From assembly GCF_005696555.1 (NCBI RefSeq), contig NZ_CP040005.1, positions 248,001 to 312,000 of the forward strand: a stretch of DNA of 64,000 nucleotides, given 5' to 3'. This document shows, piece after piece, positions 1 to 64,000 of the stretch (its first letter is position 1; each line of letters starts with the position of its first letter). The notes under the pieces are model-generated. The model worked only from the letters and a program-made list of their open reading frames with translations, searched no databases and was not told the origin of the DNA. The position numbers and the translations under genes were made by a program. The stretch comes from Actinomyces sp. oral taxon 171 str. F0337. GTDB lineage: Bacteria > Actinomycetota > Actinomycetes > Actinomycetales > Actinomycetaceae.

Positions 1-1
1 G

Positions 2-532
2 GGCCTGCTGGCCATGCGCCTGGACCAGCGCGCCCAGATGCTGGCCGCCAAGGACACCATCAAGGCGGGCCAGGTCATCGACAAGGAGGACCTGGTGAGC
101 GCCTCGGTCTCCTCGGACCTCACCACCCTGGTGCGTGCGGACCAGATCGACCAGGTCGTCGGCCGCACCGCCCGCGTGGAGATCTCCAAGGGCCAGCTGC
201 TGGACACCTCCCAGCTCGCCACCGACCCGGTCCCCGGCGGGGACCTCCAGGTCGTCGGTGTCTCCGCCAATGCCGGGCGCTTCCCGGCCGGCGGCCTGCA
301 GCCAGGCGACAAGGTCGACGTCGTTGACATCGGTTCTCAGAACGTCATCGTCTCCGATGCTCAGGTGCTCGCCGCCAAGCCCTCCTCGGGAACCAGTGAC
401 GACTGGACCTCCGGCGCCGTCATCTCCGTCCTCGTCGACAAGAAGGGCGCCGCCAAGCTCGCCAGCGCATCGGCCAACGGAACCATCGCCGTCATCCTGA
501 CCGCGTCCGGGCAGCCGATCAAGGAGAGCTGA
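2..532 (+). CDS. SAF-domain Flp pilus assembly protein (CpaB/RcpC-like), 5' truncated by window edge
   Basis: The reading frame is open from base 2, so the gene almost certainly begins upstream; the ATG at 14 is only the first in-window Met. The visible part contains an SAF-type stretch (DTIKAGQVIDKEDL near its start, then VGRTARVEISKGQLLD), the beta-clip fold of CpaB/RcpC proteins that sit in the periplasm or wall and support the Tad pilus. The second half (RFPAGGLQPGDKVDVVDIG) fits the RcpC-like domain. It runs straight into the CpaE-like gene with a one-base TGATG overlap, making it the first visible member of the Tad operon. The SAF call rests on sequence pattern and position; the N-terminal membrane segment expected in this family is outside the window. 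Confidence 0.8.
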   Translation, partial: GLLAMRLDQRAQMLAAKDTIKAGQVIDKEDLVSASVSSDLTTLVRADQIDQVVGRTARVEISKGQLLDTSQLATDPVPGGDLQVVGVSANAGRFPAGGLQPGDKVDVVDIGSQNVIVSDAQVLAAKPSSGTSDDWTSGAVISVLVDKKGAAKLASASANGTIAVILTASGQPIKES

Positions 533-1290
533 TGCTCATCTCGATCGCCTCCGCGAAGGGGTCGCCCGGCGCCTCGACGAGCGCCCACGTGCTCGCCGCG
601 GTCTGGCCCCGTCCGGCCGTCCTGGCCGAGCTCGATCCTGCCGGGTCCGACCTGGTCTACCGTGCCCACTCCCGCGAGGGGATGCCCCTGGACAGTGACC
701 GGGGCGTCGTCTCCCTGGCCGCCGCCATCCGCCGTGACCCGGCCGCGCCCCTGCGCGATCACCTCACCCTCATCGAGGGCGACCTGCCCGTCCTCGTGGG
801 CCTGTCGCGCCCCGATCAGGCCACGGCCATCGGGGCCGGCTGGTCCGGACTGGCCACCAGCCTGCACCGCCAGGGGGACATCATCGCCGACGTCGGCCGC
901 CTGTCTCCCGGCGCCCCGAGCCTGGGCGTGGCCATGGCCTCCGACATCACCCTGGTCGCGGTGCGCCCCGGGGTGGAGAACTACGGCCACCTGCGCGAGC
1001 GCCTGTCCTGGATCGTCGCCGAGACCTCCCGCCGCTCCGAGCGGGTCCGCCTCGGTGTCCTCCTCATCGCGCCCTGGAAGGCCCGCCACGAGGCCGATGA
1101 CCTCACCCGCCTGCTGCGCGGCAGCGGCCTGGAGGTCCCCGTCGTCGGCGTCCTGGCCTTCGACCAGAGCGCTGCGGACTCCCTGGCGGGCCGCCGCGCC
1201 CGCCCCCTGGGCCGCACCCTCCTGGTGCGTTCGGCCCGAACCGTTGCCACCGCCCTCGCCGGCGCCGTCATCAAGGGAGGTGCCGCATGA
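532..1290 (+). CDS. CpaE/TadZ-like ParA/MinD-family protein with degenerate Walker A
   Basis: 252 aa. It starts MLISIASAKGSPGAST, a position where ParA/MinD/CpaE proteins carry KGGVGKTT. The opening Lys-Gly is kept, but the catalytic Lys before Thr is replaced by Ala-Ser. AELDPAGSD follows, matching the switch I D-x-D/DP region of the family. Members associated with Tad loci (CpaE/TadZ) localise the pilus machine at a pole. The gene overlaps SAF by one base upstream and TadA by ATGA downstream, so translation is coupled. The lost lysine suggests weak or no ATP hydrolysis, as in atypical TadZ proteins; this is inferred from sequence only. Confidence 0.75.
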   Translation: MLISIASAKGSPGASTSAHVLAAVWPRPAVLAELDPAGSDLVYRAHSREGMPLDSDRGVVSLAAAIRRDPAAPLRDHLTLIEGDLPVLVGLSRPDQATAIGAGWSGLATSLHRQGDIIADVGRLSPGAPSLGVAMASDITLVAVRPGVENYGHLRERLSWIVAETSRRSERVRLGVLLIAPWKARHEADDLTRLLRGSGLEVPVVGVLAFDQSAADSLAGRRARPLGRTLLVRSARTVATALAGAVIKGGAA

Positions 1291-2603
1291 GTGTCGACCA
1301 GGGACTCGTCCGCGACATGCGCGAGGAGGTCGCCGACCTCCTGGCCCAGCAGCGCCGTGACGACGCCACCTCCGGCATCCCCCCGATGTCCCCGGAGGAC
1401 GAGCGCCAGTTCGCCCGCGCCCTCATCGGCCGCGTGCTCGAGCAGCACGCCCGCACTGAGATCGCCGCCGGTCGCAGCCCGCTCAACGCCCAGGAGGAGG
1501 AAGAGGTCTCCCAGGGCATCCACGCGGCGCTCTTCGGTGTCGGCCGCCTCCAGCCCCTGCTGGACAATAAGGATGTCGAGAACATCGACATCAACGGCTA
1601 TGACAACGTCTTCATCCAGTACGCCGACGGCCGTGAGGAGCGCGGCGCCCCGGTGGCCGAGTCCGACGAGGAGCTCATCGAGCTCGTTCAGGTCCTCGGC
1701 TCCTACTCGGGCCTGGCCTCGCGCCCCTTCGACTCCGCCAACCCCCAGCTGGACCTGCGCCTGCCGGACGGCTCGCGCCTGTCCGCCGTCATGGAGGTCT
1801 GCTCGCGGCCCTCGATCTCGGTGCGTCGCGCCCGACTGGACCGGGTGGGCCTGGAGGAGCTGGTCCGGCTCGGCTCCCTGACCCCGCGGCTGGCCGCCTT
1901 CTGCTCGGCGGCCGTGCGCGCCCGCAAGAACATCATGATCGCCGGCGCCACGAACGCCGGGAAGACCACCTTCCTGCGCGCCCTGGCCAACGAGATCCCG
2001 CCCGAGGAGCGCCTCATCACCGTCGAGCGCGCCCTGGAGCTGGGCCTGGGCGAGTTCGCCGACCTGCACCCCAACGTCGTCGCCTTCGAGGAGCGCCTGC
2101 CCAACTCCGAGGGCTCCGGCGCGATCTCCATGGCGGACCTCGTGCGGCGCTCGCTGCGCATGAACCCCTCACGGGTCATCGTCGGTGAGGTCCTGGGTGA
2201 CGAGATCGTCACCATGCTCAACGCCATGAGCCAGGGCAACGACGGCTCGCTGTCCACCATCCACGCGAACTCCTCCTCCGAGGTGTTCAACCGCATCGCC
2301 ACCTACGCCATCCAGTCGGCCGAGCACCTGCCCCAGGACGCCACCAACCTTCTCATCGCCGGCGCCGTCGACTTCGTCATCTTCCTGACCCGGGAGAACC
2401 GCTTCTCCCAGGGCGGGGGGCTGCGCCGCTACGTCGCCTCCGTGCGTGAGGTCAACGGCGTCGACGGGCGGGTCCTGTCCAGTGAGGTCTTCGCCGACGA
2501 CGGGACCGGGACCGCCCAACCGGCCGCACCGATCTCCTGCGTCAACGACCTCATCAACGCCGGCTACGACCCGGCCGCCGCCTACCGGGGTGGTTACGCA
2601 TGA
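1287..2603 (+). CDS. tadA: TadA/CpaF-type secretion ATPase
   Basis: 438 aa hexameric traffic ATPase that powers Flp pilus assembly at the cytoplasmic membrane. The Walker A is GATNAGKTTF near residues 218-227. The Asp-box/Walker B region RVIVGEVLGDE is near 297, and the His-box STIHANS is near 322-328, all in the order of the GspE/VirB11/CpaF family. The N-terminal part (about 1-200) carries the usual NDR/N2 region (GRLQPLLDNKDVENIDINGY). Start ATG at 1287 overlaps the upstream stop (ATGA) and the stop overlaps TadB. Length is typical for CpaF of Actinobacteria. Confidence 0.93.
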   Translation: MSVDQGLVRDMREEVADLLAQQRRDDATSGIPPMSPEDERQFARALIGRVLEQHARTEIAAGRSPLNAQEEEEVSQGIHAALFGVGRLQPLLDNKDVENIDINGYDNVFIQYADGREERGAPVAESDEELIELVQVLGSYSGLASRPFDSANPQLDLRLPDGSRLSAVMEVCSRPSISVRRARLDRVGLEELVRLGSLTPRLAAFCSAAVRARKNIMIAGATNAGKTTFLRALANEIPPEERLITVERALELGLGEFADLHPNVVAFEERLPNSEGSGAISMADLVRRSLRMNPSRVIVGEVLGDEIVTMLNAMSQGNDGSLSTIHANSSSEVFNRIATYAIQSAEHLPQDATNLLIAGAVDFVIFLTRENRFSQGGGLRRYVASVREVNGVDGRVLSSEVFADDGTGTAQPAAPISCVNDLINAGYDPAAAYRGGYA

Positions 2604-3475
2604 ACCAGACCACCGCCACTGTTGCCATCCTCGCCGGCGCACTCGTCGGGGGAGGGCTCTTCCTCCTGGTCGGCTTCTTCATGGGTGTCGACATGCTGCC
2701 CGACCGCCCCGGCTCATCGGGCTCCCTGCGCGACAGCCTCAAGGGCCTGTCCGGCCGACTCATCGCCTGCCTCGTCGTCGGTCTGGGCGTCCTGCTGCTC
2801 ACTCGCTGGATCGTCCTGGCCGTCGCCGCCGGTGTGCTCGTCCTCGTGTGGCCGCTGCTCTTCGGCGGGGCCAAGCAGGAGAAGCTCGCCGCCGCCAAGA
2901 TCGAGGCCCTGGCCACCTGGTCGGAGTCGCTGCGGGACACCATTGCCGGCGCCGTGGGCCTGGAGCAGGCCATCCCCGCCACCGTCTACGCCGCCGCCCC
3001 GGTCCTCCGTGAGGACCTGGCCCTCCTGGCGGACCGCATGCGTGTGCGCGTCCCCCTGCCGACGGCGCTGCGCCAGTTCGCCGACGACCTCGACGACCCC
3101 ACGGCGGACCTCATCGTCTCCGCCCTCATCATGAACGCCCGCCTGCGCGGCCCCGGTCTGCGCCAGCTGCTCGGCGCCCTGGCGGACACGGCCCGCTCCG
3201 AGCTCGACATGCGTCAGCGGGTCTCCGCCTCCCGCGCCGGCACCCGGCGCTCGGCCCAGATCGTCGTCATCTTCTCCATCGTCGTCATGCTGGGCCTGGC
3301 CGTCTTCAACCGGAGCTTCGTCGCCCCCTACTCCAGCGTGCAGGGACAGCTGGTGCTGGTCGTCGTCGTGGCGCTCTTCGCCGTCGGCATGCTCTGGATG
3401 CGGCGCCTGGCCGGTGTCCGGCTGCCGCGCCGCTTCCTGACCGTCTCCGCTCAGGCCGGAGGTGAGAACGCATGA
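2600..3475 (+). CDS. tadB: TadB-like type II secretion F-domain membrane protein
   Basis: 291 aa integral membrane platform protein of the Tad pilus. An N-terminal membrane segment (residues about 5-30), a second pair around 50-85, then a cytoplasmic T2SSF domain (WSESLRDTIAGAVGLEQAI, helical) and two C-terminal membrane segments near residues 210-270. It is the first of the usual TadB/TadC pair and overlaps TadA upstream and TadC downstream by four bases (ATGA). It should dimerise with TadC and couple TadA to pilin extraction. The assignment is by topology, order and the T2SSF-like core. Confidence 0.88.
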   Translation: MNQTTATVAILAGALVGGGLFLLVGFFMGVDMLPDRPGSSGSLRDSLKGLSGRLIACLVVGLGVLLLTRWIVLAVAAGVLVLVWPLLFGGAKQEKLAAAKIEALATWSESLRDTIAGAVGLEQAIPATVYAAAPVLREDLALLADRMRVRVPLPTALRQFADDLDDPTADLIVSALIMNARLRGPGLRQLLGALADTARSELDMRQRVSASRAGTRRSAQIVVIFSIVVMLGLAVFNRSFVAPYSSVQGQLVLVVVVALFAVGMLWMRRLAGVRLPRRFLTVSAQAGGENA

Positions 3476-4395
3476 TCACCTGGATCCTCATCGGTGGTGC
3501 GCTCAGCGGTGCCGGCCTGTTCGCCCTCACCCTCATCCTGGCGCCCCCCGCCACTCAGCCCGCCGCCGCCCTGGCCGAGCTGGACACCCGCCGCGACGAG
3601 GGCCGTATGCGCGAGGACGTGCGGCGCCTCAACCCCTCCGAGGCGGACACCCCCGAGTGGGTGGACACCCTCAGCCTGCGCATCACCTCCCTCGTGCGGC
3701 GCACCGGCATCGACCTGTCCTCCCTGACCGGGGACCTGGCCGTCGTGGGGCGCTCCCTGGAGCGCCACATGGTGACCTCGGTCTTCCTCGGGGTAGGGGG
3801 CTTCGCCGCGCCACTGCTCATCGTCGCACTCATGCAGGTGATGGGGGTGCCCCTGGGGTGGTCGGTGCCCCTGCTGCTGAGCGTTGCCCTGGGGGTCGTC
3901 GGCCTGCTGCTGCCCACGCTGCGCCTGCGCAGCGATGCCGACGAGGCGCGCCGGGACTTCCGCCACGTCGTCGGCTCCTACCTGGACCTGGTGGCCATGT
4001 CGTTGTCCGCGGGGCGCGGTGTCCCCGAGGCCCTCGACGCCGCCTCAAGCCTCTCCGACGATCCCGCCATGCTCCGCATCCGCGACGCCCTCGACGTCGC
4101 CCGGCTGCGCGGGGACACGCCCTGGGCGGCCCTGGGCCGGTTGGGCACCCAGCTGCGCATCGACGAGCTGCGCGACCTGTCCGCCGCCCTGGCGCTCGTG
4201 GCCGAGGACGGCGCCAAGATCCGCGAGTCCCTGGGAGCCCGGGCCTCCAGCATGCGCCGCCGCGACCTGTCGGACGCCGAGGGCAAGGCCGGGGAGAACT
4301 CCGAGTCCATGCTCGTGGCCCAGCTCGTCGTCGCCATGGGCTTCATCGTCTTCCTCGTCTACCCGGCCCTGACCGGGATCATCGGATCCGTGTAG
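3472..4395 (+). CDS. tadC: TadC-like type II secretion F-domain membrane protein
   Basis: 307 aa partner of TadB. A membrane segment at the extreme N-terminus (WILIGGALSGAGLFALTLIL), two in the middle (about residues 105-150), then a T2SSF cytoplasmic domain (YLDLVAMSLSAGRGVPEALD, a typical TadC signature), and a last membrane segment at the C-terminus ending ALTGIIGSV. Start overlaps the TadB stop. A 146-bp gap follows before the pilin, the largest space in the operon, and the pilin may have its own or additional promoter there; no convincing -35/-10 pair was found. Confidence 0.88.
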   Translation: MITWILIGGALSGAGLFALTLILAPPATQPAAALAELDTRRDEGRMREDVRRLNPSEADTPEWVDTLSLRITSLVRRTGIDLSSLTGDLAVVGRSLERHMVTSVFLGVGGFAAPLLIVALMQVMGVPLGWSVPLLLSVALGVVGLLLPTLRLRSDADEARRDFRHVVGSYLDLVAMSLSAGRGVPEALDAASSLSDDPAMLRIRDALDVARLRGDTPWAALGRLGTQLRIDELRDLSAALALVAEDGAKIRESLGARASSMRRRDLSDAEGKAGENSESMLVAQLVVAMGFIVFLVYPALTGIIGSV

Positions 4396-4541
4396 CCCCT
4401 CAGACCCGCCTGCCCGCCCTGTGAACGGAGAACCTCCACGAACCAGTTGACTGCCTTTCGACCGGTCGCTTGACTGAGAGCCTGCGACGATTCACCGTCC
4501 ACGCCTTCACCACCCAGTTTCTCTCAAGGAAAGGACAAATC

Positions 4542-4775
4542 ATGCTCAAGATGCTGTGCGTACTCCAGATGCTCGCCGGCGACCTGCGCGAGCGGGTCAG
4601 TAACCGCCTGTCGGAGGAGAAGGGAGCCTCGACCGTCGAGTGGGTCATCATCACCGGCTTCCTCATCGTCCTGGCCGCCGTCGTCGGTAAGGCCATCTAC
4701 AGCATGGTCAACGACGCCTCCGCCAACCTCAAGGTGCCGGAGATCGGCAACGGCGGCGGCGACGGGGCCCCCTGA
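4542..4775 (+). CDS. Flp/Tad-type pilin-like protein
   Basis: 77 aa. The ATG at 4542 is chosen because a good ribosome site (AAGGAAAGGA) lies just upstream; an in-frame extension to 4470 would add an unlikely 24-residue leader. Structure: short basic N-terminus with a helix, then EEKGASTVEWVIITGFLIVL, i.e. a G-x4-E prepilin-peptidase-like site followed by a hydrophobic segment, and a short polar tail ending in Gly/Asp. This is the actinobacterial Flp form, which carries Trp rather than the Tyr usually seen after Glu. It should be the main or structural pilin, processed by a prepilin peptidase not encoded in this window. Confidence 0.85.
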   Translation: MLKMLCVLQMLAGDLRERVSNRLSEEKGASTVEWVIITGFLIVLAAVVGKAIYSMVNDASANLKVPEIGNGGGDGAP

Positions 4776-4792
4776 TAAGAGGAATGACCATC

Positions 4793-5209
4793 ATGCAGTC
4801 GCTGTGGAGAGGAATGACGAGGCGCTTGCGCTCGGAGGCCGGGGCCTCCAGCGTCGAGCTGCTCGTCTTCTTCCCGTTGCTCCTGCTCATTGTGCTGCTC
4901 ACCGTGCAGGTCGCACTGAGCTGGTACGGCAACGAGGTGGCGACCTCCACCGCCCGGGAGGTCGCCCGCGAGGTCCGCAGCGGCTCGGCCGACTCCTCCG
5001 CGGTCGCCGCCGCCAAGGCCGACGGCGAGGCCTACGCCCACCGGGTCGGCGGCAAGGCGCTCACCGAGGTGTCGGTGGACGTCGTCGTGGTCGGCAACCA
5101 GGTCAATGTCCAGGTGACCGGCAAGTCCATGGACATCATCGCCGGTTTCGCCCCCAAGGTGCAGGCCTCGGTCACCTCCGAGCGCGAGACCTTCCGGGGG
5201 GACACGTGA
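4793..5209 (+). CDS. tadE: TadE-like pseudopilin
   Basis: About 138 aa. ATG at 4793 is preferred over 4784 because the purine-rich AAGAGGA directly abuts 4784 but sits nine bases from 4793. The N-terminus RLRSEAGASSVELLVFFPLL shows the TadE signature: basic residues, G-A-S-S-V-E and a long hydrophobic helix. The remainder is a small extracellular domain rich in Ser/Val/Ala. TadE proteins are minor pilins that tie the assembly platform to the fibre. Its stop overlaps the next gene as GTGA. Confidence 0.83.
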   Translation: MQSLWRGMTRRLRSEAGASSVELLVFFPLLLLIVLLTVQVALSWYGNEVATSTAREVAREVRSGSADSSAVAAAKADGEAYAHRVGGKALTEVSVDVVVVGNQVNVQVTGKSMDIIAGFAPKVQASVTSERETFRGDT

Positions 5210-5709
5210 CACGCACCCCGACCACCATCGCCCCGGCCATCACCGGCGGCCGAGCCGCATCGGCTGCAAGAATGCTCCGCGCCCGCCTGCGTCGAGTCGC
5301 CGGTGCCGCCGGTACCGCCGCCGAGCGGGGCAGCATGTCCGTCGAGATGATCGTCCTGGTCCCGGTGCTCCTGCTCATCGTCATGATCGCCGTCGCCGGG
5401 GGCCGCCTGGTCTCCGCCGAGGGCATGGTCCAGGCCGCCGCCCGCGACGCCGCCCGGGCCGCCTCCATCGAGCGCTCCGCCGGGGAGGCCGACGCCGCCG
5501 CCCGCCGCAGCCTGGCCGCCGCCGACACCGCCAACGCCCGGTGCTCGGGGGGAGTCGACGTCGGCGGCTTCGGCCGGGGCGGCACCGTCACCGCCACCGT
5601 CAGCTGCCGTGTCGAGCTGTCCGACCTGGGCCTGGTCTTCCTGCCCGGCGCCACCACCGTCACGGCGAGCTCCACCGCACCGGTCGACACCTGGAGGGGA
5701 ACCCGATGA
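5206..5709 (+). CDS. second TadE-like pseudopilin
   Basis: 167 aa, GTG start overlapping the previous stop (GTGA). After an about 40-residue basic N-terminal stretch comes AAERGSMSVEMIVLVPVLLL, a TadE-type processing site (G-S-M-S-V-E) and hydrophobic helix. An extracellular domain with two Cys (ARCSGG and VSCRVE), which could form a disulfide, follows. The cytoplasmic leader is longer than in the preceding paralogue. Another ORF in the same frame begins upstream at 4804 but overlaps the true TadE gene out of frame and is ignored. The stop overlaps the next ATG (ATGA). Confidence 0.8.
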   Translation: MTRTPTTIAPAITGGRAASAARMLRARLRRVAGAAGTAAERGSMSVEMIVLVPVLLLIVMIAVAGGRLVSAEGMVQAAARDAARAASIERSAGEADAAARRSLAAADTANARCSGGVDVGGFGRGGTVTATVSCRVELSDLGLVFLPGATTVTASSTAPVDTWRGTR

Positions 5710-6161
5710 ACCGGATCATGACCTCCGTGCGCCGCCGGATCCGCCGCGACGGCGAGCGCGGAGCCGTCTCCGTCTACGCCGTCATCATCGCCGCGGTCCT
5801 CATGCTCATGGCCGGACTGTGCATCGAGGGCGGCCGCGTCCTCAACGCCCGCGCCACCCTGGCCGACCAGGCCGAGCAGGCCGCCCGCGCAGGCGCCCAG
5901 CACCTGTCCACCGACGACGTGCGCGGAGGCGCGAGCGTCTCGGTGGACAGTGCCGCCGCCACCTCCGCCGCCCGCACCTACCTGGCCCAGGGCGGCCTGG
6001 CCCAGAGCTCCACCGTCGACGTCACCTCGCGGGGGGTCGCCGTCACCGTCGAGCGCGACGTCCCCACCACGATGCTGCGACTCGTCGGCGTCACATCCAT
6101 TCATGTCACCGTCACCGGCGAGGCCCGTAACGCCGTCGGTATCTTTGAGGAGGATCAGTGA
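5706..6161 (+). CDS. TadG/Rv3654c-like pilus-associated protein
   Basis: 151 aa starting at the ATGA overlap with the previous gene. It has the arrangement of the actinobacterial 'TadE/G-like' third protein: RDGERGAVSVYAVIIAAVLM (processing-like site without the usual Glu, then a membrane helix), followed by CIEGGRVLNARATLADQAEQAARAGAQ, the conserved helix of TadG N-domains. The short extracellular part has no VWA domain, unlike proteobacterial TadG. Its GTGA stop overlaps the LysM protein gene, so the whole block is one translational unit. Confidence 0.78.
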   Translation: MNRIMTSVRRRIRRDGERGAVSVYAVIIAAVLMLMAGLCIEGGRVLNARATLADQAEQAARAGAQHLSTDDVRGGASVSVDSAAATSAARTYLAQGGLAQSSTVDVTSRGVAVTVERDVPTTMLRLVGVTSIHVTVTGEARNAVGIFEEDQ

Positions 6162-8836
6162 GCCGCGCCGCTCAACGAGCCCAGGCCGCCGGACCCGAAC
6201 GTTTCCGCGCACCGGTGCGCAGCACGCGCCCCCCGGTGTGGAAGTCACTCCTGGCCGCCCTTCTCCTCATGCTGGTCATCATCGGCCTGCCGGTGCTCCT
6301 GCTGGCCACCGTCGGCCTTCCCCCCATCCCCACCGAGCTGGGGCTGGACACCCTCACCCAGGCGATCTCCGTCGATGCCCTTCTGGGCGTCCTCATCTGG
6401 GTGATCTGGCTGGCCTGGATGCAGTTCACCTTCTGCACCCTGGTGGAGACCGTCTCCGCGATTCGCGGCCGCAGCGTCCCCGGGCACGTCCCCTTCTCCG
6501 GCGGGGTGCAGGCCGTGGCCCGCCGGCTCGTGGCCTCCGTGCTGCTGCTGGGCGCCGTCAGCGGCCCGCTGGCCGCCGCGGCCGCCCCGGTGGTCGAGGA
6601 GCCCACCCCCGCGGTTGCCGCCGCCCAGGACTCCGCCCGCGCCACCACCCGGACTACCGACGCCTCGGGCGCCTCGGTCACCTCCGGGACCGTGGCCCAG
6701 AACCCCGACGGCAGCCAGCAGATGCGTTACATGGTCGGCGGCGTCGAGATCGACCCCGCCCTCGGCTCCCAGCTCGTGGGCCAGCGCGTCTACGTGGTCC
6801 AGCCGCCCGAGGGCCGCTACCACGACAACCTCTGGGACATCGCCGAGCGCAACCTCGGTGACGGACGCGCCTACACCCAGATCTACGACCTCAACGCAGG
6901 CCGTGTCCAGCCCGACGGCGGCTCCCTGGAGCTGGCCCGCCTCATCCAGCCCGGCTGGCTCATGGTCATGCCCGAGGAGGCCGCCTCCGTGCCCCGGGTC
7001 GAGGCCGTCCCGGTGGCACCGGCGCCGGCCACCCCCGCCCCGGCCACACCCAACCCGGAGGAGGCCCGCTCCGGCGCCGGCATCGACCAGGGCCTGGCCT
7101 CCACCCTGCGGGACGTCCCGCCTGTCCAGATGCCGGCGGTCGGCGCGCTCCTGGCCGCCTCCCTCGTCTCGGTGCTCGTGCGTCGCCGGCGCCAGCTCTC
7201 CGGCGGGGTCTTCGACGAGGGGCCCGGCGAGCTCGAGCGGCTCCTGCGCGTGGGCGCCGACGAGCGCCGCGCCCAGCGTCTCAACGCCATCCTGCGCTCC
7301 CTGGACTCCATCCCCGGCAGCCCCCGCCCCTACGCCGTCGCCATCGACGACGACGCCTGTTACCTGCGCCTGGCACAGGCCGTGCCCGAGGCCCCCGCCC
7401 CCTGGCGCGTTCAGGAGGAGGGCCTCACGTGGGTGATGCGCGCCGGCCAGGAGCCGGCCCCCGCCCCGAACGGCTCCCTACTGCCGGGCCTGGTGACCGT
7501 GGGTCGCATCGCCAGCGGCGCCGACATCCTCATCGACCTGGCCTTCGCCGACGGTGAGGTCGCCGTCACCGGTGACCCCGCCATGGCCGCCGAGGTCGTC
7601 ACCGCCCTCGCCCTGGAGCTGTGCACCAACCCCTGGTCCCAGGAGGCCGTCGTCGTGGGCGCCGGTCTGCCGACCGCGCTGCGCGAGGTGGCCGGCGGGC
7701 GCATCCAGTCCCCGGAGGCCCTCCTGGCGGACAACCCGCTGCCGGGTCGCGCCGACGTCATCACCGGCCGTCGTCCCGGGGCGGCCACCACCTTCGTCCT
7801 CGTGGGCAACGGCGAGGCCACGCCGAGCCTGCCGCCCGGCGGCGACTACGCCGTCGTGCGCACCGGTGGGGACGGCCGGGCGCGCTGGACCATCGACATC
7901 GACGCCTCCGGCACCGCACGCATCGACCAGCTGGGCATCGCGGTGCGGGCCACGCGTGCCACCGAGAACGAGGTCCTGGCGCTGGCGCACCTCTTCGGCC
8001 CGGCCCAGGTGACCGACGACGGCACGCGCCCGCCGATCCCCGACCCGCCCACGCCGCCGATGATGACCGCGGCCCTGCGCACCGCCGACGTGCGCGTCCA
8101 GGTGCTGGGGCAGACGCTCGTGGAGACCGCCGGCGCGGTCGATCCCGAGCGCCGCTCGATCCTCACCGAGGCCGCCATCTGCGTGGCCCTCCATCCCGAG
8201 GGCATCCGCCCGGCGGTGCTCGGCACCATGCTCTGGCCGCTGGGGGCCACCGCGGACGTGGTGGCCGGCACCGTGGAGCGGCTGCGCGCCTGGCTGGGCC
8301 ATGACGCCCAGGGGCTGCCCCACCTGCGGGAGGACGCCGAGGGGCGCCTCGTCATGGGGCCGGGGGTCGTCGTCGACTGGGACGTGCTGCGCTCGCTGCT
8401 GGCCTCCTCCCGCGGCTGCCCGCCCCAGCGCGAGGTCGAGCTGCTCATCGAGGCCCTGCGCCTGGTGCGCGGCCCCATGGTGGCCGGCGCCGAGGAGGGC
8501 CGCTACACCTGGATGGCGCGCGTGCGCGCCGCCCACCAGTACAACGCCCTCGTCGTGGATGCCGCGCACCGCGTCGTCGAGCTCATCGGGGACACCGACC
8601 CCGACGGCGCGGGGATGGCGATCGCCACGGGCCTGGCGGTCGTGGACCTGGACCAGGGGCTGTGGCGCGACCGCCTGCGCCTGGCGGCCCGGCGCGGCCG
8701 CGGCGAGCTGGAGCGGGAGGTGCACGGGCTCCTGTCGGCCGCCGGTGCCGACGACCTGGCCCAGGTCGACCCGGCCACGGCCGCCCTCGTGGAGGACCTG
8801 GCACCGGGGCTGTCCGTGGCCCGACGCCCCGCGTAA
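6158..8836 (+). CDS. LysM membrane protein with C-terminal BTAD-like helical domain, Tad-locus type
   Basis: 892 aa, GTG start at the GTGA overlap. Two hydrophobic segments are near residues 28-52 and 70-90 and a third near 125. A LysM-like region follows around residues 205-275 (VYVVQPPEGRYHDNLWDIAE through LIQPGWLMVMP), then a Pro/Ala-rich linker and another membrane segment (PAVGALLAASLVSVLV). A long cytoplasmic part follows, whose last about 150 residues (GCPPQREVELLIEALRLV, YTWMARVRAAHQYNAL) look like a bacterial transcriptional activator domain (BTAD, TPR-like). Such LysM/BTAD proteins are common at the end of actinobacterial Tad operons and may link the pilus to the wall and to cytoplasmic partners. 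Function unproven. Confidence 0.75.
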   Translation: MSRAAQRAQAAGPERFRAPVRSTRPPVWKSLLAALLLMLVIIGLPVLLLATVGLPPIPTELGLDTLTQAISVDALLGVLIWVIWLAWMQFTFCTLVETVSAIRGRSVPGHVPFSGGVQAVARRLVASVLLLGAVSGPLAAAAAPVVEEPTPAVAAAQDSARATTRTTDASGASVTSGTVAQNPDGSQQMRYMVGGVEIDPALGSQLVGQRVYVVQPPEGRYHDNLWDIAERNLGDGRAYTQIYDLNAGRVQPDGGSLELARLIQPGWLMVMPEEAASVPRVEAVPVAPAPATPAPATPNPEEARSGAGIDQGLASTLRDVPPVQMPAVGALLAASLVSVLVRRRRQLSGGVFDEGPGELERLLRVGADERRAQRLNAILRSLDSIPGSPRPYAVAIDDDACYLRLAQAVPEAPAPWRVQEEGLTWVMRAGQEPAPAPNGSLLPGLVTVGRIASGADILIDLAFADGEVAVTGDPAMAAEVVTALALELCTNPWSQEAVVVGAGLPTALREVAGGRIQSPEALLADNPLPGRADVITGRRPGAATTFVLVGNGEATPSLPPGGDYAVVRTGGDGRARWTIDIDASGTARIDQLGIAVRATRATENEVLALAHLFGPAQVTDDGTRPPIPDPPTPPMMTAALRTADVRVQVLGQTLVETAGAVDPERRSILTEAAICVALHPEGIRPAVLGTMLWPLGATADVVAGTVERLRAWLGHDAQGLPHLREDAEGRLVMGPGVVVDWDVLRSLLASSRGCPPQREVELLIEALRLVRGPMVAGAEEGRYTWMARVRAAHQYNALVVDAAHRVVELIGDTDPDGAGMAIATGLAVVDLDQGLWRDRLRLAARRGRGELEREVHGLLSAAGADDLAQVDPATAALVEDLAPGLSVARRPA

Positions 8837-8848
8837 GGAGGCGCAGGC

Positions 8849-11800
8849 GTGCAGCTGTTCATCAGTGTCCTGCGGCCCGGTGAGGCCGATGCAGCCGCTC
8901 GTGACCTCCTGGTCATCGCGCCCGAGGACGCCACGGTCGGGGACATGGTGGCGGGCCTGGAGCCCGCCGTTGAGGGCAGCGCCCCAGGGTCCGCCCTGCG
9001 GCTCGTCGTCAACGCCGGCGAGCAGGTGGGCGCGCCCCCCATGGGCGTGTGGGACGGTCCGCGTCGCCTGGCCCCCGCGGACAACCTGGTCGACGTGGTC
9101 CGCAACGGCATGCTCCTGGGCCTGGGCGGACCGGTGCGCGACGACGTCGAACCGGTGGGCGTCGTCGAGCTGCGCGTGGTGGCCGGCCAGGGGACCGGTG
9201 CCGTCCACCGCCTGAGCCTGGGCGGATACACCCTGGGCGGGCCCGGCTGCGACTTGGTCCTGGAGGGCGTGGAGGGCAGGATCGCCGACCTCGCCGTCGC
9301 CGTCGGGGGGCACGTGACGATCACCCCGGTGCCGGAGGTCGCCCAGCGCGAGCTGCCGATGCCCCTGCCGAGGCGCCGCCCCCTGCCGGGCCCCCTCGTC
9401 CTGGCAGCCCCGGAGCGCGGCGAGGAGCAGGAGGCCAAGGGACGAGCCGCCAGGCGCCGTCGACGCAAGGAGGCGCGCAAGCGCCGCCGCGCCAAGAAGA
9501 AGGGCCTGGACTCCGAGGCGATCCTCTCCAGCCGCGAGACGCTGGAGCCGGACGGGGTGCGTCACTACCTCGAGCTGGATCGGCGGCCCCTGGGCGTCGG
9601 CGCCTCCGCCTGGTCCCCGGACGCACTGCTCACGGTGGGGGAGACGCTCCTGTCGATCGGGCCGGTGCCGGAGGCCAATGCGGTGGTCTCGCCGACGGCG
9701 GGCGCCCCGACCCTGAACTTCAACCGGCCGCCGCGTCTGGCCCGGCCGGTGCGGGAGACGAAGTTCGCGCTGCCGTCTAAGCCGGCCGAACAGCGTAAAC
9801 CGCCCTTCCCCTTCGCGATGCTCATCTCCCCGCTGGTCATGGGTGCGGGCATGTACTTCGTGACGGGGCGCCTCTACTCGCTCATGTTCATGGTGTTCTC
9901 CCCGATCATGATGATCGCCAACCAGATCCAGGGGCGCTCAAACCAGAAGAAGGACTTCCGGGACAGGCTGCGCAAGTACGAGGAGCAGCGTGAGGCCACC
10001 GAGGAGGCGGCCTTCAAGGCCCTGACCGCGGAGCGGGGGGTGCGCCGCGGGGACCACCCGAACGCGGCAGAGCTGCTGCTGCGCGCCACGGGACCGCGGG
10101 CCCAGCTGTGGGAGCGGCGGCCCACCGACCCGGACTGGCTGGATCTGCGGGTGGGGGTGGCGGACCTGCCCAGCGACGTGGAGATCGAGGACTCCCAGCG
10201 CGCCAAGCACGAGGAGCCACTGCGGTGGACGGCACCGGACGTGCCGGTGCGGGTGCCGCTGGGTGAGCTGGGCGTGGTGGGCGTGTGCGGCACGCGGCGC
10301 CACGACGTCGCCGACTGGCTGGCGGCCCAGGCAGCGGTGCTGCACTCGCCGGCCGAGCTGCAGATGGTGCTCCTGGTGGAGCCGGCGCGCGGCGAGAATC
10401 GCGCGGGGCGCTGGGCCTGGACGAGGTGGCTGCCCCACCTGCGCAACCTGGAGGGCATGGGCGCCCGGGCGCGTGTGGGGCTGGACGATGAGACGATCGC
10501 CCGGCGCATCAACGAGATCTCCGAGCTGGTGGAGCGCAGGCTGGACCCGGAGAAGCGGGGCCCCTCCACGGGACCGCAGGAGCAGATCCTCGTGGTGCTC
10601 GACGGCGCCCGGGGCCTGCGTCTGCGCCCGGGCCTCATCTCCGTGCTGCGCCGGGGGCCGGCCGCGGGGGTGCGCCTGGTGTGCATCGACCGGGATCGTA
10701 CGGCCCTGCCAGAGGAGTGCCGCGCCGTGGTCACCGCTGAGGTGGGGGCGGCGAGCGTGTCGCAGACGGATGTGGACGAGGTCGAGCGGGTGACCCTGGA
10801 CCTGCTGCCGAGCGGCTGGTGCGAGCGGGTGGCCCGGGCGCTGGCGCCGATCCACGACGTCTCCGCCTCGGGGGCGGACTCGACGATCCCGACCTCCTCA
10901 CGGCTCCTGGACGTCCTGCCGATGCCGGATCCGGATGCGGAGGCGGTGCTGGCGGCCTGGGACCGGTGCAGCCGGACGACTAAGGCGGTCATCGGTGAGG
11001 ACGCCGAGGGGCACTTCTGGCTGGATGTGCGCGCTGACGGGCCGCACGCCCTGGTGGCCGGGACGACCGGTTCGGGTAAGTCCGAGCTGCTGCAGACGCT
11101 CATCGCCTCCCTGTGCGTGGGCAACACGCCGGACTCAATGACCTTCGTGCTGGTGGACTACAAGGGTGGCGCGGCCTTCAAGGACTGTGCGCGCCTGCCG
11201 CACACGGTGGGCATGGTGACGGACCTGGACGGGCACCTCACCTCCCGGGCCCTGGAGTCCCTGGGGGCCGAGCTGCGCCGCCGCGAGCACCAGCTGGCGG
11301 GGGCGGACGCGAAGGACATTGAGGACTACGTGGCCGCCATGCAGCCCGGTGATGAGCCCATGCCGCGGCTCATGATCATCATTGACGAGTTCGCGGCCCT
11401 GGTGTCTGAGCTGCCGGACTTCGTGACGGGGCTGGTGGATATTGCTCGGCGTGGGCGCTCGTTGGGGGTGCACCTGGTGCTGGCGACTCAGCGGCCGGCG
11501 GGTGTGGTGTCGGCTGAGATCAAGTCGAACACGAACCTGCGCATCGCCCTGCGCGTCACTGATGAGAACGACTCCCAGGACGTTATCGAGGCCTCTAACT
11601 CGGCTTACATCCCACCGTCGATCCCGGGGCGCGCCTACGCGCGGCTGGGGCATGCGAGCCTGCGCCAGTTCCAGTCCTCCCGGGTGGGGGGACGGCCCCG
11701 TGGGGCGCTGCCGCAGGCGGCGGTGCGGGCGGCGACGCTGACTCTGGATGAGCTCTCCCGCCCGGAGATGAAACCGCCGGAGGTGGAGGAGGACGCGACG

Positions 11801-13507
11801 ATCCCCACCGACCTGGCCACCCTGGTCTCCGCGATGGGGGCGGCGCACACGGCCACGGGTCGGCCTGATCCGCACAGCCCGTGGCTGCCCCCGCTGCCGG
11901 AGCTCATCACGCTGGCGCAGGTTGAGGAGCGCATGGAGGCGGCACAGGCCACCGGGGGCGGGGGTGGTCTGGGTGGGTCTGATCCGCGGGCGGCCGGTTT
12001 CCTGCCGGCGCTGCCGCTGGGCTTGGAGGACCTGCCTGGCGAGCAGGCGCAGCGGCCCATGACGTGGGACTACACGCGTGCCGGTCACCTGGGGGTCGCC
12101 GGTGCCCCGCGCTCGGGGCGTTCGAGTGTGCTGCGGGGGATCGCGGTGGCTCTGGCGCAGACGGCCTCGGCCGCTGAGGTGCACGTCTACGGTATTGACG
12201 CGGGGAATGGGGCGCTGGCCCCGTGCGTTGGTCTGCCGAACTTCGGGGCGGTGGTCACGCGTGATCAGGCGGACCGGATCCGTCGCGTGCTGGCGCTGCT
12301 GGGTGGCCAGGTGGCCTACCGTCAGCAGTACCTGGCCACGCACGGTTACGCGTCGGTGGCTGAGCAGCGGGCCGCTACCCCTCCGTCTGAGCGTCTGCCG
12401 TACCTGGTGCTGCTCATTGACCGGTGGGACAACTTCATGGCGACCTTTGAGAACACCGACGCCGGTGCGATCCCGGGGATGGTGGAGACGCTGATGCGTG
12501 AGGGCCCGGCGGTGGGGCTGCGTGTGGTGATCGCTGGGGACCGGACTGTGTTCCGGGGGCGGTTCGGGATGATGCTGGAGGATCGTCTGGTGCTGCGTAT
12601 GCCGAGCCCGGACGACTTCGATCTCATTGCTATGCGTGCTCGGGATGTTCCCCTGTCCATGCCGCAGGGGCGGGCCTTTCGCTCGGGGGAGCGGCCCCGT
12701 GAGGTCCAGCTGGTGATGCTGACCGATGACTCTGCCGGCACGGCGCAGGTGGCTGCGGTTCACCAGGCGGCTGAGCAGGCCAACGCAAGGTGGGGTGTCA
12801 TTGATCGCGCTCTGCGTCCGGGGCACGTCGATGAGCTGCCTGTGGCGATCTCCGCCGAGGAGGCGCTCAGGCTCGAGCCCGCTCTGGAGCCGGGTGAGAT
12901 CGCCTTCGCCGTGGGCGGCGATGATCTGCGTCTGCTGCCGGTGTCCTTGGAGGACATCGGTAACGCCTTCCTCGTGACGGGCCCGCGGCGTTCTGGGCGG
13001 TCGACGGCGCTGCACTTCGCTACCAGCCGGCTGCTGGAGAATGGGCAGAGGATCGTGCTGGTGCTGCCCCGCAAGTCCCCGCTCATGGAGCTCGCCAACA
13101 ACCCGAGCGTGCTGGGGGTCCTGGGCATGGATGCAGGGCCGAATGATCTGAGTGAGCTGCTCAAGGAGGATGTGGAGAACACTGTCATTGTGGTGGATGA
13201 TTTCGATACACTGACGAACGACCACAACATGAATCCGAGGATTGAGGAGCACATCAAGACCTGCCGCGACCACCACGGGGGCGTGCTGGTGGCCTGCGGC
13301 ATCGACGAGGTTGGAGGCATGTACCGCGGCGTTGTCGCCACCGCCAGGAAGACGCGGACCGGGCTCATCCTCGCCCCCCGAGGAGCCGACGACGGCTCCC
13401 ACTTCTCAGCCCGACTCCCAAGATCCATCGGAGGACCCGTCCCCAAAGGCAGAGCCGTCCAGATCTCCACCACAGGATGGACCTGGGTACAAGTGCCGCG
13501 CCATTAA
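8849..13507 (+). CDS. EssC/EccC-like FtsK/SpoIIIE type VII secretion ATPase
   Basis: 1552 aa, GTG start with AAGGAGG twelve bases upstream. The N-terminal about 165 residues look like an FHA-like/ubiquitin-like pair. A strongly basic linker (RRRRKEARKRRRAKKK, about 200-220) follows, then two membrane segments near 320-355 and NQKKDFRDRLRKYEEQ, the EssC post-membrane helix. At least three P-loop modules follow: a degenerate first (GVCGTRRHDVADWLAAQ), a canonical one (GTTGSGKSELLQTL near 735, Walker B LMIIIDEFAAL near 840), then two degenerate ones (GAPRSGRSSVLRG near 1085; GPRRSGRSTALHF near 1375). One active ATPase plus two inactive modules is the EccC/EssC pattern. It should drive export of WXG100-type substrates. 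No other T7SS core gene (EccB/D/E, mycosin, EsaA, EssB) is seen in this window. Confidence 0.88.
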   Translation: MQLFISVLRPGEADAAARDLLVIAPEDATVGDMVAGLEPAVEGSAPGSALRLVVNAGEQVGAPPMGVWDGPRRLAPADNLVDVVRNGMLLGLGGPVRDDVEPVGVVELRVVAGQGTGAVHRLSLGGYTLGGPGCDLVLEGVEGRIADLAVAVGGHVTITPVPEVAQRELPMPLPRRRPLPGPLVLAAPERGEEQEAKGRAARRRRRKEARKRRRAKKKGLDSEAILSSRETLEPDGVRHYLELDRRPLGVGASAWSPDALLTVGETLLSIGPVPEANAVVSPTAGAPTLNFNRPPRLARPVRETKFALPSKPAEQRKPPFPFAMLISPLVMGAGMYFVTGRLYSLMFMVFSPIMMIANQIQGRSNQKKDFRDRLRKYEEQREATEEAAFKALTAERGVRRGDHPNAAELLLRATGPRAQLWERRPTDPDWLDLRVGVADLPSDVEIEDSQRAKHEEPLRWTAPDVPVRVPLGELGVVGVCGTRRHDVADWLAAQAAVLHSPAELQMVLLVEPARGENRAGRWAWTRWLPHLRNLEGMGARARVGLDDETIARRINEISELVERRLDPEKRGPSTGPQEQILVVLDGARGLRLRPGLISVLRRGPAAGVRLVCIDRDRTALPEECRAVVTAEVGAASVSQTDVDEVERVTLDLLPSGWCERVARALAPIHDVSASGADSTIPTSSRLLDVLPMPDPDAEAVLAAWDRCSRTTKAVIGEDAEGHFWLDVRADGPHALVAGTTGSGKSELLQTLIASLCVGNTPDSMTFVLVDYKGGAAFKDCARLPHTVGMVTDLDGHLTSRALESLGAELRRREHQLAGADAKDIEDYVAAMQPGDEPMPRLMIIIDEFAALVSELPDFVTGLVDIARRGRSLGVHLVLATQRPAGVVSAEIKSNTNLRIALRVTDENDSQDVIEASNSAYIPPSIPGRAYARLGHASLRQFQSSRVGGRPRGALPQAAVRAATLTLDELSRPEMKPPEVEEDATIPTDLATLVSAMGAAHTATGRPDPHSPWLPPLPELITLAQVEERMEAAQATGGGGGLGGSDPRAAGFLPALPLGLEDLPGEQAQRPMTWDYTRAGHLGVAGAPRSGRSSVLRGIAVALAQTASAAEVHVYGIDAGNGALAPCVGLPNFGAVVTRDQADRIRRVLALLGGQVAYRQQYLATHGYASVAEQRAATPPSERLPYLVLLIDRWDNFMATFENTDAGAIPGMVETLMREGPAVGLRVVIAGDRTVFRGRFGMMLEDRLVLRMPSPDDFDLIAMRARDVPLSMPQGRAFRSGERPREVQLVMLTDDSAGTAQVAAVHQAAEQANARWGVIDRALRPGHVDELPVAISAEEALRLEPALEPGEIAFAVGGDDLRLLPVSLEDIGNAFLVTGPRRSGRSTALHFATSRLLENGQRIVLVLPRKSPLMELANNPSVLGVLGMDAGPNDLSELLKEDVENTVIVVDDFDTLTNDHNMNPRIEEHIKTCRDHHGGVLVACGIDEVGGMYRGVVATARKTRTGLILAPRGADDGSHFSARLPRSIGGPVPKGRAVQISTTGWTWVQVPRH

Positions 13508-13665
13508 GGGCAAGAGTTATAGTGCGCTAATTCAGACGGGGTTAGATGTACTCAGGAGTCATTAGGCCGAAGGAATGTCCTCCGTGCAGTAGGGGCGCAT
13601 AACTCGACGCGGCATTGCAAGTTAATGAACGTCTCTGAGCGCAGGAAATTAAAGGAGTAGATAGA

Positions 13666-13959
13666 ATGGCTGACAGTAAAACGCAAGAAGAAAAAGAGTA
13701 TGAAAAGTTAAACCGATTGTCAAATCACGCTTATAGTCAGTGCAAGTCGGCCGGATTTTACGATGATGCAGGAAATGCTCCTGAGTCTGGCCGAGGAAAA
13801 ACTATATCCGAAAAAATTAACGCACCTGATACTTGGACATCGAAAGCAGCGGACGATCAGGCTGAGTACACGAAGAAGGAGGTCGATGCGCTCGTGGCTG
13901 TCTTTACGGGCGTACATGCAACGCTAAAAGCGGAAGCTGCTGCGAAGAAACCTCAGTAA
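13666..13959 (+). CDS. small acidic/basic helical protein, possible WXG100-like T7SS substrate
   Basis: 97 aa, with a good ribosome site (AAAGGAG) ahead of ATG. Two predicted helices are separated by a Gly/Pro-rich turn. A W-T-S motif (PDTWTSKAADDQAEYTKKEV) sits near residue 57, recalling the W-x-G turn plus following helix of ESAT-6/WXG100 proteins, and the length of about 100 aa fits. Position immediately after the EssC-like ATPase supports the idea. The motif is imperfect (Ser for Gly) and displaced toward the C-terminus, so this is tentative. G+C is clearly lower (about 47%) than in the upstream genes, marking the start of the transferred island. Confidence 0.55.
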   Translation: MADSKTQEEKEYEKLNRLSNHAYSQCKSAGFYDDAGNAPESGRGKTISEKINAPDTWTSKAADDQAEYTKKEVDALVAVFTGVHATLKAEAAAKKPQ

Positions 13960-14002
13960 TTCGACCTATGACGAATTATCCTATAAGGTAAGGAGAACTA
14001 GG

Positions 14003-16072
14003 GTGGTAGAGATAAAGTTCAATCATGTTAACGTCGACAAGTCTATCGGAATGCTCGAGAATTTACTTCTCGATTGCAGAAAGGTGAGGGACAGTATCAA
14101 CAATAAAAGTCATGAGGAGGGAGATCCATCCCCGTCCGTTGCTGAATTTTACAGGCAAGCAAACGAAAAAATGGGGGTTGTTCAAGGTCGAATAGATACA
14201 TTGAAGGCAATGAAGCGCCGAATTCTTGAGCTAAACCAAAATGGAGTAGGAACCTCTCATGTAAATGGTGACATTGTTATAGAAGGTGTGCCGGATTCAG
14301 TCGAGAATGCAGGATATGCAGGCTTTGAAACGTGGAGTCGAGGGGTGCTAGACTCGAAACTTCTAGTAAAGTACTCTGAAGAGGGTTGCACCCCCGCACA
14401 GTATGATGCACTTCTGGCAAGGATGAAGCAATACCAAAGTGACCCATCGTATGCGGTCGCTGTGTTTGATGAAATTGGTCCGGGCCGCCTCCTCGATCTC
14501 CCTCTTGATATCCAAAGTAATTTTGCGAGTAGCTCTAGTAGGGAGGCTGCAGGGAACACTCGGGATGCGGAATCTGAGTTGGCGACCGTCCTCGGTCACC
14601 TTTTAGCAACACGCTCCCAAGGCTGGGATGACAACGAAGCTAAGAATTACGCAGATAGATTGGCGTTTTATGCCGAGGAAAAAAACAAAGGCGCACGGAT
14701 CGAATCGCTAAACAAAATACTCTCAGCATCTCGTCAGCAAGATGTAGATGGTGACGGCAGCAAAGAAACAATAGGCCTAGACTACAATGATGCTTTTGTG
14801 CTGGAACTCGCTAACAAACTCGAGAATTTTAAACCAAAGGGAGGGTTTGATGGGAGACAGAGCGCACTTGATAAGGCTAATGCACTTCAAGGTGTTGTTC
14901 ATGCAATGACAGGAAACCCTGATGCCGCATTGAAATGGGTAGCGCCGCAAACATCAGACGGTAAGGTCGACGCAGAGTCGGTTGCCGACAGAACGCGTCG
15001 GCTTATAGGGAAATCGGCGGTCGGAGATAATCCATGGACCAACGACTGGGCGATTCTGTCGGAGGTCATTTCTGACAATGGCACGTCGGGGACCCGCAGT
15101 TCTTCAGATAAAGATGGGGAAAGATCAGCTGCAGCCGTTTCTGGTATTCTAAATGCGGTAGGAGAAAGTGATGACAAACTCGCCTTGTCTCAAACTGCGA
15201 GAATGATGTTCTCTAAAACCCTCCAACGGTATCCTGCGGGAGTGGCGGATTCGGCCAAGATTGGAAACTCTGGCCTTTACACCGGTAAAACGGAGAATGG
15301 TGCGCAACCATTCTTGTCTGACCTCGCGTTGTCCAATTTGCTTGGACAAATTGGACAGGATGATAGATCGATGACACCACTCATCGCTTCACAAACAGCC
15401 TACAATAATCAACAAATTGCCCAACAGGTCGAGGCTTGCAAGGCAACAGGAGAGTACACCCCGCTAGCGGCCGTATTGAACAAGCAGGCTCAAACCAATG
15501 GATTCTTTGCGGGGGCTATCGCTCGAACCAGTAAACAGATCAATGCGGACGCAGATGCTCGCACCAACGCGTATATTGATACAGCAGCGGCAGCAATACA
15601 GGCAATTCCAGTTGTATCTAATGTGGGTAAAGTGGCTGAAGCATCACATTCTTTCCTTAAAGCGCAATCGATAAACGCTGGAAAGGTGTCTGTGAAGAAA
15701 GCTTTGGCGGATGCCGAAGCCAGCGCAAATAGCCAGAATGATCACGATTATGCGGAAGGATACTATGAGAACGAGGTTACCACTACAATGGCACTTCTTA
15801 AGAGTGGGCTATATACTAAAGATGAGTTGAAACGTATGCGCGCGGATGCGGAGTTTCCAGAAACGGTGGGTACGGTGGTGGACGAAAACGGTAATCTAAC
15901 TCTGTCTTCTTCTCCTAGCGCCGAACAATATGACGGCGTCGCAAGGCTGTCGAATCAACTTCCCAATGGAGCTAGGCCGGGTTTGGGGCCAGTTACTAGC
16001 GTGGATACCGAGTACACTAAGGCTCACGACACTGCGGCTAGCGGGTCGCCAGCCCCACGCAAACACAAGTAG
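14003..16072 (+). CDS. putative T7SS-associated large helical protein (DUF6571-like)
   Basis: 689 aa, GTG start behind AAGGTAAGGAG. No signal peptide. The first about 80 residues (NHVNVDKSIGMLENLL and onward) form a predicted helical hairpin like the N-terminal targeting domain of T7SS substrates. The middle part (YDALLARMKQYQSDPSYAVA, LGHLLATRSQGWDD, LDKANALQGVVHAMTGNPDA) has the arrangement I associate with the actinobacterial DUF6571 family; this is recognition from memory, unchecked. The C-terminal tail is polar, ending APRKHK. G+C is about 48%, far below the flanking Tad genes. It lies between the small WXG-like gene and a lipoprotein; together they form a substrate/lipoprotein module that recurs in broken form further on. 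No enzymatic motif is visible. Confidence 0.6.
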   Translation: MVEIKFNHVNVDKSIGMLENLLLDCRKVRDSINNKSHEEGDPSPSVAEFYRQANEKMGVVQGRIDTLKAMKRRILELNQNGVGTSHVNGDIVIEGVPDSVENAGYAGFETWSRGVLDSKLLVKYSEEGCTPAQYDALLARMKQYQSDPSYAVAVFDEIGPGRLLDLPLDIQSNFASSSSREAAGNTRDAESELATVLGHLLATRSQGWDDNEAKNYADRLAFYAEEKNKGARIESLNKILSASRQQDVDGDGSKETIGLDYNDAFVLELANKLENFKPKGGFDGRQSALDKANALQGVVHAMTGNPDAALKWVAPQTSDGKVDAESVADRTRRLIGKSAVGDNPWTNDWAILSEVISDNGTSGTRSSSDKDGERSAAAVSGILNAVGESDDKLALSQTARMMFSKTLQRYPAGVADSAKIGNSGLYTGKTENGAQPFLSDLALSNLLGQIGQDDRSMTPLIASQTAYNNQQIAQQVEACKATGEYTPLAAVLNKQAQTNGFFAGAIARTSKQINADADARTNAYIDTAAAAIQAIPVVSNVGKVAEASHSFLKAQSINAGKVSVKKALADAEASANSQNDHDYAEGYYENEVTTTMALLKSGLYTKDELKRMRADAEFPETVGTVVDENGNLTLSSSPSAEQYDGVARLSNQLPNGARPGLGPVTSVDTEYTKAHDTAASGSPAPRKHK

Positions 16073-16097
16073 GGACATCAATTGAGGAAGAAGTGTA

Positions 16098-16766
16098 ATG
16101 AGATTCCGTTCAAAAGGAAGTCTATTAGTGGTTCCGATATGCATTCTATTATGCGCATGTTCTGCTTCACGTGACGTGGATGGTCTAGGCAGCGCGGAGA
16201 CGGGTCATAGTGTACCTAAAAGTATTTCTCCGGGCGGGACTACATTTACCTGTCCAGGGGTTCCGGATTCGTCTGTACGTTCCATGTTTGATTCGCCTAG
16301 GTTTACTAGGAATTATATTGGAGATAATCATTCCATTTCGAGAGTCTATTGTTCGGTAAATGGCCCTGGTACTGGTCCGGCAGGACTTGAAACAACATTC
16401 GGTAAATGGGTCGTTGGCCTCGACCCTTGGGGTGATTCAAGGTATTACGAAGGGGAGACTGTAGAACACTTTCATAACGACAGTGGGGCAGGCGAGATTA
16501 GATACTCTGAAGAACAGGGAGGAGGGGCTGCGATGTTGACATGTTCGGGTGGTCAGTATTACGTGATGGTGTCGGTATATCCTCGAAGTTCAATGAAAGG
16601 GGATTTGAAAAATAATCTAATTAACTTGGCTCAATCTATGACGCCGTGGGTGTGTGACGGTCAGAATATACCAGGGTTGTCGGTTCCTCTGGAAGGATTG
16701 TCGTGGGATTCGGTCAACCGGGCTGCGCCAGCCGGGGTTGTATCACCTGGAAGTCAGCCTTCGTAG
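16098..16766 (+). CDS. lipoprotein, paralogue A of a two-member family
   Basis: 222 aa. N-terminus MRFRSKGSLLVVPICILLCAC is a lipoprotein signal peptide with lipobox L-C-A-C. The mature part contains FTCPGVPDSSVRSMFD near residue 52 and NLAQSMTPWVCDGQNIPG near the end. Both blocks are matched in the protein at 20552-21199 (YYCPGIPDASVRMMFD and NLIQSTLPWMCGDQPIPG), so the two are paralogues with conserved cysteines likely disulfide-bonded. It starts 25 bp after the putative T7SS substrate with GAGGAAG as ribosome site. A membrane-anchored partner or immunity role for the upstream protein is a hypothesis from context only. Confidence 0.7.
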   Translation: MRFRSKGSLLVVPICILLCACSASRDVDGLGSAETGHSVPKSISPGGTTFTCPGVPDSSVRSMFDSPRFTRNYIGDNHSISRVYCSVNGPGTGPAGLETTFGKWVVGLDPWGDSRYYEGETVEHFHNDSGAGEIRYSEEQGGGAAMLTCSGGQYYVMVSVYPRSSMKGDLKNNLINLAQSMTPWVCDGQNIPGLSVPLEGLSWDSVNRAAPAGVVSPGSQPS

Positions 16767-16933
16767 GTTTGAGTTCTGATGGACAGTTGAGGCGGTCTAC
16801 TGTTGTAGGCATGGGGTGCCTGGGGGCCTATGTCCTGACTTGGCTCATTGTGGGGCGGTTGGGTTTCTGGGGGCTGGTTGTTGTTGGGATTACAGGGGTT
16901 GCGTGGGTTGGGGTGCGCACTAACGTGGGGGGT

Positions 16934-17211
16934 ATGAGTCCGTACGTTCGCACGGTCAGGACGGCGTCGGGGGCCCGTGCGGTCCAGATCGTGCACTCCT
17001 TTCGGAAGGGGGCGCGCAGCATCGAGCACATTGACTCGGCCCATGATGACGCTGAGCTGGCGGTGCTCAAAGAGGTCGCCAGGCAACGGCTCAACGCCGG
17101 CCAGCTCAGCTTCGACCTGCTGGGCCTGAGCAGTGAGAACGATGCAGGTTCTTCACCGCAGGAACCGGCTGGGGCGGGGTGCGTGGCACCTATCGTCTCC
17201 AACCGGATGGG
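16934..17211 (+). pseudogene. IS1634-like transposase, N-terminal fragment
   Basis: Reading from the ATG at 16934, the translation begins MSPYVRTVRTASGARAVQIV, then SIEHIDSAHDDAELAVLKE and finally PIVSNRMG. These are, in order, the hallmark N-terminal elements of IS1634-family transposases. Homology appears to stop at about 17211. The open frame carries on to 17290 into unrelated sequence and has none of the DDE catalytic domain, so this is a remnant. It is followed immediately by an IS3-like fragment, suggesting that one transposon inserted into or recombined with the other. An in-frame extension upstream to 16703 overlaps the lipoprotein gene and is not supported. Confidence 0.7.
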
Positions 17212-17277
17212 AGTGGAGTGCGTGGTGTTTCTCGGACTGGGGAGCTTTTCATCCCCTGAGTCGATAGGATGGAGACC

Positions 17278-17397
17278 ATGCCAGCAGTGAAATACTCAGA
17301 CGAGTTCAAGACCCAAGTAGTGCGCGAGGTGATCGAGAAGGACCGCACGATCGCCTCGGTGGCCGCCTCATGCGATGCAGGATTGGGAGTCTATTAG
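17278..17397 (+). pseudogene. IS3-family OrfA fragment
   Basis: ATG at 17278 opens a 39-codon frame beginning MPAVKYSDEFKTQVVREVIE followed by KDRTIASVAAS, the helix-turn-helix start of an IS3-family OrfA transposase. After about base 17374 the similarity stops and the frame hits TAG at 17395-17397. At the same point a different frame becomes open with the sequence of the split low-G+C gene. The switch marks a recombination or deletion junction near 17370-17380. It is too short to be functional. Confidence 0.72.
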
Positions 17398-17425
17398 CGC
17401 ACGATTAACCGATCAGGAAGTTAAG

Positions 17426-18332
17426 GAGGGTTATTCATGGGGTGTAGGTGAATATGAGTCTGAGGACGGCGGTAATGGTTTCCGGGAAGGTTTCTGGTGG
17501 TCTTCTGTAGCCGGTGTGCAGGACTCTCCATGTCTTGATGTTCGCAATGACTCTCTCGATCTTGTAGCGGATCTGGTTGACGGCCCGGTTGTAGGTCCTG
17601 TCGTCGGGGTGAAGAGGCGGGTTCGAGGCTTTTCTCTTCGGGGTGATCATGCCCAGTCCGATATATCCCTTGTCGCCGATGTGCTTGGGCGGTGAGGCTC
17701 CGTCTGGGAGGTCGGTAGTGGGAACGTCGAGCAGGCCGCTGCGGCGCAGGGCCTGAGCGTCGTGCGTGCACCCGTCCTGAGGGTCGCAGACCCAGGCCAG
17801 GGTCCCTGACAGGGGGCAGGCCACCTGGACGTTCAGCCCCGTGGTCCTGTGCCTACCGGAGTACAGCTCGGGATGGCCCTTGCAGGACCAGCACTGAAGC
17901 AGGGTGCCGTCGATGATCGGCTGGGCGGTGGGGTCCAGGTCCTCCACGACTGGCACCTGGTCACTGAGGGCGTGGGCGATCAGGGGCGTGTAGGCGCCGA
18001 TGACGCGGGAGACGGTGGCCTGCGAGACGCAGTAGAGCTCGGCGAGCAGCTCCTGGGGCAGGTTGTGCATCAGGTAGGTCGGTCAGGCGCAGCACAGGAA
18101 CACCCCCCAGCACCCTCGCCCCGAAGGCCGGCAGACGGCCGGAAGCGTAAATGGCCTCGCACAGGCCTACAACCTCACAGCGAGGGAGTCTCGTGCTACT
18201 ATTCATGACGACGGCTCGTTTTCTGATTGAGTTGGATTGAACACCAAAGATTCTCTCAGGAACGGGCCGTCGCCTCGCTCAGCGACACACTATTACCAAC
18301 AAACACCCCAAACACCCCTATGAATAAGCCTC
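17426..18332 (-). mobile_element. IS5-family element, copy 1 (defective), 907 bp
   Basis: Terminal inverted repeats begin GAGGGTTATTCATGGGGTGT on the left and are mirrored on the right (ACACCCCTATGAATAAGCCTC). The element is flanked by AAG at 17423-17425 and 18333-18335, a 3-bp target duplication. It carries one transposase gene on the minus strand, frameshifted (next entry). Its ends are nearly the same as those of copy 2 at 18498-19408, so both belong to one IS type, though internal divergence is considerable. Confidence 0.88.
17435..18206 (-). pseudogene. frameshifted IS5-family (DDE_Tnp_4-type) transposase
   Basis: The gene starts at the ATG at 18206 (MNSSTRLPRCEVVGLCEAIY) and loses frame between about 18075 and 18105. 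Compared with the intact copy, this stretch is two bases shorter. The rest reads in another frame (HNLPQELLAELYCVSQATVS to the stop at 17435). The DDE-type motifs survive in the second frame: DGTLLQCWSC, GDKGYIGLGM and RYKIERVIANIK. The enzyme would not be produced without recoding, but the intact copy 2 transposase could act on the ends. Confidence 0.85.
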
Positions 18333-18497
18333 AAGGACCTGGCCAAGCCAAATGGGACGTCAGGTGTGAGTGCTACAGATTTGCAGAATAAAGGTGGCGC
18401 ATTGAGTGACATAGGCCAACACATGGGCAACTCCAAACAACCTGAACTGAATGAGTTGGATTTGAAAAAGAATGGAGATGTGGACGACTCGTATAAT

Positions 18498-19408
18498 GAG
18501 GCTTATTCATAGGGGTGTTTAGGGTGTTCAAAGGAGGGGGGTGTGTCGCTGAGTAAGGTGGCGGCTTGTTCTTGAGAGAGTTTTGGTGTCTAAGCCAACT
18601 CAACCAAGAACAAACCGCCATGATGAATAGTAGCACGAGGATCACTCGCGGCGAGGTTGTGGACCTGTGCGAGACCATTTTCGCCGAGAACCCCGACCTG
18701 CCGGCGTTCGGGGCCCGGGCGCTGGGGCTGTACCTGTGCGTGCGTCTGACACTGACATACCTGAGGCACAACCTACCCCAGGAGCTACTCGCCGAGCTCT
18801 ACGGCGTCTCCCAGGCCACCGCCTCCCGAGTCATCACCGCCTACACACCCCTGATTGCCCAGGCTTTGGAAATCAGTGTGCCGACTGTGGAGGATCTGGA
18901 TCCCACCGTGCAGCTGATCGTCGATGGCACCCTCCTTCAGTGCTGGTCCTGGGCCGAACACCCTGAGCTGTACTCCGGCAAGCACAGGACCACCGGACTG
19001 AACGTCCAGGTCGCCTGCACCCTCACGGGCCACCTGGCCTGGGTGTCCGACCCCCACGACGGAAGGGTCCACGACACCGAGGCCCTACGCCGCCGTGGCC
19101 TGCTTGACGTGCCACCCGCCGACCTCCCGGAAGGGGCATCACCACCGCGGCATATCGGCGACAAGGGCTACATCGGGTTGGGCATGATCACCCCAAAGAA
19201 AAAACCCGCGAACCTACCGCTCCACCCTGATGACAAGGCCTACAACATCACCGTCAACCAGGTCCGCTACAAGATCGAAAGAGTCATCGCCAACATCAAG
19301 ACCTGGAGAGTCCTGCACACCGGATACAAAAGACCACTAGAAACCTTCAAGACAACCATCACAGCAGTCCTCGGAATCATATTCACCTACACCCTATGAA
19401 TAAGCCTC
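18498..19408 (+). mobile_element. IS5-family element, copy 2 (apparently intact), 911 bp
   Basis: The left end GAGGCTTATTCATAGGGGTG and the reverse complement of the right end (GAGGCTTATTCATAGGGTG) match apart from one G. AAT at 18495-18497 and 19409-19411 is the 3-bp target duplication. A full-length transposase fills the element. The right-hand AAT is also the left target duplication of the next, different IS, so the two elements abut with only these three bases between them. Confidence 0.9.
18620..19399 (+). CDS. IS5-family transposase (DDE_Tnp_4/HARBI1-like)
   Basis: 259 aa from ATG at 18620 (MMNSSTRITRGEVVDLCETI); an extension to 18566 would run into the terminal region and has no ribosome site. 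An N-terminal helix-turn-helix (LPQELLAELYGVSQATASRV) is followed by a DDE nuclease domain: first Asp in LIVDGTLLQCWSW, second in GDKGYIGLGMITPKKK, Glu in RYKIERVIANIKTWR. All three acidic positions are present, so the enzyme looks active. The protein catalyses cut-and-paste of the element and is the likely source of activity for the frameshifted copy 1. Confidence 0.9.
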   Translation: MMNSSTRITRGEVVDLCETIFAENPDLPAFGARALGLYLCVRLTLTYLRHNLPQELLAELYGVSQATASRVITAYTPLIAQALEISVPTVEDLDPTVQLIVDGTLLQCWSWAEHPELYSGKHRTTGLNVQVACTLTGHLAWVSDPHDGRVHDTEALRRRGLLDVPPADLPEGASPPRHIGDKGYIGLGMITPKKKPANLPLHPDDKAYNITVNQVRYKIERVIANIKTWRVLHTGYKRPLETFKTTITAVLGIIFTYTL

Positions 19409-19411
19409 AAT

Positions 19412-20286
19412 GAAGGTTATTCAGGGGTTGGTGTAGGTGTAGAGGGTTAGGGTGGCTGTGATAGTTTCTTTGAAGGTGTGCAGGGGGCGCCTGTAGTCGT
19501 GGGCCAGGATCTTCCAGGATTTGATGTGCGCGATGGTTCTCTCCACGACATACCGGATTTCATTTAGGGATTTGTTGGCCTGCTTCTGGGCCTTGGTGAG
19601 CTCACTGTTGGGAGGTTTCTTGTAGGGGGTGAGAACCCCGGTTCCGATGTCGCCTTTATCGGCGATGCAGCAGGAGGGGTCGATCTCCTCCAAGAGACCG
19701 GAGGTGGTGATGGCCTTGGTGTCGTGGGTGGCCCCCGGTAGCGGGTCTGAGGCCCACCGCAGGCGCCCGGCGGGGCTGACCAGCACTTGCAGGCTCAGGC
19801 CGGTGCGCTTGTGCTTGCCCGACCACAGGTCCGTCCGATCCTTCCAGCTCCAGCACGCCAGGAGCGTACCGTCGATGATGTGCACGCCCCCATGGGGGAC
19901 CTCCTCGACGGTCGTCAGCACAGGCCCCAGGACCCTGGCGATGATCCGGGTGACCACCGAGATCGCCCGCGAGATCGTCGGCTGTGACACCCCCATGATC
20001 TCGGCGATCGCCTCCTGGGAGGTGTTGGTGCGCAAATACATCAACGTCGCCCGCACCGCGGCCAGTGGGCCAAGAATTCTTGGCGCCAAGGAGATCTCAG
20101 TATCACCCAGCACCATTTCCACCAGGCAGCTCAACTGCGTTCTGTCCAGGCCCGTGATACCCTTACCCATGACGGCTCGTTCCTGAGAGGTTTCATGTAG
20201 CAATCTGATTCTCTCAGACCAACGAGCCGTCACCCATTCAACACACCGAACCCCTAAACCCCCATACACGCCCCTGAATAACCTTC
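19412..20286 (-). mobile_element. second IS5-family element type (apparently intact), 875 bp
   Basis: Left end GAAGGTTATTCAGGGG and the reverse complement of the right end match exactly for 16 bases. AAT flanks both sides (19409-19411 and 20287-20289). The ends resemble those of the neighbouring IS (GAGGCTTATTCAtaGGGG), but the transposase is clearly different. Because the left AAT is shared with copy 2, this element or copy 2 inserted exactly at the target duplication of the other. Confidence 0.9.
19421..20170 (-). CDS. IS5-family transposase, second type
   Basis: 249 aa when started at MGKGITGLDRTQLSCLVEMV (20170); a longer in-frame start at 20269 would extend into the terminal repeat. A helix-turn-helix region (TSQEAIAEIMGVSQPTISRA) is followed by a DDE domain: HIIDGTLLACWSW, CIADKGDIGTGVLTP and RYVVERTIAHIKSWK. 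All catalytic acidic residues are in place. It shares overall architecture with the adjacent IS transposase but only moderate sequence similarity, so it is a separate IS of the same family. Confidence 0.9.
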   Translation of the reverse strand: MGKGITGLDRTQLSCLVEMVLGDTEISLAPRILGPLAAVRATLMYLRTNTSQEAIAEIMGVSQPTISRAISVVTRIIARVLGPVLTTVEEVPHGGVHIIDGTLLACWSWKDRTDLWSGKHKRTGLSLQVLVSPAGRLRWASDPLPGATHDTKAITTSGLLEEIDPSCCIADKGDIGTGVLTPYKKPPNSELTKAQKQANKSLNEIRYVVERTIAHIKSWKILAHDYRRPLHTFKETITATLTLYTYTNP

Positions 20287-20551
20287 AATGGAGGTTACCG
20301 GGCAGCTAACCCGGATACCCATGGTAGCACTGAGCCTCAAACGGAACTTAATCGCAACATCACCAAGGATGGAGGCGTTAACCGTCCCGAGCCGAGAAAA
20401 GCTCCGTACAGCAGCCTGCCAGATCCGAAGGGAAAACACTCTGGCATAGCCAAACCTGGAGTTAGCAAGCCAAAGTGATGGATCGATGGATATCGTAACG
20501 ACGGCGTGGCGCTCGTTGTGTGCAGTTAACGATGAGTGATGGAGACCCCAA

Positions 20552-21199
20552 TTGCGTCATGCTAGGAAGATGTGTGCATTTCTGGTGTTCGTTCTGGTGG
20601 CGACAACCGCCGGGGCGTGCGCTATATTCTCGGCGGGCAAAGAAGGTGGACGGCTGGAAGCTTCGGCAGGTACTGTGCCCACCGCTGTGTCGACAGATGC
20701 GGACAAATATTACTGTCCAGGTATTCCGGATGCATCCGTGAGGATGATGTTCGATGTGTCCATATCTAAAATTAAACGAGACATCGTTAATGGCAACAAA
20801 GCACCTCTTCGATGTGGTTACAAGATCGAGGATGGATTGGCTCTCGAAATATATTACGGATACTATACTGACAACTACCCTCCGAACGAGCTCGTTCATA
20901 CGGCAGGACTGAAACCACGTGTCACGTTGAAGTATGCAGGATATGCTGGAAGTGGCGAGCTACACCCAGGCTCTGATGGAAAGATTCGTAAAGGGACGTA
21001 CGAGTGCGGGCGACGGTTTATCGCTCTGGACTATGGTTATGCTGGCATCAAACACAGCGTTGGTGACACGCAGGAGGCGCTCACTAATTTAATACAGTCG
21101 ACACTTCCATGGATGTGCGGTGATCAACCGATCCCGGGCACCGATGGAGTCACAATGAAAAGCGTCGAACCTGACTGGTTGCACACACCTTCTAAGTAA
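20552..21199 (+). CDS. lipoprotein, paralogue B
   Basis: 215 aa from TTG at 20552 (GGAGA six bases upstream); ATG at 20570 is an alternative. Signal peptide CAFLVFVLVATTAGAC with lipobox T-A-G-A-C. The mature protein shares YYCPGIPDASVRMMFD and NLIQSTLPWMCGDQPIPG with the lipoprotein at 16098-16766 and keeps cysteines at matching places, but the middle diverges strongly. It follows the split gene by 73 bp, as paralogue A follows the intact substrate-like gene. The divergent middle between conserved ends is what one would expect of proteins matched to different partners; that idea is an inference. Confidence 0.7.
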   Translation: MRHARKMCAFLVFVLVATTAGACAIFSAGKEGGRLEASAGTVPTAVSTDADKYYCPGIPDASVRMMFDVSISKIKRDIVNGNKAPLRCGYKIEDGLALEIYYGYYTDNYPPNELVHTAGLKPRVTLKYAGYAGSGELHPGSDGKIRKGTYECGRRFIALDYGYAGIKHSVGDTQEALTNLIQSTLPWMCGDQPIPGTDGVTMKSVEPDWLHTPSK

Positions 21200-21338
21200 G
21201 CCTGGGGTGCGTGTTGGTTCTTGGGCTGAGAGGAGCACTCTGCTAGTTCGAAATACGCCCAGCAGTCTAGTCTCTCAGTTGGGTGGTGTAGCGGCTCCCA
21301 TCATCGGGCGCCCGCCCCCAGGACCATCAACAAGGTAA

Positions 21339-21434
21339 CGGGCTCGTCGTCGTGTTGCAAGCGCACTGGGAGTGAGGCTGCTGGTCGGTTCGTTGTCGCT
21401 GGTGGGGTGCTTGTCTTCCTGGAGCAACGGTTAA
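21339..21434 (+). pseudogene. relic of a lipoprotein signal peptide, fourth copy of the 22460/25325/27276 family
   Basis: In the frame ending at TAA 21432 the bases read RRRVASALGVRLLVGSLSLV then G-C-L-S-S. This is the signal peptide and lipobox of the later lipoproteins (RRRVAGALGVGVLAGSLALA then G-C-S-S). There is a stop (TAA at 21336-21338) just upstream, no start codon, and the mature region is missing. It shows that this lipoprotein family was once present further left and has decayed. The surrounding 21200-21470 space otherwise shows nothing but a ribosome site for the next gene. Confidence 0.65.
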
Positions 21435-21470
21435 GACTACTTTCCGAGCTGGTTTTGAGGTGAGGTTTTC

Positions 21471-22235
21471 ATGGTGTTTCGTTCTTGGTGCTTGGTTGTT
21501 GCGAGTGTCGCTATGGTGTTTCTGAATGTGTCGTGCTCGGTGGTTGGTGGAGGGGAGGTGACTCCTAAGAAGGTCGCGCCATTGCGGTCAGTCATGTTGA
21601 CTCGTGAGGACGTTCCTGGAGCCACTGACGTGAAGTGGTCGGACATCTCTGGGTATCAGAGTAATTGTGCTGCCGCGGATAATGGCCTCAATCTGACGTT
21701 GTCGTCAGAGCCTGAGAATCAGTTGAGCGTCGGACGCTTCGAGGGTGATGGGATGTCCGTTACCCAGGTGATGATCTTTAATCTCATAGAGAGTAAAAAG
21801 GGTGAAACTGTTCGTGGTCTGCAAGCGGATGTCGTGGCCTGCGACGGTGTCGAGTCGACTGAGAATCGTCCCTGGCCCGACAAGCCCGTCCCTGCCCCCG
21901 GGGAGCAAGTGAGTGTGGCAATGTCGGCGCTGGAACCAGACTCCCTGCCCAGGGGCGCCTTCGGTTTCAGGCAGCGGGCCACCACGAGAGCCAGCGTCGT
22001 TGTCGTGGACATGGTCTACGCCCCTGTCAGACGCGGAGACCAGCTGGGCATCCTCATGATTCGTACTGCCGCAACGGAAGGCAAGACTGGCTCGCAAGAC
22101 GCCGTCGGGCTGCTGAACAAGGCGCTCCACCGCGCCGACGCCCGCATCGACTCCGCCCAGCTGACCGCGCCGGCGCAGTCGTCGCCGGCATCACGTAGTG
22201 GCACGGCGACACCGACGTCGCCGCCAACGCCTTGA
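21471..22235 (+). CDS. lipoprotein with possible PknH-like sensor fold
   Basis: 254 aa. ATG at 21471 behind a duplicated TGAGG. Signal peptide with lipobox L-N-V-S-C near residue 22. The mature domain starts PLRSVMLTREDVPGATDVKW, has two Cys (QSNCAAAD and VVACDGV) and a strand-rich second half (RASVVVVDMVYAPVRRGDQL). The 'LTREDVPG' opening, central Cys pair and final strand resemble PknH-type extracellular sensor domains of Actinobacteria. This is a structural guess. The C-terminal about 25 residues are a Pro/Thr/Ser tail. No kinase is nearby. Confidence 0.6.
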   Translation: MVFRSWCLVVASVAMVFLNVSCSVVGGGEVTPKKVAPLRSVMLTREDVPGATDVKWSDISGYQSNCAAADNGLNLTLSSEPENQLSVGRFEGDGMSVTQVMIFNLIESKKGETVRGLQADVVACDGVESTENRPWPDKPVPAPGEQVSVAMSALEPDSLPRGAFGFRQRATTRASVVVVDMVYAPVRRGDQLGILMIRTAATEGKTGSQDAVGLLNKALHRADARIDSAQLTAPAQSSPASRSGTATPTSPPTP

Positions 22236-22459
22236 GCCCGCCCACGAACACACTTTCCTGAGACTCTAGGTCGGAGCAACTCCAGCAGCGGAAGCTTCAT
22301 CAGCCAGAGGCGGTAGCGGTTGACGTCTGCACCGCCGGATAGGTGGGGTGTGGCCTTCGTCGGGGTGTCGTGACTTTGTTGTGACCTGGCCGGTAGGGTC
22401 AGGGTAGTTCCTACCGCGCCGAGCGACTGTACTCGGCCTGACTGTGGAGGTGCTTCCTC

Positions 22460-23167
22460 ATGGCTCGTTCCCGCGTCAGCCTTCCTGGTCGCCGTCGTCT
22501 CGCCAGCGCCCTGGGGGCGGGCGTGCTGGCCGGCTCGTTGGCCCTGGCGGGGTGCTCGTCGGGCAGCCCGAAGGGCGGCGGCACGATCCCGCCGCTGAGC
22601 ACCGCGGGTGCCGGTGGTGGCTCGACGGCATCTGCGCCTGCCTCGGGCGGGACGTCGACCAGTGCCAGTGGCGCTGCCAGTGCTGGTGCGGTGACTGCTG
22701 AGTCTTTGTCTGACTCCTCCTTGGGGTACACGGTGGTCTCCATCCCCGACGGCCTGGACGCCACCAAGACCAAGGTCCTCCAGGACTACGTCGCCTACGA
22801 CAAAGCCACCTGGCGCCTCTGGTCAACACGACAGGGACTGGACGAGGCCCTGGCGCTTTCAACTGGCACAACCAGAGAAAATATTCGAAACAACTACAAC
22901 AAAACGACGCGCTATGCTCGACCTCCCATTTCAATCGGAGTTAGTGACGTCGAGGTGGGTGCCGACGGGAAAAGCGCTAACGTGACCGTGTGCTACGATC
23001 GCACGAAGATGACGGTGGTCGACGAGAACGGAAATGACGTCACCAAGGATTCCTCTCAGAATAAAATAGAGTATCTCATCGGTTTAGTTGACGGTGAATC
23101 TGATGTTTGGCTTGCCGAGAGCCAAACAACATTATCTTCCAACGAGTGCAGCACGGAGCAAAAGTGA
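22460..23167 (+). CDS. lipoprotein, family of three (copy 1)
   Basis: 235 aa; ATG 22460 with GGAGG nine bases upstream. N-terminus RRRLASALGAGVLAGSLALA then G-C-S-S is a twin-basic signal peptide with a clear lipobox. A Gly/Ser/Ala-rich linker of about 50 residues precedes the conserved block LGYTVVSIPDGLDATKTKVL and YVAYDKATWRLW. The C-terminal half (VSDVEVGADGKSANVTVCYD, then TLSSNEC) is divergent between paralogues, with two conserved Cys. The stop overlaps the secreted-protein start (ATGA), so the two are co-translated and probably act together at the cell surface. No enzymatic motif seen. Confidence 0.75.
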   Translation: MARSRVSLPGRRRLASALGAGVLAGSLALAGCSSGSPKGGGTIPPLSTAGAGGGSTASAPASGGTSTSASGAASAGAVTAESLSDSSLGYTVVSIPDGLDATKTKVLQDYVAYDKATWRLWSTRQGLDEALALSTGTTRENIRNNYNKTTRYARPPISIGVSDVEVGADGKSANVTVCYDRTKMTVVDENGNDVTKDSSQNKIEYLIGLVDGESDVWLAESQTTLSSNECSTEQK

Positions 23168-24288
23168 TGAACAAGGTGAGAAGTCGAGTCGTAGCCCTGT
23201 CGTGTGCACTTTTATGCCTGACCCTCCTCCCCTCCGAGGCGCTCGCCGCAGACGGTGTAGAAGATGATGGGGCAGCAGTTTCTGGTTCTGCTGAGGGGAC
23301 TGGTGATGGTGGTGGTCAGGTGACTATCTCGGTGGAGTCGAGTGTGACCACGGCCGGCTCTGGCGGGGGCGACGGTAGTGGCGGTGGGGTGACGTCCTCG
23401 TCGTCGTCCGGCACGGAGGTGACCGTGGCCCCAGTGTGCTATTACAAGCCCGGCGACACGGGGGCTCAGACTGCCCAGGGAATCAACTACACAAAGAAGG
23501 AGCTCGCCGAAAGCTCAAAGAGGGCCTCTGGTGTTACCGGACCTCTGGTCCGAGGGGTCAATGACATTGTCTCGCAGCAGATGGACAAGAACTTCCCTGA
23601 CTATGAGTCCCACAAGGATGACGCGCAGGGCCGCTGGTACGGGCGCTACTGCGACGCGTCCCGGTTGGACCCGAAGAACAATCCGACCTTCAAGGAGGAC
23701 TTCGAGAAGGAGCGCAAGGCTTTCTATGAGGCTAACCCTGATCAGAACATCTGGGTCCCGGCCGGTCAGCAGGCCCCCAGGCCCTACATCTCTGGGACCC
23801 GCCTGGCCAAGGTGGCCTGGGATGCGGTGAAGATCCCGGCCCCGACGGTGGAGACCAACCCCAAGGTCGGCACCCAGGGCGCGACCCTGGTGGGCATGGA
23901 CACCTGGGTGTGGGCCACCGGCAACACCCCCACCAGCGTGACCGCCACAGCCACCGCCGGCAGTACCACCGCCACCATCACGGCCGGCTCCTCCGGCCTG
24001 CAGCTGTCGGCCCCTGACGGGAAGGCCTCCTGCACCGGGTTTGGTATTGCGTGGCACCAGGGGATGCCTGAGGGCTCCAGTCCGTGCACCATCTCCTTCA
24101 ACCGCAGCTCAGCCCACCTGGGTGGTAGCACGCCGTTGACGATCAAGGTCGCCTACTCAGCCTCCTACACCGCCACCGACGGCAACAGCGGCACCCTGCC
24201 CGCCATCACCACCACCAGCACCATCAACCTCCCCGTCGCCGAGGTCCAGACCCTGACCACCAACAAAAAGAACCCCCGCCAGAACTGA
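23167..24288 (+). CDS. secreted protein of unknown function (copy 1)
   Basis: 373 aa from ATG at 23167, the ATGA overlap with the lipoprotein gene; an earlier Met at 23107 would lie within that gene. A Sec signal peptide (cleavage about ALA-ADG, residue 28) is followed by a Gly/Ser/Thr-rich linker. A segment begins CYYKPG and contains RWYGRYCDASRLDPKNNPTF. A beta-rich C-terminal domain follows with W-V-W-ATGNTP, ASCTGFGIAW and PCTISF (two Cys probably bonded). The C-terminal pattern is that of actinobacterial secreted Ig-like proteins of unknown role. The region between residues about 100 and 140 differs from the second copy, the rest is nearly identical. Confidence 0.75.
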   Translation: MNKVRSRVVALSCALLCLTLLPSEALAADGVEDDGAAVSGSAEGTGDGGGQVTISVESSVTTAGSGGGDGSGGGVTSSSSSGTEVTVAPVCYYKPGDTGAQTAQGINYTKKELAESSKRASGVTGPLVRGVNDIVSQQMDKNFPDYESHKDDAQGRWYGRYCDASRLDPKNNPTFKEDFEKERKAFYEANPDQNIWVPAGQQAPRPYISGTRLAKVAWDAVKIPAPTVETNPKVGTQGATLVGMDTWVWATGNTPTSVTATATAGSTTATITAGSSGLQLSAPDGKASCTGFGIAWHQGMPEGSSPCTISFNRSSAHLGGSTPLTIKVAYSASYTATDGNSGTLPAITTTSTINLPVAEVQTLTTNKKNPRQN

Positions 24289-24343
24289 AGCGGTGCAAGC
24301 GGCGTGACCGCAATCCAGTCATAGTAAGAATGAGAGTATCGCC

Positions 24344-24372
24344 TTGTCGCGATATCACATGAATGACATAAT
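24344..24372 (+). promoter_or_regulatory. candidate sigma-70-type promoter of higBA, leaderless
   Basis: TTGTCG at 24344-24349 and CATAAT at 24367-24372 are separated by 17 bp, a good actinobacterial promoter. The GTG start of the toxin gene at 24379 lies seven bases past the -10, at the expected transcription start, and no ribosome site precedes it. This implies a leaderless transcript. Confidence 0.55.
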
Positions 24373-24378
24373 GGGGCT

Positions 24379-24735
24379 GTGCGATGGACGGTTGAGTTCT
24401 CCGACGAGGTTCTGGCCTGGTATCAGGGCCTGACCCCCGAGGGGAAGGCGGCGACCCGTCGCGTGCTGACGCGGCTGGAGGATGCCGGGCATATGCTCGG
24501 TATGCCGTTGTCGAAACAGGTGGGCGGAGGCCTGCGCGAACTGCGGTTCACCTGCGAGGGCGTGGCAAGACGGATCACGTACGTTCTCGAACCCGAACGG
24601 AAGGCCATCACGCTGACCACCTTCCGCAAGCAGCGCCAGAACGAGCGTGGGGAGATCCTGCGAGCCCGGCGGGCCCAGGCGGCCTATCAGGCCACTCAGG
24701 CAGCAACCAAGGGCGCCCGAAAGAAGAGGAAGTAA
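24379..24735 (+). CDS. HigB/RelE-type toxin of a type II toxin-antitoxin pair
   Basis: 118 aa beginning MRWTVEFSDEVLAWYQGLTP. The core GGGLRELRF and RITYVLEPERKAITLTTFRK matches the HigB/Gp49 branch of the RelE superfamily, ribosome-dependent mRNA interferases. Lys and Arg residues in the last strand and the basic C-terminal tail (ARKKRK) fit RNA binding. The toxin precedes the antitoxin, as in HigBA modules, with only two bases between the genes. It sits between two copies of a duplicated lipoprotein/secreted-protein unit and may help to stabilise that array. Confidence 0.85.
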   Translation: MRWTVEFSDEVLAWYQGLTPEGKAATRRVLTRLEDAGHMLGMPLSKQVGGGLRELRFTCEGVARRITYVLEPERKAITLTTFRKQRQNERGEILRARRAQAAYQATQAATKGARKKRK

Positions 24736-24737
24736 TC

Positions 24738-25043
24738 ATGAGTACCACACCGTTCCGGCAGGCCGAGGCTGAGGCCCTGGCTGCTATGACTCCGGACGAG
24801 CGTGCCCGATTCGACGCCGCGGAGGCTGAGGAGGAGGCCCGCTTGCAGCTCGCTGAGCTCGTCTACGCCGCACGTACGCGTGCGGGGCTGACCCAGACCG
24901 AGTTGGCTGGGCGCATGGGAACCCAACAGTCGGTCATCTCAGCCGTCGAGAACGGTGGGCAGGTTCCCTCCGTCTCGACTCTCTGGCGTATCGCCCGCGC
25001 ACTGGATCTGCGTCTGACCATCGATATGGCCGCCGCGAGCTGA
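24738..25043 (+). CDS. HigA-type Xre-family antitoxin
   Basis: 101 aa. An acidic N-terminal helix (DERARFDAAEAEEEARLQLA) is followed by a helix-turn-helix: YAARTRAGLTQTELAGRMGT, QQSVISAVENGGQVPSVSTL and RIARALDLRL, a typical Xre/Cro DNA-binding domain. Helix-turn-helix antitoxins in second position are characteristic of HigBA and auto-repress the operon. The following 25044-25324 stretch holds the promoter region of the second lipoprotein copy and no other recognisable gene. Confidence 0.87.
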   Translation: MSTTPFRQAEAEALAAMTPDERARFDAAEAEEEARLQLAELVYAARTRAGLTQTELAGRMGTQQSVISAVENGGQVPSVSTLWRIARALDLRLTIDMAAAS

Positions 25044-25324
25044 CCCCAGTAAATCGCCCCGGGTTTGATGAAGGCAGTGCTCCTTCAGTGTCATCGCCGC
25101 CTCCATTAAACCCGGTGTGATTCATGCTGTCGGGCGGGTTCTGCTGAGTTGGAGCCTGTACCGCCCTCGCGCTGCTGCTTGCGGCGGTCGACGTGTGCCT
25201 CGGCTGGAGGTGGAGTGTGGCCTTCGTCCGGGCCGTGACTTTGTTGTGATCTGGCCGGTAGGGTCGGGGTGGTTCCTATCGTGCCGGGCGACTGTGCTCG
25301 GCCTGATTGTGGAGGTGCTTCCTT

Positions 25325-26023
25325 ATGGCTCGTTCCCTTGTTGGTCTGTCTGGTCGCCGCCGTGTTGCAGGTGCCCTGGGGGTGGGCGTGCTGGCCGGCT
25401 CGCTCGCTCTGGCGGGGTGCTCATCGAGCAGCCCAAAGGGCGGAGGCACGATCCCGCCCGTCAATACTGCGGGTGCCGGTGGTGGCTCGACGGCCTCCGG
25501 TGGGACGTCGGCCAGTGCGGGCGGTGCTGCCAGTGCTGGTGCGGTGACTGCTGAGTCCCTGTCCGACCCCGACCTGGGGTACACGGTGGTCTCCATCCCC
25601 GACGGCCTGGACGCCACCAAGACCAAGGTCCTCCAGGACTACGTCGCCTATGACAAGGCCACCTGGCGCCTTTGGTCGACCGGTGAGGGGTATGACGATG
25701 CCCTGAATCGCACAACGGGGGCAGCGCAAGGGATGCTTCGGGATGGATATGATGCCATGACCGATCGCGCCAACCCTCCCATCAGGGTTGGTGTCGGAAG
25801 CGTTGAGGTGTCGAAAGACACGAAGAGCATGGACGTAACGGCGTGTATCGACAAGACGCAAGTGACGCGCACTGACTTCCAAGGAAATGATGTCACCAAG
25901 AAGGAAAAGCAGTGGCGAGTTAAATTGCTTGTCCAGATGGCGTCAAATAGCCAAGGTGAGTGGATCGCTGAGAATGAAACGATTTTATCCCACAATGAGT
26001 GTACTGCTGAAGCTGGGAAGTGA
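25325..26023 (+). CDS. lipoprotein, family of three (copy 2)
   Basis: 232 aa from ATG 25325 (GGAGG nine bases before); the longer frame from 25307 lacks support. Signal peptide RRRVAGALGVGVLAGSLALA then G-C-S-S, a Gly/Ser/Ala linker a little shorter than in copy 1, then the same conserved block (LGYTVVSIPDGLDATKTKVL, YVAYDKATWRLW). The second half (VGVGSVEVSKDTKSMDVTAC, then ILSHNEC) is divergent but keeps the two Cys. A 21-bp gap separates it from its secreted-protein partner instead of the overlap seen in copy 1. Confidence 0.75.
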   Translation: MARSLVGLSGRRRVAGALGVGVLAGSLALAGCSSSSPKGGGTIPPVNTAGAGGGSTASGGTSASAGGAASAGAVTAESLSDPDLGYTVVSIPDGLDATKTKVLQDYVAYDKATWRLWSTGEGYDDALNRTTGAAQGMLRDGYDAMTDRANPPIRVGVGSVEVSKDTKSMDVTACIDKTQVTRTDFQGNDVTKKEKQWRVKLLVQMASNSQGEWIAENETILSHNECTAEAGK

Positions 26024-26044
26024 AGAAGGAAGTCGGGAGGCGTT

Positions 26045-27166
26045 GTGTCGAGTGTCAGGATCGTAAGAACTGGGCTGGCAGGCTTGCTTCTGCTGTCTCT
26101 TGTTGCGCCTGCTCCGGAAGGGTTGGCGGAAGTAAGTGAAAGCGCACCGTCTGAGGTGTCTGGTTCTGCTGAGGGGACTGGTGATGGTGGTGGTCAGGTG
26201 ACTATCTCTGTGGAGTCGAGTGTGACCACGGCCGGCTCTGGCGGGGGCGACGGTAGTGGTGGTGGGGTGACGTCCTCGTCGTCGTCCAGCACGGAAGTGA
26301 CGGTGGCGCCGGTGTGCTACTACAAGCCCGGTAGGACGGGAGCGGAGACGGCGCAGGGCATCGGGAAGGTGAAGGAATACCTCGATTCCGACGCGAAGAA
26401 GGCCTCTGCGCGTGACAACAAAAGAGTCCAAGAGCGCCATGACAAGGTCAAGCAGCAGATGGACAAGAACTACCCTGACTACGAGTCCCACAAGGATGAC
26501 GCGCAGGGCCGCTGGTACGGGCGCTACTGCGACGCGTCCCGGCTGGACCCGAAGAACAACCCGACCTTCAAGGAGGACCTCGCCAAGGAGCGCAAGGCGT
26601 TCTTCGATGCTAACCCTGATCAGAACATCTGGGTCCCGGCCGGTCAGCAGGCCCCCAAGCCCTACATCTCTGGGACCCGCCTGGCCAAGGTGGCCTGGGA
26701 TGCGGTGAAGATCCCGGCCCCGACGGTGGAGACCAACCCCAAGGTCGGCACCCAGGGCGCGACCCTGGTGGGCATGGACACCTGGGTGTGGGCCACCGGC
26801 AACACCCCCACCAGCGTGACCGCCACAGCCACCGCCGGCAGCACCACCGCCACCATCACGGCCGGCTCCTCCGGCCTGCAGCTGTCGGCCCCTGACGCGA
26901 AGGCCTCCTGCACCGGGTTCGGTATTGCCTGGCACCAGGGGATGCCTGAGGGCTCGAGCCCCTGCACCATCTCCTTCAACCGCAGCTCAGCCCACCTGGG
27001 TGGTAGCACGCCGTTGACGATCAAGGTCGCCTACTCGGCCTCCTACACCGCCACCGACGGCAACAGCGGCACCCTGCCCGCCATCACCACCACCAGCACC
27101 ATCAACCTCCCCGTCGCCGAGGTCCAGACCCTCACCACCAACGCAAACAACCCCCGACAAAACTGA
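26045..27166 (+). CDS. secreted protein of unknown function (copy 2)
   Basis: 373 aa, GTG start. Signal peptide MSSVRIVRTGLAGLLLLSLV with probable cleavage after GLA near residue 28. The Gly/Ser/Thr linker and everything from QQMDKNYPDYESHKDDAQGR to the end are almost identical to the protein at 23167-24288. Between CYYKPG and QQMDKN the sequence differs (KEYLDSDAKKASARDNKRVQ, basic and coiled-coil like), which may be the specificity segment. The signal peptide also differs, so recombination has exchanged only the internal parts. Confidence 0.75.
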   Translation: MSSVRIVRTGLAGLLLLSLVAPAPEGLAEVSESAPSEVSGSAEGTGDGGGQVTISVESSVTTAGSGGGDGSGGGVTSSSSSSTEVTVAPVCYYKPGRTGAETAQGIGKVKEYLDSDAKKASARDNKRVQERHDKVKQQMDKNYPDYESHKDDAQGRWYGRYCDASRLDPKNNPTFKEDLAKERKAFFDANPDQNIWVPAGQQAPKPYISGTRLAKVAWDAVKIPAPTVETNPKVGTQGATLVGMDTWVWATGNTPTSVTATATAGSTTATITAGSSGLQLSAPDAKASCTGFGIAWHQGMPEGSSPCTISFNRSSAHLGGSTPLTIKVAYSASYTATDGNSGTLPAITTTSTINLPVAEVQTLTTNANNPRQN

Positions 27167-27275
27167 CTCGGCCGGAACGGGGGCGACGAAGGCTGAGACA
27201 CGTCCGTGACCTTCGCGGTAGTGTCAACGGGTTGGTTTCCGCCGGGTCGAATCCGGCCGACAGTCAGGAGCCCCC

Positions 27276-27980
27276 GTGGCACATGCCGAGAACTGCCCCG
27301 CGAGTCGAGCCGGAGCCCGTCGTCGAGCCGCCGCACTGGGCTGCCTGCTGCTCGCCGGCTCACTGGCCCTGGCCGGGTGCTCCTCCAAGGACTCCAAGCC
27401 CGGAGCCAAGGCGCCCGCCAGCAGGGCCACCTCCACGGGGCGGCCGACATCGGCCCCTTCGGCTGTCGCCACGGCGTCGAGCACTGCTGGCACCGTCACC
27501 GCGGCCTCCCTGTCCGACTCCCAGCTCGGGTACACCGTCACCGCGATCCCTGCCGGCCTCGACGTCAAGCGGGTCGCGATCCTCCAGGACTTCGTGGCCT
27601 ACGACCAGATGTCCTGGAAGCTGTGGGTCGGTGGCGGGCAGGACACCAGCAAGGTCCCCACCGTCACCACCGGCAACCTCCAGCAACAGCTCCTCGATGA
27701 CGCCGCCAACCTGAAGAACAAGGGGCAGAAGGCCAAGACCCCCGTCAAGGTGGCGATCTCCGAGGTCACCATGAGCGCCGACGGCCAGAGCGCCACCGTC
27801 ACCTACTGCGTGGACCTGACACAGGTGACCTACATCGACGCACAGGGCAAGGACGTCACTGAACCCACCAACAAGGCGCGGATCCCGGCGAAGAACACCA
27901 TGGTGCCCGGCAGCGGCGGGCACTGGCTCGCCTCCGAGGAGGAGGAGACCGGCGAGCCGAACACCTGCAAGGTCGGCTGA
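27276..27980 (+). CDS. lipoprotein, family of three (copy 3)
   Basis: 234 aa from GTG 27276 with AGGAG five bases upstream. Signal peptide RRRAAALGCLLLAGSLALA then G-C-S-S. The conserved block is recognisable but diverged: LGYTVTAIPAGLDVKRVAIL and FVAYDQMSWKLW. The second half (ISEVTMSADGQSATVTYCVD, then TGEPNTC) keeps both Cys. No secreted-protein gene follows; Dps comes next. The upstream sequence CCGTGACCTTCGCGGTAGTG partly resembles the promoter of the other two copies. Highest G+C of the three, so probably the resident, older member. Confidence 0.75.
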   Translation: MAHAENCPASRAGARRRAAALGCLLLAGSLALAGCSSKDSKPGAKAPASRATSTGRPTSAPSAVATASSTAGTVTAASLSDSQLGYTVTAIPAGLDVKRVAILQDFVAYDQMSWKLWVGGGQDTSKVPTVTTGNLQQQLLDDAANLKNKGQKAKTPVKVAISEVTMSADGQSATVTYCVDLTQVTYIDAQGKDVTEPTNKARIPAKNTMVPGSGGHWLASEEEETGEPNTCKVG

Positions 27981-28091
27981 GTGGGCTGCCAGAAGAACCC
28001 GTCCAGGCAGGTGAGCCTTGGTTCCAGGTGAGGCATGGCTTGCCTGTGAATCATAAGTAACACCCACAGAGACTTGCGACGTAGTAAAGTG

Positions 28092-28595
28092 ATGGCCATG
28101 AACGCAGACACCATGACAACACCGTCCATCAACCTCGCCTTCACCGCCTCTGCCGCCCTGAGCGACAACCTCCAGCGCGTCCTGACCGACCTCATCGCCC
28201 TCGAGCTCGTCGGCAAGCAGATCCACTGGAACATCGTCGGCCCGAACTTCCGCGACGTCCACCTCAACCTGGACGACGTCGTCGACATCGCCCGCGAGGG
28301 CTCCGACGAGGTCGCCGAGCGCATGCGCGCCATCAACGCCGTCCCCGACGGCCGCCCGGCCACCGTCTCCGCCGCCACCACCGTCCCGGCCGCCCCCGAG
28401 GGCGAGATCCTCACCGGTGAGGGCGTCGCCTACATCGTCTCCGCCATCGAGGCCGTCGTCGCCACCCTGCGCGGCGTGGACGAGGACGTCGACTCCGAGG
28501 ACCCCACCTCCTCCGGCATCGTCGAGGACCTCATCGGCAAGCTCGAGCAGCAGGCCTGGTTCCTCTCCTCCGAGGTCCGCAAGCCCGTCCGCTGA
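28092..28595 (+). CDS. dps: Dps-family ferritin-like DNA-protection protein
   Basis: About 167 aa. ATG at 28092 (MAMNADTMTT) chosen; ATG 28098 is equally possible and there is no strong ribosome site. Four-helix Dps fold: VLTDLIALELVGKQIHWNIV, then GPNFRDVHLNLDDVVDIARE. This carries the conserved H-W-N and D-x3-H/E residues that form the inter-subunit ferroxidase site. These proteins form a 12-mer shell that oxidises and stores iron and shields DNA from peroxide. A strong terminator follows at 28631. Confidence 0.9.
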   Translation: MAMNADTMTTPSINLAFTASAALSDNLQRVLTDLIALELVGKQIHWNIVGPNFRDVHLNLDDVVDIAREGSDEVAERMRAINAVPDGRPATVSAATTVPAAPEGEILTGEGVAYIVSAIEAVVATLRGVDEDVDSEDPTSSGIVEDLIGKLEQQAWFLSSEVRKPVR

Positions 28596-28630
28596 GCCCG
28601 AGGCTCGCGCCGACGCGCTGACTCCATCAC

Positions 28631-28663
28631 GTGGGGCCCACCTCCTTGCGAGGTGGGCCCCAC
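28631..28663 (+). terminator. strong hairpin terminator after dps
   Basis: Perfect 14-bp stem GTGGGGCCCACCTC / GAGGTGGGCCCCAC with a 5-base loop, followed by a modest T-containing stretch. It may also serve the converging TetR gene whose 3' end is at 28728. Confidence 0.8.
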
Positions 28664-28727
28664 ATTCGTGTCTACGGGCCGGACTGCCGACTCCGGGGTG
28701 TCGTACTCGCCGGGGCGGTCCCAGATC

Positions 28728-29345
28728 TCACTTCCGCCAGTCGCCCAGTGCCCCCTCCAGGCAGCCCAGTGCCGCGTCGACCAGGCTGTGGCGCTGGTCA
28801 TCGGGGCAGCCGGCGTGCACCCAGCGCAGGCAGGCGTCGTCGAGGAAGCCGAGGTAGCCCCAGAGGGCGAAGTCGTCGCGGTGCCCCCGACGGCCGCCGA
28901 CCACCTGGGCCAGGGCCGTCACCGCCGCCTCGCGCGCCGCCCGCCTCACCCGGGCCGCTTCGTCGCCCGGGTCGTGCCCGGCCAGCACCTGGTAGGTCAC
29001 CCAGCCGGGGGAGCGCTCGGCGATGAAGTCCAAATAGGCCAGGATCGAGGTGCGCACCCGGTCCCGGGCCGACGATCCCTCCGGCAGGGCGTCGTCGGCC
29101 CGCCGGGTGCGCTCGGCGAGCTCGTCAGCGGCGTGCCGGAGGACCTGGGCGTAGAGGCCGGCCTTGCCCGCGAAGTACTTGTGCACCAGCGCCTCGGAGG
29201 CCTGAGCCTCCTGGGCGACCTCAGCCAGCGAGACCTCCTCATACGGGTGGCTCGCGAACGCCCGCCTCGCCGCGGACAGGATCAGCTCGCGGCGCTCGGC
29301 GGGGTCCATGCGCAGGCGTGGGCGCTTATCGGTACGGGACGGCAC
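28728..29345 (-). CDS. TetR-family transcriptional regulator
   Basis: 205 aa. The N-terminal helix-turn-helix spans residues about 15-60: RRELILSAARRAFASHPYEE, VSLAEVAQEAQASEALVHKY and FAGKAGLY. The C-terminal ligand domain is unremarkable (TSILAYLDFIAERSPGW). It is divergent from the GH13 gene with a 38-bp gap between starts, so it is likely to regulate itself and perhaps that enzyme. Ligand unknown. Confidence 0.87.
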   Translation of the reverse strand: MPSRTDKRPRLRMDPAERRELILSAARRAFASHPYEEVSLAEVAQEAQASEALVHKYFAGKAGLYAQVLRHAADELAERTRRADDALPEGSSARDRVRTSILAYLDFIAERSPGWVTYQVLAGHDPGDEAARVRRAAREAAVTALAQVVGGRRGHRDDFALWGYLGFLDDACLRWVHAGCPDDQRHSLVDAALGCLEGALGDWRK

Positions 29346-29383
29346 CTTGACATGCTAACGGGCGCGGCGGCACCCTTGGAGGC

Positions 29384-30706
29384 ATGACTAGTGAGTCGTC
29401 TGGAATAAGCCGTCCTGCAAGCCCTGCCTGGATCGACCACGCCATCTGGTGGCAGGTCTACCCCCTGGGCGCCACCGGCGCCCCCATCCGCCCCGAACCG
29501 GGCACGCCGCTGACCGAGCCCGGCGCCCCTGCGCGCCTGGACCGCCTGGAGCCCTGGCTCGATTACGCCGTCGAGCTCGGCGTCAACGGCTTGTCGCTCG
29601 GCCCGATCTTCGCCTCGTCCACCCACGGCTACGACACCACCGACCACCTGCGCATCGACCCCCGCCTGGGTGACGACGCCGCCTTCGACCGCCTCGCCGA
29701 GGCCTGCCGCGCCCGAGGTCTGGCCCTCATGCTCGACGGCGTCCTCGGGCACGTCGGCACCGAGCACCCCCTCTTCCGGGCCGCCCGCGCCGGGGGAGAG
29801 GAGCGCAGCCTCTTCCGCTTCGACGCCGCCGCCGGCGGGGACGGTGGCGACGGCGCCGGGAAGTCCGGCCCCGGCTACGCCACCTTCGAGGGCCACGAGT
29901 CCCTGGCCGCCCTCAACCACGACTCCATCGAGGTGTGCGACCTGGCCGTGCGGGTGCTCACCCACTGGCTCGACCGCGGAGCGAGCGCCTGGCGCCTGGA
30001 CGCCGCCTACGCCGTCGACCCCGCCTTCTGGGCGAGCGTCCTGCCCGCCGTGCGCGAGCACCACCCCGAGGCCTGGTTCATGGGGGAGGTCATCCACGGC
30101 GACTACGCCGGCTTCGTGAAGGCCTCCACCGTGGACACCGTCACCCAGTACGAGCTGTGGAAGGCGACCTGGAGCTCGCTGGCCGACGTCAACTTCTACG
30201 AGCTCGACTGGTGCCTCAAGCGCCACAACGAGCTGCTGGACCGGTTCGTCCCGGCCACCTTCGTCGGCAACCACGACGTCACCCGCATCGCCAGCAGGGT
30301 CGGGGCCGGCGGGGCGGCGCTCGCCGTCGTCCTGCTCATGACCGTGGGCGGTGTGCCCAGCGTCTACTACGGGGATGAGCAGGCCTTCCGCGGGGTGAAG
30401 ACCGAGACCCTCGGCGGCGACGACGAGGTCCGCCCCGCCCTGCCGGCCGCGCCGTCCGGGCTCGCGCCGCAGGGCGCCTGGATGCTGCGGCTCCACCAGG
30501 ACCTCATCGGACTGCGACGCCGCCACCCCTGGCTCGTGCGCGCCCGCACCGAGGTCACCGAGCTGGACAATCCGCGGCTGTCCTACGACGCCGTCGGTGA
30601 GGAAGGGCAACGGCTGCACGTGAGTCTCAGCCTGGAGCCGGTGCCTCGCGCCGAGGTGCGTGCACCCGGTGAGGCGCCGCTCGTCGTCGAGCCGCCCGTG
30701 GAGTGA
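29384..30706 (+). CDS. GH13-family alpha-glucan/maltose-active glycoside hydrolase
   Basis: 440 aa, cytoplasmic (no signal peptide). It opens WIDHAIWWQVYPLG, the usual start of the (beta/alpha)8 barrel. Conserved regions: I near residue 117 as DGVLGH (Asn of the usual D-x-V-x-N-H is Gly here), II WRLDAAYA with nucleophile Asp near 204, III GEVIHGDY with acid Glu near 235, and IV VGNHDVTR near 296. The catalytic Asp/Glu/Asp triad is complete. The C-terminal domain is short. It probably hydrolyses or transfers short alpha-glucans; substrate cannot be set from sequence. The divergent TetR gene is the obvious candidate regulator. Confidence 0.87.
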   Translation: MTSESSGISRPASPAWIDHAIWWQVYPLGATGAPIRPEPGTPLTEPGAPARLDRLEPWLDYAVELGVNGLSLGPIFASSTHGYDTTDHLRIDPRLGDDAAFDRLAEACRARGLALMLDGVLGHVGTEHPLFRAARAGGEERSLFRFDAAAGGDGGDGAGKSGPGYATFEGHESLAALNHDSIEVCDLAVRVLTHWLDRGASAWRLDAAYAVDPAFWASVLPAVREHHPEAWFMGEVIHGDYAGFVKASTVDTVTQYELWKATWSSLADVNFYELDWCLKRHNELLDRFVPATFVGNHDVTRIASRVGAGGAALAVVLLMTVGGVPSVYYGDEQAFRGVKTETLGGDDEVRPALPAAPSGLAPQGAWMLRLHQDLIGLRRRHPWLVRARTEVTELDNPRLSYDAVGEEGQRLHVSLSLEPVPRAEVRAPGEAPLVVEPPVE

Positions 30707-30741
30707 GGGACCCTCGCACCGGTGGGGACATCGACGGCTGT

Positions 30742-31143
30742 CTACACCGTGATGAGTGGGAGGCCGGGGTGGACGGTGCTGAGGTCTTCGGGGTCGGAGG
30801 TCACCGCGGTGTGGCCGAGCTCCTCCGCCAGCAGGGCCACGTGAACATCAACGATGTCCCGATGGCCGCTGCGTCCGCACAGCAGGCCGACGGCTCGCGC
30901 GGTCGTGTCGTCCAGCGGCGCCACGTGCACGCTGGGGTCCGCCAGCAGGCGCGCGACGCGGGCCTGCCGAGGGCCGCCCCGCCAGGCCTGCGCCACGACG
31001 CCGGCGGGAACGCTCAGGGGCAGACCCGTCTCCAGTGCCCGCCGAAGGAGCGCGCGGACCCGAGAGTCCCCGCGCTCAAGTGCGAGCAGGGCGCCGGTGT
31101 CGAGAGTCAGGCCCGTGACCCTCTTCCTGCCCGTGGCGGTCAC
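30742..31143 (-). CDS. vapC: VapC-type PIN-domain toxin
   Basis: 133 aa, GTG start overlapping the antitoxin stop (GTGA). PIN-domain landmarks: first Asp in LTLDTGALLALERGD, a central Glu/Ala region (RALLRRALETGLPLSVPAGV), then HRDIVDVHVALLAEE and VTSDPEDL with the last acidic residues. These form the Mg-dependent RNase centre. It is the downstream member of a VapBC pair, normally held inactive by the antitoxin. Confidence 0.87.
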   Translation of the reverse strand: MTATGRKRVTGLTLDTGALLALERGDSRVRALLRRALETGLPLSVPAGVVAQAWRGGPRQARVARLLADPSVHVAPLDDTTARAVGLLCGRSGHRDIVDVHVALLAEELGHTAVTSDPEDLSTVHPGLPLITV

Positions 31144-31367
31144 GCCAGTCCCAGCGCCTTGTCCGCCCAGGCCAGGTCCGTGTCGTCGACGGGGCCGAGC
31201 TCGCGATCAAGGTCGTCCAGCAGCTGGGCGAGGTCGTCCTCCCGCTGTACGCGAGCGACCGCCGCGCTGATGAAGCCCGACACCGACGGCGCCCTGCCCT
31301 GTGCGACCGCGCGACGAATCGAGACGACCTGCTCATCAGGGAGGCTCACCGCGATCTTCTGAGTCAT
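31140..31367 (-). CDS. VapB-like ribbon-helix-helix-type antitoxin
   Basis: 75 aa from ATG at 31367. N-terminus MTQKIAVSLPDEQVVSIRRA fits a ribbon-helix-helix DNA-binding start (beta strand then helix, SVSGFISAAVARVQRED). The acidic C-terminal tail LLDDLDRELGPVDDTDLAWA would wrap the toxin. Upstream, minus-strand TATGAT lies six bases from the start codon and a GGTATGA motif occurs twice in direct repeat (one copy including the ATG). The transcript is probably leaderless and the repeat may be an auto-repression site. Confidence 0.82.
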   Translation of the reverse strand: MTQKIAVSLPDEQVVSIRRAVAQGRAPSVSGFISAAVARVQREDDLAQLLDDLDRELGPVDDTDLAWADKALGLA

Positions 31368-31382
31368 ACCAGAATCATACCA
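31365..31382 (-). promoter_or_regulatory. vapBC -10 box and GGTATGA direct repeat
   Basis: Read on the minus strand, GGTATGATTCTGGTATGA contains a -10-like TATGAT (31374-31379) and two GGTATGA units 11 bases apart, the second running into the start codon. Placing the operator on the -10 would give tight autoregulation. Confidence 0.45.
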
Positions 31383-31440
31383 AGGTGAGGTGGTGGTCGT
31401 CGGGGACCTTCTGCCGCCGCCGGGTGCCATCGACGCGTAC

Positions 31441-31456
31441 GGGGGGGGGGGGGGGG
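31441..31456. repeat. homopolymeric tract of 16 G
   Basis: Sixteen consecutive G residues between the start of vapB and the VOC gene. Such tracts are slippage-prone. It lies outside any coding region, 74 bp upstream of the VapB start and about 145 bp upstream of the VOC start. Its length may be uncertain in the assembly. Confidence 0.9.
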
Positions 31457-31458
31457 AC

Positions 31459-31531
31459 GGAATTCCCGTTCCCGTACACGCAGGATGTCCCCGGCCGGAG
31501 GGGACCGCACCCCGCCGCGTGGCATGTCCCC
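31459..31531 (+). repeat. dispersed GC-rich intergenic repeat, copy A
   Basis: About 70 bp matching 44995-45066 in the same orientation, e.g. CGTACACGCAG against CGTACGCGCAG, and GTCCCCGGCCGGA in both, then a CGCGTGG near the end. A shorter related segment with GATGTCCCCG and CCGGAGGG occurs near 32157-32180. No inverted ends or coding potential seen. Confidence 0.6.
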
Positions 31532-31601
31532 GACAGTGCGGCCAGCAGTAACGCGGATCGGCCTTGACCCTCACGTAGCGTGAGGGACGAGGCTGCTCCG
31601 C

Positions 31602-32114
31602 ATGAGCACCTTCAACGCATTCGAGATGAGCCCCGTGCCCGCGCCCAGCGAGGACGCCCAACCGCCCGAGCCCTTCCGCGGCATCTACGGCATGCCGATG
31701 TTCGTCACCGTCCCGACGTCGGACCTGGACGCCTCGGTCGACTTCTGGACCGAGGCGCTGGGCTTCTTCACTCTGTTCAGCATTCCCGGCCAGCTGGTGC
31801 ACCTGCGCCGCTGGGCCTTCCAGGATGTCCTCCTGGTGCCGACGCCGCAGGCACCCGCTCCAGCTGACGGCCCCTCGGTGAGTGTCAGCTTCTCCTGCGT
31901 CCTGTCCCAGATCGACGAGATAGCCGAGGCTTGCGAGCAGCGCCGGCCGGGCAGCGTCACCGGCCCGCGCATCACCCCGTGGAACTCCCGCGAGGTCGAG
32001 GTCATCACCCCCGAGGGCGTACACGTCATCCTCACCGCCGCCAGGCCCCTGGACCCGAACAGTGCGCAGGCCGAGGGCCTCCGGCGCATCGGCATCGAGG
32101 CTCCCGAGGCCTGA
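31602..32114 (+). CDS. VOC-superfamily (glyoxalase/bleomycin-resistance-like) protein
   Basis: 170 aa; start ATG 31602 is the clear choice. After an about 28-residue polar leader comes MPMFVTVPTSDLDASVDFWT and EALGFFTLFSIPGQLVHLRR, the first half of a VOC fold. The second half (VSVSFSCVLSQIDEIAEACE and EVEVITPEGVHVILTA) completes it. Many members bind a metal and act on small electrophiles or antibiotics; the usual His/Glu ligands are not all evident, so catalytic status is open. Confidence 0.8.
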   Translation: MSTFNAFEMSPVPAPSEDAQPPEPFRGIYGMPMFVTVPTSDLDASVDFWTEALGFFTLFSIPGQLVHLRRWAFQDVLLVPTPQAPAPADGPSVSVSFSCVLSQIDEIAEACEQRRPGSVTGPRITPWNSREVEVITPEGVHVILTAARPLDPNSAQAEGLRRIGIEAPEA

Positions 32115-32187
32115 CCCCACCGTCCCAGGCTGGAAGAGACGGCGCCCTGCCGCGCGGATGTCCCCGTCCGGAGGGCGTCGGCCGGCG

Positions 32188-32688
32188 TCAGGACGCTGGG
32201 TGGAAGCGCGCGCCCGACGTCGGGTCGGCCAACCAGGCCAGGGCCGCCTCGATGCGCCCTGGCGTCGAGCTCAGCAGCGGCTCGGGCAGTGCGTCCGGCG
32301 CGAACCAGCCCACCTGCGTGGACTCGTCGTCGGCCACATGGGCGCGATCCGCGCTGCCTGCCCGCGCCCGCCCCACGAAGTTGATGTCCATGAACACGCA
32401 GTTGTCCCCGTTGGGGAAGGCGAAGGGCTCGCCCGCGGTCACGCTCGTGAGCGCCAGCACCTCGACGTCGACGCCGGTCTCCTCCAGGCACTCGCGCCTG
32501 ATCGCCACCGCCGGCTGCTCGCCGGGCTCGGGGATGCCGGAGACCACCGCCCACCGCCCGTTGTCGGCGCGCCGCCCCAGCAGGAGCCGGCCGGCCGCGT
32601 CGACGACGACGATGCTCACCCCCGGCAGCCACAGCATGTCGTGCCCGATCTTCTGCCGCAGGGAGACGATGAACTCCGGAGTCGCCAT
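32188..32688 (-). CDS. Nudix hydrolase
   Basis: 166 aa. A complete Nudix box lies around residues 50-72: GIPEPGEQPAVAIRRECLEE then TGV, satisfying G-x5-E-x7-R-E-U-x-E-E-x-G-U. Upstream VSIVVVDAAGRLLLGRRADN is the typical first strand. It hydrolyses a nucleoside-diphosphate-linked substrate with Mg2+; substrate unknown. The gene stands alone, upstream of feoB1 in the same direction but separated from it by a long palindrome. Confidence 0.9.
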   Translation of the reverse strand: MATPEFIVSLRQKIGHDMLWLPGVSIVVVDAAGRLLLGRRADNGRWAVVSGIPEPGEQPAVAIRRECLEETGVDVEVLALTSVTAGEPFAFPNGDNCVFMDINFVGRARAGSADRAHVADDESTQVGWFAPDALPEPLLSSTPGRIEAALAWLADPTSGARFHPAS

Positions 32689-32778
32689 GCCGCGAGCCTA
32701 GACGATCACTTACCGCGGAGGCGAAGGTGGGAAGCGGCAGCTGGGGCAGACGGCCGCCAAGCGCTGGCACTCGCTCAA

Positions 32779-32842
32779 CACTTCGACCGAATCTTCATAA
32801 ACGACGCGGCTCCGGGTCATTTATGAAGATTCGGTCGAAGTG
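32779..32842. repeat. long palindrome, family 1 copy a (probable terminator)
   Basis: Perfect 23-bp arms, left CACTTCGACCGAATCTTCAT plus AAA at 32779-32801 and its mirror at 32820-32842, with an 18-base loop containing CGCGGCTCCG. The same arms and loop recur at 54025-54088. It lies just past the 3' end of feoB1 (minus) and could terminate that operon. Confidence 0.85.
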
Positions 32843-32947
32843 CTCGGGGGTGAGTGAGCGGAGGTGTGGTGCGTGGTGAGTATCGGGTGTGCGGGTGCGG
32901 CCTAGCCCGGCCCGCGCGCCCGCCCCGCCCCGGCCCGGCCCTCGCGC

Positions 32948-35047
32948 CTAGATGAGCATGGCGACGACGAACCTCGTGAGAGCCGCCATGACCCAGGCCG
33001 TGACGAACATGTAGGTGTAGGCGATGATCGGCCACTTCCAGGTGCCGGTCTCGCGTCGCATCGCCGCAGCCGTGGCCATGCACTGCAGGGCGTAGACGAA
33101 GAACACCAGGATCGCCGCAATCGTGGCCGGGTTGAACAGCTGGTCGCCGGCCTTGTTGGTGAGCGTGTCCTTCTGGTACGTCATCGTGGCCAGGTGGGCG
33201 CCGGGGTCCTCGGGGTCCTCGGCGGCGGCGATCTGCCCCAGGGTGGCCACGAAGGTCTCGCGCGCCGCCAGCGATGACAGGATCGCCACGTTGATGCGCC
33301 ACTCGAAGCCCAGGGGCTCGAAGACCGGCTGCACCGTCTTGCCGATGGCGGCCGCCCAGGAGTTGTCCATCGTGTAGGAGGTCTTCTGAGCCTCCAGCAG
33401 CTTGCCGAGCTCCTCGGCATCGGTGATGACCTGCCCGTCATCCCCCTTGACGGTGGACGACGCCGGGTCCTCCGCCGCCGCGGACACGGCCGCGCACTCG
33501 GTGCTGGCGGAGCAGTGGGCGTCGAACTGCTCCTCGGAGCGCATCGGCACGTTGAGCAGCACCCACAGGACGAGCGTGGTCAGGGCGATGACGGTCCCGG
33601 CCTTCTTCACAAAGCCCTTGCAGGCGTCCCACACCATGATGAGGACCGTGCGCGGTCGAGGCAGCCGGTAAGGGGGCATCTCCATGTAGAAGGGCAGCAG
33701 CACCCCGCCTCGGTCAGTGAGACGCTTGACCACCCAGGCGGCCGCCATCGCGGAGACCGCTCCCAGCAGGTAGAGGGCGAACATGACGGTGCCACGTGCA
33801 CCCAGCGGCCCGATCTTCGCGTCGGCGGGCACCATGATGGAGGTGAGCAGGACGTAGACGGGTAGCCGCGCCGAGCAGGTCATGAGCGGGGCTGCCAGCA
33901 TCGTGGCCACCCGGTCCTTGGCACTGGGCAGCGTACGGGTCGCCATGATCCCGGGGATCGCACAGGCGAAGGACGACAGCAGGGCCACGAAGGCCCGCCC
34001 CTCCAGGCCGACCCGGCTCATGATCCTGTCCATGAGGAAGGCGGCGCGCGACATGTACCCCACGCCTTCGAGGAAGGCGATGATGAGGAACATGATGATG
34101 ATCTGGGGGACGAAGGTGAGCACCGAGCCCACACCCCCGATGAGCCCGTCACCCAGGAGCCCGGCCAGCAGCGGATGGGACTCGTCGAGCCAGCCGTGCA
34201 CCAGCTCCCCCAGGGCGCTGAACCCGCCCTCGACGGCGTCCTGGAGAGGGGCCGCCCAGGTGAAGATCGCCTGGAAGAAGACGTACATGATGGCGAAGAA
34301 CACCAGGGACCCCAGGACGGGGTTGAGCAGGACCCTGTCGACGGCGGTCGTGATGCGGTCCTGCTGCGGCGCCTGGTAGTCGGCGGCATCCAGGATGGAG
34401 TCGGCCCAGGAGGCCACCTCGCTGGGCGACGTCGGCGCCGGCAGCGGCGGGCGCCGCCAGTCGGAGATATCGGTCAGGTGCTCGCGCAGCTCGGGTATGC
34501 CGATGCCCCGGTTGCCGACCACCCGCACGGCCGGGATCCCCAGGGCCTGCCCGAGGGCCGCCACGTCCAGCCGCCCGGCGCGCCGCGTGAGCTCGTCGGT
34601 CATGGTGACCACCAGGCAGGTGGGCAGCTCCAGGGCGAGGGCCTCGGCGACGAAGTTCAGCCCTCGCCGTAGCGTCGTGGCGTCGACGACAACCACGAGG
34701 GCGTCGGGGACGGAGATGCTCTGCGAGGCGTCGGTGAGGACGTCGCGCACCACCTGCTCGTCGGGGCTGATCGGGTCCAGGGAGTAGGCGCCCGGCAGGT
34801 CCTCGATCGTCAGGCTGGTCTCGCCGATCCGGCAGGTCCCCAGCGACCGCGCCACGGTGACACCCGGGTAGTTGCCGGTCTTGGCGTGCAGACCGGTCAG
34901 GGCGTTGTAGATGGAGGTCTTGCCCGCGTTGGGGGCACCCGCCAGGGCGACGCGCAAGGCGCCGGACACCAGGGTCTTGGAGCTGGAGGACCCGCAGTGG
35001 CAGTCGGGGGCGCCGGCGACCTCGGAGGCTGCGCAGTGGTCGCTCAT
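32948..35047 (-). CDS. feoB: FeoB ferrous iron transporter, copy 1
   Basis: 699 aa from ATG 35047, overlapping the FeoA stop. An N-terminal extension has Cys residues (CHCGSSSSKTL). The G domain follows: G1 GAPNAGKTS near residue 36, G2 region GNYPGVTV, G3 DLPGAYS, G4 TMTDE (Thr where Asn is usual), then a helical GDI region. The membrane part has about 8-10 helices with two Gate-like domains (MSRAAFLMDRIMSRVGLEGR, FACAIPGIMATRTLP and VPMRSEEQFDAHC, SSLAARETFVATLG). It imports Fe2+. The loop between the Gate halves holds two further Cys. It is highly similar throughout to the second FeoB at 36293-38422. Confidence 0.95.
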   Translation of the reverse strand: MSDHCAASEVAGAPDCHCGSSSSKTLVSGALRVALAGAPNAGKTSIYNALTGLHAKTGNYPGVTVARSLGTCRIGETSLTIEDLPGAYSLDPISPDEQVVRDVLTDASQSISVPDALVVVVDATTLRRGLNFVAEALALELPTCLVVTMTDELTRRAGRLDVAALGQALGIPAVRVVGNRGIGIPELREHLTDISDWRRPPLPAPTSPSEVASWADSILDAADYQAPQQDRITTAVDRVLLNPVLGSLVFFAIMYVFFQAIFTWAAPLQDAVEGGFSALGELVHGWLDESHPLLAGLLGDGLIGGVGSVLTFVPQIIIMFLIIAFLEGVGYMSRAAFLMDRIMSRVGLEGRAFVALLSSFACAIPGIMATRTLPSAKDRVATMLAAPLMTCSARLPVYVLLTSIMVPADAKIGPLGARGTVMFALYLLGAVSAMAAAWVVKRLTDRGGVLLPFYMEMPPYRLPRPRTVLIMVWDACKGFVKKAGTVIALTTLVLWVLLNVPMRSEEQFDAHCSASTECAAVSAAAEDPASSTVKGDDGQVITDAEELGKLLEAQKTSYTMDNSWAAAIGKTVQPVFEPLGFEWRINVAILSSLAARETFVATLGQIAAAEDPEDPGAHLATMTYQKDTLTNKAGDQLFNPATIAAILVFFVYALQCMATAAAMRRETGTWKWPIIAYTYMFVTAWVMAALTRFVVAMLI

Positions 35048-35424
35048 GGGAGCTGCTCCTGACGCTCGGGGGTGTCGGCCTGCTCCTCGGCGAGAGGCCC
35101 GACGACGACGTCGGCCTCGGTGAGGACCTCGACCTGGACCATGCGGGCCTCCTGGCGGCGCAGGCACAGCTCGTAGTCGGCGACGCGGTAGACCACCGGA
35201 TCGCCCAGCGGGGCGCGGCGCAACGGCGTCACGGTCCGGCCGGGCACGAAGCCCAGGTTGCTCAGCCGCTTGACGATGGGGTCGTCGGTCGCGTCCTCCT
35301 GCAGGCCGATGACTCGGCCGCTGGTCCCCAGGCGCAGATCGGACAGGGACCTGTGCGCGGAAGGTGGGGTGCCGCCGGTGCCGGCCGGCGTCGTCGTGCC
35401 GTGGTGTGAGACTGCAGTCGCCAT
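35044..35424 (-). CDS. feoA: FeoA-domain protein, copy 1
   Basis: 126 aa from ATG 35424 (GAGGG upstream); an earlier in-frame Met at 35493 would include the promoter region. After an about 30-residue polar leader comes LSDLRLGTSGRVIGLQEDAT, then IVKRLSNLGFVPGRTVTPLR and DYELCLRRQEARMVQVE, an SH3-like FeoA domain that docks on FeoB and affects iron uptake. It overlaps feoB1 by four bases. Confidence 0.92.
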   Translation of the reverse strand: MATAVSHHGTTTPAGTGGTPPSAHRSLSDLRLGTSGRVIGLQEDATDDPIVKRLSNLGFVPGRTVTPLRRAPLGDPVVYRVADYELCLRRQEARMVQVEVLTEADVVVGPLAEEQADTPERQEQLP

Positions 35425-35500
35425 GTTGCCCTCGGAGCTCCTCGGATCCTTAAGTCTGTGCTCGGTCGCGGCGCGGGCTCGCGCACCGACCATGACAGTC

Positions 35501-35518
35501 TAAGGTGAGGCTTAACTA
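35501..35518 (-). promoter_or_regulatory. candidate DtxR/IdeR-type iron box upstream of feoAB copy 1
   Basis: On the minus strand TAGTTAAGCCTCACCTTA agrees at 14 of 18 positions with the textbook DtxR/IdeR consensus TAGGTTAGCCTAACCTAA. It lies 77 bases before the feoA1 start. A weaker relative (AGTCTAAG, then GCTT) occurs near 38852-38871 ahead of feoA2. This implies iron-dependent repression; not experimentally shown. Confidence 0.55.
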
Positions 35519-35583
35519 CCGTCAGGTTTTTGGGGCGTCACCGACACAGATCAGGGGTGGTAGGCCCACGCCGCACAACGCGC

Positions 35584-35650
35584 TGAGCCGGGCGCCTCTC
35601 GTGTAGCCGGGTGGGAAAATGGTGGGGCTACGCGAAAGACGCCCGGCTCG
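35584..35650. repeat. long imperfect palindrome, family 2 copy a (probable terminator)
   Basis: Left arm TGAGCCGGGCGCCTCTCGTG plus TAGCC and right arm GGCTACGCGAAAGACGCCCG plus GCTC pair over about 25 bases with few mismatches. A second member with the same arms is at 62761-62826. It follows the nifU-like gene (minus strand, stop at 35674), so it probably ends the feoA2-feoB2-nifU transcript. Confidence 0.82.
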
Positions 35651-35673
35651 GGGAGGGTCTGCTCGGTGAAGGG

Positions 35674-36210
35674 CTACTCGTCGACCCTGCGAACCTCGAC
35701 CATCCAGGGGCAACGGCGCCGCAGCAGGTGCTCGAAGCGCGCGTGCATCGTGATCTCCGCGGCCGGGCAGTGGTCGCAGGAGCCCTCCATGGCGATCTCG
35801 ACGACGCCGTCGCGCACCGACTGCACCACAAGCGCGCCGCCGTGGCTGTTGATGAAGGTCCCCAGTGAGCCGTCGGCGATCTGCCGGGCGGCGGCCTCCA
35901 GGGCGTCGTCGGGACCGGAGGCGTGGGAGGTGGAGGCGCCCTTCCACGACGTCGGGGCGCCCAGGGCGTCCACCAGCGCGGATCGCACCCGGGCTCCCTC
36001 CGTGCGCCAGTCGTGGCCGGCACCCAGGAGGGTGAGCACCCCGCCGCCGTCGACCCTCACGGAGCGCAGGGTGCCGTCGTCCATGAGCTTCTGAAGAAGC
36101 GCAGGGGCGTGGGCGACCTCCCCGGTGAAGGGCAGTAGGCCGTCGGGAACGACCCACCGCAGCACGTCGGGGTCCGGCGTGGTTGTCGGGTGCGTGGGAA
36201 CGACGGGCAC
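35674..36210 (-). CDS. NifU/Nfu-type Fe-S scaffold-domain protein
   Basis: 178 aa, GTG start. The C-terminal domain has HGGALVVQSVRDGVVEIAME and GSCDHCPAAEITMHARFEHL. This is the C-x2-C of NifU C-terminal/Nfu proteins that hold a transient 4Fe-4S cluster. The first about 90 residues (ALLQKLMDDGTLRSVRVDGG) resemble a separate small alpha/beta domain. It lies 82 bp downstream of feoB2 on the same strand, so iron import and cluster delivery are probably co-expressed. Confidence 0.87.
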   Translation of the reverse strand: MPVVPTHPTTTPDPDVLRWVVPDGLLPFTGEVAHAPALLQKLMDDGTLRSVRVDGGGVLTLLGAGHDWRTEGARVRSALVDALGAPTSWKGASTSHASGPDDALEAAARQIADGSLGTFINSHGGALVVQSVRDGVVEIAMEGSCDHCPAAEITMHARFEHLLRRRCPWMVEVRRVDE

Positions 36211-36292
36211 TGCTGCCTCACCTACTCCTGTTGCTCTGGGCGTCCCGCCATCGGTGGGGCGCCGTCCGGGTCACTGGTCCGTGCTGCTCCAC

Positions 36293-38422
36293 CTACATGA
36301 AGGCGGCCACGAGTGCGCGGCTGATCGCCGCCATGACCCAGGCCGTGACGAACATGTAGGAGAAGGCGATGATCGGCCACTTCCAGGTGCCGGTCTCGCG
36401 GCGCATCGCACCGGCCGTGGCCATGCACTGCAGGGCGTAGACGAAGAACACGAGGATCGCGATGACGGTGGCCGGGTTGAACAGCTGGTCACCCGCCTTG
36501 TTGGTCAGGGTGTCCTCCTGGTAGGTCATCGTGGCCAGGTGTGCGCCGGGGTCCTCGGGGTCCTCGGCGGCGGCGATCTGTCCCAGGGTGGCCACGAAGG
36601 TCTCGCGCGCCGCCAGCGAGGACAGGGTGGCGACGTTGATGCGCCAGTCGAAGCCCAGGGGCTCGAAGACCGGCTGGACCACCTTGCCCCCCTTGGCCGC
36701 CCAAGAGTTGTCCATCGTGTAGGAGGTCTTCTGCGCCTCCAGCAGCTTGCCGAGCTCCTCGGCGTCGGTGATGACCTGTCCGTCATCCCCCTTGACGGTG
36801 GACGACGCCGGGTTCTCCACGGCCGCCGAGATGGCGGCGCACTGCTTGTCGGAGGAGCAGAAGGCCTCGAACTGGGCGTCCGAGCGCATGGGGACGTTGA
36901 GCAGCACCCACAGGATGACAGTGGTCAGGGTGATGATCGTACCGGCCTTCTTCAGGAAGCCCTTGCAGGCGTCCCACACCATGATGAGGACCGTGCGCAC
37001 GCGGGGCATGCGGTAGGGCGGCATCTCCATGTAGAAGGGCAGCAGGATGTTGCCTCGGTCGGTGAGCTGCTTGACCACCCAGGCGGCCGCCATCGCGGAG
37101 ACCGCCCCCAGCAGGTAGAGGGCGAACATGACCACACCGCGCGTCCCGAAGGGGCCGACCTTGGCGTCGCCGTCGACAGTCAAGGAGATCATGATGACGT
37201 AGACGGGCAGGCGGGCCGAGCAGGTCATGAGGGGGGCGGCCAGCATCGTGGCCACCCGGTCCTTCGTGGAGGGCAGCGTGCGGGTCGCCATGATCCCGGG
37301 GATCGCGCAGGCCAGTGAGGACAGCAGGGCCACGAAGGCCCGCCCCTCAAGCCCGGCGATACTCATGACCTTGTCCATGAGGAAGGCGGCTCGGGACATG
37401 TACCCCACGCCCTCCAGGACGGCGATGATGAGGAACATGATGATGATCTGGGGGATGAAGGTGAGCACCGAGCCCACACCCCCGATGATTCCGTCTCCCA
37501 GGAGCCCGGCGATGAGCGGGTGGGACTCGTCGAGCCAGCCGTGCACCAACCCGCCCAGGTACCCGAAGCCGTTCTCGACGGCGTCCTGGAAGGGGGCCGC
37601 CCAGGTGAAGATCGCCTGGAAGAAGAGGAACATGATCGTGAAGAACACGATGGTTCCGGGGATGGGCCGCAGCAGGACCTTGTCAACCGCGGAGGTGATC
37701 TGGTCGTTCTGGGGCGCCTGGTAGTCCGCGGCGGCCAGCACCGAGTCGGCCCAGGAGGTGATCTCGTCGGGGTCGGTGGGCGGCGGCAGCGGGGTGCGCT
37801 GCCAGTTCTCGACCTGGGCGAGCTGGGCGCGCAGGTCGGGCATGCCGACGCCGCGGTGCCCGATGACTCGCACGGCGGGGATCCCCAGGGCCTGTCCGAG
37901 GGCGGCCACGTTGAGTCGGCCCGTACGGCGGCTGAGCTCGTCGGTCATGGTGACCACCAGGCAGGTGGGCAGCTCCAGGGCGAGGGCCTCGGCGATGAAG
38001 TTCATGCCGCGCTGCAGCGTCGTGGCGTCGACGACGATGACCAGGGCGTCCGGGGCGCTGACCGTGGTCGAGGTCCCGGTGAGGACGTCGTGGACGATCT
38101 GCTCGTCGGGGCTGATCGGGTCCAGGGAGTAGGCGCCCGGCAGGTCCTCGATCGTCAGGGTCTTGCCGCCGACCTTGCAGGTCCCCAGCGACCGCTGGAC
38201 GGTGACGCCGGGGTAGTTGCCGGTCTTGGCGTGCAGACCGGTCAGGGCGTTGTAGATGGAGGTCTTGCCGGCGTTGGGGGCACCCGCCAGGGCGACGCGC
38301 GGGGCGCCGGACACCAGGGTCTTGGAGCTGCCCGAGCCGCAGTGGCAGTCGGCGCCGTCATAGGGGTGCTCGCAGCGCTGCGACTGCCCGGTGGCGTGCT
38401 GTGTGATGTCGTGGGTGCTCAC
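36293..38422 (-). CDS. feoB: FeoB ferrous iron transporter, copy 2
   Basis: 709 aa; GTG at 38422 forms a GTGA overlap with the feoA2 stop. A Cys-bearing N-terminal extension (QRCEHPYDGADCHCGSGSSK) is followed by the same G domain and membrane layout as copy 1, including GAPNAGKTS, DLPGAYS and TMTDE and both Gate regions. The main differences are in the loop after the first Gate (VPMRSDAQFEAFCSSDKQCA) and the helical domain. The two copies look like an old tandem duplication retained with nifU between them. Possible separate roles (induction level, affinity) cannot be judged from sequence. Confidence 0.95.
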   Translation of the reverse strand: MSTHDITQHATGQSQRCEHPYDGADCHCGSGSSKTLVSGAPRVALAGAPNAGKTSIYNALTGLHAKTGNYPGVTVQRSLGTCKVGGKTLTIEDLPGAYSLDPISPDEQIVHDVLTGTSTTVSAPDALVIVVDATTLQRGMNFIAEALALELPTCLVVTMTDELSRRTGRLNVAALGQALGIPAVRVIGHRGVGMPDLRAQLAQVENWQRTPLPPPTDPDEITSWADSVLAAADYQAPQNDQITSAVDKVLLRPIPGTIVFFTIMFLFFQAIFTWAAPFQDAVENGFGYLGGLVHGWLDESHPLIAGLLGDGIIGGVGSVLTFIPQIIIMFLIIAVLEGVGYMSRAAFLMDKVMSIAGLEGRAFVALLSSLACAIPGIMATRTLPSTKDRVATMLAAPLMTCSARLPVYVIMISLTVDGDAKVGPFGTRGVVMFALYLLGAVSAMAAAWVVKQLTDRGNILLPFYMEMPPYRMPRVRTVLIMVWDACKGFLKKAGTIITLTTVILWVLLNVPMRSDAQFEAFCSSDKQCAAISAAVENPASSTVKGDDGQVITDAEELGKLLEAQKTSYTMDNSWAAKGGKVVQPVFEPLGFDWRINVATLSSLAARETFVATLGQIAAAEDPEDPGAHLATMTYQEDTLTNKAGDQLFNPATVIAILVFFVYALQCMATAGAMRRETGTWKWPIIAFSYMFVTAWVMAAISRALVAAFM

Positions 38423-38814
38423 AGAGTCTCTCCCGTGTTCGGTGCTGCGGGGTCGTCGGCCGCGTGCCGTCCGGCCGGCCTGGGCTGGAGGATGATGCGG
38501 TTCTCGGCCTCCACGGTGGTGACCTGGATGAGACGGGCCTCCTGGCGACGCAGGCACACCTCGTAGTCGGAGACGCGGTAGACCACCGGGTCTCCCAAGG
38601 GGGCGCGGCGCAGTGGCGTGGCGATCCGACCGGGGACGAAGCCCAGGTTGCGCAGGCGCTTGACGAGGACCCCGCCGATGCCGTCGTCGAGCAGGCCGGT
38701 GATGCGTCCGCTGGTGCCGGGGCTCAGGTCCGACAGTGCGAAGGTGGCAGTGCCCGGTTCGGGTAAGTATGTGGTGCCCTCGGGGGCGCGGTGTCGTGGA
38801 ACAGCAAAATCCAT
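38419..38814 (-). CDS. feoA: FeoA-domain protein, copy 2
   Basis: 131 aa from ATG 38814. The leader is short and polar. The FeoA core (LSDLSPGTSGRITGLLDDGI, LVKRLRNLGFVPGRIATPLR and DYEVCLRRQEARLIQVT) is close to copy 1, including the run RRAPLGDPVVYRV. The C-terminal tail differs and is Pro/Ala-rich. It is the first gene of feoA2-feoB2-nifU. Confidence 0.92.
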   Translation of the reverse strand: MDFAVPRHRAPEGTTYLPEPGTATFALSDLSPGTSGRITGLLDDGIGGVLVKRLRNLGFVPGRIATPLRRAPLGDPVVYRVSDYEVCLRRQEARLIQVTTVEAENRIILQPRPAGRHAADDPAAPNTGETL

Positions 38815-39035
38815 GGTGTCCTCAGATCGACATGAAGAGGCTTCGTCGATATGAGTCTAAGACAACGCTTCTCTATCTCGCAGCAGGTCAGAGGCCGTTC
38901 TGCTTCAGTGTGGCGCGTCTGCCCGGAGTCGCGACGGGGAGGGGGCTCGATTCCTTATCGGAGCCTGAGAGCGGGGGCTGCGGTTGTTATCGGCAGGAGG
39001 TGGCAATGGTGTCGAGCCGTATAAAATATAGTGCG

Positions 39036-39085
39036 ATCACTTCCTACTTCCGCAAGATGCTTTTCTTGTGGAAGTAGGAAGTGAT
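39036..39085. terminator. long hairpin in the feoA2/pspC space
   Basis: ATCACTTCCTACTTCC and its mirror form an arm of about 21 of 22 paired bases with a short loop. It lies downstream of the PspC gene (minus, ends 39213) and upstream of feoA2. The rest of 38815-39212 shows only the weak iron-box-like sequence near 38852 and low-complexity AT-richer DNA; no gene. Confidence 0.7.
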
Positions 39086-39212
39086 TTGTTGGCGATATGT
39101 GGGGATGATTGTGCGGGGATGTTTCTGTCTGAAGCGGGGAGCTGCTTCACCGCTTTTTGTTCCCCTCAAGAGTCTTGAGGGCTCTCAGGCCTTCTGGTGA
39201 GGTGGTGGTGGG

Positions 39213-39413
39213 TTAGCGGGCAGAGGGGTCGGGCATGTTCTGGGCGCCCAGGTAGTACACGTAGCCGAGCGGCACGACGAAGAAGAAGAAGGCGATGCGA
39301 ACCAACCAGGCGTTGACGTTCCATTTGTTGGCGAGACCTCCGCAGACTCCGAGCCAGATCTTGTCGGCGGAACGGGCGGGCCAATCGAAACCAGAAGAAT
39401 TCTGTGCTGTCAT
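39213..39413 (-). CDS. PspC-domain small membrane protein
   Basis: 66 aa. Core DKIWLGVCGGLANKWNVNAW followed by LVRIAFFFFVVPLGYVYYL is the PspC signature: a G-V-C-G-G-L-A turn, an amphipathic segment and one membrane helix. PspC proteins take part in membrane-stress sensing. It stands alone; 39414-39738 upstream holds no recognisable gene, only AT-richer sequence likely to include its promoter. Confidence 0.85.
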   Translation of the reverse strand: MTAQNSSGFDWPARSADKIWLGVCGGLANKWNVNAWLVRIAFFFFVVPLGYVYYLGAQNMPDPSAR

Positions 39414-39738
39414 GGCAGATATTCTGCAATGCCCGACGCGCTGGTGTCACGTTGGAGTCTCAGTCTGAATAAATCAGTGTCCAACAGTGGGTGACTGGGT
39501 GGTGGATATATCTAATGTGAGACTTCGACGCCCTTCAATGGCGGGGTGATCGCAGATTCCTTCTGGTTCCATGAGACGAACCTTGGAAAATACTCGATGT
39601 CCAATAAGAGTGACATGAATCTCTGTACTCTTCTCGGCTATTAGGTCCGTTATCGCTTGTGAAAATAAGGGGGTGTGACGACGGGCCGGTGTGCTGGGGG
39701 CTCGTCACCCTCTGCCGGTCCCGCCTCGCCGCCGAGAA

Positions 39739-40494
39739 TCAGCGGGGCCGGGACATGGCCACGGCGCGGGCGCGCTCGGCCCAGGCGTCGTCGAGCGGCT
39801 CGGGCTCCCAGGCGGTGCCGGCGTGCTCGGCGGCGCGGGCCAGCAGCCAGTCGGCCACGGTCGGGTTCTTGGGCAGCAGGGAGCCGTGCAGGTAGGTGCC
39901 GATGACGTGGTGGACGCGCCCGCCCTCGGTGGAGTCCTTGCCGTTGTTGCCATCGCCCACGCGCACGGTGCCGAAGGGGCGCGCGCCCGGCCCCAGGGTG
40001 GTCAGGCCGGAGTGGTTCTCGTAGCCGACCACCGCGCCGAAGTCCTCGGTGTCCAGGGTGATGTTCCCGATGAGGCGGGTGTCGCCGGCCACCGTGTGGG
40101 CGTCCATGAGGCTGATACCGGGGATCTCCTGGCCCTTGGCGGTGGTGAAGCCGTGCCCGAAGAGCTGGTAGAGGCCGCAGATCGCCAGCATCGGGACGCC
40201 GTCGGCGGCCCACGCCTTGAGCGTGGGGCCGACCTCGACCAGGTCCTCCTTGATGCGGTCCTGACCGGAGTCCTGGCCGCCGCCGCCCACGAGGACGTCG
40301 ACGTCGCCGGGCAGCTCGTCGCCCGGGTCGTAGGAGAGGAGCTCGACGTCGTATCCCTGCCACTGGGCCCGCCGCGCCAGCACGAGCGTGTTGCCCCAGT
40401 CGCCGTAGATGTTCATGTCCCGCGGGTAGAGCTGGAGCAGGCGCAGGTGCCCGCGGGCGGGGCCGTCGGTGGTGTGCTCGTAGCGCACGGTCAT
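39739..40494 (-). CDS. gatD: GatD, glutamine amidotransferase of lipid II amidation
   Basis: 251 aa class I (triad) glutaminase of the CobB/CobQ type. Nucleophile Cys in PMLAICGLYQLFG near residue 104, catalytic His in GTYLHGSLLPKNP near 205. Other typical blocks: QLYPRDMNIYGDWGNTLVL, VGGGGQDSGQDRI and VGYENHSGLTTLG. It supplies ammonia to MurT for amidation of D-iso-Glu in peptidoglycan. Its start overlaps the murT stop by four bases. Confidence 0.95.
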   Translation of the reverse strand: MTVRYEHTTDGPARGHLRLLQLYPRDMNIYGDWGNTLVLARRAQWQGYDVELLSYDPGDELPGDVDVLVGGGGQDSGQDRIKEDLVEVGPTLKAWAADGVPMLAICGLYQLFGHGFTTAKGQEIPGISLMDAHTVAGDTRLIGNITLDTEDFGAVVGYENHSGLTTLGPGARPFGTVRVGDGNNGKDSTEGGRVHHVIGTYLHGSLLPKNPTVADWLLARAAEHAGTAWEPEPLDDAWAERARAVAMSRPR

Positions 40495-41801
40495 GACATG
40501 ACCTCCTCAACGTCCGTCATCTCGCCCAGGATCGAGCGCAGGGCCAGCATCGCGGTGTAGGTGGTGAAGATTCGCATGGGGCGGTCCGTGTCGGCGGCAG
40601 CCCGGCGCATGAGGGCCACGGCCCGGCGCAGGTCGGGCTCGACGTCGGCGACCTCGACCTCGTCATAGCGCAGCCGCAGCGCCATGTCCCAGGCCCGCAC
40701 CCCGGTGACGACGGCGACCCCGCCAGCGCGCAGGGCCGAGAAGTCGACGTCCCACAGCCAGGACATGTCCCGGCCGTCGGCGTACTCGTCGTTGATGGCC
40801 ACGACCACGACCTCGCCGTCCTTCGCCTGGGCGGCCGCCGAGAGCAGCCCCATGCGGAAGCCGGCCGGGTTCTTGACCAGGGAGAGCTGGACCGGGCGGC
40901 CGTCCAGGGTGAGGACCTCGCCGCGGCCGAAGGCGGCCTGCACGGTGCCCAGGGTGGTCAGCAGCCCGGGCAGGTCGGCGTCCTCGCCCAGCACCTCCAG
41001 GACCACCCCGAGGGCGGCGCAGGCGTTGAGCAGGTTGTGGACGCCCGGGATGGCGAAGTCGACCTCGTGGGAGGTCCCGTCGACGCTCACGGTGGCGCGC
41101 TGGCCGTTGATGGTCCCCAGGGTGACGCGCGGGCCGGGGGCCTGGCCGCCCTGACGGGGGCTGACCAGACCGGTGCGCAGGTCGTCGTCGGACAGGAACA
41201 GGGAGCGCAGGTCCTCGCCTGCGCCGAAGGAGACGACGCGGGCGCTGACGCCCTCGAGGAAGGCGGGGGCGGCCAGGCGCGGGTCGTCGCCGTTGAGGAC
41301 GACGACGTCGCTGGTGGCCTTGGCGATGGAGTGCAGGAGGGAGGCGGTGTAGTCGATCTCGCCGAAGCGGTCGAGCTGGTCGCGCATGACGTTGAGCAGG
41401 AGGCAGGCGCGTGGGCGGACCCGGGCCACGAAGTGCACGGCGTGGGCCTCGTCGAGCTCGAGGACGGCGATGTCGGCGTCCAGGTTGCCGGCGGCGTCGA
41501 CCTCGGTGAGCAGGGAGGCGAGCACACCGCGCACGAAGTTCGAGCCGGTCCGGTTGGTGAAGACCTTGAGGCCCTGCTCGCGCAGGAGCTGGACGACCAT
41601 CTTGGTGGTCGTGGTCTTGCCGTTGGTGCCCGAGACCACGATGACGCCGCGGGGCAGGCGGCTCAGGGTGCGCTCCAGGAAACCGGGGTCGGTGCGCTCC
41701 ATGACGAGGCCGGGGAAGGCGGTGCCGCCGCTGCCGCCGCCGCGTGCACGGGCGGCAAGACGCGCTGTGCGGCCGAGAGCGACCGTGAGACGAGAACGCA
41801 T
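40491..41801 (-). CDS. murT: MurT, Mur-ligase subunit of lipid II isoglutaminyl synthase
   Basis: 436 aa. Mur ligase P-loop SGTNGKTTTTKMVVQLL near residues 57-73, then FTNRTGSNFVRGVLASLL, LELDEAHAV (catalytic/Mg region), MRDQLDRFGEID and a C-terminal DUF1727 domain (KNPAGFRMGLLSAAAQAKDG, INDEYADGRDMSWLWDVDF). With GatD it converts iso-Glu to iso-Gln in the stem peptide. In the middle domain the four zinc-ribbon Cys known from staphylococcal MurT are absent: only two Cys are visible in the whole protein, neither in a C-x2-C pair. Confidence 0.95.
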   Translation of the reverse strand: MRSRLTVALGRTARLAARARGGGSGGTAFPGLVMERTDPGFLERTLSRLPRGVIVVSGTNGKTTTTKMVVQLLREQGLKVFTNRTGSNFVRGVLASLLTEVDAAGNLDADIAVLELDEAHAVHFVARVRPRACLLLNVMRDQLDRFGEIDYTASLLHSIAKATSDVVVLNGDDPRLAAPAFLEGVSARVVSFGAGEDLRSLFLSDDDLRTGLVSPRQGGQAPGPRVTLGTINGQRATVSVDGTSHEVDFAIPGVHNLLNACAALGVVLEVLGEDADLPGLLTTLGTVQAAFGRGEVLTLDGRPVQLSLVKNPAGFRMGLLSAAAQAKDGEVVVVAINDEYADGRDMSWLWDVDFSALRAGGVAVVTGVRAWDMALRLRYDEVEVADVEPDLRRAVALMRRAAADTDRPMRIFTTYTAMLALRSILGEMTDVEEVMS

Positions 41802-41893
41802 GGAACTCCTGCTGGCTCAGAATGACTGACCGGATGCGGTCACAGGGCTGGAGCGCGAGGTGCGCCAGCTGCGGGTCATTCTAGGGCAGCGGG

Positions 41894-41931
41894 GCCGGTC
41901 ACGGATGCGTCACGATGCTCACGTGACCGGC
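41894..41931. terminator. hairpin between the lipid kinase and murT
   Basis: GCCGGTCACG and CGTGACCGGC form a perfect 10-bp stem with an 18-base loop. It lies just after the 3' end of the lipid kinase gene (minus) and could end that transcript before murT. The rest of 41802-41967 shows nothing else. Confidence 0.5.
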
Positions 41932-41967
41932 GCGGGTCGTGGGGCATGGGGCGCTCGCGGTGGCGGC

Positions 41968-43584
41968 TCACTGGGGGACGACGACGTGCAGGGCGCCCTC
42001 CTCGACCTCGGCGCGCAGGGTGCGGGTGGAGCCGGCCGTGTCGCCGTCGAGCTCGAAGGGGACGGGGCGGTCGACCTCGATGAGAACCTTCCGGGCGCGG
42101 GTGAGGGTGAAGCCCTCCATCTCCTGGCCGGTGAGGATCTGCGCCCCCAGGCGGGCCCAGTCCACGACCTTGCCGGGGCTGGCCAGGAGCAGGTCGACCA
42201 TGCCATCGGTGGGGGTGGCGTCCGGGAAGAGCGTCATGCCGCCCGTGATGGTGCCGACGTTGCCCATGAGCGCCATGACCATCTGGCGCTGCTCCGGGGG
42301 CTCGTCGTCGAGCGTGATGGTAGCGGTGAAGGGGTCGGGGACCGCGTTCTGGACGGCGGCCACCGCGTAGGCACCCGAGCGGATGACCTTCTTCAGGCCC
42401 GAGTCGGTGGACTCCATGATCTGGGCGTCCAGCCCCATGCCGGCCATGACGACGAAACGCTCCTTGCCGTCGTCGAAGGTGCAGGTGACCATGTCGATGG
42501 CCGTGAGGCGGCCGTGCAGGGCCAGGCGGATGGCGGCGTCGGTGTCCAAGGGGATGGAGAGGTTGCGGGCCAGCAGGTTTCCGGTGCCGGCGGGGATGAG
42601 GGCCATGGGCATCTCGGTGCCGGCCAGCTGGGAGGAGACGGCGCGCACGGTGCCGTCACCGCCCGCCACCATGACCAGGTCGACGCCGGCCTCCAGGGCG
42701 CGGTGGGCCATGGAGCGACCGGGGTCGTCCGGGGTGGTCTCCAGCCAGATGGCGGAACGCCAGCCGGCGGCGTGCACTTCTGTGGCGACCCGACGGCGCA
42801 GGAGCGAGAGGTCGTCGAACTTGGTGGGGTTGTAGATGACGGCGGCGCGCTTCTCGCTGCTGGTGCGCGACAGGCGACGGTTGACCCAGCTGGTGAGGAT
42901 CGCGTCGATGCCGCCGGCCCACAGGGCCAGGTTCGCGAAGGCGGCGCCCAGGAGGAAGCCGCCGATGAGATCGCTGAGCGCCGCCAGGCCCATGTACCAC
43001 TGGCTGACGGCGGTCACGGCGACGGCCGTGTAGCCCAGGACGGTGCCGGTGGCGACCATGGTGCTGCGGTGGTGGGCGCGCGCGAGGGTCACCAGGACCC
43101 AGGAGGCCAGGGTCATCGCTGTGATGTGCGCGTTGGGGTAGGAGTAGGTGAAGGCGGCGATGGAGTCGGAGAAGGCGGAGCCCGGGTCGGGGTGAGCCAG
43201 GTACAGGGCGATGACGAACTGGACGGGGATGCCGGCGGCGGCGATGGTCAGCGAGACGCTCAGACGGCGCATGCGGGCCGAGTAGGCGTAGACGACCCAG
43301 GCCGCGATGATCGCGAGGATGAGGAGAGGATGGGTGAAGGTGGCGAAGGCCTCGGCGAGCTGTCCGGCGGCCGACCGTGGCTGGGTGTCGGGGGTCGGCA
43401 GGAGGGCGTCGATGGCGGGGGAGTGCTGTGTGGCGCTGGGGGTGAGCGGTCCCGGAGCGCTCAGGTAGGTCCAGATGATGAAGGCCAGGGCGAAGCCGAT
43501 GCACAGGATGGCCTCGACATACTTCAGACGCAGCGGGGCGCGTGAAGGTGAGGAGGTGGCGGTATCGCTTCGGGGCCTGCTCAT
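41968..43584 (-). CDS. fused PAP2-like membrane / diacylglycerol-kinase-type lipid kinase
   Basis: 538 aa. The N-terminal about 230 residues have five to six membrane helices (LKYVEAILCIGFALAFIIWT, PLLILAIIAAWVVYAYSA and so on) and a region resembling the PAP2 phosphatase fold (SYPNAHITAMTLAS). After RTSSEKRAAVIYNPTKFDDL comes a DAGK catalytic domain: MVAGGDGTVRAVSSQLAG near residue 305 and ALIPAGTGNLLARNLSIPL, ending with a beta-sandwich (VPFELDGDT). It should phosphorylate a lipid such as diacylglycerol or an undecaprenol-like substrate at the membrane. The PAP2 part lacks an obvious K-x6-RP / PSGH set, so it may be structural only. Confidence 0.87.
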   Translation of the reverse strand: MSRPRSDTATSSPSRAPLRLKYVEAILCIGFALAFIIWTYLSAPGPLTPSATQHSPAIDALLPTPDTQPRSAAGQLAEAFATFTHPLLILAIIAAWVVYAYSARMRRLSVSLTIAAAGIPVQFVIALYLAHPDPGSAFSDSIAAFTYSYPNAHITAMTLASWVLVTLARAHHRSTMVATGTVLGYTAVAVTAVSQWYMGLAALSDLIGGFLLGAAFANLALWAGGIDAILTSWVNRRLSRTSSEKRAAVIYNPTKFDDLSLLRRRVATEVHAAGWRSAIWLETTPDDPGRSMAHRALEAGVDLVMVAGGDGTVRAVSSQLAGTEMPMALIPAGTGNLLARNLSIPLDTDAAIRLALHGRLTAIDMVTCTFDDGKERFVVMAGMGLDAQIMESTDSGLKKVIRSGAYAVAAVQNAVPDPFTATITLDDEPPEQRQMVMALMGNVGTITGGMTLFPDATPTDGMVDLLLASPGKVVDWARLGAQILTGQEMEGFTLTRARKVLIEVDRPVPFELDGDTAGSTRTLRAEVEEGALHVVVPQ

Positions 43585-43787
43585 ACTCGCTCGTCCTTTC
43601 CAGCGGTTGATTGTCCGGAGGGCAGCCTAGACCGTGCGGCTGAGAGCGGTATGTGGGCCGGCTGTGGGTGCCAGACCGGCGGGGCGGCCTGGCGCTGGTC
43701 GGTTCCGTCGGCGGCGCAGGGCAAGTGGCTGTGCGGGGTGACTCAGCGGTCGGGTGCCAAAGGTTGCGGGCCCGGTTTCTATACGGC

Positions 43788-43980
43788 AGAAGACCCACGA
43801 GCGAGCTCGCGGGTCTTCTCACCTCATCGTCGGGGGATTCGGCCTGACGACCTCTTACCCCTTCCTCTTCGAAGATCTCATGAGCAAGCTCATGGTTCTT
43901 CTCATCGTCGGGGTGCTTAGGCCTTCGGCCTGTCGACCCCTACGCGTCAGAAGCGTCATGAGCAAGCTCATGGGCTTCTT
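43788..43980. repeat. three tandem similar hairpins downstream of tRNA-Pro
   Basis: Hairpins at 43788-43819 (AGAAGACCCACGAGC with its mirror), 43871-43902 (CATGAGC-AA-GCTCATG core) and 43949-43980 (AGAAGCGTCATGAGC-AA-GCTCATGGGCTTCTT) are spaced 78-83 bp. Each is followed by (C)TCGTCGGGG or TTGGTCGGGG. A fourth short stem (AGGCCTTCGGCCT) sits in the last spacer. Read on the minus strand they lie directly after the tRNA gene and could be serial terminators. The remaining 43585-43787 holds no recognisable gene. Confidence 0.75.
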
Positions 43981-43983
43981 CCT

Positions 43984-44060
<77 letters not shown>

Positions 44061-44339
44061 TGTGCAGCAGGGGACAGCATAGCCTCCACCCACCGCAGGG
44101 AGGAAATCGGATCCGCTGAGTCCTCCGTCACGTCGCTGTTCGCTCCCTGACGGAACCCGGTTGGCCCGAGGCGCCCACCGTGACAGGCTGCTCATGGCCG
44201 GTCCGCACGTTGGCCCTCCCCGGAGCGCCAGCACCAGTCCGGGGCCGTCATCCTCGGGGCTCTGTGAGCCCACCCGAAGAGACGCGAGGGCCGGAGAAGA
44301 CACCCGCCGGCTACCCGCTGCAGACAGACAAGGAGCCCC

Positions 44340-44888
44340 ATGCGCATTGAGGCCGTCGTCGGCGACATCACCACCGAGAAGGTCGACGCCATCGTCAACG
44401 CCGCCAACAGCACCCTCCTGGGCGGAGGGGGAGTCGACGGTGCCATCCACCGCGCCGCCGGCCCCAGCCTGCTCGACGCCTGCCAGAAGGTGCGGGACAC
44501 CGAGCTGCCCGACGGCCTGCCGGTCGGCCGCGCCGTGGCCACCCCTGGTTTCGACCTGCCCGCCGCCTGGGTCATCCACACCGTGGGTCCCAACCGCCAC
44601 GCCGGCGAGGACGATCCCGCCCTGCTGCGCGCCTGCTTCGACAGCTCCCTGGAGCTCGCTATCCAGCTCGGCTGCACCGGCATCGCCCTGCCGGCCGTCT
44701 CCGCAGGCGTCTACGGCTGGCCGATCGCCGAGGTCGCCGAGGTCGCCGTGGCCCGGGCCCGCGCCGTCGAGCAGCGCTCCCACACCGATCCCGACGCCGT
44801 CGGCCGCCTGGGGCTCATCCGCTTCGTTCTGTCCTCACAGACCAACCACGAGGCCTTCGCCCGCGAGCTCGCGCTCACCGAGGCCTGA
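44340..44888 (+). CDS. macro-domain ADP-ribose-derivative hydrolase (YmdB-like)
   Basis: 182 aa, no leader. MRIEAVVGDITTEKVDAIVN followed by AANSTLLGGGGVDGAIHRAA is the ligand-binding start of the MacroD/YmdB group. AWVIHTVGP and GCTGIALPAVSAGVYGWPI form the rest of the ADP-ribose pocket. Members remove ADP-ribose from proteins or hydrolyse O-acetyl-ADP-ribose. It stands between the tRNA and the VWA gene end; the 44061-44339 space shows no gene. Confidence 0.92.
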   Translation: MRIEAVVGDITTEKVDAIVNAANSTLLGGGGVDGAIHRAAGPSLLDACQKVRDTELPDGLPVGRAVATPGFDLPAAWVIHTVGPNRHAGEDDPALLRACFDSSLELAIQLGCTGIALPAVSAGVYGWPIAEVAEVAVARARAVEQRSHTDPDAVGRLGLIRFVLSSQTNHEAFARELALTEA

Positions 44889-44994
44889 GGCGGCCGGGCT
44901 GCCGGCCTCCCCTCGTCCCTCGAACCGGCGGGGACAATCGACACCGTCGGGGACATGCCGACGCGGCCGGGGGCATCTCGCGCGTCGGGGGACT

Positions 44995-45066
44995 GGAATC
45001 CTGTCCCCGTACGCGCAGACCGTCCCCGGCCGGAAGAGAATGCCCCAGTACGCGTGGGATGCCCCT
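44995..45066 (+). repeat. dispersed GC-rich intergenic repeat, copy B
   Basis: Matches 31459-31531 over about 70 bp: GGAATCC, then CCCCGTACGCGCAG, GTCCCCGGCCGGA and CGCGTGG. Further GGGGACA-type motifs lie just upstream (44929-44990). It fills the space between the converging macro-domain and VWA genes and may also include their terminators. Confidence 0.6.
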
Positions 45067-45091
45067 CCCGTACTGGGACGCCCCGCCGGGC

Positions 45092-46375
45092 TCAGGCGCC
45101 CTCGGCCTCCGCAGCCGCCTGCTCATCCGCCCACCGGCCCAGGTCCTCGCCGTGGATCGCGGCCGCCAGCAGGTCCGGGAAGGCGTCCGGCGTGCAACCG
45201 AAGGCCGGCACCCCCATCGCGGCCAGCCGCTTGGCGACGTCGTGGTTGTAGCTGGGGACGCCGTCATCACTCAGGGCGAGCAGTACGACGACCTGCACCC
45301 CGCTTCCCAGCAGCTCCCGCACCCGTCCCAGCATCTGCTTCGGGTCGGAGTCGTACAGGTCGCTGATGAGGATGAACACCGAGTCCGCCGGCCGCGTGAT
45401 CGTCTGCCGGCAGTACTCGATGGCGGGGGAGGTGTTCGTGCCGCCGCCGAGCTGGGTCCCGAAGATGACGTCGACGGGGTCCGACAGCAGCGGTGTCAGG
45501 TCTGTGACGGCGGTGTCATAGGCGACCAGCGTGGTGCGCAGTGAACGGATCGAGGCCATGACTGCCGCCATGATGGAGGCGTAGATGACTGAGGAGGACA
45601 TGGACCCGGACTGGTCCATGCAGATGGTGAACTCCTTCTGAATGCCCCGATGGCGCCTGCCGTGCCCGATGAGCCTCTCCGGGATGACCGTGCCCAGCTC
45701 CGGCACGTAGTTCTTGAGGTTCGCGGCAATGGTCCGGTTCCAGTCGATGTCGGCCGGCTGGGGCCGTGAGGTCCTCGTGGAGCGGTCCAGCGCGCCGCGC
45801 ACCGACTGCTGGAGCCGGTCGGCGATCCGCTCCTCCACCTCCTTGACGACCTTGTCGACGACCGTGCGCGCCGTCGCCTTGGCCTCCTGAGGAATCATCT
45901 CCGACAGGGTGGCCAACGTCGCCGCCAGGTGCACGTCGGGCTCCACGCCCTGGAGCACCTCGGGCTCCAGCAGGAGCGTCGTGAGCCCCAGGCGGTCAAT
46001 GGCATCGGTCTGCATGACCCGCACCACCCGCGAGGGGAAGTACCTGCGGATGTCCCCCAGCCAGCGGGCCACATGGGGCGCGGAGCCACCCAGGCCCCCG
46101 CGCTCCTTGTCCTGCGGGTCGACGTCGTACAGGTCCGCCAGTGCCGCGTCCATCGCCCGGTGTCCCTCCGACAGCGAGGTGGGGTAGCCACGCGCGTCCA
46201 CGCCCAGGGCCAGGCGCCAGCGCTGCTCAATCGTGGTGGGCTCGACGTCGTCGGCCCGGTCGGCCCGGTCGGCCCGGTCGGCCCGGTCGGCCCGGTCGGC
46301 CGGGCCCGCAGGGACTGCCTGGCCGGCGTGCTGCTCCTGCTGGTTCGCGTCGTCGGTGCGCTCGTGCGTGGTCAT
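45092..46375 (-). CDS. VWA-domain protein of a MoxR-type system (CoxE-like)
   Basis: 427 aa. The N-terminus contains five near-perfect R-A-D repeats (residues about 27-42) encoded by a 9-bp tandem repeat. A helical region (VDPQDKERGGLGGSAPHVAR and WLGDIRRYFPSRVVRVMQTD) follows. The VWA domain starts near residue 245 with the MIDAS motif MDQSGSMSSSVIYASIMAAV, GGGTNTSPAIEYC (the Thr position) and FILISDLYDSD. Last gene of the five-gene operon; it overlaps the DUF5682-like stop by four bases. VWA proteins pair with MoxR ATPases, probably presenting a metal-dependent partner-binding surface. Confidence 0.9.
   Translation of the reverse strand: MTTHERTDDANQQEQHAGQAVPAGPADRADRADRADRADRADDVEPTTIEQRWRLALGVDARGYPTSLSEGHRAMDAALADLYDVDPQDKERGGLGGSAPHVARWLGDIRRYFPSRVVRVMQTDAIDRLGLTTLLLEPEVLQGVEPDVHLAATLATLSEMIPQEAKATARTVVDKVVKEVEERIADRLQQSVRGALDRSTRTSRPQPADIDWNRTIAANLKNYVPELGTVIPERLIGHGRRHRGIQKEFTICMDQSGSMSSSVIYASIMAAVMASIRSLRTTLVAYDTAVTDLTPLLSDPVDVIFGTQLGGGTNTSPAIEYCRQTITRPADSVFILISDLYDSDPKQMLGRVRELLGSGVQVVVLLALSDDGVPSYNHDVAKRLAAMGVPAFGCTPDAFPDLLAAAIHGEDLGRWADEQAAAEAEGA
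46253..46307. repeat. 9-bp tandem repeat inside the VWA gene
   Basis: Five to six consecutive copies of GGCCCGGTC encode R-A-D repeats. Nine-base units cannot shift the frame, so copy-number change would only lengthen the linker. Confidence 0.9.
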
Positions 46376-48831
46376 CGGGTACCTCCCAGGATCATGCTCA
46401 CGGTGTCCAGAACCGCCTCGACGTCGTCGAAGGCCTCCTCAACCGGGCCGCTCCCGTCCGGGGCGGGGGAACCGAGGTCCCGGATCTGCCGGGCCAGGTC
46501 CGTCTTCTGGGGGCTCGGCCACTGGCCGAAGGCTCGTCGCAGTGCGGGCAGGACGTCGACGAAGGCCTGGTCCCCGATGCGCGCCAGCCACTCGTTGAGC
46601 ACCTCGAGCAGGGTGTTGTCATAGCTGAGCAGGAGGATGTCTCCCGCGAGGAAGCCCTCGATCCACTCGGCCTGATCCTCGGGCTGCGTGCCCTGCGACA
46701 GTGCCCGGGACAGCCTCAGGGCGGCGTCGTCGCGGGCCAGCTCCCCGGCGTCCAGGAGCATTCGGGTGATGCGTCCGGCCAGCAGGCCCGGCAGGCTCCG
46801 GGTGGCCAGCGCGGAGCGCAGCGCACCCTTCCACAGCGTCGCGGCCCGCTCGTCCAGAAGACCGATGACTCCCTGGACATCGTCGATCGTCGTACGCAGC
46901 GTGCGGGCCACCTGGGCGTCCACGTTCGCGGCCGCCGCGGACATCCCCGCGCACCCGCGCACCAGGACGGCGCGGGTCACCGCCTCCAGGCTGGAGGTGT
47001 CCGTGCCGCGCACGTCCCCGTAGCGCTGGGAGCGGGCCAGGGCAGGCACCGAGCCCAGCAGCCGGACGATGTCCATCTCGCGGGCCGCCTGCTCGTCGAG
47101 GATCCCCAGCAGCTCGGGCACGACCTCGGACAGGCCGGCCGTCAGCGCCTTCTCCACCGAACCGGTCACCTGCGGCAGGGAGTCGGTGGCGCCCAGCAGG
47201 GCGTTCCCGGCGGCGGAGGCCACCGTGGTGCCGAAGGCCGCGGCCTCCACCACCTGCACGGACATCTCCGGGTCCCACTCGAGCTCCCAGACCTCCTTGA
47301 AGGTGCCGCTCGAGGCCACCCGCTGCCGCCTGCCCCAGGTGATCCCCAGAATCTCCAGGCGTCGCAGCAGCTGGGACTTGGCCAGGTCCCGGGGCTTGCG
47401 CAGGTCCAGGGAGAGTGTCCTGGGAGTCGCCGTGAAGGCCATGCGCAGGCTCTTGGCGGTCGAGCGCAGATCGGCGTCCAGGGGGACCATGGGGACGCCG
47501 TCGGGCACGCTGCCGAGCGCCTCGCCGATGAGGACCTCGCGGGTCGCGGCGGCGGCCCGCACCGTACTGCCATCGCACATGACTGACAGGACCGCCTCGT
47601 TCAGCTCGTCGAGGCCGGCCATGGGGCGCCCGCGCAGCGCGGCGAGGCTCTGGGCCAGTCGCGCCGCCTCAATGATGTGGGCCGAGGAGACCGGCAGGTC
47701 CTGACGGCGCAGCGACGCGGCCACCTGCGTCAGCCAGCGCACGACCGGCCGGTCCGGTGCGGTGAAGAGCAGGTGGTACCAGCCCGGCGACTCCACCCCG
47801 GCGCTGTAACCGCTGCCCCCGGCCAGGCGCTGGTGCGTCCACGGCACCCAGGTCAGCGACGTCCTCGCCTTCGCCATGCCCTTGAGGCGGGCGTTGTCCT
47901 GCGCGACCTTCGGCGGCCTGCCGGCCAGCGCCGGGGCGTGCCACGCCCCGCACACGACGGCGATCCGCTCGTGGCCCGCCCTTCTGGCCGCCCGGAGAAC
48001 CTTGCGCATATGCGCCTCGCGGCGCAGCGTGGCCTCGTCGGTCTCCGGGGAGGCCTCCCGCAGGAGCCCGATCGCCTCGGTCAGTGCGTCGAAGGGGTCG
48101 CCCTCCATACGCAGCTCGACGACGTCCTCCCACCAGGCCTCCGGGTCCTCGTAGCCGGCCAGGCGCGCCAGCTCGGCGATCGGGTCGGTCCGCACCGGCT
48201 GGGCCGTGCCCCGGGTCGCGGTGTCCGCGGTGTCCGCGGTGTCTGCGGTGTCTGCGGTCTCTGACCCACTATCCGCCGGGCCGTCCGTCCCCTCCGAGCC
48301 GCTCGAGCCGCTCGGGTCTTCCGAGCCGGCCGTATCGTCGATGGGCCCCTCGGTCTCCACCTCGCCCTCGGCCCCCGCCTCGGCTTCAGCCTCCGACCGG
48401 GCCCGCTCCCGCTCGGCCTTCCGCGCGGCCAGGACCGCGGCCGCCGGCAGATCCATGAAATGGGCCTGCGCCCCGTGCGCCACCGCCCAGGACAGCGCCT
48501 GCCACTCGGGGGAGAAGACGGCCATCGGCCAGAAGGAGGCCTGCGAGGGATCGGTGTTGTCCCAGGCGAGCAGGGCCACCGGCGGCTCCAGTCCCCGGCC
48601 CGCCCACTCGATGAGGCCATCGGCGTCCGCCGGCCCCTCGATGAGGACGCAGTCGGGCCGGTAGTCCTCCAGCGCTGCGGCCAGGGCCCGTGCCGAGCCC
48701 GGACCGTGGTGACGGACCCCCAGGACCCGCACAGGCGGGCGCGGGTCCCCGGCCCTGGTTGCAGTGCCGCCTGCGGACTCGGCCTCGGCTCCGACGTCGG
48801 CCCCGGAGTCGAGCTCTGCGTCGACGGTCAC
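46372..48831 (-). CDS. DUF5682-like protein (TraB/erythromycin-esterase-like fold suspected)
   Basis: 819 aa. The N-terminal core VRVLGVRHHGPGSARALAAA is followed by DCVLIEGPADADGLIEWAG, ALLAWD and FMDLPAAAV. Later IAVVCGAWHAPAL closes this domain. The R-H-H-G-P-G-S motif and 'C-G-A-W-H' are features I associate with DUF5682. A disordered acidic segment (about 150-215) contains repeated T-A-D units encoded by a short tandem repeat. The C-terminal 450 residues are helical (TFKEVWELEWDPEMSVQVVE). It lies between MoxR and VWA, overlapping both by four bases, so a complex of the three is likely. Conserved His residues could bind metal. Confidence 0.75.
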   Translation of the reverse strand: MTVDAELDSGADVGAEAESAGGTATRAGDPRPPVRVLGVRHHGPGSARALAAALEDYRPDCVLIEGPADADGLIEWAGRGLEPPVALLAWDNTDPSQASFWPMAVFSPEWQALSWAVAHGAQAHFMDLPAAAVLAARKAERERARSEAEAEAGAEGEVETEGPIDDTAGSEDPSGSSGSEGTDGPADSGSETADTADTADTADTATRGTAQPVRTDPIAELARLAGYEDPEAWWEDVVELRMEGDPFDALTEAIGLLREASPETDEATLRREAHMRKVLRAARRAGHERIAVVCGAWHAPALAGRPPKVAQDNARLKGMAKARTSLTWVPWTHQRLAGGSGYSAGVESPGWYHLLFTAPDRPVVRWLTQVAASLRRQDLPVSSAHIIEAARLAQSLAALRGRPMAGLDELNEAVLSVMCDGSTVRAAAATREVLIGEALGSVPDGVPMVPLDADLRSTAKSLRMAFTATPRTLSLDLRKPRDLAKSQLLRRLEILGITWGRRQRVASSGTFKEVWELEWDPEMSVQVVEAAAFGTTVASAAGNALLGATDSLPQVTGSVEKALTAGLSEVVPELLGILDEQAAREMDIVRLLGSVPALARSQRYGDVRGTDTSSLEAVTRAVLVRGCAGMSAAAANVDAQVARTLRTTIDDVQGVIGLLDERAATLWKGALRSALATRSLPGLLAGRITRMLLDAGELARDDAALRLSRALSQGTQPEDQAEWIEGFLAGDILLLSYDNTLLEVLNEWLARIGDQAFVDVLPALRRAFGQWPSPQKTDLARQIRDLGSPAPDGSGPVEEAFDDVEAVLDTVSMILGGTR
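48223..48265. repeat. 9-bp tandem repeat inside the DUF5682-like gene
   Basis: Four to five imperfect copies of GTGTC(C/T)GCG encode the T-A-D repeats near residues 193-204. Repeat unit length equals that in the adjacent VWA gene but the sequence differs. Confidence 0.85.
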
Positions 48832-49949
48832 TGCCCCACCTCATGGCAGGCGCGGTAGAAGTCGGACCAGTCGCGGCGCTCGCGCACCACGGCCTCCAGG
48901 TACTCCGACCACACCACCTGATCGGCCACCGGGTCGCTCACCACCGCCCCGAGGATCCCGGCGGCCACGTCCGAGGGGCGCAGGACGCCGTCGCCGAAGT
49001 GGGCGCTCATGGCCAGACCGTTGGTGACCACCGAGATTGCCTCCGCCGTGGACAGGGTGCCCGACGGCGACTTCAGGCTCGTGCGTCCGTCCTCCGTCAC
49101 GCCCTGGCGCAGCTCGCGGAAGACGGTGACCACGCGACGGATCTCCTCCAGGGCGCCCTCCGCGGCAGGCAGCTGGAGCGCCGAGCCGAGGTCCTCCACG
49201 CGGCGGGCCACGATGCTCACCTCCTCCTCCACCGAGGCCGGCAGCGGCAGCACCACCGTGTTGAAACGGCGCCGCAGCGCCGCCGAGAGGTCGTTGACGC
49301 CGCGGTCGCGGTCGTTGGCGGTGGCGATGAGGTTGAAGCCCCCGTGCGCCTGCACCTCGGTGCCCAGCTCCGGCACCGGGAGGGTCTTCTCGCTGAGCAC
49401 CGTGATGAGGGCGTCCTGAACGTCGGAGGGCATACGGGTGAGCTCCTCGACCCGGGCGATCCGGCCCGTCCCCATGGCCGTCATGATGGGGGAGGGGACG
49501 AGTGCCGCCTGCGAGGGCCCCTCGGCCAGGAGCCGGGCGTAGTTCCAGCCGTAGCGCACCGCCTCCTCCGAGGTGCCCGCCGTGCCCTGCACCAGGAGCG
49601 TGGAGGTGCCGCAGATCGCCGCGGCCAGGTGCTCGCTCACCCAGGACTTCGCCGTTCCCGGCACCCCCAGAAGGAGCAGGGCCCGGTCGGTGGCCAGGGT
49701 CGCCACGGCCACCTCGATGAGACGCCGGTTGCCGACGTACTTCGGGGTGATGACGGTGCCGTCCTCCAGCGTGCCGCCCATGAGATAGGTGACCACCGCC
49801 CAGGGTGAGAGTCGCCAGCTCGCCGGCCGGGTGCGCTCGTCAAGACGAGCCAGGGCGGCGAGCTCCTCGGCGTAGCGCTGCTCGGCGTGCGGGCGCAGCA
49901 GGGGCGCGTTGTCGGTGCTGGTCTGGTCATTGGTCTGGGTGCTGGTCAC
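48828..49949 (-). CDS. MoxR-type AAA+ ATPase
   Basis: 373 aa from ATG 49949. Walker A LLLGVPGTAKSW near residues 93-104, Walker B-like region RIARVEELTRMPSDVQDALI near 165, sensor FNLIATANDRDRG near 210, arginine finger AALRRRFNTVVLP near 230, then the lid. The Walker B acidic pair is E-E rather than D-E, as in some MoxR proteins. MoxR ATPases act as chaperone-like remodelers with VWA partners. It lies between DUF5691-like (78 bp gap upstream) and DUF5682-like (4-base overlap downstream). Confidence 0.92.
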   Translation of the reverse strand: MTSTQTNDQTSTDNAPLLRPHAEQRYAEELAALARLDERTRPASWRLSPWAVVTYLMGGTLEDGTVITPKYVGNRRLIEVAVATLATDRALLLLGVPGTAKSWVSEHLAAAICGTSTLLVQGTAGTSEEAVRYGWNYARLLAEGPSQAALVPSPIMTAMGTGRIARVEELTRMPSDVQDALITVLSEKTLPVPELGTEVQAHGGFNLIATANDRDRGVNDLSAALRRRFNTVVLPLPASVEEEVSIVARRVEDLGSALQLPAAEGALEEIRRVVTVFRELRQGVTEDGRTSLKSPSGTLSTAEAISVVTNGLAMSAHFGDGVLRPSDVAAGILGAVVSDPVADQVVWSEYLEAVVRERRDWSDFYRACHEVGQ

Positions 49950-50027
49950 GGGAGCTCCTCGGTGGCTGACGGGCGGGTGGTCGACGGGCGGTCGGGAAGA
50001 AACAGGGCGTGGTGCGTACGAAGGCGG

Positions 50028-51566
50028 CTAGGACGGAGGAGTGCGCAGAGCCTCCAGCTGGAGTCTCAGACGCAGCCCCTCGACGGCGTCGGTCAGGAAG
50101 GCCGGCGCCGAGTCGGGACGGGAGACCCCCTCCATCAGGGCCAGTGCCTCGGGCAGGACCGTGGCGTGGCAGGAGACCGGCAGCCTGGTGGTCTCCTGGG
50201 TGGTCCAGTAGCCGATGTCCTCCGGGCGGTGCGAGTCGAGGGCGGACCGGAGGAAGGAGACCATGCGGCGCGAGTGCTCCGCGGAGTAGGGGCACGGCCA
50301 GTAGCGGCGCATGTCGGTGAAACGATCGAGATCGCCCCGCTTGAAGGCGTCGGCCGTGCAGGCCTCGATGAGGGCGCCGCTGCCACGACGGTCCGCGGTG
50401 AACAGGGCGCTGCTCAGATCCAGCGGCTTGCCCTCGAAGGTCACCTCGGCCTCGAGGAGCTGACCGGCGGACAGCCCGATGAGAGCCGGCCAGCGGTTGA
50501 TCGGGACGCGTCCGACCACCTCCTCCAGCAGAGCGGGAGGGTATCCGGCAGCCGCTCTCCTGGCGGCCGGTGGGCCGACGTCGACCCGGGACGGGTCCCC
50601 GGTGCCACGCTCCCCGTACTCGTCACGCAGGACCTCGTCGGTCACCTCGATGGGGCGGCAGTCCACCCGGGTGGTGCGCAGAAACCGCTTGGTGACGCTC
50701 ATGTGCGAGGCGGCCAGGGCCTCGGCGCGCTGGACCAGGCCGGATCCGGGCAGATGGAGGAGCACCTGAGCCGCCGCCTGGCGCACCCCTCCGGAGCGGT
50801 CCGTGACGGCCATCTCCAGCAGAGGCAGGTCCGCCTCCCCCAGGCCGGTGGCCAGCGCCTCGACGATCCCCTCGCGGGCCTCGGCCCTCTCCTTCTTCCA
50901 CGACGCCACCATGAGAGTCCGTGCGGCGGCCGGGTCCTGGGCGCGCAGCCGCCTGAAGTAGGCGAGCCGCTGGGCGGTGGTGCCCAGTCTCCACCCTGAG
51001 TCGTCCAAGGAGTCGTCCAAGGAGTCGCCGCCGGGCAGCGACACCAGGGGCTCGACCCGCTTGCCCCACACCGGATGCTCGCGGAGCACCGCTGCGGCGC
51101 GTTCGTCGATGACGCCGAGGACCGCGTCGCGCTCCTCGTGCCTGTAGGCGGTCTCATTGAGGACGCGCACGAGGAGCGGGGCCGGCAGCCTCCAGCCGCG
51201 CTCGGCCACCACCCCCAGTGCCGTGGCCAGCAGCTGCTGCTGAGGCTTGCTGGCCAGGATCTGCTCGAGGAGGGGGCGCAGGGCCTCCGGTGCCAGGGGG
51301 CGCGACGACGTCGGCCAACCGGTGTCCCGGGCGGCGGAGGAGGGGACCGAGGGGATCGTGGCGCGGTGCACCGCACCGTAGGCGGCGGCCGCGTCCAGGA
51401 GCGCATCGGTGCCGTCCGCCGCGTCGCCCGCACCTCCAGCGCCCTCTGCCTTCTCCTGCCGGGCAGGAAGGGCCTCGGCGACGGCTCTGGGGAGGGCCTC
51501 CGAGGAGAAGGGCCTCGCACGTGTTCCTATGACGGCGGCTTGGGCCAGCGGGGACAGGTCACTCAC
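50028..51566 (-). CDS. DUF5691-like helical-repeat protein
   Basis: 512 aa, no signal or membrane segment. N-terminus MSDLSPLAQAAVIGTRARPF is followed by a helical, HEAT-like region: REGIVEALATGLGEADLPLL, EMAVTDRSGGVRQAAAQVLL and HLPGSGLVQRAEALAA. The C-terminal part is compact (DLDRFTDMRRYWPCPYSAEH). Position between a SWIM gene and MoxR is the context I know for DUF5691. A scaffold role is plausible from HEAT-like repeats; no catalytic motif. The start overlaps the SWIM stop by four bases. Confidence 0.7.
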   Translation of the reverse strand: MSDLSPLAQAAVIGTRARPFSSEALPRAVAEALPARQEKAEGAGGAGDAADGTDALLDAAAAYGAVHRATIPSVPSSAARDTGWPTSSRPLAPEALRPLLEQILASKPQQQLLATALGVVAERGWRLPAPLLVRVLNETAYRHEERDAVLGVIDERAAAVLREHPVWGKRVEPLVSLPGGDSLDDSLDDSGWRLGTTAQRLAYFRRLRAQDPAAARTLMVASWKKERAEAREGIVEALATGLGEADLPLLEMAVTDRSGGVRQAAAQVLLHLPGSGLVQRAEALAASHMSVTKRFLRTTRVDCRPIEVTDEVLRDEYGERGTGDPSRVDVGPPAARRAAAGYPPALLEEVVGRVPINRWPALIGLSAGQLLEAEVTFEGKPLDLSSALFTADRRGSGALIEACTADAFKRGDLDRFTDMRRYWPCPYSAEHSRRMVSFLRSALDSHRPEDIGYWTTQETTRLPVSCHATVLPEALALMEGVSRPDSAPAFLTDAVEGLRLRLQLEALRTPPS

Positions 51567-52906
51567 AGGGCACGCACCTCTCCATTGGTGACAACACTCA
51601 GAGCCCGCAGGCCGGCGGGCGACAGCTCGCCCGCAACCGTGACCTCGTCACTGTCGGCCAGAAGCGGCAGGACCCATCGGGCGTTGTCGGGCACGATGAG
51701 CGGCAGCGCCCCGTCCGCGTCCCCGAGTGCCGGCTCGCCGTTGCCGAGCAGACGGAACCGCCCTGAGACCAGCACCGGTACGGCTTCCACCCACGGGTCC
51801 GCGGCGACAGCACGCCTCCAGGCCTCCTGAGCGGATGCCGTCCCCGAGGGCTCGGGCACCCAGCCGGTCACGGGCTGCGAGGGCTGCTCATCGGACAGGG
51901 CCACGCGCAGCTGGCCGCGCCCCGGGTAGAAGTGCGCGACGGCGTCGAATCGGGTCCCGGGAACGACAGTGGTGGAGAAACCGCCGGAGACGGGGGCGAA
52001 GGCGAGGATGAGCGCCCAGCGCCGGGTGTTCGTGCCGTAGAGCCACAGGCGGCGCTCGGCCAGCCTGCCCTCCACAGTGTCCCGGCCGGCCACGACCACC
52101 CAGGTGTCACCGATGCCGGGCGAGGCCAGGACGTCCTCGGTGCGTGCGGTGATCCCCACGTGGGAGCGGACGGTGGCCCCCAGGTCGTCGGGCAGCTGCT
52201 CACGCCGGGTCCAGGCCCGAATGAGCAGGTGGAGCAGTCCGAGCTCGTCGAGCAGCCGCTCGGGCCAGTCGGGGGAGGAGTCCGTCAGCCGTGACAGGGC
52301 CGTCAGGTGCCGGGCGACTCCGGGGGCCTGGGCATCGACCATGCGGGAGGCGAAGCCCGTCAGCTGCTTGGGGCGCTGGGCCGAGCCGTTGGCCAGCCCC
52401 TGGCGGAGCTGATCGGCCAGCCACCGGTCCAGGTCCGCCAGCCCCTCGGTGATGCGCCCTTCGCGGGCGCGGGCACGAGCCGCGGCGCTCTTTGCGGAGG
52501 CGGCTGCCCGGGCTGGGTCATCGGGCTGGTCCGCGGCCTCCTGCCGCGCGGACTTCTGCTGGGCTCGCTTGGCCCGGCCCTCCAACCACTCGGCGGCGAA
52601 GGCTGCCGGCTCCCCGCCGGCCACCTGGCCCCGGCTCCACAGGTGCAGCAGGCCGACGGCGTGCTTGCAGGGGAACTTGCGGCTGGGGCAGGAGCACTTG
52701 AAGGCCGGGCCGGACAGGTCCACGCACACCCGGTACGGCTTCTTGCCCGACCCTGAGGCGCTTCCCCACACCAGCGTCCCGTGAACGCCGGCGTCCGACC
52801 ACGTGGCGGGCGAGGCCAGCTTGAGGCCGGCCGTGGCGACCTGCTTGTCCGGTGCCAGCGCGGTGACCTGCTCGGCGCTCCAGGGCGCGATGGTCGGTGA
52901 GCTCAT
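51563..52906 (-). CDS. SWIM zinc-finger protein, first gene of the MoxR/VWA operon
   Basis: 447 aa from ATG 52906 (MSSPTIAPWSAEQVTALAPD); the frame is open to 53026 but that part overlaps the divergent SDR promoter region. The SWIM finger is at residues about 72-86: FKCSCPSRKFPCKHAVGLLH, i.e. C-x-C-x(n)-C-x-H, a zinc site known to bind DNA or protein. The rest is mainly helical with a beta-rich C-terminal half (WVVVAGRDTVEGRLAERRLW). It opens the five-gene operon and may supply target recognition. Confidence 0.88.
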   Translation of the reverse strand: MSSPTIAPWSAEQVTALAPDKQVATAGLKLASPATWSDAGVHGTLVWGSASGSGKKPYRVCVDLSGPAFKCSCPSRKFPCKHAVGLLHLWSRGQVAGGEPAAFAAEWLEGRAKRAQQKSARQEAADQPDDPARAAASAKSAAARARAREGRITEGLADLDRWLADQLRQGLANGSAQRPKQLTGFASRMVDAQAPGVARHLTALSRLTDSSPDWPERLLDELGLLHLLIRAWTRREQLPDDLGATVRSHVGITARTEDVLASPGIGDTWVVVAGRDTVEGRLAERRLWLYGTNTRRWALILAFAPVSGGFSTTVVPGTRFDAVAHFYPGRGQLRVALSDEQPSQPVTGWVPEPSGTASAQEAWRRAVAADPWVEAVPVLVSGRFRLLGNGEPALGDADGALPLIVPDNARWVLPLLADSDEVTVAGELSPAGLRALSVVTNGEVRAL

Positions 52907-53018
52907 GAGGCCGAGGATAGGGCAGGGCGGTGACACCAATGAGCCCTCTTTCGTGGCAATCTCGATGATGCGCCTGGGGAGTCCTTCCCATGGTGCCCGC
53001 TCTTCTACACTCGCCTGC

Positions 53019-53948
53019 ATGACCACCGACGCTCACCGCGGACACCCCTCTACCGCTCAGGGTGGCCCCAGCAGTGCCGCAGGCTCCGTCGGCCCGGCCG
53101 GACGCGACCCCTTGCCGTTGGCGGGGCGTACCGTCCTGGTCACCGGGGTCAGCCGCCGCGTCGGCATCGGCCACGCCATCGCCTGCCGCGCCGCCGACTA
53201 CGGGGCGAGCATCGTCGCCCACCACTACCGACCGCACGACGCCTCCCAACCCTGGGGCGCCGACGACATCGACGCCGTCATGGGCTCTATCCGCACCCAC
53301 CTGGTCGGCCCGGCCCGGCTCGTCGACATCCCTGCCGACCTGGCTGTCCCCGGGGAGCCGGCCCGCGTCGTCGAGCAGGCCGTAGCCGCCGCCGGCCACC
53401 TCGACGCCCTCGTGTGCAACCAGGCCATGAGCAGTCCCGACGGGGCGCTCAGCGAGATGACCGAGGCCGTCCTGGACTCCCACTGGGCCGTCGACGCTCG
53501 CGCCTCCATCCTCCTGGCGCAGGCCTTCGCCGCCCAGGAGGGCTTCGCAGCCCCCGCCCCCGCCGGCTCCGGAGGCCCGGGCCGTCAGCCGGTCGACAAC
53601 CACCGCGGCGCCATCGTCTTCCTCACCTCGGGCCAGGGCCTGGCTCCCCTACCCGGGGAGATCGCCTACGCCGCCGCCAAGGCCGCCATCGCCGGCCTCA
53701 CCCCGACGATCTCCGAGGAGCTCATCGACGTCGGCATCACCGTCAACACGGTCAACCCCGGCCCAGTCGACACCGGCTACGTCACCGAGGCGGACCGCGA
53801 GGCGATCGCCGTCATGTTCCCCCAGGGGCGCTGGGGCGAGCCCGACGACGCCGCCCGTCTCATCACCTGGCTGCTCACCGATGAGGCCCGCTGGATCACC
53901 GGTCAGGTCATCAACTCCGAGGGCGGCTTCGCCCGCTGGCGCCGCTGA
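53019..53948 (+). CDS. short-chain dehydrogenase/reductase (SDR)
   Basis: 309 aa from ATG 53019. Cofactor motif RTVLVTGVSRRVGIGHAIAC near residue 43 is of the T-G-x3-(R)-x-G-I-G type. Catalytic residues: Ser in IVFLTSGQGLAPLPGE, then Y-A-A-A-K (the Tyr-x3-Lys) in IAYAAAKAAIAGLTPTISEE. The C-terminus (ITGQVINSEGGFARWRR) is typical of FabG-like enzymes. The N-terminal 35 residues are a Pro/Gly/Ser extension. It is divergent from the SWIM gene with 112 bp between the starts. Substrate unknown. Confidence 0.88.
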   Translation: MTTDAHRGHPSTAQGGPSSAAGSVGPAGRDPLPLAGRTVLVTGVSRRVGIGHAIACRAADYGASIVAHHYRPHDASQPWGADDIDAVMGSIRTHLVGPARLVDIPADLAVPGEPARVVEQAVAAAGHLDALVCNQAMSSPDGALSEMTEAVLDSHWAVDARASILLAQAFAAQEGFAAPAPAGSGGPGRQPVDNHRGAIVFLTSGQGLAPLPGEIAYAAAKAAIAGLTPTISEELIDVGITVNTVNPGPVDTGYVTEADREAIAVMFPQGRWGEPDDAARLITWLLTDEARWITGQVINSEGGFARWRR

Positions 53949-54024
53949 CTGCCGCACCCAGGCGCCGGCGTACCTGTGCGCTCTGCATGCCCCGGCCCGC
54001 TGCGCGTGCCCCGCGGCCCCCACA

Positions 54025-54088
54025 CACTTCGACCGAAACTTCATAAAAGACGCGGCTCCGCGTCGTTTGTGAAGATTCTGTCGAAGTG
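54025..54088. repeat. long palindrome, family 1 copy b (probable bidirectional terminator)
   Basis: Arms CACTTCGACCGAAACTTCAT and the mirror of CACTTCGACAGAATCTTCAC flank a loop with GACGCGGCTCCGCGTC, itself able to fold. Same sequence family as 32779-32842, but with a few mismatches. It lies between the converging SDR and metallophosphoesterase genes. Confidence 0.82.
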
Positions 54089-54170
54089 TTGCGTGGGAAG
54101 GGTGCTGGTGGGGAGCTCGGGTCGAGGTGCCGGGGCGCGCTGGACGATGTGCTGGGGCGGCGCACCGCCT

Positions 54171-55157
54171 TCAGGCCGGCAGCAGCCGCAGCAGCGTGGC
54201 CTCGGGCCGGCAGGCCAGGCGCACGGGCGTGTAGGGGCTCGTGCCGAGCCCGGCGGAGACGTGCAGGTACATGTGGTCGGCGGCCCGCGGGTCCCCGAGC
54301 CGTCCCGGCCACTGCGACAGACCCGAGGCGCGTCCCCGGTCCAGGTCGCAGTTGGTCACCAGTGCCCCCACCCCGGGCACGCACAGCTGCCCGCCGTGGG
54401 TGTGTCCGGCCAGGACCAGGTCGACGTCGTCGGCCGACATCGCCTCCAGGACCCGCCGGTAGGGGGCGTGCGTGAGCCCCAGCCGCAGGGCCCGGCCCTC
54501 GCGGTCGCGGACCGCCGGCAGGGAGATGGCCGACTCCGCTGAGCCGGCGGCCTCAGGGATCGGGAGGACATCGCGGTTGGCGTGCGGGTCGTCGACGCCC
54601 ACCAGCTCGATGCGCCGCCCGCGCACGGTGAGCGATCCGCGCCGGTTGGTCAGGTCCACCCAGCCAGTGGCGGCCTGCAGGTCGCGGATCTCCTCCCAGG
54701 GCAGGGCCTCGATGTCCTCGTCGCGCACGCGGCTGGAGGCCTTGCGCGGGTCTCGGTGCAGGTAGCGCGTCGGCAGGCGGAAGACGGTGGAGCGGTAGTC
54801 GTGGTCGCCCATGACGAAGGCCCCGGGCAGACCCGTCAGTGGTTCGAGCGCCCGTCGCAGCGGCTCCAGCCCGGATGCCAGGGAGAGGTTGTCGCCGGTG
54901 TTGACGACGACGTCGGGATGCAGCTGCGCCAGCTGCCGCACCCAGGCGACCCGCGCCTCGGTGCGGCCCGTCAGGTGAAGGTCGGCCAGGTGCAGCACCG
55001 TGAGGGGCTCCTCGTCGGTGGCGAGCACTGGCACGTCGATGCGCCGCAGCACGGGGCGCCTGGCCTCAATGAGGCTGTAGGCCAGCGTGGCCGCCCCCAG
55101 GGCGGCGGTGGTGCCGATGACGGACAGGGCGGCGCGGCCGGCAGGACAGGGCGTCAT
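54171..55157 (-). CDS. membrane-anchored calcineurin-like metallophosphoesterase
   Basis: 328 aa from ATG 55157. One N-terminal membrane segment (ALSVIGTTAALGAATLAYSL) is followed by the phosphoesterase fold: LTVLHLADLHLTG (D-x-H), VNTGDNL (G-D-N), VMGDHDY (G-D/N-H-D/E), LGLTHAPYR and LVLAGHTHGGQL (G-H-T-H). The metal ligands are complete. It follows the class A PBP on the same strand, the same order as ponA2-Rv3683 in M. tuberculosis, and probably acts on a cell-envelope phospholipid or phosphodiester. Exact substrate unknown. Confidence 0.9.
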   Translation of the reverse strand: MTPCPAGRAALSVIGTTAALGAATLAYSLIEARRPVLRRIDVPVLATDEEPLTVLHLADLHLTGRTEARVAWVRQLAQLHPDVVVNTGDNLSLASGLEPLRRALEPLTGLPGAFVMGDHDYRSTVFRLPTRYLHRDPRKASSRVRDEDIEALPWEEIRDLQAATGWVDLTNRRGSLTVRGRRIELVGVDDPHANRDVLPIPEAAGSAESAISLPAVRDREGRALRLGLTHAPYRRVLEAMSADDVDLVLAGHTHGGQLCVPGVGALVTNCDLDRGRASGLSQWPGRLGDPRAADHMYLHVSAGLGTSPYTPVRLACRPEATLLRLLPA

Positions 55158-55253
55158 GGGGGAGTCTGGTCCTATTCTGATCAACTGTTCATCGGCACGC
55201 GTGATGCGTGCGTGTCGATAGTTAGTATGAAGCTGCAGGTCTATTTAATTAGA

Positions 55254-57362
55254 TTAATTAAACAAGGCCTGTTCGGTGTATTTCCTCCACATGGGGGCGG
55301 CCAGAGAACTGCCGTACATGGTGTCGATTCCCCTGCCATTCAGGTCTTTGAGCTTGTATCCGCCAAGCCCTCCTTCAGGAATATCTGAGGTTCCGTAGCC
55401 GATCCAGACCGATGTAGCAAGATCCTGGGTATATCCCACGAACCAAGCATGTTCGGCGTCATCTGTTGTCCCTGTTTTACCGGATACTGCTGGACCCTGA
55501 TAGCCTGAAAAGGCTGCAGCCGCAGTCCCGCCTTGCTGTACTGGCCCCTTCAAGGCCTCTGTGACAGTGGCGGTAACTCCTTGATCTATTACTTGGCTGC
55601 AGTCGGCGCTGGGAATCGACATTGAGGTGCCTTCAGCGTTCTTGATTTCCTCGATAGCGATAGGCTTGCAATACTTGCCACCTGAGGCGAAGGTTGCGTA
55701 GGCGTTGGCCATATTCAATGGCGGAACGTTCTCGCCTCCTAGTGCCAGTGTGCGTACTGGCGGTAAGGGTGTTCCGTCCGCCTTCGTTATCCCGAGGGAG
55801 GCTGCGAATTGCGTCGTCTGGCAAACATCCAAATCCCCGAGCATCGTGGCGAATGCTCCGTTCACGGATTGCTTCGTCGCATCTCTGACGGTTATATTTC
55901 CATTGATGTTGGTGCCTGGTACGTTTTGTACTGGCCATGCGTCGGTGTCGTTTTCAGGGGCGCAGGGGATTGTGAAACTGTGGGGTGCAAACGTTCTTGG
56001 GGCACCCGAGACTAAGGAGTTGAGAGTTCCTTTACCCTCCTTGATCCAATCAGCCAAGATCAGTGCTTTGAAGGTTGAGGCTGGTGGGAAACCATTTGTG
56101 CCGTCAGCTGCTGGCAGGCTGCCATGCTTGGCATCGGCAGCGAGAACCAACTGAGTGTTGATAGTAGAGCCGTCCTCGCTTTCACCGTCCCCGTAGGTGG
56201 TGTTTTGACTCAAGGACCTGATCTTGCCCGTCCCGGGCTCGATCGATGTGATTGTTGAGTTGGCGTGGTACGGGTTGTTTTCGGAGTCCTGGGGCACCGC
56301 CTTGATTACCTCATTGGCTGCATCCTGCTTCTTGCGGTCTAAAGTAGTGGTGATTGTCAGGCCGCCGCGCGTCAGCAGCTGGCGGCGGGAGGCGACGTCT
56401 GGCCCGAAGTTCTCCGATCCGAGGATCTCGTTGACCACGTAGCTGCAAAAGTAGGCGTCGTTGCCCGCAGCGCCGCAGCCGGCGGGTGACCCCTGAATGT
56501 CAAGGTGGATCGGGGTGTTGACCGCTTCGTCGTACTGCTGCTTGGTGATGAACTTCTCCTCCAGCATCTTGGATAGCACCCAGTCCCGACGGCTCTTGGC
56601 CAGGTCGGGATGATTCTGAGGATCGTAGGCACTGGGGGCATTAGTGGTTCCGGCCAGCAGGGCGGCCTCGTCCAGCGTGAGTTCCTTGGCGTGCTTATTG
56701 AAGTAGTGTCGGGAGGAGGCTTCGACCCCGTAGGTGGAGGGGCTGAAGGCGGCGATGTTGAGGTAGCCCTCGAGGATCTGCTGCTTGGAGTACTTCTGCT
56801 CCAGGCTGAGCGCGTACTTCATCTCGCGTAGCTTGCGGGAGGCGGTGGCTTCAGTGGCGTCCTTGATGATCTTGTGGTCATCGTTCTTCAGGCCGGTCTC
56901 AATGAGCGTGTTGCGCACGTACTGCTGGGTCAGGGTCGAGGCGCCCTGACGCGAGCCGCCGGAGTTGTTGGAGACCAGGGCTCGCACCATGCCGGTGGGG
57001 TCGACGCCCTGGTGCTGGTAGAAACGCTGGTCCTCCACGGCGACGATCGCGTTCTGCATGTTGACTGAGATCTCGCTCAGGGGCACCACGATTCGGTTCT
57101 CGGCGTAGAACTGGGTGATCACGCTCCCGTCTGCTGCCCGAAGGGTTGAGAGCTGGCTGGGCGGCTGGACGTTGAAGTCGCTGGGGAGCTCTTCGAAGAG
57201 CTCGGCGGACGCCTTGGTCAGCGCTGCCGTGACACCCACGAAGGGGGTGGCGAAGCCCGCCGACAGGACCCCGCCGACGCAGGAGAGAGTCAGGAAGACC
57301 ACGAGCATCGAGACGACCTGGGGTGGTGTCAGGGAGCGCCCGCGCGCAGAGGATTTCGCCAT
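55254..57362 (-). CDS. bifunctional class A penicillin-binding protein
   Basis: 702 aa. One N-terminal membrane helix, then a GT51 glycosyltransferase domain (AIVAVEDQRFYQHQGVDPTG near residue 105, GASTLTQQYVRN, ALLAGTTNAPSAYDP). The transpeptidase domain has SxxK as PPASTFKALI near 428, SxN in KQSVNGAFATML near 499 and KTG in VSGKTGTTDDAEHAWFVGYT near 626. No PASTA domain. It polymerises and cross-links peptidoglycan outside the membrane. The transpeptidase half (55250-56350) is clearly lower in G+C than the GT half and neighbours, suggesting a recombined segment. Upstream 57363-57881 holds no gene; it must carry the divergent promoters for this gene and whiB. Confidence 0.95.
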   Translation of the reverse strand: MAKSSARGRSLTPPQVVSMLVVFLTLSCVGGVLSAGFATPFVGVTAALTKASAELFEELPSDFNVQPPSQLSTLRAADGSVITQFYAENRIVVPLSEISVNMQNAIVAVEDQRFYQHQGVDPTGMVRALVSNNSGGSRQGASTLTQQYVRNTLIETGLKNDDHKIIKDATEATASRKLREMKYALSLEQKYSKQQILEGYLNIAAFSPSTYGVEASSRHYFNKHAKELTLDEAALLAGTTNAPSAYDPQNHPDLAKSRRDWVLSKMLEEKFITKQQYDEAVNTPIHLDIQGSPAGCGAAGNDAYFCSYVVNEILGSENFGPDVASRRQLLTRGGLTITTTLDRKKQDAANEVIKAVPQDSENNPYHANSTITSIEPGTGKIRSLSQNTTYGDGESEDGSTINTQLVLAADAKHGSLPAADGTNGFPPASTFKALILADWIKEGKGTLNSLVSGAPRTFAPHSFTIPCAPENDTDAWPVQNVPGTNINGNITVRDATKQSVNGAFATMLGDLDVCQTTQFAASLGITKADGTPLPPVRTLALGGENVPPLNMANAYATFASGGKYCKPIAIEEIKNAEGTSMSIPSADCSQVIDQGVTATVTEALKGPVQQGGTAAAAFSGYQGPAVSGKTGTTDDAEHAWFVGYTQDLATSVWIGYGTSDIPEGGLGGYKLKDLNGRGIDTMYGSSLAAPMWRKYTEQALFN

Positions 57363-57881
57363 GGCGCCAGCCTACGTGGAATCGCTTGAAGGATGCAGTG
57401 GCGTAGACCCCTTCGGGCTGGGAAGACCCTAGGAGATCGGTTTGGTGACCTTCTGATCGGTGGGGAAACGAGGTGATTCGACGGCGTTGGATGACCCTCG
57501 AGAACGGGATGGCTCGGCCACATGGCGAGACAGGTGCAGCTCCCAGGTAATTCTAAAGAAATCTCCAGGCCGGAATCACGGCGACATCACGATCTGCCGA
57601 GGGGGGGCTGCGGCTCGGGTGCGGTCCTCGGGCCGTGAGAACTGGAGTCGCTGGCCGTGTGAAAGGTGAAGGGGGTGGCGGGCTCAGTGTCCAGAAATCG
57701 GCTCGCTCTCAGAGAACTCTCCTTGTTTGTGCTGGTCTGCGGCGCGCTGTCGGCGATCTGCGGGGGTCGGATTGCTCGGCTCACAGGTGGAGGATTTGGT
57801 GTGCGGTGCCCGGTTGCCATACGGTAACGACTGTGACGTGACCGACAACGGCGTCGGCCGTTGAATGAATCGGGAGTGAGC

Positions 57882-58217
57882 ATGATTCAAGACGACCAGA
57901 CCTGGGCGGCCAGAGCGGCCTGTGCCGCCGTTGAGCCTGACCAGCTCTTCGGTAAGGGGGCTGAGCAGCGCGACGCGAGATCACTGTGCTTCTCATGTCC
58001 GGTTCGTATGGAGTGCCTGGCCGAGGCCCTCAACTCCGAGTCCAGCTTCGGCGTCTGGGGCGGGCTGACCGAGAGGGAGAGGCGGGCGCTGCTGCGACGC
58101 TTCCCCGAGGTCGACGACTGGGGCCTGTGGCTCGAGCGGGAGGATGACGAGCTCGTCGCCGAGATTCACGCCCGTCGGGCCCCTCGCATCCTGGCCCGGG
58201 TGCGCTGCGCCTCCTGA
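57882..58217 (+). CDS. whiB: WhiB-family iron-sulfur transcription factor
   Basis: 111 aa from ATG 57882 (GGGAG six bases before); the frame is open from a TTG at 57861. Four cluster Cys: one in WAARAACAAVEP, then CFSCPVRMEC giving C-x2-C-x5-C. The G-V-W-G-G turn follows (SSFGVWGGLTERERRALLRR) with a basic C-terminal tail (HARRAPRILARVR). The 4Fe-4S cluster senses redox state or nitric oxide. Adjacent to the divergent class A PBP, like whiB4-ponA2 in mycobacteria. Confidence 0.94.
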   Translation: MIQDDQTWAARAACAAVEPDQLFGKGAEQRDARSLCFSCPVRMECLAEALNSESSFGVWGGLTERERRALLRRFPEVDDWGLWLEREDDELVAEIHARRAPRILARVRCAS

Positions 58218-58274
58218 GGCCGCCCCCGCGTTCCTGACTTCCGGCGCCTCGCGGTGGGCTTTAGGCTGAGGCCC

Positions 58275-58466
58275 ATGACTGCATCTTCTGAGCCTGTATC
58301 CGCCGCGCCCACCACCTGGGAGTACGTCACCGTCCCCCTCATCACGCACGCCACCAAGCAGATCCTTGATCAGTGGGGCGCTGACGGCTGGGAGCTCGTC
58401 CAGATCGTGCCCGGCCCGTCCGGCACGGACAATCTCATCGCCTACCTCAAGCGCCCCCGGTCCTGA
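58275..58466 (+). CDS. DUF4177-like small protein
   Basis: 63 aa from ATG 58275; the open frame upstream to 58254 has no ribosome site advantage. TWEYVTVPLITHATKQILDQ followed by WGADGWELVQIVPG is the pattern of DUF4177 (a 'W-E-Y' strand, helix, and 'G-W-E-L-V' strand). It lies 57 bp after whiB on the same strand. Function unknown; the same small gene is found near crp and whiB in related genomes as I remember it. Confidence 0.75.
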   Translation: MTASSEPVSAAPTTWEYVTVPLITHATKQILDQWGADGWELVQIVPGPSGTDNLIAYLKRPRS

Positions 58467-58493
58467 CGGGCCGCTCGGTGACAACAGCACGCA

Positions 58494-58542
58494 TGACACC
58501 GCGTCTGCGGCCGGGGGATGCCGGACCGCAGACGCGGCGTCA
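58494..58542. terminator. bidirectional hairpin between the DUF4177-like gene and crp
   Basis: CCGCGTCTGCGG and CCGCAGACGCGG pair perfectly; flanking TGAC/GTCA extends the stem with one mismatch around a 15-base loop. It separates converging genes. Confidence 0.75.
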
Positions 58543-58634
58543 TATGCGTCGTTGATTGAGGTTGATTGAGGGTGCCAGTGCCCGGTGGCTCATCCGGTGC
58601 GCCGTGCTGAGGGCTCGCGACCCGAGACGGGACC

Positions 58635-59312
58635 TCAGCGGGCGCGACGGCGCAGGCGGTCGACGTCGAGCAGCGTGACGGCCCGGCCCTCCAGGCGGAT
58701 CCAGCCGCGGGAGACGAACTCGGCCAGCGACTTGTTGACCGTCTCGCGCGAGGCGCCCACCAGCTGGGCGAGCTCCTCCTGAGTGAGGTCGTGGGGGACG
58801 TGGACGCCGTCGTCGGTGGGCGAGCCGAAGCGGTCGGCCAGGTCCAGCAGGGCCTTGGCCACGCGGCCGGGCACGTCGGAGAAGACGAGGTCCGCCAGCG
58901 CGGTGTTCGTGCGGCGCAGGCGCTGGGCCAGGGCGCGCAGCATGTCCTTGGCCAGCCGCGGGTGGGACTCCACGAAGGTCATGAGCTGGTTGTGGTCCAG
59001 CGTCAGGAGCTCGGTGGGGGCCACGGCGGTGGCGGTGGTGGAGCGCGGTCCCGGGTCGAACAGGGTCAGCTCGCCGACGATCTCGCCGGGGCCGAGCACC
59101 GCGAGCAGGTTCTCACGGCCATCGGCGCTGGCGTGGCCGAGCTTCACCTTCCCGGAGAGGAGAATGTAGAGGCGGTCGCCTGAGTCGCCCTCGTTGAAGA
59201 GGGTCTCGCCACGGCGCAGAGTCGTCTGCGTCATCATGGCGCGCAGTTCCTCCTGCTCCTCCGGGCTCAGGCCCTCGAAGAGCGGGATCCTGGAGATAAT
59301 GCTGTCTTCCAC
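58635..59312 (-). CDS. crp: Crp/Fnr-family regulator (GlxR/Crp-like)
   Basis: 225 aa from GTG 59312, chosen because AGGAGG lies six bases upstream; an in-frame ATG at 59351 would include the ribosome site. Cyclic-nucleotide-binding domain: LYILLSGKVKLGHASADGRE and GEIVGELTLFDPGPRSTTAT, with the Gly-Glu and Arg-Ser-Thr residues that contact cAMP. The C-terminal winged helix (DLTQEELAQLVGASRETVNK) has the R-E-T recognition helix for TGTGA-type sites. It is a global regulator in Actinobacteria. Divergent from nth; the 59313-59621 space shows no other gene. Confidence 0.93.
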   Translation of the reverse strand: MEDSIISRIPLFEGLSPEEQEELRAMMTQTTLRRGETLFNEGDSGDRLYILLSGKVKLGHASADGRENLLAVLGPGEIVGELTLFDPGPRSTTATAVAPTELLTLDHNQLMTFVESHPRLAKDMLRALAQRLRRTNTALADLVFSDVPGRVAKALLDLADRFGSPTDDGVHVPHDLTQEELAQLVGASRETVNKSLAEFVSRGWIRLEGRAVTLLDVDRLRRRAR

Positions 59313-59621
59313 GGAGATCCTCCTGGTGGTTAGGGGGCTGGCATCCCGCATGCGGGAGCCCTCGGGTCTATCCTGCCACGGCTTGTGACCTGTGGCACGC
59401 CGTCGAGCATTGTAGCCTCCGTGTGTTGCAGGTCAAAGAGAAGTGAGCAAAATCGGGTGCGTCGTGTGACACTGTCCAATCCGCGAGGTTGCGGGGCGGT
59501 GGTGGGATCGACTGCAATGGCGATCTCTGGAGGAGGGCCCGGCCTCAGCCGGGCCGAGGCTCGAACGAGGGCTCCGGTGGCGCTGGTGGTGCTGCCGACG
59601 AGATCGCGGAGAGAGGACACC

Positions 59622-60329
59622 GTGCGCAGGGCAGTGAGCAGTGAGGTTGCGGCGGCTGAGGCGGCCCCCGAGGTCCCCGAGGTGTCGACCATGGCTGACC
59701 CGGCCTGGCGGGCGGGCGCCGTCGACGACGAGCTCATGGCCCTCTATCCCGACGCCGCCTGCGCCCTCGACCACGACGGCCCCTTCCAGCTGCTCGTGGC
59801 CACCGTCCTGTCGGCCCAGACCACCGACGCGCGCGTCAACACCGTCACCCCCGAGCTCTTCGGACGCTACCCCGACGCCGCCGCCCTGGGGGCCGCCCGG
59901 CGCGAGGACCTGGAGGCGATCCTGCGGCCCCTGGGCTTCCAGCGCGCCAAGGCCGGGCACCTGCTCGGCATCGGGCAGGCGCTCACCGAGCGCTTCGAGG
60001 GGCGGGTGCCGCGCAGCCGCGAGGAGCTGGTGGCCCTGCCGGGAGTGGGGCGCAAGACCGCCAACGTCGTGCTCGGCAACGCCTTCGGGCAGCCCGCCAT
60101 CACCGTGGACACCCACGTGGGGAGGCTCTCGCGCCGCCTGGGGTGGACGACGTCGAAGGACCCGCTGCGTGTGGAGAAGGACATCGCGGCCCTGTGGGAG
60201 CCATGGCGCTGGACCGACGGCTGCCACCGGCTCATCGAGCACGGGCGCCAGGTCTGCTCGGCCCGTTCACCCCGCTGCGGTGAGTGCGCGCTGCTCGAGG
60301 CCGGCCTGTGCCCACAGGTGGGCGTCTGA
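59622..60329 (+). CDS. nth: endonuclease III (DNA glycosylase/AP lyase)
   Basis: 235 aa from GTG 59622, preceded by GAGAGG at five bases; ATG 59692 (frame differs) is not usable and the frame stays open further upstream. HhH motif VALPGVGRKTANVVLGNAFG with the catalytic Lys in helix context VLSAQTTDARVNTV/GRKTAN and Asp in AITVDTHVGRLSRR. A C-terminal 4Fe-4S loop holds four Cys: VCSARSPRCGEC, then GLC (C-x6-C-x2-C-x7-C; the last spacing is longer than the usual five). It removes oxidised pyrimidines. Same neighbour (crp) as in mycobacteria. Confidence 0.93.
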   Translation: MRRAVSSEVAAAEAAPEVPEVSTMADPAWRAGAVDDELMALYPDAACALDHDGPFQLLVATVLSAQTTDARVNTVTPELFGRYPDAAALGAARREDLEAILRPLGFQRAKAGHLLGIGQALTERFEGRVPRSREELVALPGVGRKTANVVLGNAFGQPAITVDTHVGRLSRRLGWTTSKDPLRVEKDIAALWEPWRWTDGCHRLIEHGRQVCSARSPRCGECALLEAGLCPQVGV

Positions 60330-60448
60330 TGGGCAGCTGAGAGCGGTGCTCGCGGAGGCGGCCCGGCTCGGGATGTCGGGCTAGCCCCACCCCCGATCCG
60401 CCAGATGGCCGGATGGGATGGGAAGGCCGACGTCGTCAGGCTGGAGGC

Positions 60449-61285
60449 ATGACTGCTCACCCGCCCCTGGCCCCCTCCGACCCGACCGCCGCCTCCGCCT
60501 GCCTGCCGTTCAGTACCTCGCCTGCCGGGCCGGGCCCGTCGTCGCCCGTCGCCATCCGGTTGCGCGGCCTCACCCGCGTCTACGAGGTCCCCGGACGCCA
60601 GGACGCCCGCGTCACCGCCCTGGATCACGTCGACGCCGACCTGCCCGAGGGCAGCTTCACCGCCGTCGTCGGAGCCTCCGGATCGGGCAAGTCCACGCTG
60701 CTGCACTGCATGGCCGGCCTCGATGAGCCCACCGACGGCCAGGTGACCATGCTCGGCGCCCTCACCTCCGGGATGCGGGCCGCCGAGCGGGCCCGGTTCC
60801 GCGCCCGCCACGTCGGCTTCGTCTTCCAGGAGTACAACCTCATCGCCTCCCTGAGCGCCGCCGACAACGTCTCCATGCCCTCGCGCCTGGCCGGGCGTCC
60901 CCTGAGCGGCGCCCAGATCCGGGAGGCCCTCGACGCCGTCGGGCTCGCTCACCGCGCCGGCCTCAAGCCCCACCAGCTCTCCGGCGGGGAGCGCCAGCGC
61001 GTGGCCATCGCCCGCGTCATGGCCAGCCGGCCCCGGATCGTCTTCGCCGACGAGCCCACCGGTGCCCTCGACCTGGACTCCGCCGCCCTCGTCCTGGACT
61101 GGCTGCGCCGGCTCACCGAGCAGGGCACCACCGTGGTCATGGTGACCCACGACGTCGAGGCCGCCGCCAAGGCCGACGCGGTCGCCGTCATGAGCCAGGG
61201 CCACCTCGTGCAGTGGGCCGGCTGCCGTGACGCCCGCCAGATCGCCGAGCTCGTCCACACGGCCCGGGCCGCGCGCGTCGCCTGA
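60449..61285 (+). CDS. ABC transporter ATPase (MacB/LolD type)
   Basis: 278 aa from ATG 60449 (GGAGG just upstream). The N-terminal 45 residues are a Pro/Ser-rich extension. Walker A VGASGSGKSTLLHCMAG near residue 83, Q-loop VGFVFQEYNL, signature QLSGGERQRVAIARVMASRP, Walker B IVFADEPTGALD, H-loop VMVTHDVEAAAKA. Sequence type of the MacB/LolD group that works with FtsX-like permeases, matching the following gene at 35 bp distance. Confidence 0.93.
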   Translation: MTAHPPLAPSDPTAASACLPFSTSPAGPGPSSPVAIRLRGLTRVYEVPGRQDARVTALDHVDADLPEGSFTAVVGASGSGKSTLLHCMAGLDEPTDGQVTMLGALTSGMRAAERARFRARHVGFVFQEYNLIASLSAADNVSMPSRLAGRPLSGAQIREALDAVGLAHRAGLKPHQLSGGERQRVAIARVMASRPRIVFADEPTGALDLDSAALVLDWLRRLTEQGTTVVMVTHDVEAAAKADAVAVMSQGHLVQWAGCRDARQIAELVHTARAARVA

Positions 61286-61319
61286 CCGGGACGGGATCAG
61301 GAGAGGATCGGAGAGGATC

Positions 61320-62708
61320 ATGGTCACACTCATCTGGAACGACCTGCGCCACCACGCCCGCCAGTGGCTGTGGTCGCTGCTCGTCGCCACCGTCGGCGGC
61401 GCCATCATCGGCGTCATCATCACCGCCTGGTACAGCGCCCTGAGCTGGGCCCAGGCCCAGGGCTCGGCCGAGCTCGTCAACGCCTCCCACCTCATCGGCT
61501 CCAACCTCGTGTCCTACGCGGGGCTGGCCACCGCCGTCATCCTGTCCACGACGCTCGGCCTGACCGTCTCGGCCCAGCAGCGCTCGCACGCGCTGTGGAA
61601 GGTCCTGGGCATCCCCGGCAGCCGCATCCGCCGCATCATCCTGGGGCAGGTCGGCGTCATCGGGTTGCTGGGAGGCGCCATCGGGGCGGTGGCCAGTCTC
61701 CCGCTGGTCCGCCTCTACCTGCTCACCTGGCGGGAGCTCGAGGTGTTCCCGCCGGATCTGCCCATCATCATGCCGGGCTTCGGGGTGCCGCTGACCATCG
61801 CTGTGACGACGCTGTTCTGCATCCTGGGCGGAATGGGCGCGGCCCGGCGGGCGGCGTCGGTCCCCGAGATGCAGGCGCTGAGAGAGGCCTCGGCCCCGCG
61901 GACCCGGACCCGGTGGTGGCAGTGGGTGATCGTCGCCGTCCTAGTGCTGGCCGTCGTGGTGACCCCCTTCGACAGCACCGTGCCTCTCAACGAGGCCGAG
62001 AGGGCGGAGCTGGTCGCCGCCGGCGTCGACCTCAACGACCCGGGGGAGCGCGCGGTCACCGGAGGCGCCATGGGGCTCCTCGCCGCGATCGCGGGCCTGT
62101 GCGTGCCGAACTGGACTCTGCGGCCGCTGCTGACCTGGTGGACCGCGCTCGTCCCGGGCCGCAGCCCCGCCTGGTTCGCCGCCCGCGCCAACGCCCGCCA
62201 CCGTGCCTCCCTGTCGATGACGACGATCGTCCCCTTCGCCATCGCCGTGGCCATGACCGGCACCGTGTACGCCGCCGTCGGCGCCGGGCAGGCAACCGGC
62301 GCGCAGGGCTCGGTCAACGGGTTCCTCACCGTCGGGGTGCCGATCTTCCTCATCTCCGGCGTCGGCGGTATCGCCAACATCGCCATGGTGGGGCGGGCCC
62401 GACGCCAGGAGGGCGCGCTGCTGGGAGTCATCGGGGCGCGGACCGGCACGGTCCTGGCCTCCACAGCGCTGGAGGGCGTCATCTACGCCGTCACCGGCAT
62501 CGTCTTCGGGCTGGCGGCCACCGCCTTCAGCGCCATCTACGCCGCGCTCTACTCCGGCGGTGGGATGACGGTCCTGGTCGCCTCGGTCCCGGTGGGGCTG
62601 CTGGCCCTCGTCAGCGGGATCTCGCTGGCGCTCGCGGTGGCGACCACCTGGCTGCCCGCCCAGCTCGACCGACGCTCCCTCATGGACAACCTGCGCCAGC
62701 CGGTGTGA
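61320..62708 (+). CDS. FtsX-like ABC permease
   Basis: 462 aa from ATG 61320, after AGGAG-containing sequence. Membrane segments near residues 18-40, 65-85, 105-130, 155-175 and a second set from about 205 onward, giving an FtsX-type duplicated architecture (HALWKVLGIPGSRIRRIILG and GALLGVIGARTGTVLASTAL are the corresponding coupling-helix regions). With the preceding ATPase it forms a mechanotransmission-type transporter probably handling lipoproteins, peptides or antimicrobial compounds. No two-component system is adjacent. Confidence 0.87.
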   Translation: MVTLIWNDLRHHARQWLWSLLVATVGGAIIGVIITAWYSALSWAQAQGSAELVNASHLIGSNLVSYAGLATAVILSTTLGLTVSAQQRSHALWKVLGIPGSRIRRIILGQVGVIGLLGGAIGAVASLPLVRLYLLTWRELEVFPPDLPIIMPGFGVPLTIAVTTLFCILGGMGAARRAASVPEMQALREASAPRTRTRWWQWVIVAVLVLAVVVTPFDSTVPLNEAERAELVAAGVDLNDPGERAVTGGAMGLLAAIAGLCVPNWTLRPLLTWWTALVPGRSPAWFAARANARHRASLSMTTIVPFAIAVAMTGTVYAAVGAGQATGAQGSVNGFLTVGVPIFLISGVGGIANIAMVGRARRQEGALLGVIGARTGTVLASTALEGVIYAVTGIVFGLAATAFSAIYAALYSGGGMTVLVASVPVGLLALVSGISLALAVATTWLPAQLDRRSLMDNLRQPV

Positions 62709-62760
62709 ACCGGGGTGAGGCGGCGCCGTAACGCACCTGCCGAGCCGTACTTCACCTGCT

Positions 62761-62826
62761 GACCCGGGCATCTCTCGCGTAGCCCTGCAGAAGACCGTAG
62801 GGCTACGCGAAATCCGCCCGGCTCGC
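62761..62826. repeat. long imperfect palindrome, family 2 copy b (bidirectional terminator)
   Basis: Arms CCGGGCATCTCTCGCGTAGC and the mirror of CCGGGCGGATTTCGCGTAGC flank a short loop. Same family as 35584-35650. It lies between converging genes, with the hydrolase stop only a few bases beyond. Confidence 0.82.
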
Positions 62827-62830
62827 GGTA

Positions 62831-63739
62831 TCAGGCTGAGGCGGGTGGAGCGACGTCGGCCAGGAAGGGCAGCAGGGCCCGGACGAACCCGGCCGGGGTC
62901 TCCTCCTGGGGGAAGTGGCCGGAGCGGCGGATCGTCGCCTGCCGCAGGTCGCCGGTCACGTGATGGGTGTCGCGCGCATAGGCCTGGGCGGGCTGGACCG
63001 GGTCGAGCTCGCCCTGCACCGACAGGACGGGCACCGTCGCCGGCTTGTCCAGGGCCGCCGTCTCCGCCCGAGACAGCACGAGGTTGCGCAGCGGCTCCAG
63101 GGCGCTGTGGGCGGCGCCGGGCCGGGACAGGAGTGCGGCGTAGTAGGGGGCCTCCTCGGCCACTGCCTCGCGCGTGTGCGGACCGGCCCAGGAGCGCAGC
63201 AGGCCCTCCAGGGCGCTGCGGCTGCGCAGGCGGCGTTCGGCCAGGCCCGGGATCCGCAGACTCACGTACTGCAGCGCCGGTCCCGACAGTGCCCGGGCCC
63301 GCAGTGAGCGCAGCGCGAGCGGGTGGGGCGCGCCGACTGGGATGATCGCCGTCGTCAGGTCCGGGGCCACGTGCGGCAGCGCCCAGGCGACCTGGCCACC
63401 GAGCCCCGCGCCGACGACCACGGCCCGCTCGTGCCCCAGGGATCGGACCACGGCGGCCAGGTCCTGGGCGAGTGCCAGCAGGTCATAGCCCGACGGCGGC
63501 CGGTCCGAGCCGCCGAAGCCGCGCAGATCGAGGGCGCCCACGCGGTGCCCGGCCTGCGCCAGGGCGGGGATGACATGGCGCCAGGTCCACCAGCACTCGG
63601 GGAAGCCGTGCACCAGGAGGATGAGGGGCCCGGTGCCGGCCGGGGCCTCGGGACCCGCGAGCGCAACATGGAAACGGGTACCGCGGGCGGTGAGGTTGCG
63701 GTGGGTCCAGGGGCCGGGGCGATTGACGTCAACAGGCAC
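62831..63739 (-). CDS. alpha/beta hydrolase, EphE-like, nucleophile position altered
   Basis: 302 aa. Epoxide-hydrolase-type landmarks: HGFPECWWTWRHVIPALAQA (oxyanion H-G-x-P), LDLRGFGGSDRPPSGYDLLA, late Asp in VQGELDPVQPAQA and final His in IRRSGHFPQEETPAGFV. At the nucleophile elbow the sequence is VVVGAGLGGQVAWALPH, with Gly where Asp (epoxide hydrolase) or Ser should be. It therefore may be non-catalytic or use another chemistry. Position next to the nth/crp block matches mycobacterial ephE. Confidence 0.83.
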   Translation of the reverse strand: MPVDVNRPGPWTHRNLTARGTRFHVALAGPEAPAGTGPLILLVHGFPECWWTWRHVIPALAQAGHRVGALDLRGFGGSDRPPSGYDLLALAQDLAAVVRSLGHERAVVVGAGLGGQVAWALPHVAPDLTTAIIPVGAPHPLALRSLRARALSGPALQYVSLRIPGLAERRLRSRSALEGLLRSWAGPHTREAVAEEAPYYAALLSRPGAAHSALEPLRNLVLSRAETAALDKPATVPVLSVQGELDPVQPAQAYARDTHHVTGDLRQATIRRSGHFPQEETPAGFVRALLPFLADVAPPASA

Positions 63740-63748
63740 GTCTGCAGC

Positions 63749-63955
63749 CTACTGGTCGGCGCCCGGCACCGCCCACGGGGCACCTGGCGGGGCGTCCGTC
63801 CGCGGGGAAATGCCTGCGTCGGTGCGCCTCGTCCCCGACTGCGCGCCTTCGGCGCCCCGTCTCCCGTTGCGTCCACGACGCCGCCGGAAGCGGGGAATGT
63901 CCAAAACGGTGACAAAGGCTGCGATGAGGCGGAGACCGAGGAAAGGAAACCGCAT
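63749..63955 (-). CDS. possible small hypothetical protein or C-terminal part of a gene continuing past the window edge
   Basis: 68 aa from an ATG at 63955 (MRFPFLGLRLIAAFVTVLDI then a strongly basic tail PRFRRRRGRNGRR). One weak hydrophobic stretch is followed by positive charge. The frame stays open to the window end at 64000 (no stop between), so a longer gene is possible. It lies 9 bp upstream of the hydrolase on the same strand. No family recognised; the coding call is uncertain. Confidence 0.35.
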   Translation of the reverse strand: MRFPFLGLRLIAAFVTVLDIPRFRRRRGRNGRRGAEGAQSGTRRTDAGISPRTDAPPGAPWAVPGADQ

Positions 63956-64000
63956 GATTCCGCGGTTCAGGTCATGGTGCGAGCGCCTGGATGTCCTCTT

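Follow-up and report, generated by a model that had tools for sequence, protein, structure and literature searches.

A DUF5691-bearing MoxR-VWA operon of the YehL class whose DUF5682 subunit looks like a remote relative of TraB/TIKI hydrolases

A tight five-gene array

The window, a 64,000-nucleotide stretch of Actinomyces sp. oral taxon 171 str. F0337 (contig NZ_CP040005.1), carries at 45092-52906 on the minus strand five intact open reading frames in a tight array, encoding SWIM, DUF5691, MoxR, DUF5682 and VWA_CoxE proteins. The set named in a preliminary description of this DNA is real: each frame lies where it had been placed, on the minus strand, and has its own Pfam match.

51563..52906, minus strand: SWIM zinc-finger protein, 447 aa (PF04434, 22.4 bits; cut-off 19.6)
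52661..52696, minus strand: SWIM motif CSCPSRKFPCKH, residues 71-82 (from the sequence letters)
51563-51566, minus strand: SWIM/DUF5691 overlap, GTGA
50028..51566, minus strand: DUF5691 protein, 512 aa, HEAT-type solenoid (PF18944, 207.5 bits)
49950-50027, minus strand: 78-bp gap between DUF5691 and MoxR, dividing point of the two suggested modules
48828..49949, minus strand: MoxR-type AAA+ ATPase of the YehL class, 373 aa (AAA_5, PF07728, 130.8 bits)
49644..49667, minus strand: MoxR Walker A GVPGTAKS, residues 95-102 (from the sequence letters)
48828-48831, minus strand: MoxR/DUF5682 overlap, GTGA
46372..48831, minus strand: DUF5682 protein, 819 aa (PF18934, 793.3 bits, E 2.9e-238)
47704..48741, minus strand: DUF5682 N-domain, alpha/beta, about residues 31-376 (TraB/ChaN-like motif set)
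46390..47208, minus strand: DUF5682 C-terminal alpha-solenoid, about residues 542-814 (model and fold searches)
46372-46375, minus strand: DUF5682/VWA overlap, ATGA
45092..46375, minus strand: VWA protein, CoxE-like, 427 aa (VWA_CoxE, PF05762, 155.1 bits)
45602..45616, minus strand: VWA MIDAS DQSGS, D254-S258 (75-row alignment)

All five genes are coding-like by codon-position GC (GC3 0.88-0.94); for SWIM we took the ATG at 52906 as the start, the listed frame opening upstream at GTG 53026. Three of the four junctions are 4-bp overlaps and the remaining one is the 78-bp gap. These overlaps suggest translational coupling of the genes rather than the fixed stoichiometry that had been read from them. 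Signature residues are strongly conserved: C71, C73, C80 and H82 of the SWIM motif at 95% or more (71-row alignment), the Walker A columns at 95% or more with the exceptions of V96 and S102 (75 rows), and, alongside the VWA MIDAS, T313 and D339 in the 75-row alignment.

A branch of the YehL class

The window MoxR is 38.7% identical to E. coli YehL (E 5.6e-72). Seven MoxR subfamilies have been named, YehL among them, and E. coli K-12 has two MoxR proteins, of which YehL is one (PMC3893208). In a MoxR tree the window type formed a clade (100/100) within a YehL-like group, separate from RavA and from an AAA_3-type MoxR of the same genome, these two rows being the whole outgroup and both on very long branches; RavA was trimmed to 320 residues, one homologue (L052) was represented by the last 400 residues of its frame, and two further rows from the window's own genome were left out. 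Among PDB chains, the solved relatives found by sequence were Midasin and NorQ (NorQ at E 9.7e-7), and the VWA protein returned no matches up to E 0.01.

E. coli carries yehL-yehM-yehP-yehQ, that is MoxR-DUF5682-VWA-SWIM, side by side in one direction, and the window DUF5682 is 26% identical to YehM. MoxR, DUF5682 and VWA are adjacent in that order in the window, in E. coli and in 72 of 80 related loci. The two operons thus share the MoxR-DUF5682-VWA core together with a SWIM gene, but SWIM comes last in E. coli, whereas the window operon starts with SWIM and DUF5691. DUF5691 had no match in the E. coli control genome, which has a DUF4132 gene, yehI, near its operon where the window operon has DUF5691 instead. 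We regard the DUF4132/YehI neighbour as a trait of the E. coli branch rather than a class-defining one, so that its absence marks the window operon as a variant of the YehL class; a second copy of the same core elsewhere in the window's genome is of the DUF4132 type. Judged by sequence, then, the window operon belongs to the YehL class of MoxR-VWA systems and represents a branch of it that carries DUF5691. The earlier view that the set is undescribed holds in one respect, as no published function for DUF5682, DUF5691 or yehL/M/P/Q was found in the literature available to us, where mentions of yehL/M/P/Q were genome papers by title, and fails in another, the YehL subfamily of MoxR having already been named in print.

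A widely kept gene set with two suggested modules

All five genes were present in 66 of the 80 loci, one of them doubtful. This locus, L091, counts as both fused and complete solely because its first frame is truncated by a contig end, making 65/80 the cautious figure; the 80 were the top scorers among 587 or more, which over-represents close relatives. Recurrence at this frequency is not chance, and the neighbourhood check proposed earlier came out in favour of a fixed and widely kept gene set, with complete loci in Actinomycetota, Cyanobacteria, Bacteroidota, Planctomycetota and Gammaproteobacteria (phyla named partly from record titles). Nine of the 14 incomplete loci are truncated by contig ends near the operon. 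Partners are missing from L084, L097 and L114 despite at least 4.9 kb of upstream sequence. VWA is absent from about 10 kb downstream in L087 and L117, both truncated upstream. Every one of the 58 loci covered by 20 kb of sequence had the complete set, a count that omits these last five. DUF5682 stood without any of the other four genes within the stretch covered in four of the 80 loci (two truncated just upstream), and in L084, with 4.9 kb of upstream sequence, VWA was its sole partner. An antisense SWIM call in L074, L080 and L129 was read as an artefact.

Two kinds of natural fusion suggest that the operon comprises two modules. SWIM and DUF5691 form a single protein in 10 of the 80 loci, confirmed by Pfam for L119, and DUF5682 is fused to VWA in L052 and L043, which lie in a sister branch. 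DUF5691 and SWIM sit on the opposite strand from MoxR-DUF5682 in 23 of the 80. In the model of the fused L119 protein (pLDDT 92.7), residues 459-903 form helical repeats matching HEAT/ARM chains, which bears out the HEAT-like character predicted for DUF5691; the reading of the locus as a MoxR/VWA machine is likewise supported, with a HEAT-type protein in the same set.

Among flanking-ORF clusters we saw no client gene kept beside the operon across lineages. One cluster was common to 27 loci, from Streptomyces and relatives by title; because frames were chosen greedily in GC-rich DNA, some members of these clusters may be antisense.

Invariant residues and a remote TraB/TIKI likeness in DUF5682

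The DUF5682 N-domain carries the motif set R40-H41-H42, E65, E109, D127, E239, R258, R271-E272-x2-M275 and G295-x2-H298. Eight of these residues (H41, E65, E109, D127, E239, R258, R271 and H298) are invariant in 90 of 90 rows, comprising 89 distinct sequences, in an alignment thinned to below 70% identity in which the window gene appears twice. The CGAWH segment, previously called late, occupies residues 294-298 of 819 and so belongs to the N-terminal third. In the AlphaFold model (pLDDT 85.8, pTM 0.82), H41, E65, D127 and H298 are predicted in or just past strands and R271 in a helix, and the order of strands and helices is compatible with a parallel beta-sheet core.

Profile comparison gave this domain a remote link to TraB. 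The DUF5682 profile scored 31.7 against TraB, compared with a mean of 12.0 (sd 2.2, maximum 20.4) for 150 column shuffles, 15.2-18.9 for five control profiles, and 32.9 for the TraB-ChaN comparison that served as a yardstick. ChaN, which aligns with the first half, scored 24.3 over 98 columns, a thin margin over the maximum of its 150 shuffles (23.8), and only 16.9 when its alignment contained antisense rows; with smaller alignments the TraB/ChaN link was weak (E 0.014 and 0.0089). Exceeding shuffles alone is little proof, since erythromycin esterase, matching out of register at 21.7, likewise outscored its 100 shuffles (maximum 20.9). Erythromycin esterase (PF05139; nine sequences) was rejected as nearest relative, Ere having no in-register match to DUF5682.

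The likeness to the TIKI superfamily (TraB/PrgY/GumN, ChaN, Ere) lies in the pattern GxxH...E...E/D...R-N/E-x2-M...GxxH, in TraB-like order and with close spacing. The superfamily requires GxxH followed by Glu 24-28 residues on, and H41 and E65 are 24 residues apart; the counterpart pair is H19-E45 in TraB and H85-E113 in Bcr135 (PMC6254334). R271-E272-x2-M275 and the closing G295-x2-H298 align in register with TraB and correspond to the superfamily's R-N/D-x2-M helix and final GxxH. The GExH Glu that marks the Ere/ChaN/RRSP branch with its 2His/2Glu set (PMC6254334) is absent from DUF5682, which has V or I instead, and we did not file DUF5682 in that branch; TraB too lacks this Glu, with T or S at the position. 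DUF5682 differs from the superfamily in its C-terminal alpha-solenoid and in the remoteness of the relation. When 49 DUF5682 proteins were scanned against Pfam up to E 10, no TIKI-superfamily family stood among the best 25 of 37 matches, and the profile had no match to PDB chains up to E 10. Foldseek and VIA-align searches with the whole model, dominated by the helical repeats, matched the solenoid alone, with no TIKI-fold chain among the matches listed. From motif order and profile scores, the N-domain looks like a remote relative of TraB/TIKI hydrolases, and its eight invariant polar residues look catalytic or metal-binding.

A different possibility is that the operon encodes a RavA-ViaA-like chaperone of protein complexes, in which ATP would drive remodelling and the N-domain would be a binding fold without hydrolysis. 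MoxR proteins have been described as chaperone-like (PMC3893208), the TraB/ChaN link is remote, and the TIKI superfamily has a known member without catalytic residues, PMT (PMC6254334). RavA-ViaA shares the logic of a MoxR and VWA chaperone, but RavA belongs to another MoxR subfamily, its first 320 residues matching over 35 columns only (E 0.20). Against the chaperone view, the eight invariant polar residues, unchanged across 89 distinct sequences, have the look of catalytic or metal-binding positions. We consider a pure chaperone unlikely.

A proposed motor-hydrolase machine

Our tentatively preferred reading, which falls a little short of an even chance, is an ATP-driven MoxR-VWA remodelling machine whose partner or substrate is a TraB/TIKI-like hydrolase and whose recognition scaffold is SWIM-DUF5691. 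A MoxR hexamer, which the VWA protein would engage in the way NorD engages NorQ, would spend ATP on remodelling a target. DUF5682 would sit on or beside the VWA subunit as the hydrolase (a peptidase or esterase, metal-dependent or not), and the motor might open its site, load metal into it or feed it substrate. Binding and presenting the target would fall to DUF5691, the HEAT protein, and to the SWIM zinc finger; the purpose would probably be the remodelling or processing of cellular proteins, whether as housekeeping or in response to stress. NorQD offers a mechanical model, metal reportedly being inserted through remodelling of a NorD linker (PMC13036017). Counting against this reading are the remoteness of the TraB/ChaN link, the loci in which DUF5682 lacks its partners, and the failure to see a conserved client gene beside the operon across lineages. 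Parts of this proposal that we suggest are new are the fusion-based two-module wiring and the eight invariant N-domain residues with their TraB/ChaN-like order and spacing.

A rival reading is a metal- or cofactor-insertion chaperone of the NorQD/CoxDE kind, in which MoxR-VWA would insert metal into an enzyme whose gene lies elsewhere, perhaps a molybdoenzyme, with DUF5682 as delivery subunit or metallated client. Like NorQ-NorD and CoxD-CoxE, the window pairs an AAA+ MoxR protein with a VWA protein, here of the CoxE family, and NorQ is a solved relative of its MoxR. The E. coli operon adjoins yehH and yehI, a cluster to which molR presumably belongs. At genome position 47.3, molR is given as molybdenum utilization, regulatory protein (PMC4245954). 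NorQD itself reportedly inserts metal (PMC13036017). The conserved His, Glu and Asp of DUF5682 could bind a metal. Unlike those pairs, the window operon has three further conserved proteins, and no metalloenzyme or other client gene was seen conserved beside it; nor, cox and gvp clusters, by contrast, carry client genes alongside. Metal insertion also leaves the SWIM-DUF5691 module and the whole TraB-like motif set unexplained, and we judge it rather unlikely.

A stronger form of the motor-hydrolase reading, which we hold to be somewhat unlikely, is that DUF5682 constitutes an unrecognised, widespread branch of TIKI/TraB hydrolases gated or fed by the MoxR-VWA motor, with the SWIM-HEAT adaptor selecting the target. 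If true, most E. coli strains would contain an ATP-dependent processing machine with motor-peptidase logic built from unrelated parts. The predicted DUF5682/YehM active site and the two-module wiring make the question of function directly testable in K-12.

Counts that weigh against a role in defence

An anti-phage or biological-conflict system, as had been suggested for this set, would fit a patchy species distribution (over cut-off in 19/246, 7/198, 11/249, 7/117 and 13/119 genomes in five phyla; the genome on which a draw was centred is part of its count). DUF5682 was found in none of five other genomes of the same order, the A. israelii copy was without the window's neighbours, and the operon has a TIR-domain gene 5.7 kb upstream. 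MoxR-vWA pairs have been proposed in conflict systems (Kaur et al. 2020, PMC7159879), where ternary systems add further components to the pair, as the window operon does. We rejected identity with these: the operon falls outside the four MoxR-vWA ternary systems described there, and the words SWIM, EreA, TraB and yehL are absent from the main text (PMC7159879). The window set differs from them in being without a variable effector, and Pfam gave no VMAP, iSTAND, FtsH or beta-propeller partner in its five proteins. The window's bpMoxR match reached 24.2 bits, below the cut-off of 27, and VMAP-M8 was touched by one of 49 DUF5682 proteins (E 0.11).

PADLOC, E. coli prevalence and the phage, plasmid and viral-contig counts do not support a defence machine, which we regard as improbable. 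Of the five proteins, only DUF5691 drew a PADLOC match, a weak one to HEAT (91 residues, E 1.3e-4), and nine of the ten scanned neighbours drew none. The fixed gene set and the flanking cluster shared by 27 loci argue in the same direction. Just 1 of 50,697 phage records matched DUF5682, as did 31 of 72,556 plasmid records, and no IMG/VR contig was confirmed to carry it. The E. coli operon is present at 80% of its length or more in 5162 of 5426 genomes (95%), and 5320 of its 5322 placements are on chromosomes.

A conserved five-gene operon

The five minus-strand ORFs at 45092..52906 of the window are real and intact, with coding-like GC by codon position in all five. A Pfam scan bore out the families assigned to them in the preliminary description, giving SWIM, DUF5691, AAA_5 (MoxR), DUF5682 and VWA_CoxE; NCBIfam returned 0 matches above any cut-off for these proteins, and PADLOC gave a weak HEAT match for DUF5691 and otherwise none. 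The genes overlap by 4 bp at three of the four junctions (GTGA, GTGA, ATGA), and a 78-bp gap separates them at the remaining one. Walker A is intact in MoxR, as is the MIDAS of the VWA protein. Residues ~150–215 of DUF5682 and ~25–45 of the VWA protein are low-complexity inserts built of short TAD and ADR repeats; in an alignment of 13 DUF5682 proteins, the other 12 lack the DUF5682 insert or have a shorter one.

Genome contigs were searched with this alignment, and the best 80 of at least 587 loci were taken. The neighbourhood of this set, originally described as coupled, is conserved: all five genes occur together in 66 of the 80, with L091 among these doubtful. Five separate genes in one direction, as in the window, are found at 33 loci; SWIM and DUF5691 are fused as a single ORF at 10 and lie as a pair on the opposite strand at 22, with one further opposite-strand pair on a contig ending before VWA. 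DUF5682 stands without the other four genes in the available stretch at 4 of the 80; these full-length genes (L087, L097, L114 and L117) are from cyanobacteria and Saprospiraceae by title, and the L087 and L117 stretches are cut just upstream. Among the best 80, Actinomyces israelii has the closest relative (60% over its best segment); other hosts are Streptomyces, Nocardia, Gordonia, Cellulomonas, Leptolyngbya, Niastella and Thiofilum, along with one Isosphaeraceae and one Obscuribacterales MAG. An independently annotated Deinococcus taeanensis plasmid record has the same gene order, with a small extra ORF between MoxR and DUF5682. Within the window's phylum, DUF5682 is present in 19 of 246 genomes; DUF5691 is above cut-off in 17 genomes, every one among those 19, and matches in 20 at E 0.001. 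Genomes with DUF5682 above cut-off number 7/198, 11/249, 7/117 and 13/119 in four other phyla, each per-phylum count including the genome that centred the draw.

Relation to the E. coli yeh genes

In E. coli MG1655, yehL (MoxR), yehM, yehP (VWA) and yehQ (SWIM) adjoin, with yehI (DUF4132) upstream; YehM is a DUF5682 protein per RefSeq. We take a gene listed elsewhere as molR to belong to this cluster. That list (PMC4245954, in excerpt) describes molR as molybdenum utilization, regulatory protein. The window's own genome carries a second copy of the yeh kind at about 2.132–2.143 Mb of the contig (G000:C1:2131000-2150000; L041, 1367–12200), containing genes for MoxR, DUF5682, VWA and DUF4132 proteins and for a 592-aa protein that matches nothing in Pfam, so that both branches coexist there. 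In a 20-row MoxR tree, read for grouping alone because two outgroup branches are very long, the window type forms a single clade (100/100) inside a YehL-like group that leaves out RavA and one AAA_3-type MoxR of the window's genome. YehL is one of seven MoxR subfamilies and one of the two MoxR proteins of K-12 (PMC3893208, in excerpt). A third branch (L053, L054 and L055) has a VWA_CoxE protein, MoxR and then an ORF with a weak DUF5682 match (97–105 bits). In a literature set with few subscription journals, we found no paper on DUF5682 or DUF5691; two or more of yehL/M/P/Q appear together in two papers, both on genomes by title, and YehL appears with MoxR in four.

A probable TraB/ChaN-like domain in DUF5682

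In the DUF5682 model (pLDDT 85.8, pTM 0.82), a small middle part lies between an alpha/beta N-domain and a C-terminal alpha-solenoid. We aligned 90 N-domain rows thinned to <70% identity, which hold 89 distinct sequences because the window's gene enters twice. Eight residues (protein numbering) do not vary: H41, E65, E109, D127, E239, R258, R271 and H298; R40 (88 rows), H42 (86) and E272 (89) are near-invariant.

The order GxRHH - E - D - RExxM - GxxH resembles that of the TraB family, whose invariant positions (18 rows) include G16, H19, E45, E145, R217, N218, G240 and H243, and profile comparison pairs RExxM...GAWH of DUF5682 with RNxxM...GAGH of TraB. None of 150 column shuffles (maximum 20.4) reached the score of 31.7; five controls scored 15.2–18.9, and the yardstick pair TraB–ChaN 32.9. 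The ChaN comparison (24 rows) is in register over its first 98 columns, which span GVRHH, E65 and the D127 strand; it scores 24.3, just over the best of 150 shuffles (23.8), and scored only 16.9 with antisense rows still in the ChaN alignment. Erythromycin esterase (9 rows) gave an out-of-register match that nevertheless beat its 100 shuffles (21.7; maximum 20.9), so beating shuffles is no proof; by the same method the esterase family matches ChaN (36.0) and not TraB (13.9). In a scan of 49 DUF5682 members at E up to 10, 37 Pfam families matched, and the 25 of these that were listed include none of the TIKI superfamily. We therefore regard the N-domain as probably a remote TraB/ChaN-like domain, short of a filed family member. 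The main text of Kaur et al. (2020) contains no mention of SWIM, EreA, TraB or yehL.

In NorQD, a VWA finger sits in the pore of a MoxR-type hexamer and ATP drives linker remodelling (PMC13036017, abstract). By analogy, MoxR–VWA would remodel a target, DUF5682 could be the catalytic or metallated part of the machine, and SWIM–DUF5691 might serve as a recognition scaffold; the motor may feed, open or metallate DUF5682.

Defence as an alternative

The preliminary description proposed that the operon could be a defence system, for which the patchy species distribution of DUF5682 would speak, as would the neighbours: ten neighbouring window proteins have 0 matches in the A. israelii locus and just two across the 80 loci (best of at least 587). 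Nine of ten neighbouring genes lack a PADLOC match; the tenth, 5.7 kb from the operon, encodes a TIR-domain protein:

58638-59351, minus strand, TIR-domain protein (PADLOC: Pycsar-type TIR effectors, PycTIR E 3.7e-14)

An ORF 29% identical to it lies near the Nocardiopsis locus L067. Other counts argue against defence. Of 5426 genomes, 5162 carry the E. coli operon over at least 80% of its length, 5320 of 5322 places being chromosomal, and DUF5682 matches occur in 1 of 50,697 phage records and 31 of 72,556 plasmids; none was confirmed on IMG/VR contigs. The commonest flanking ORF cluster, at 27 loci of the best 80 of at least 587, is from Streptomyces and relatives by title and speaks for vertical descent in them. 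A defence role is thus not supported. The single phage match, MT835988.1 (L255; 29.5% identity), is an unverified 14-kb 'Bacteriophage sp.' faecal scaffold, which could be bacterial DNA rather than phage.

Other genes of the window

1287-2600, plus strand, T2SSE-type ATPase gene
8849-13504, plus strand, gene for a 1552-aa FtsK/SpoIIIE protein
32951-35167 and 36296-38557, minus strand, two FeoB-type ferrous iron transporter genes, close together
44340-44888, plus strand, macro-domain gene, convergent with the VWA gene

A blastp search of the ORFs at all 80 loci (best of at least 587) gave no match to the macro-domain gene at E 1e-8. The T2SSE-type ATPase and FtsK/SpoIIIE genes lie within a same-strand gene run that forms a secretion-like cluster.
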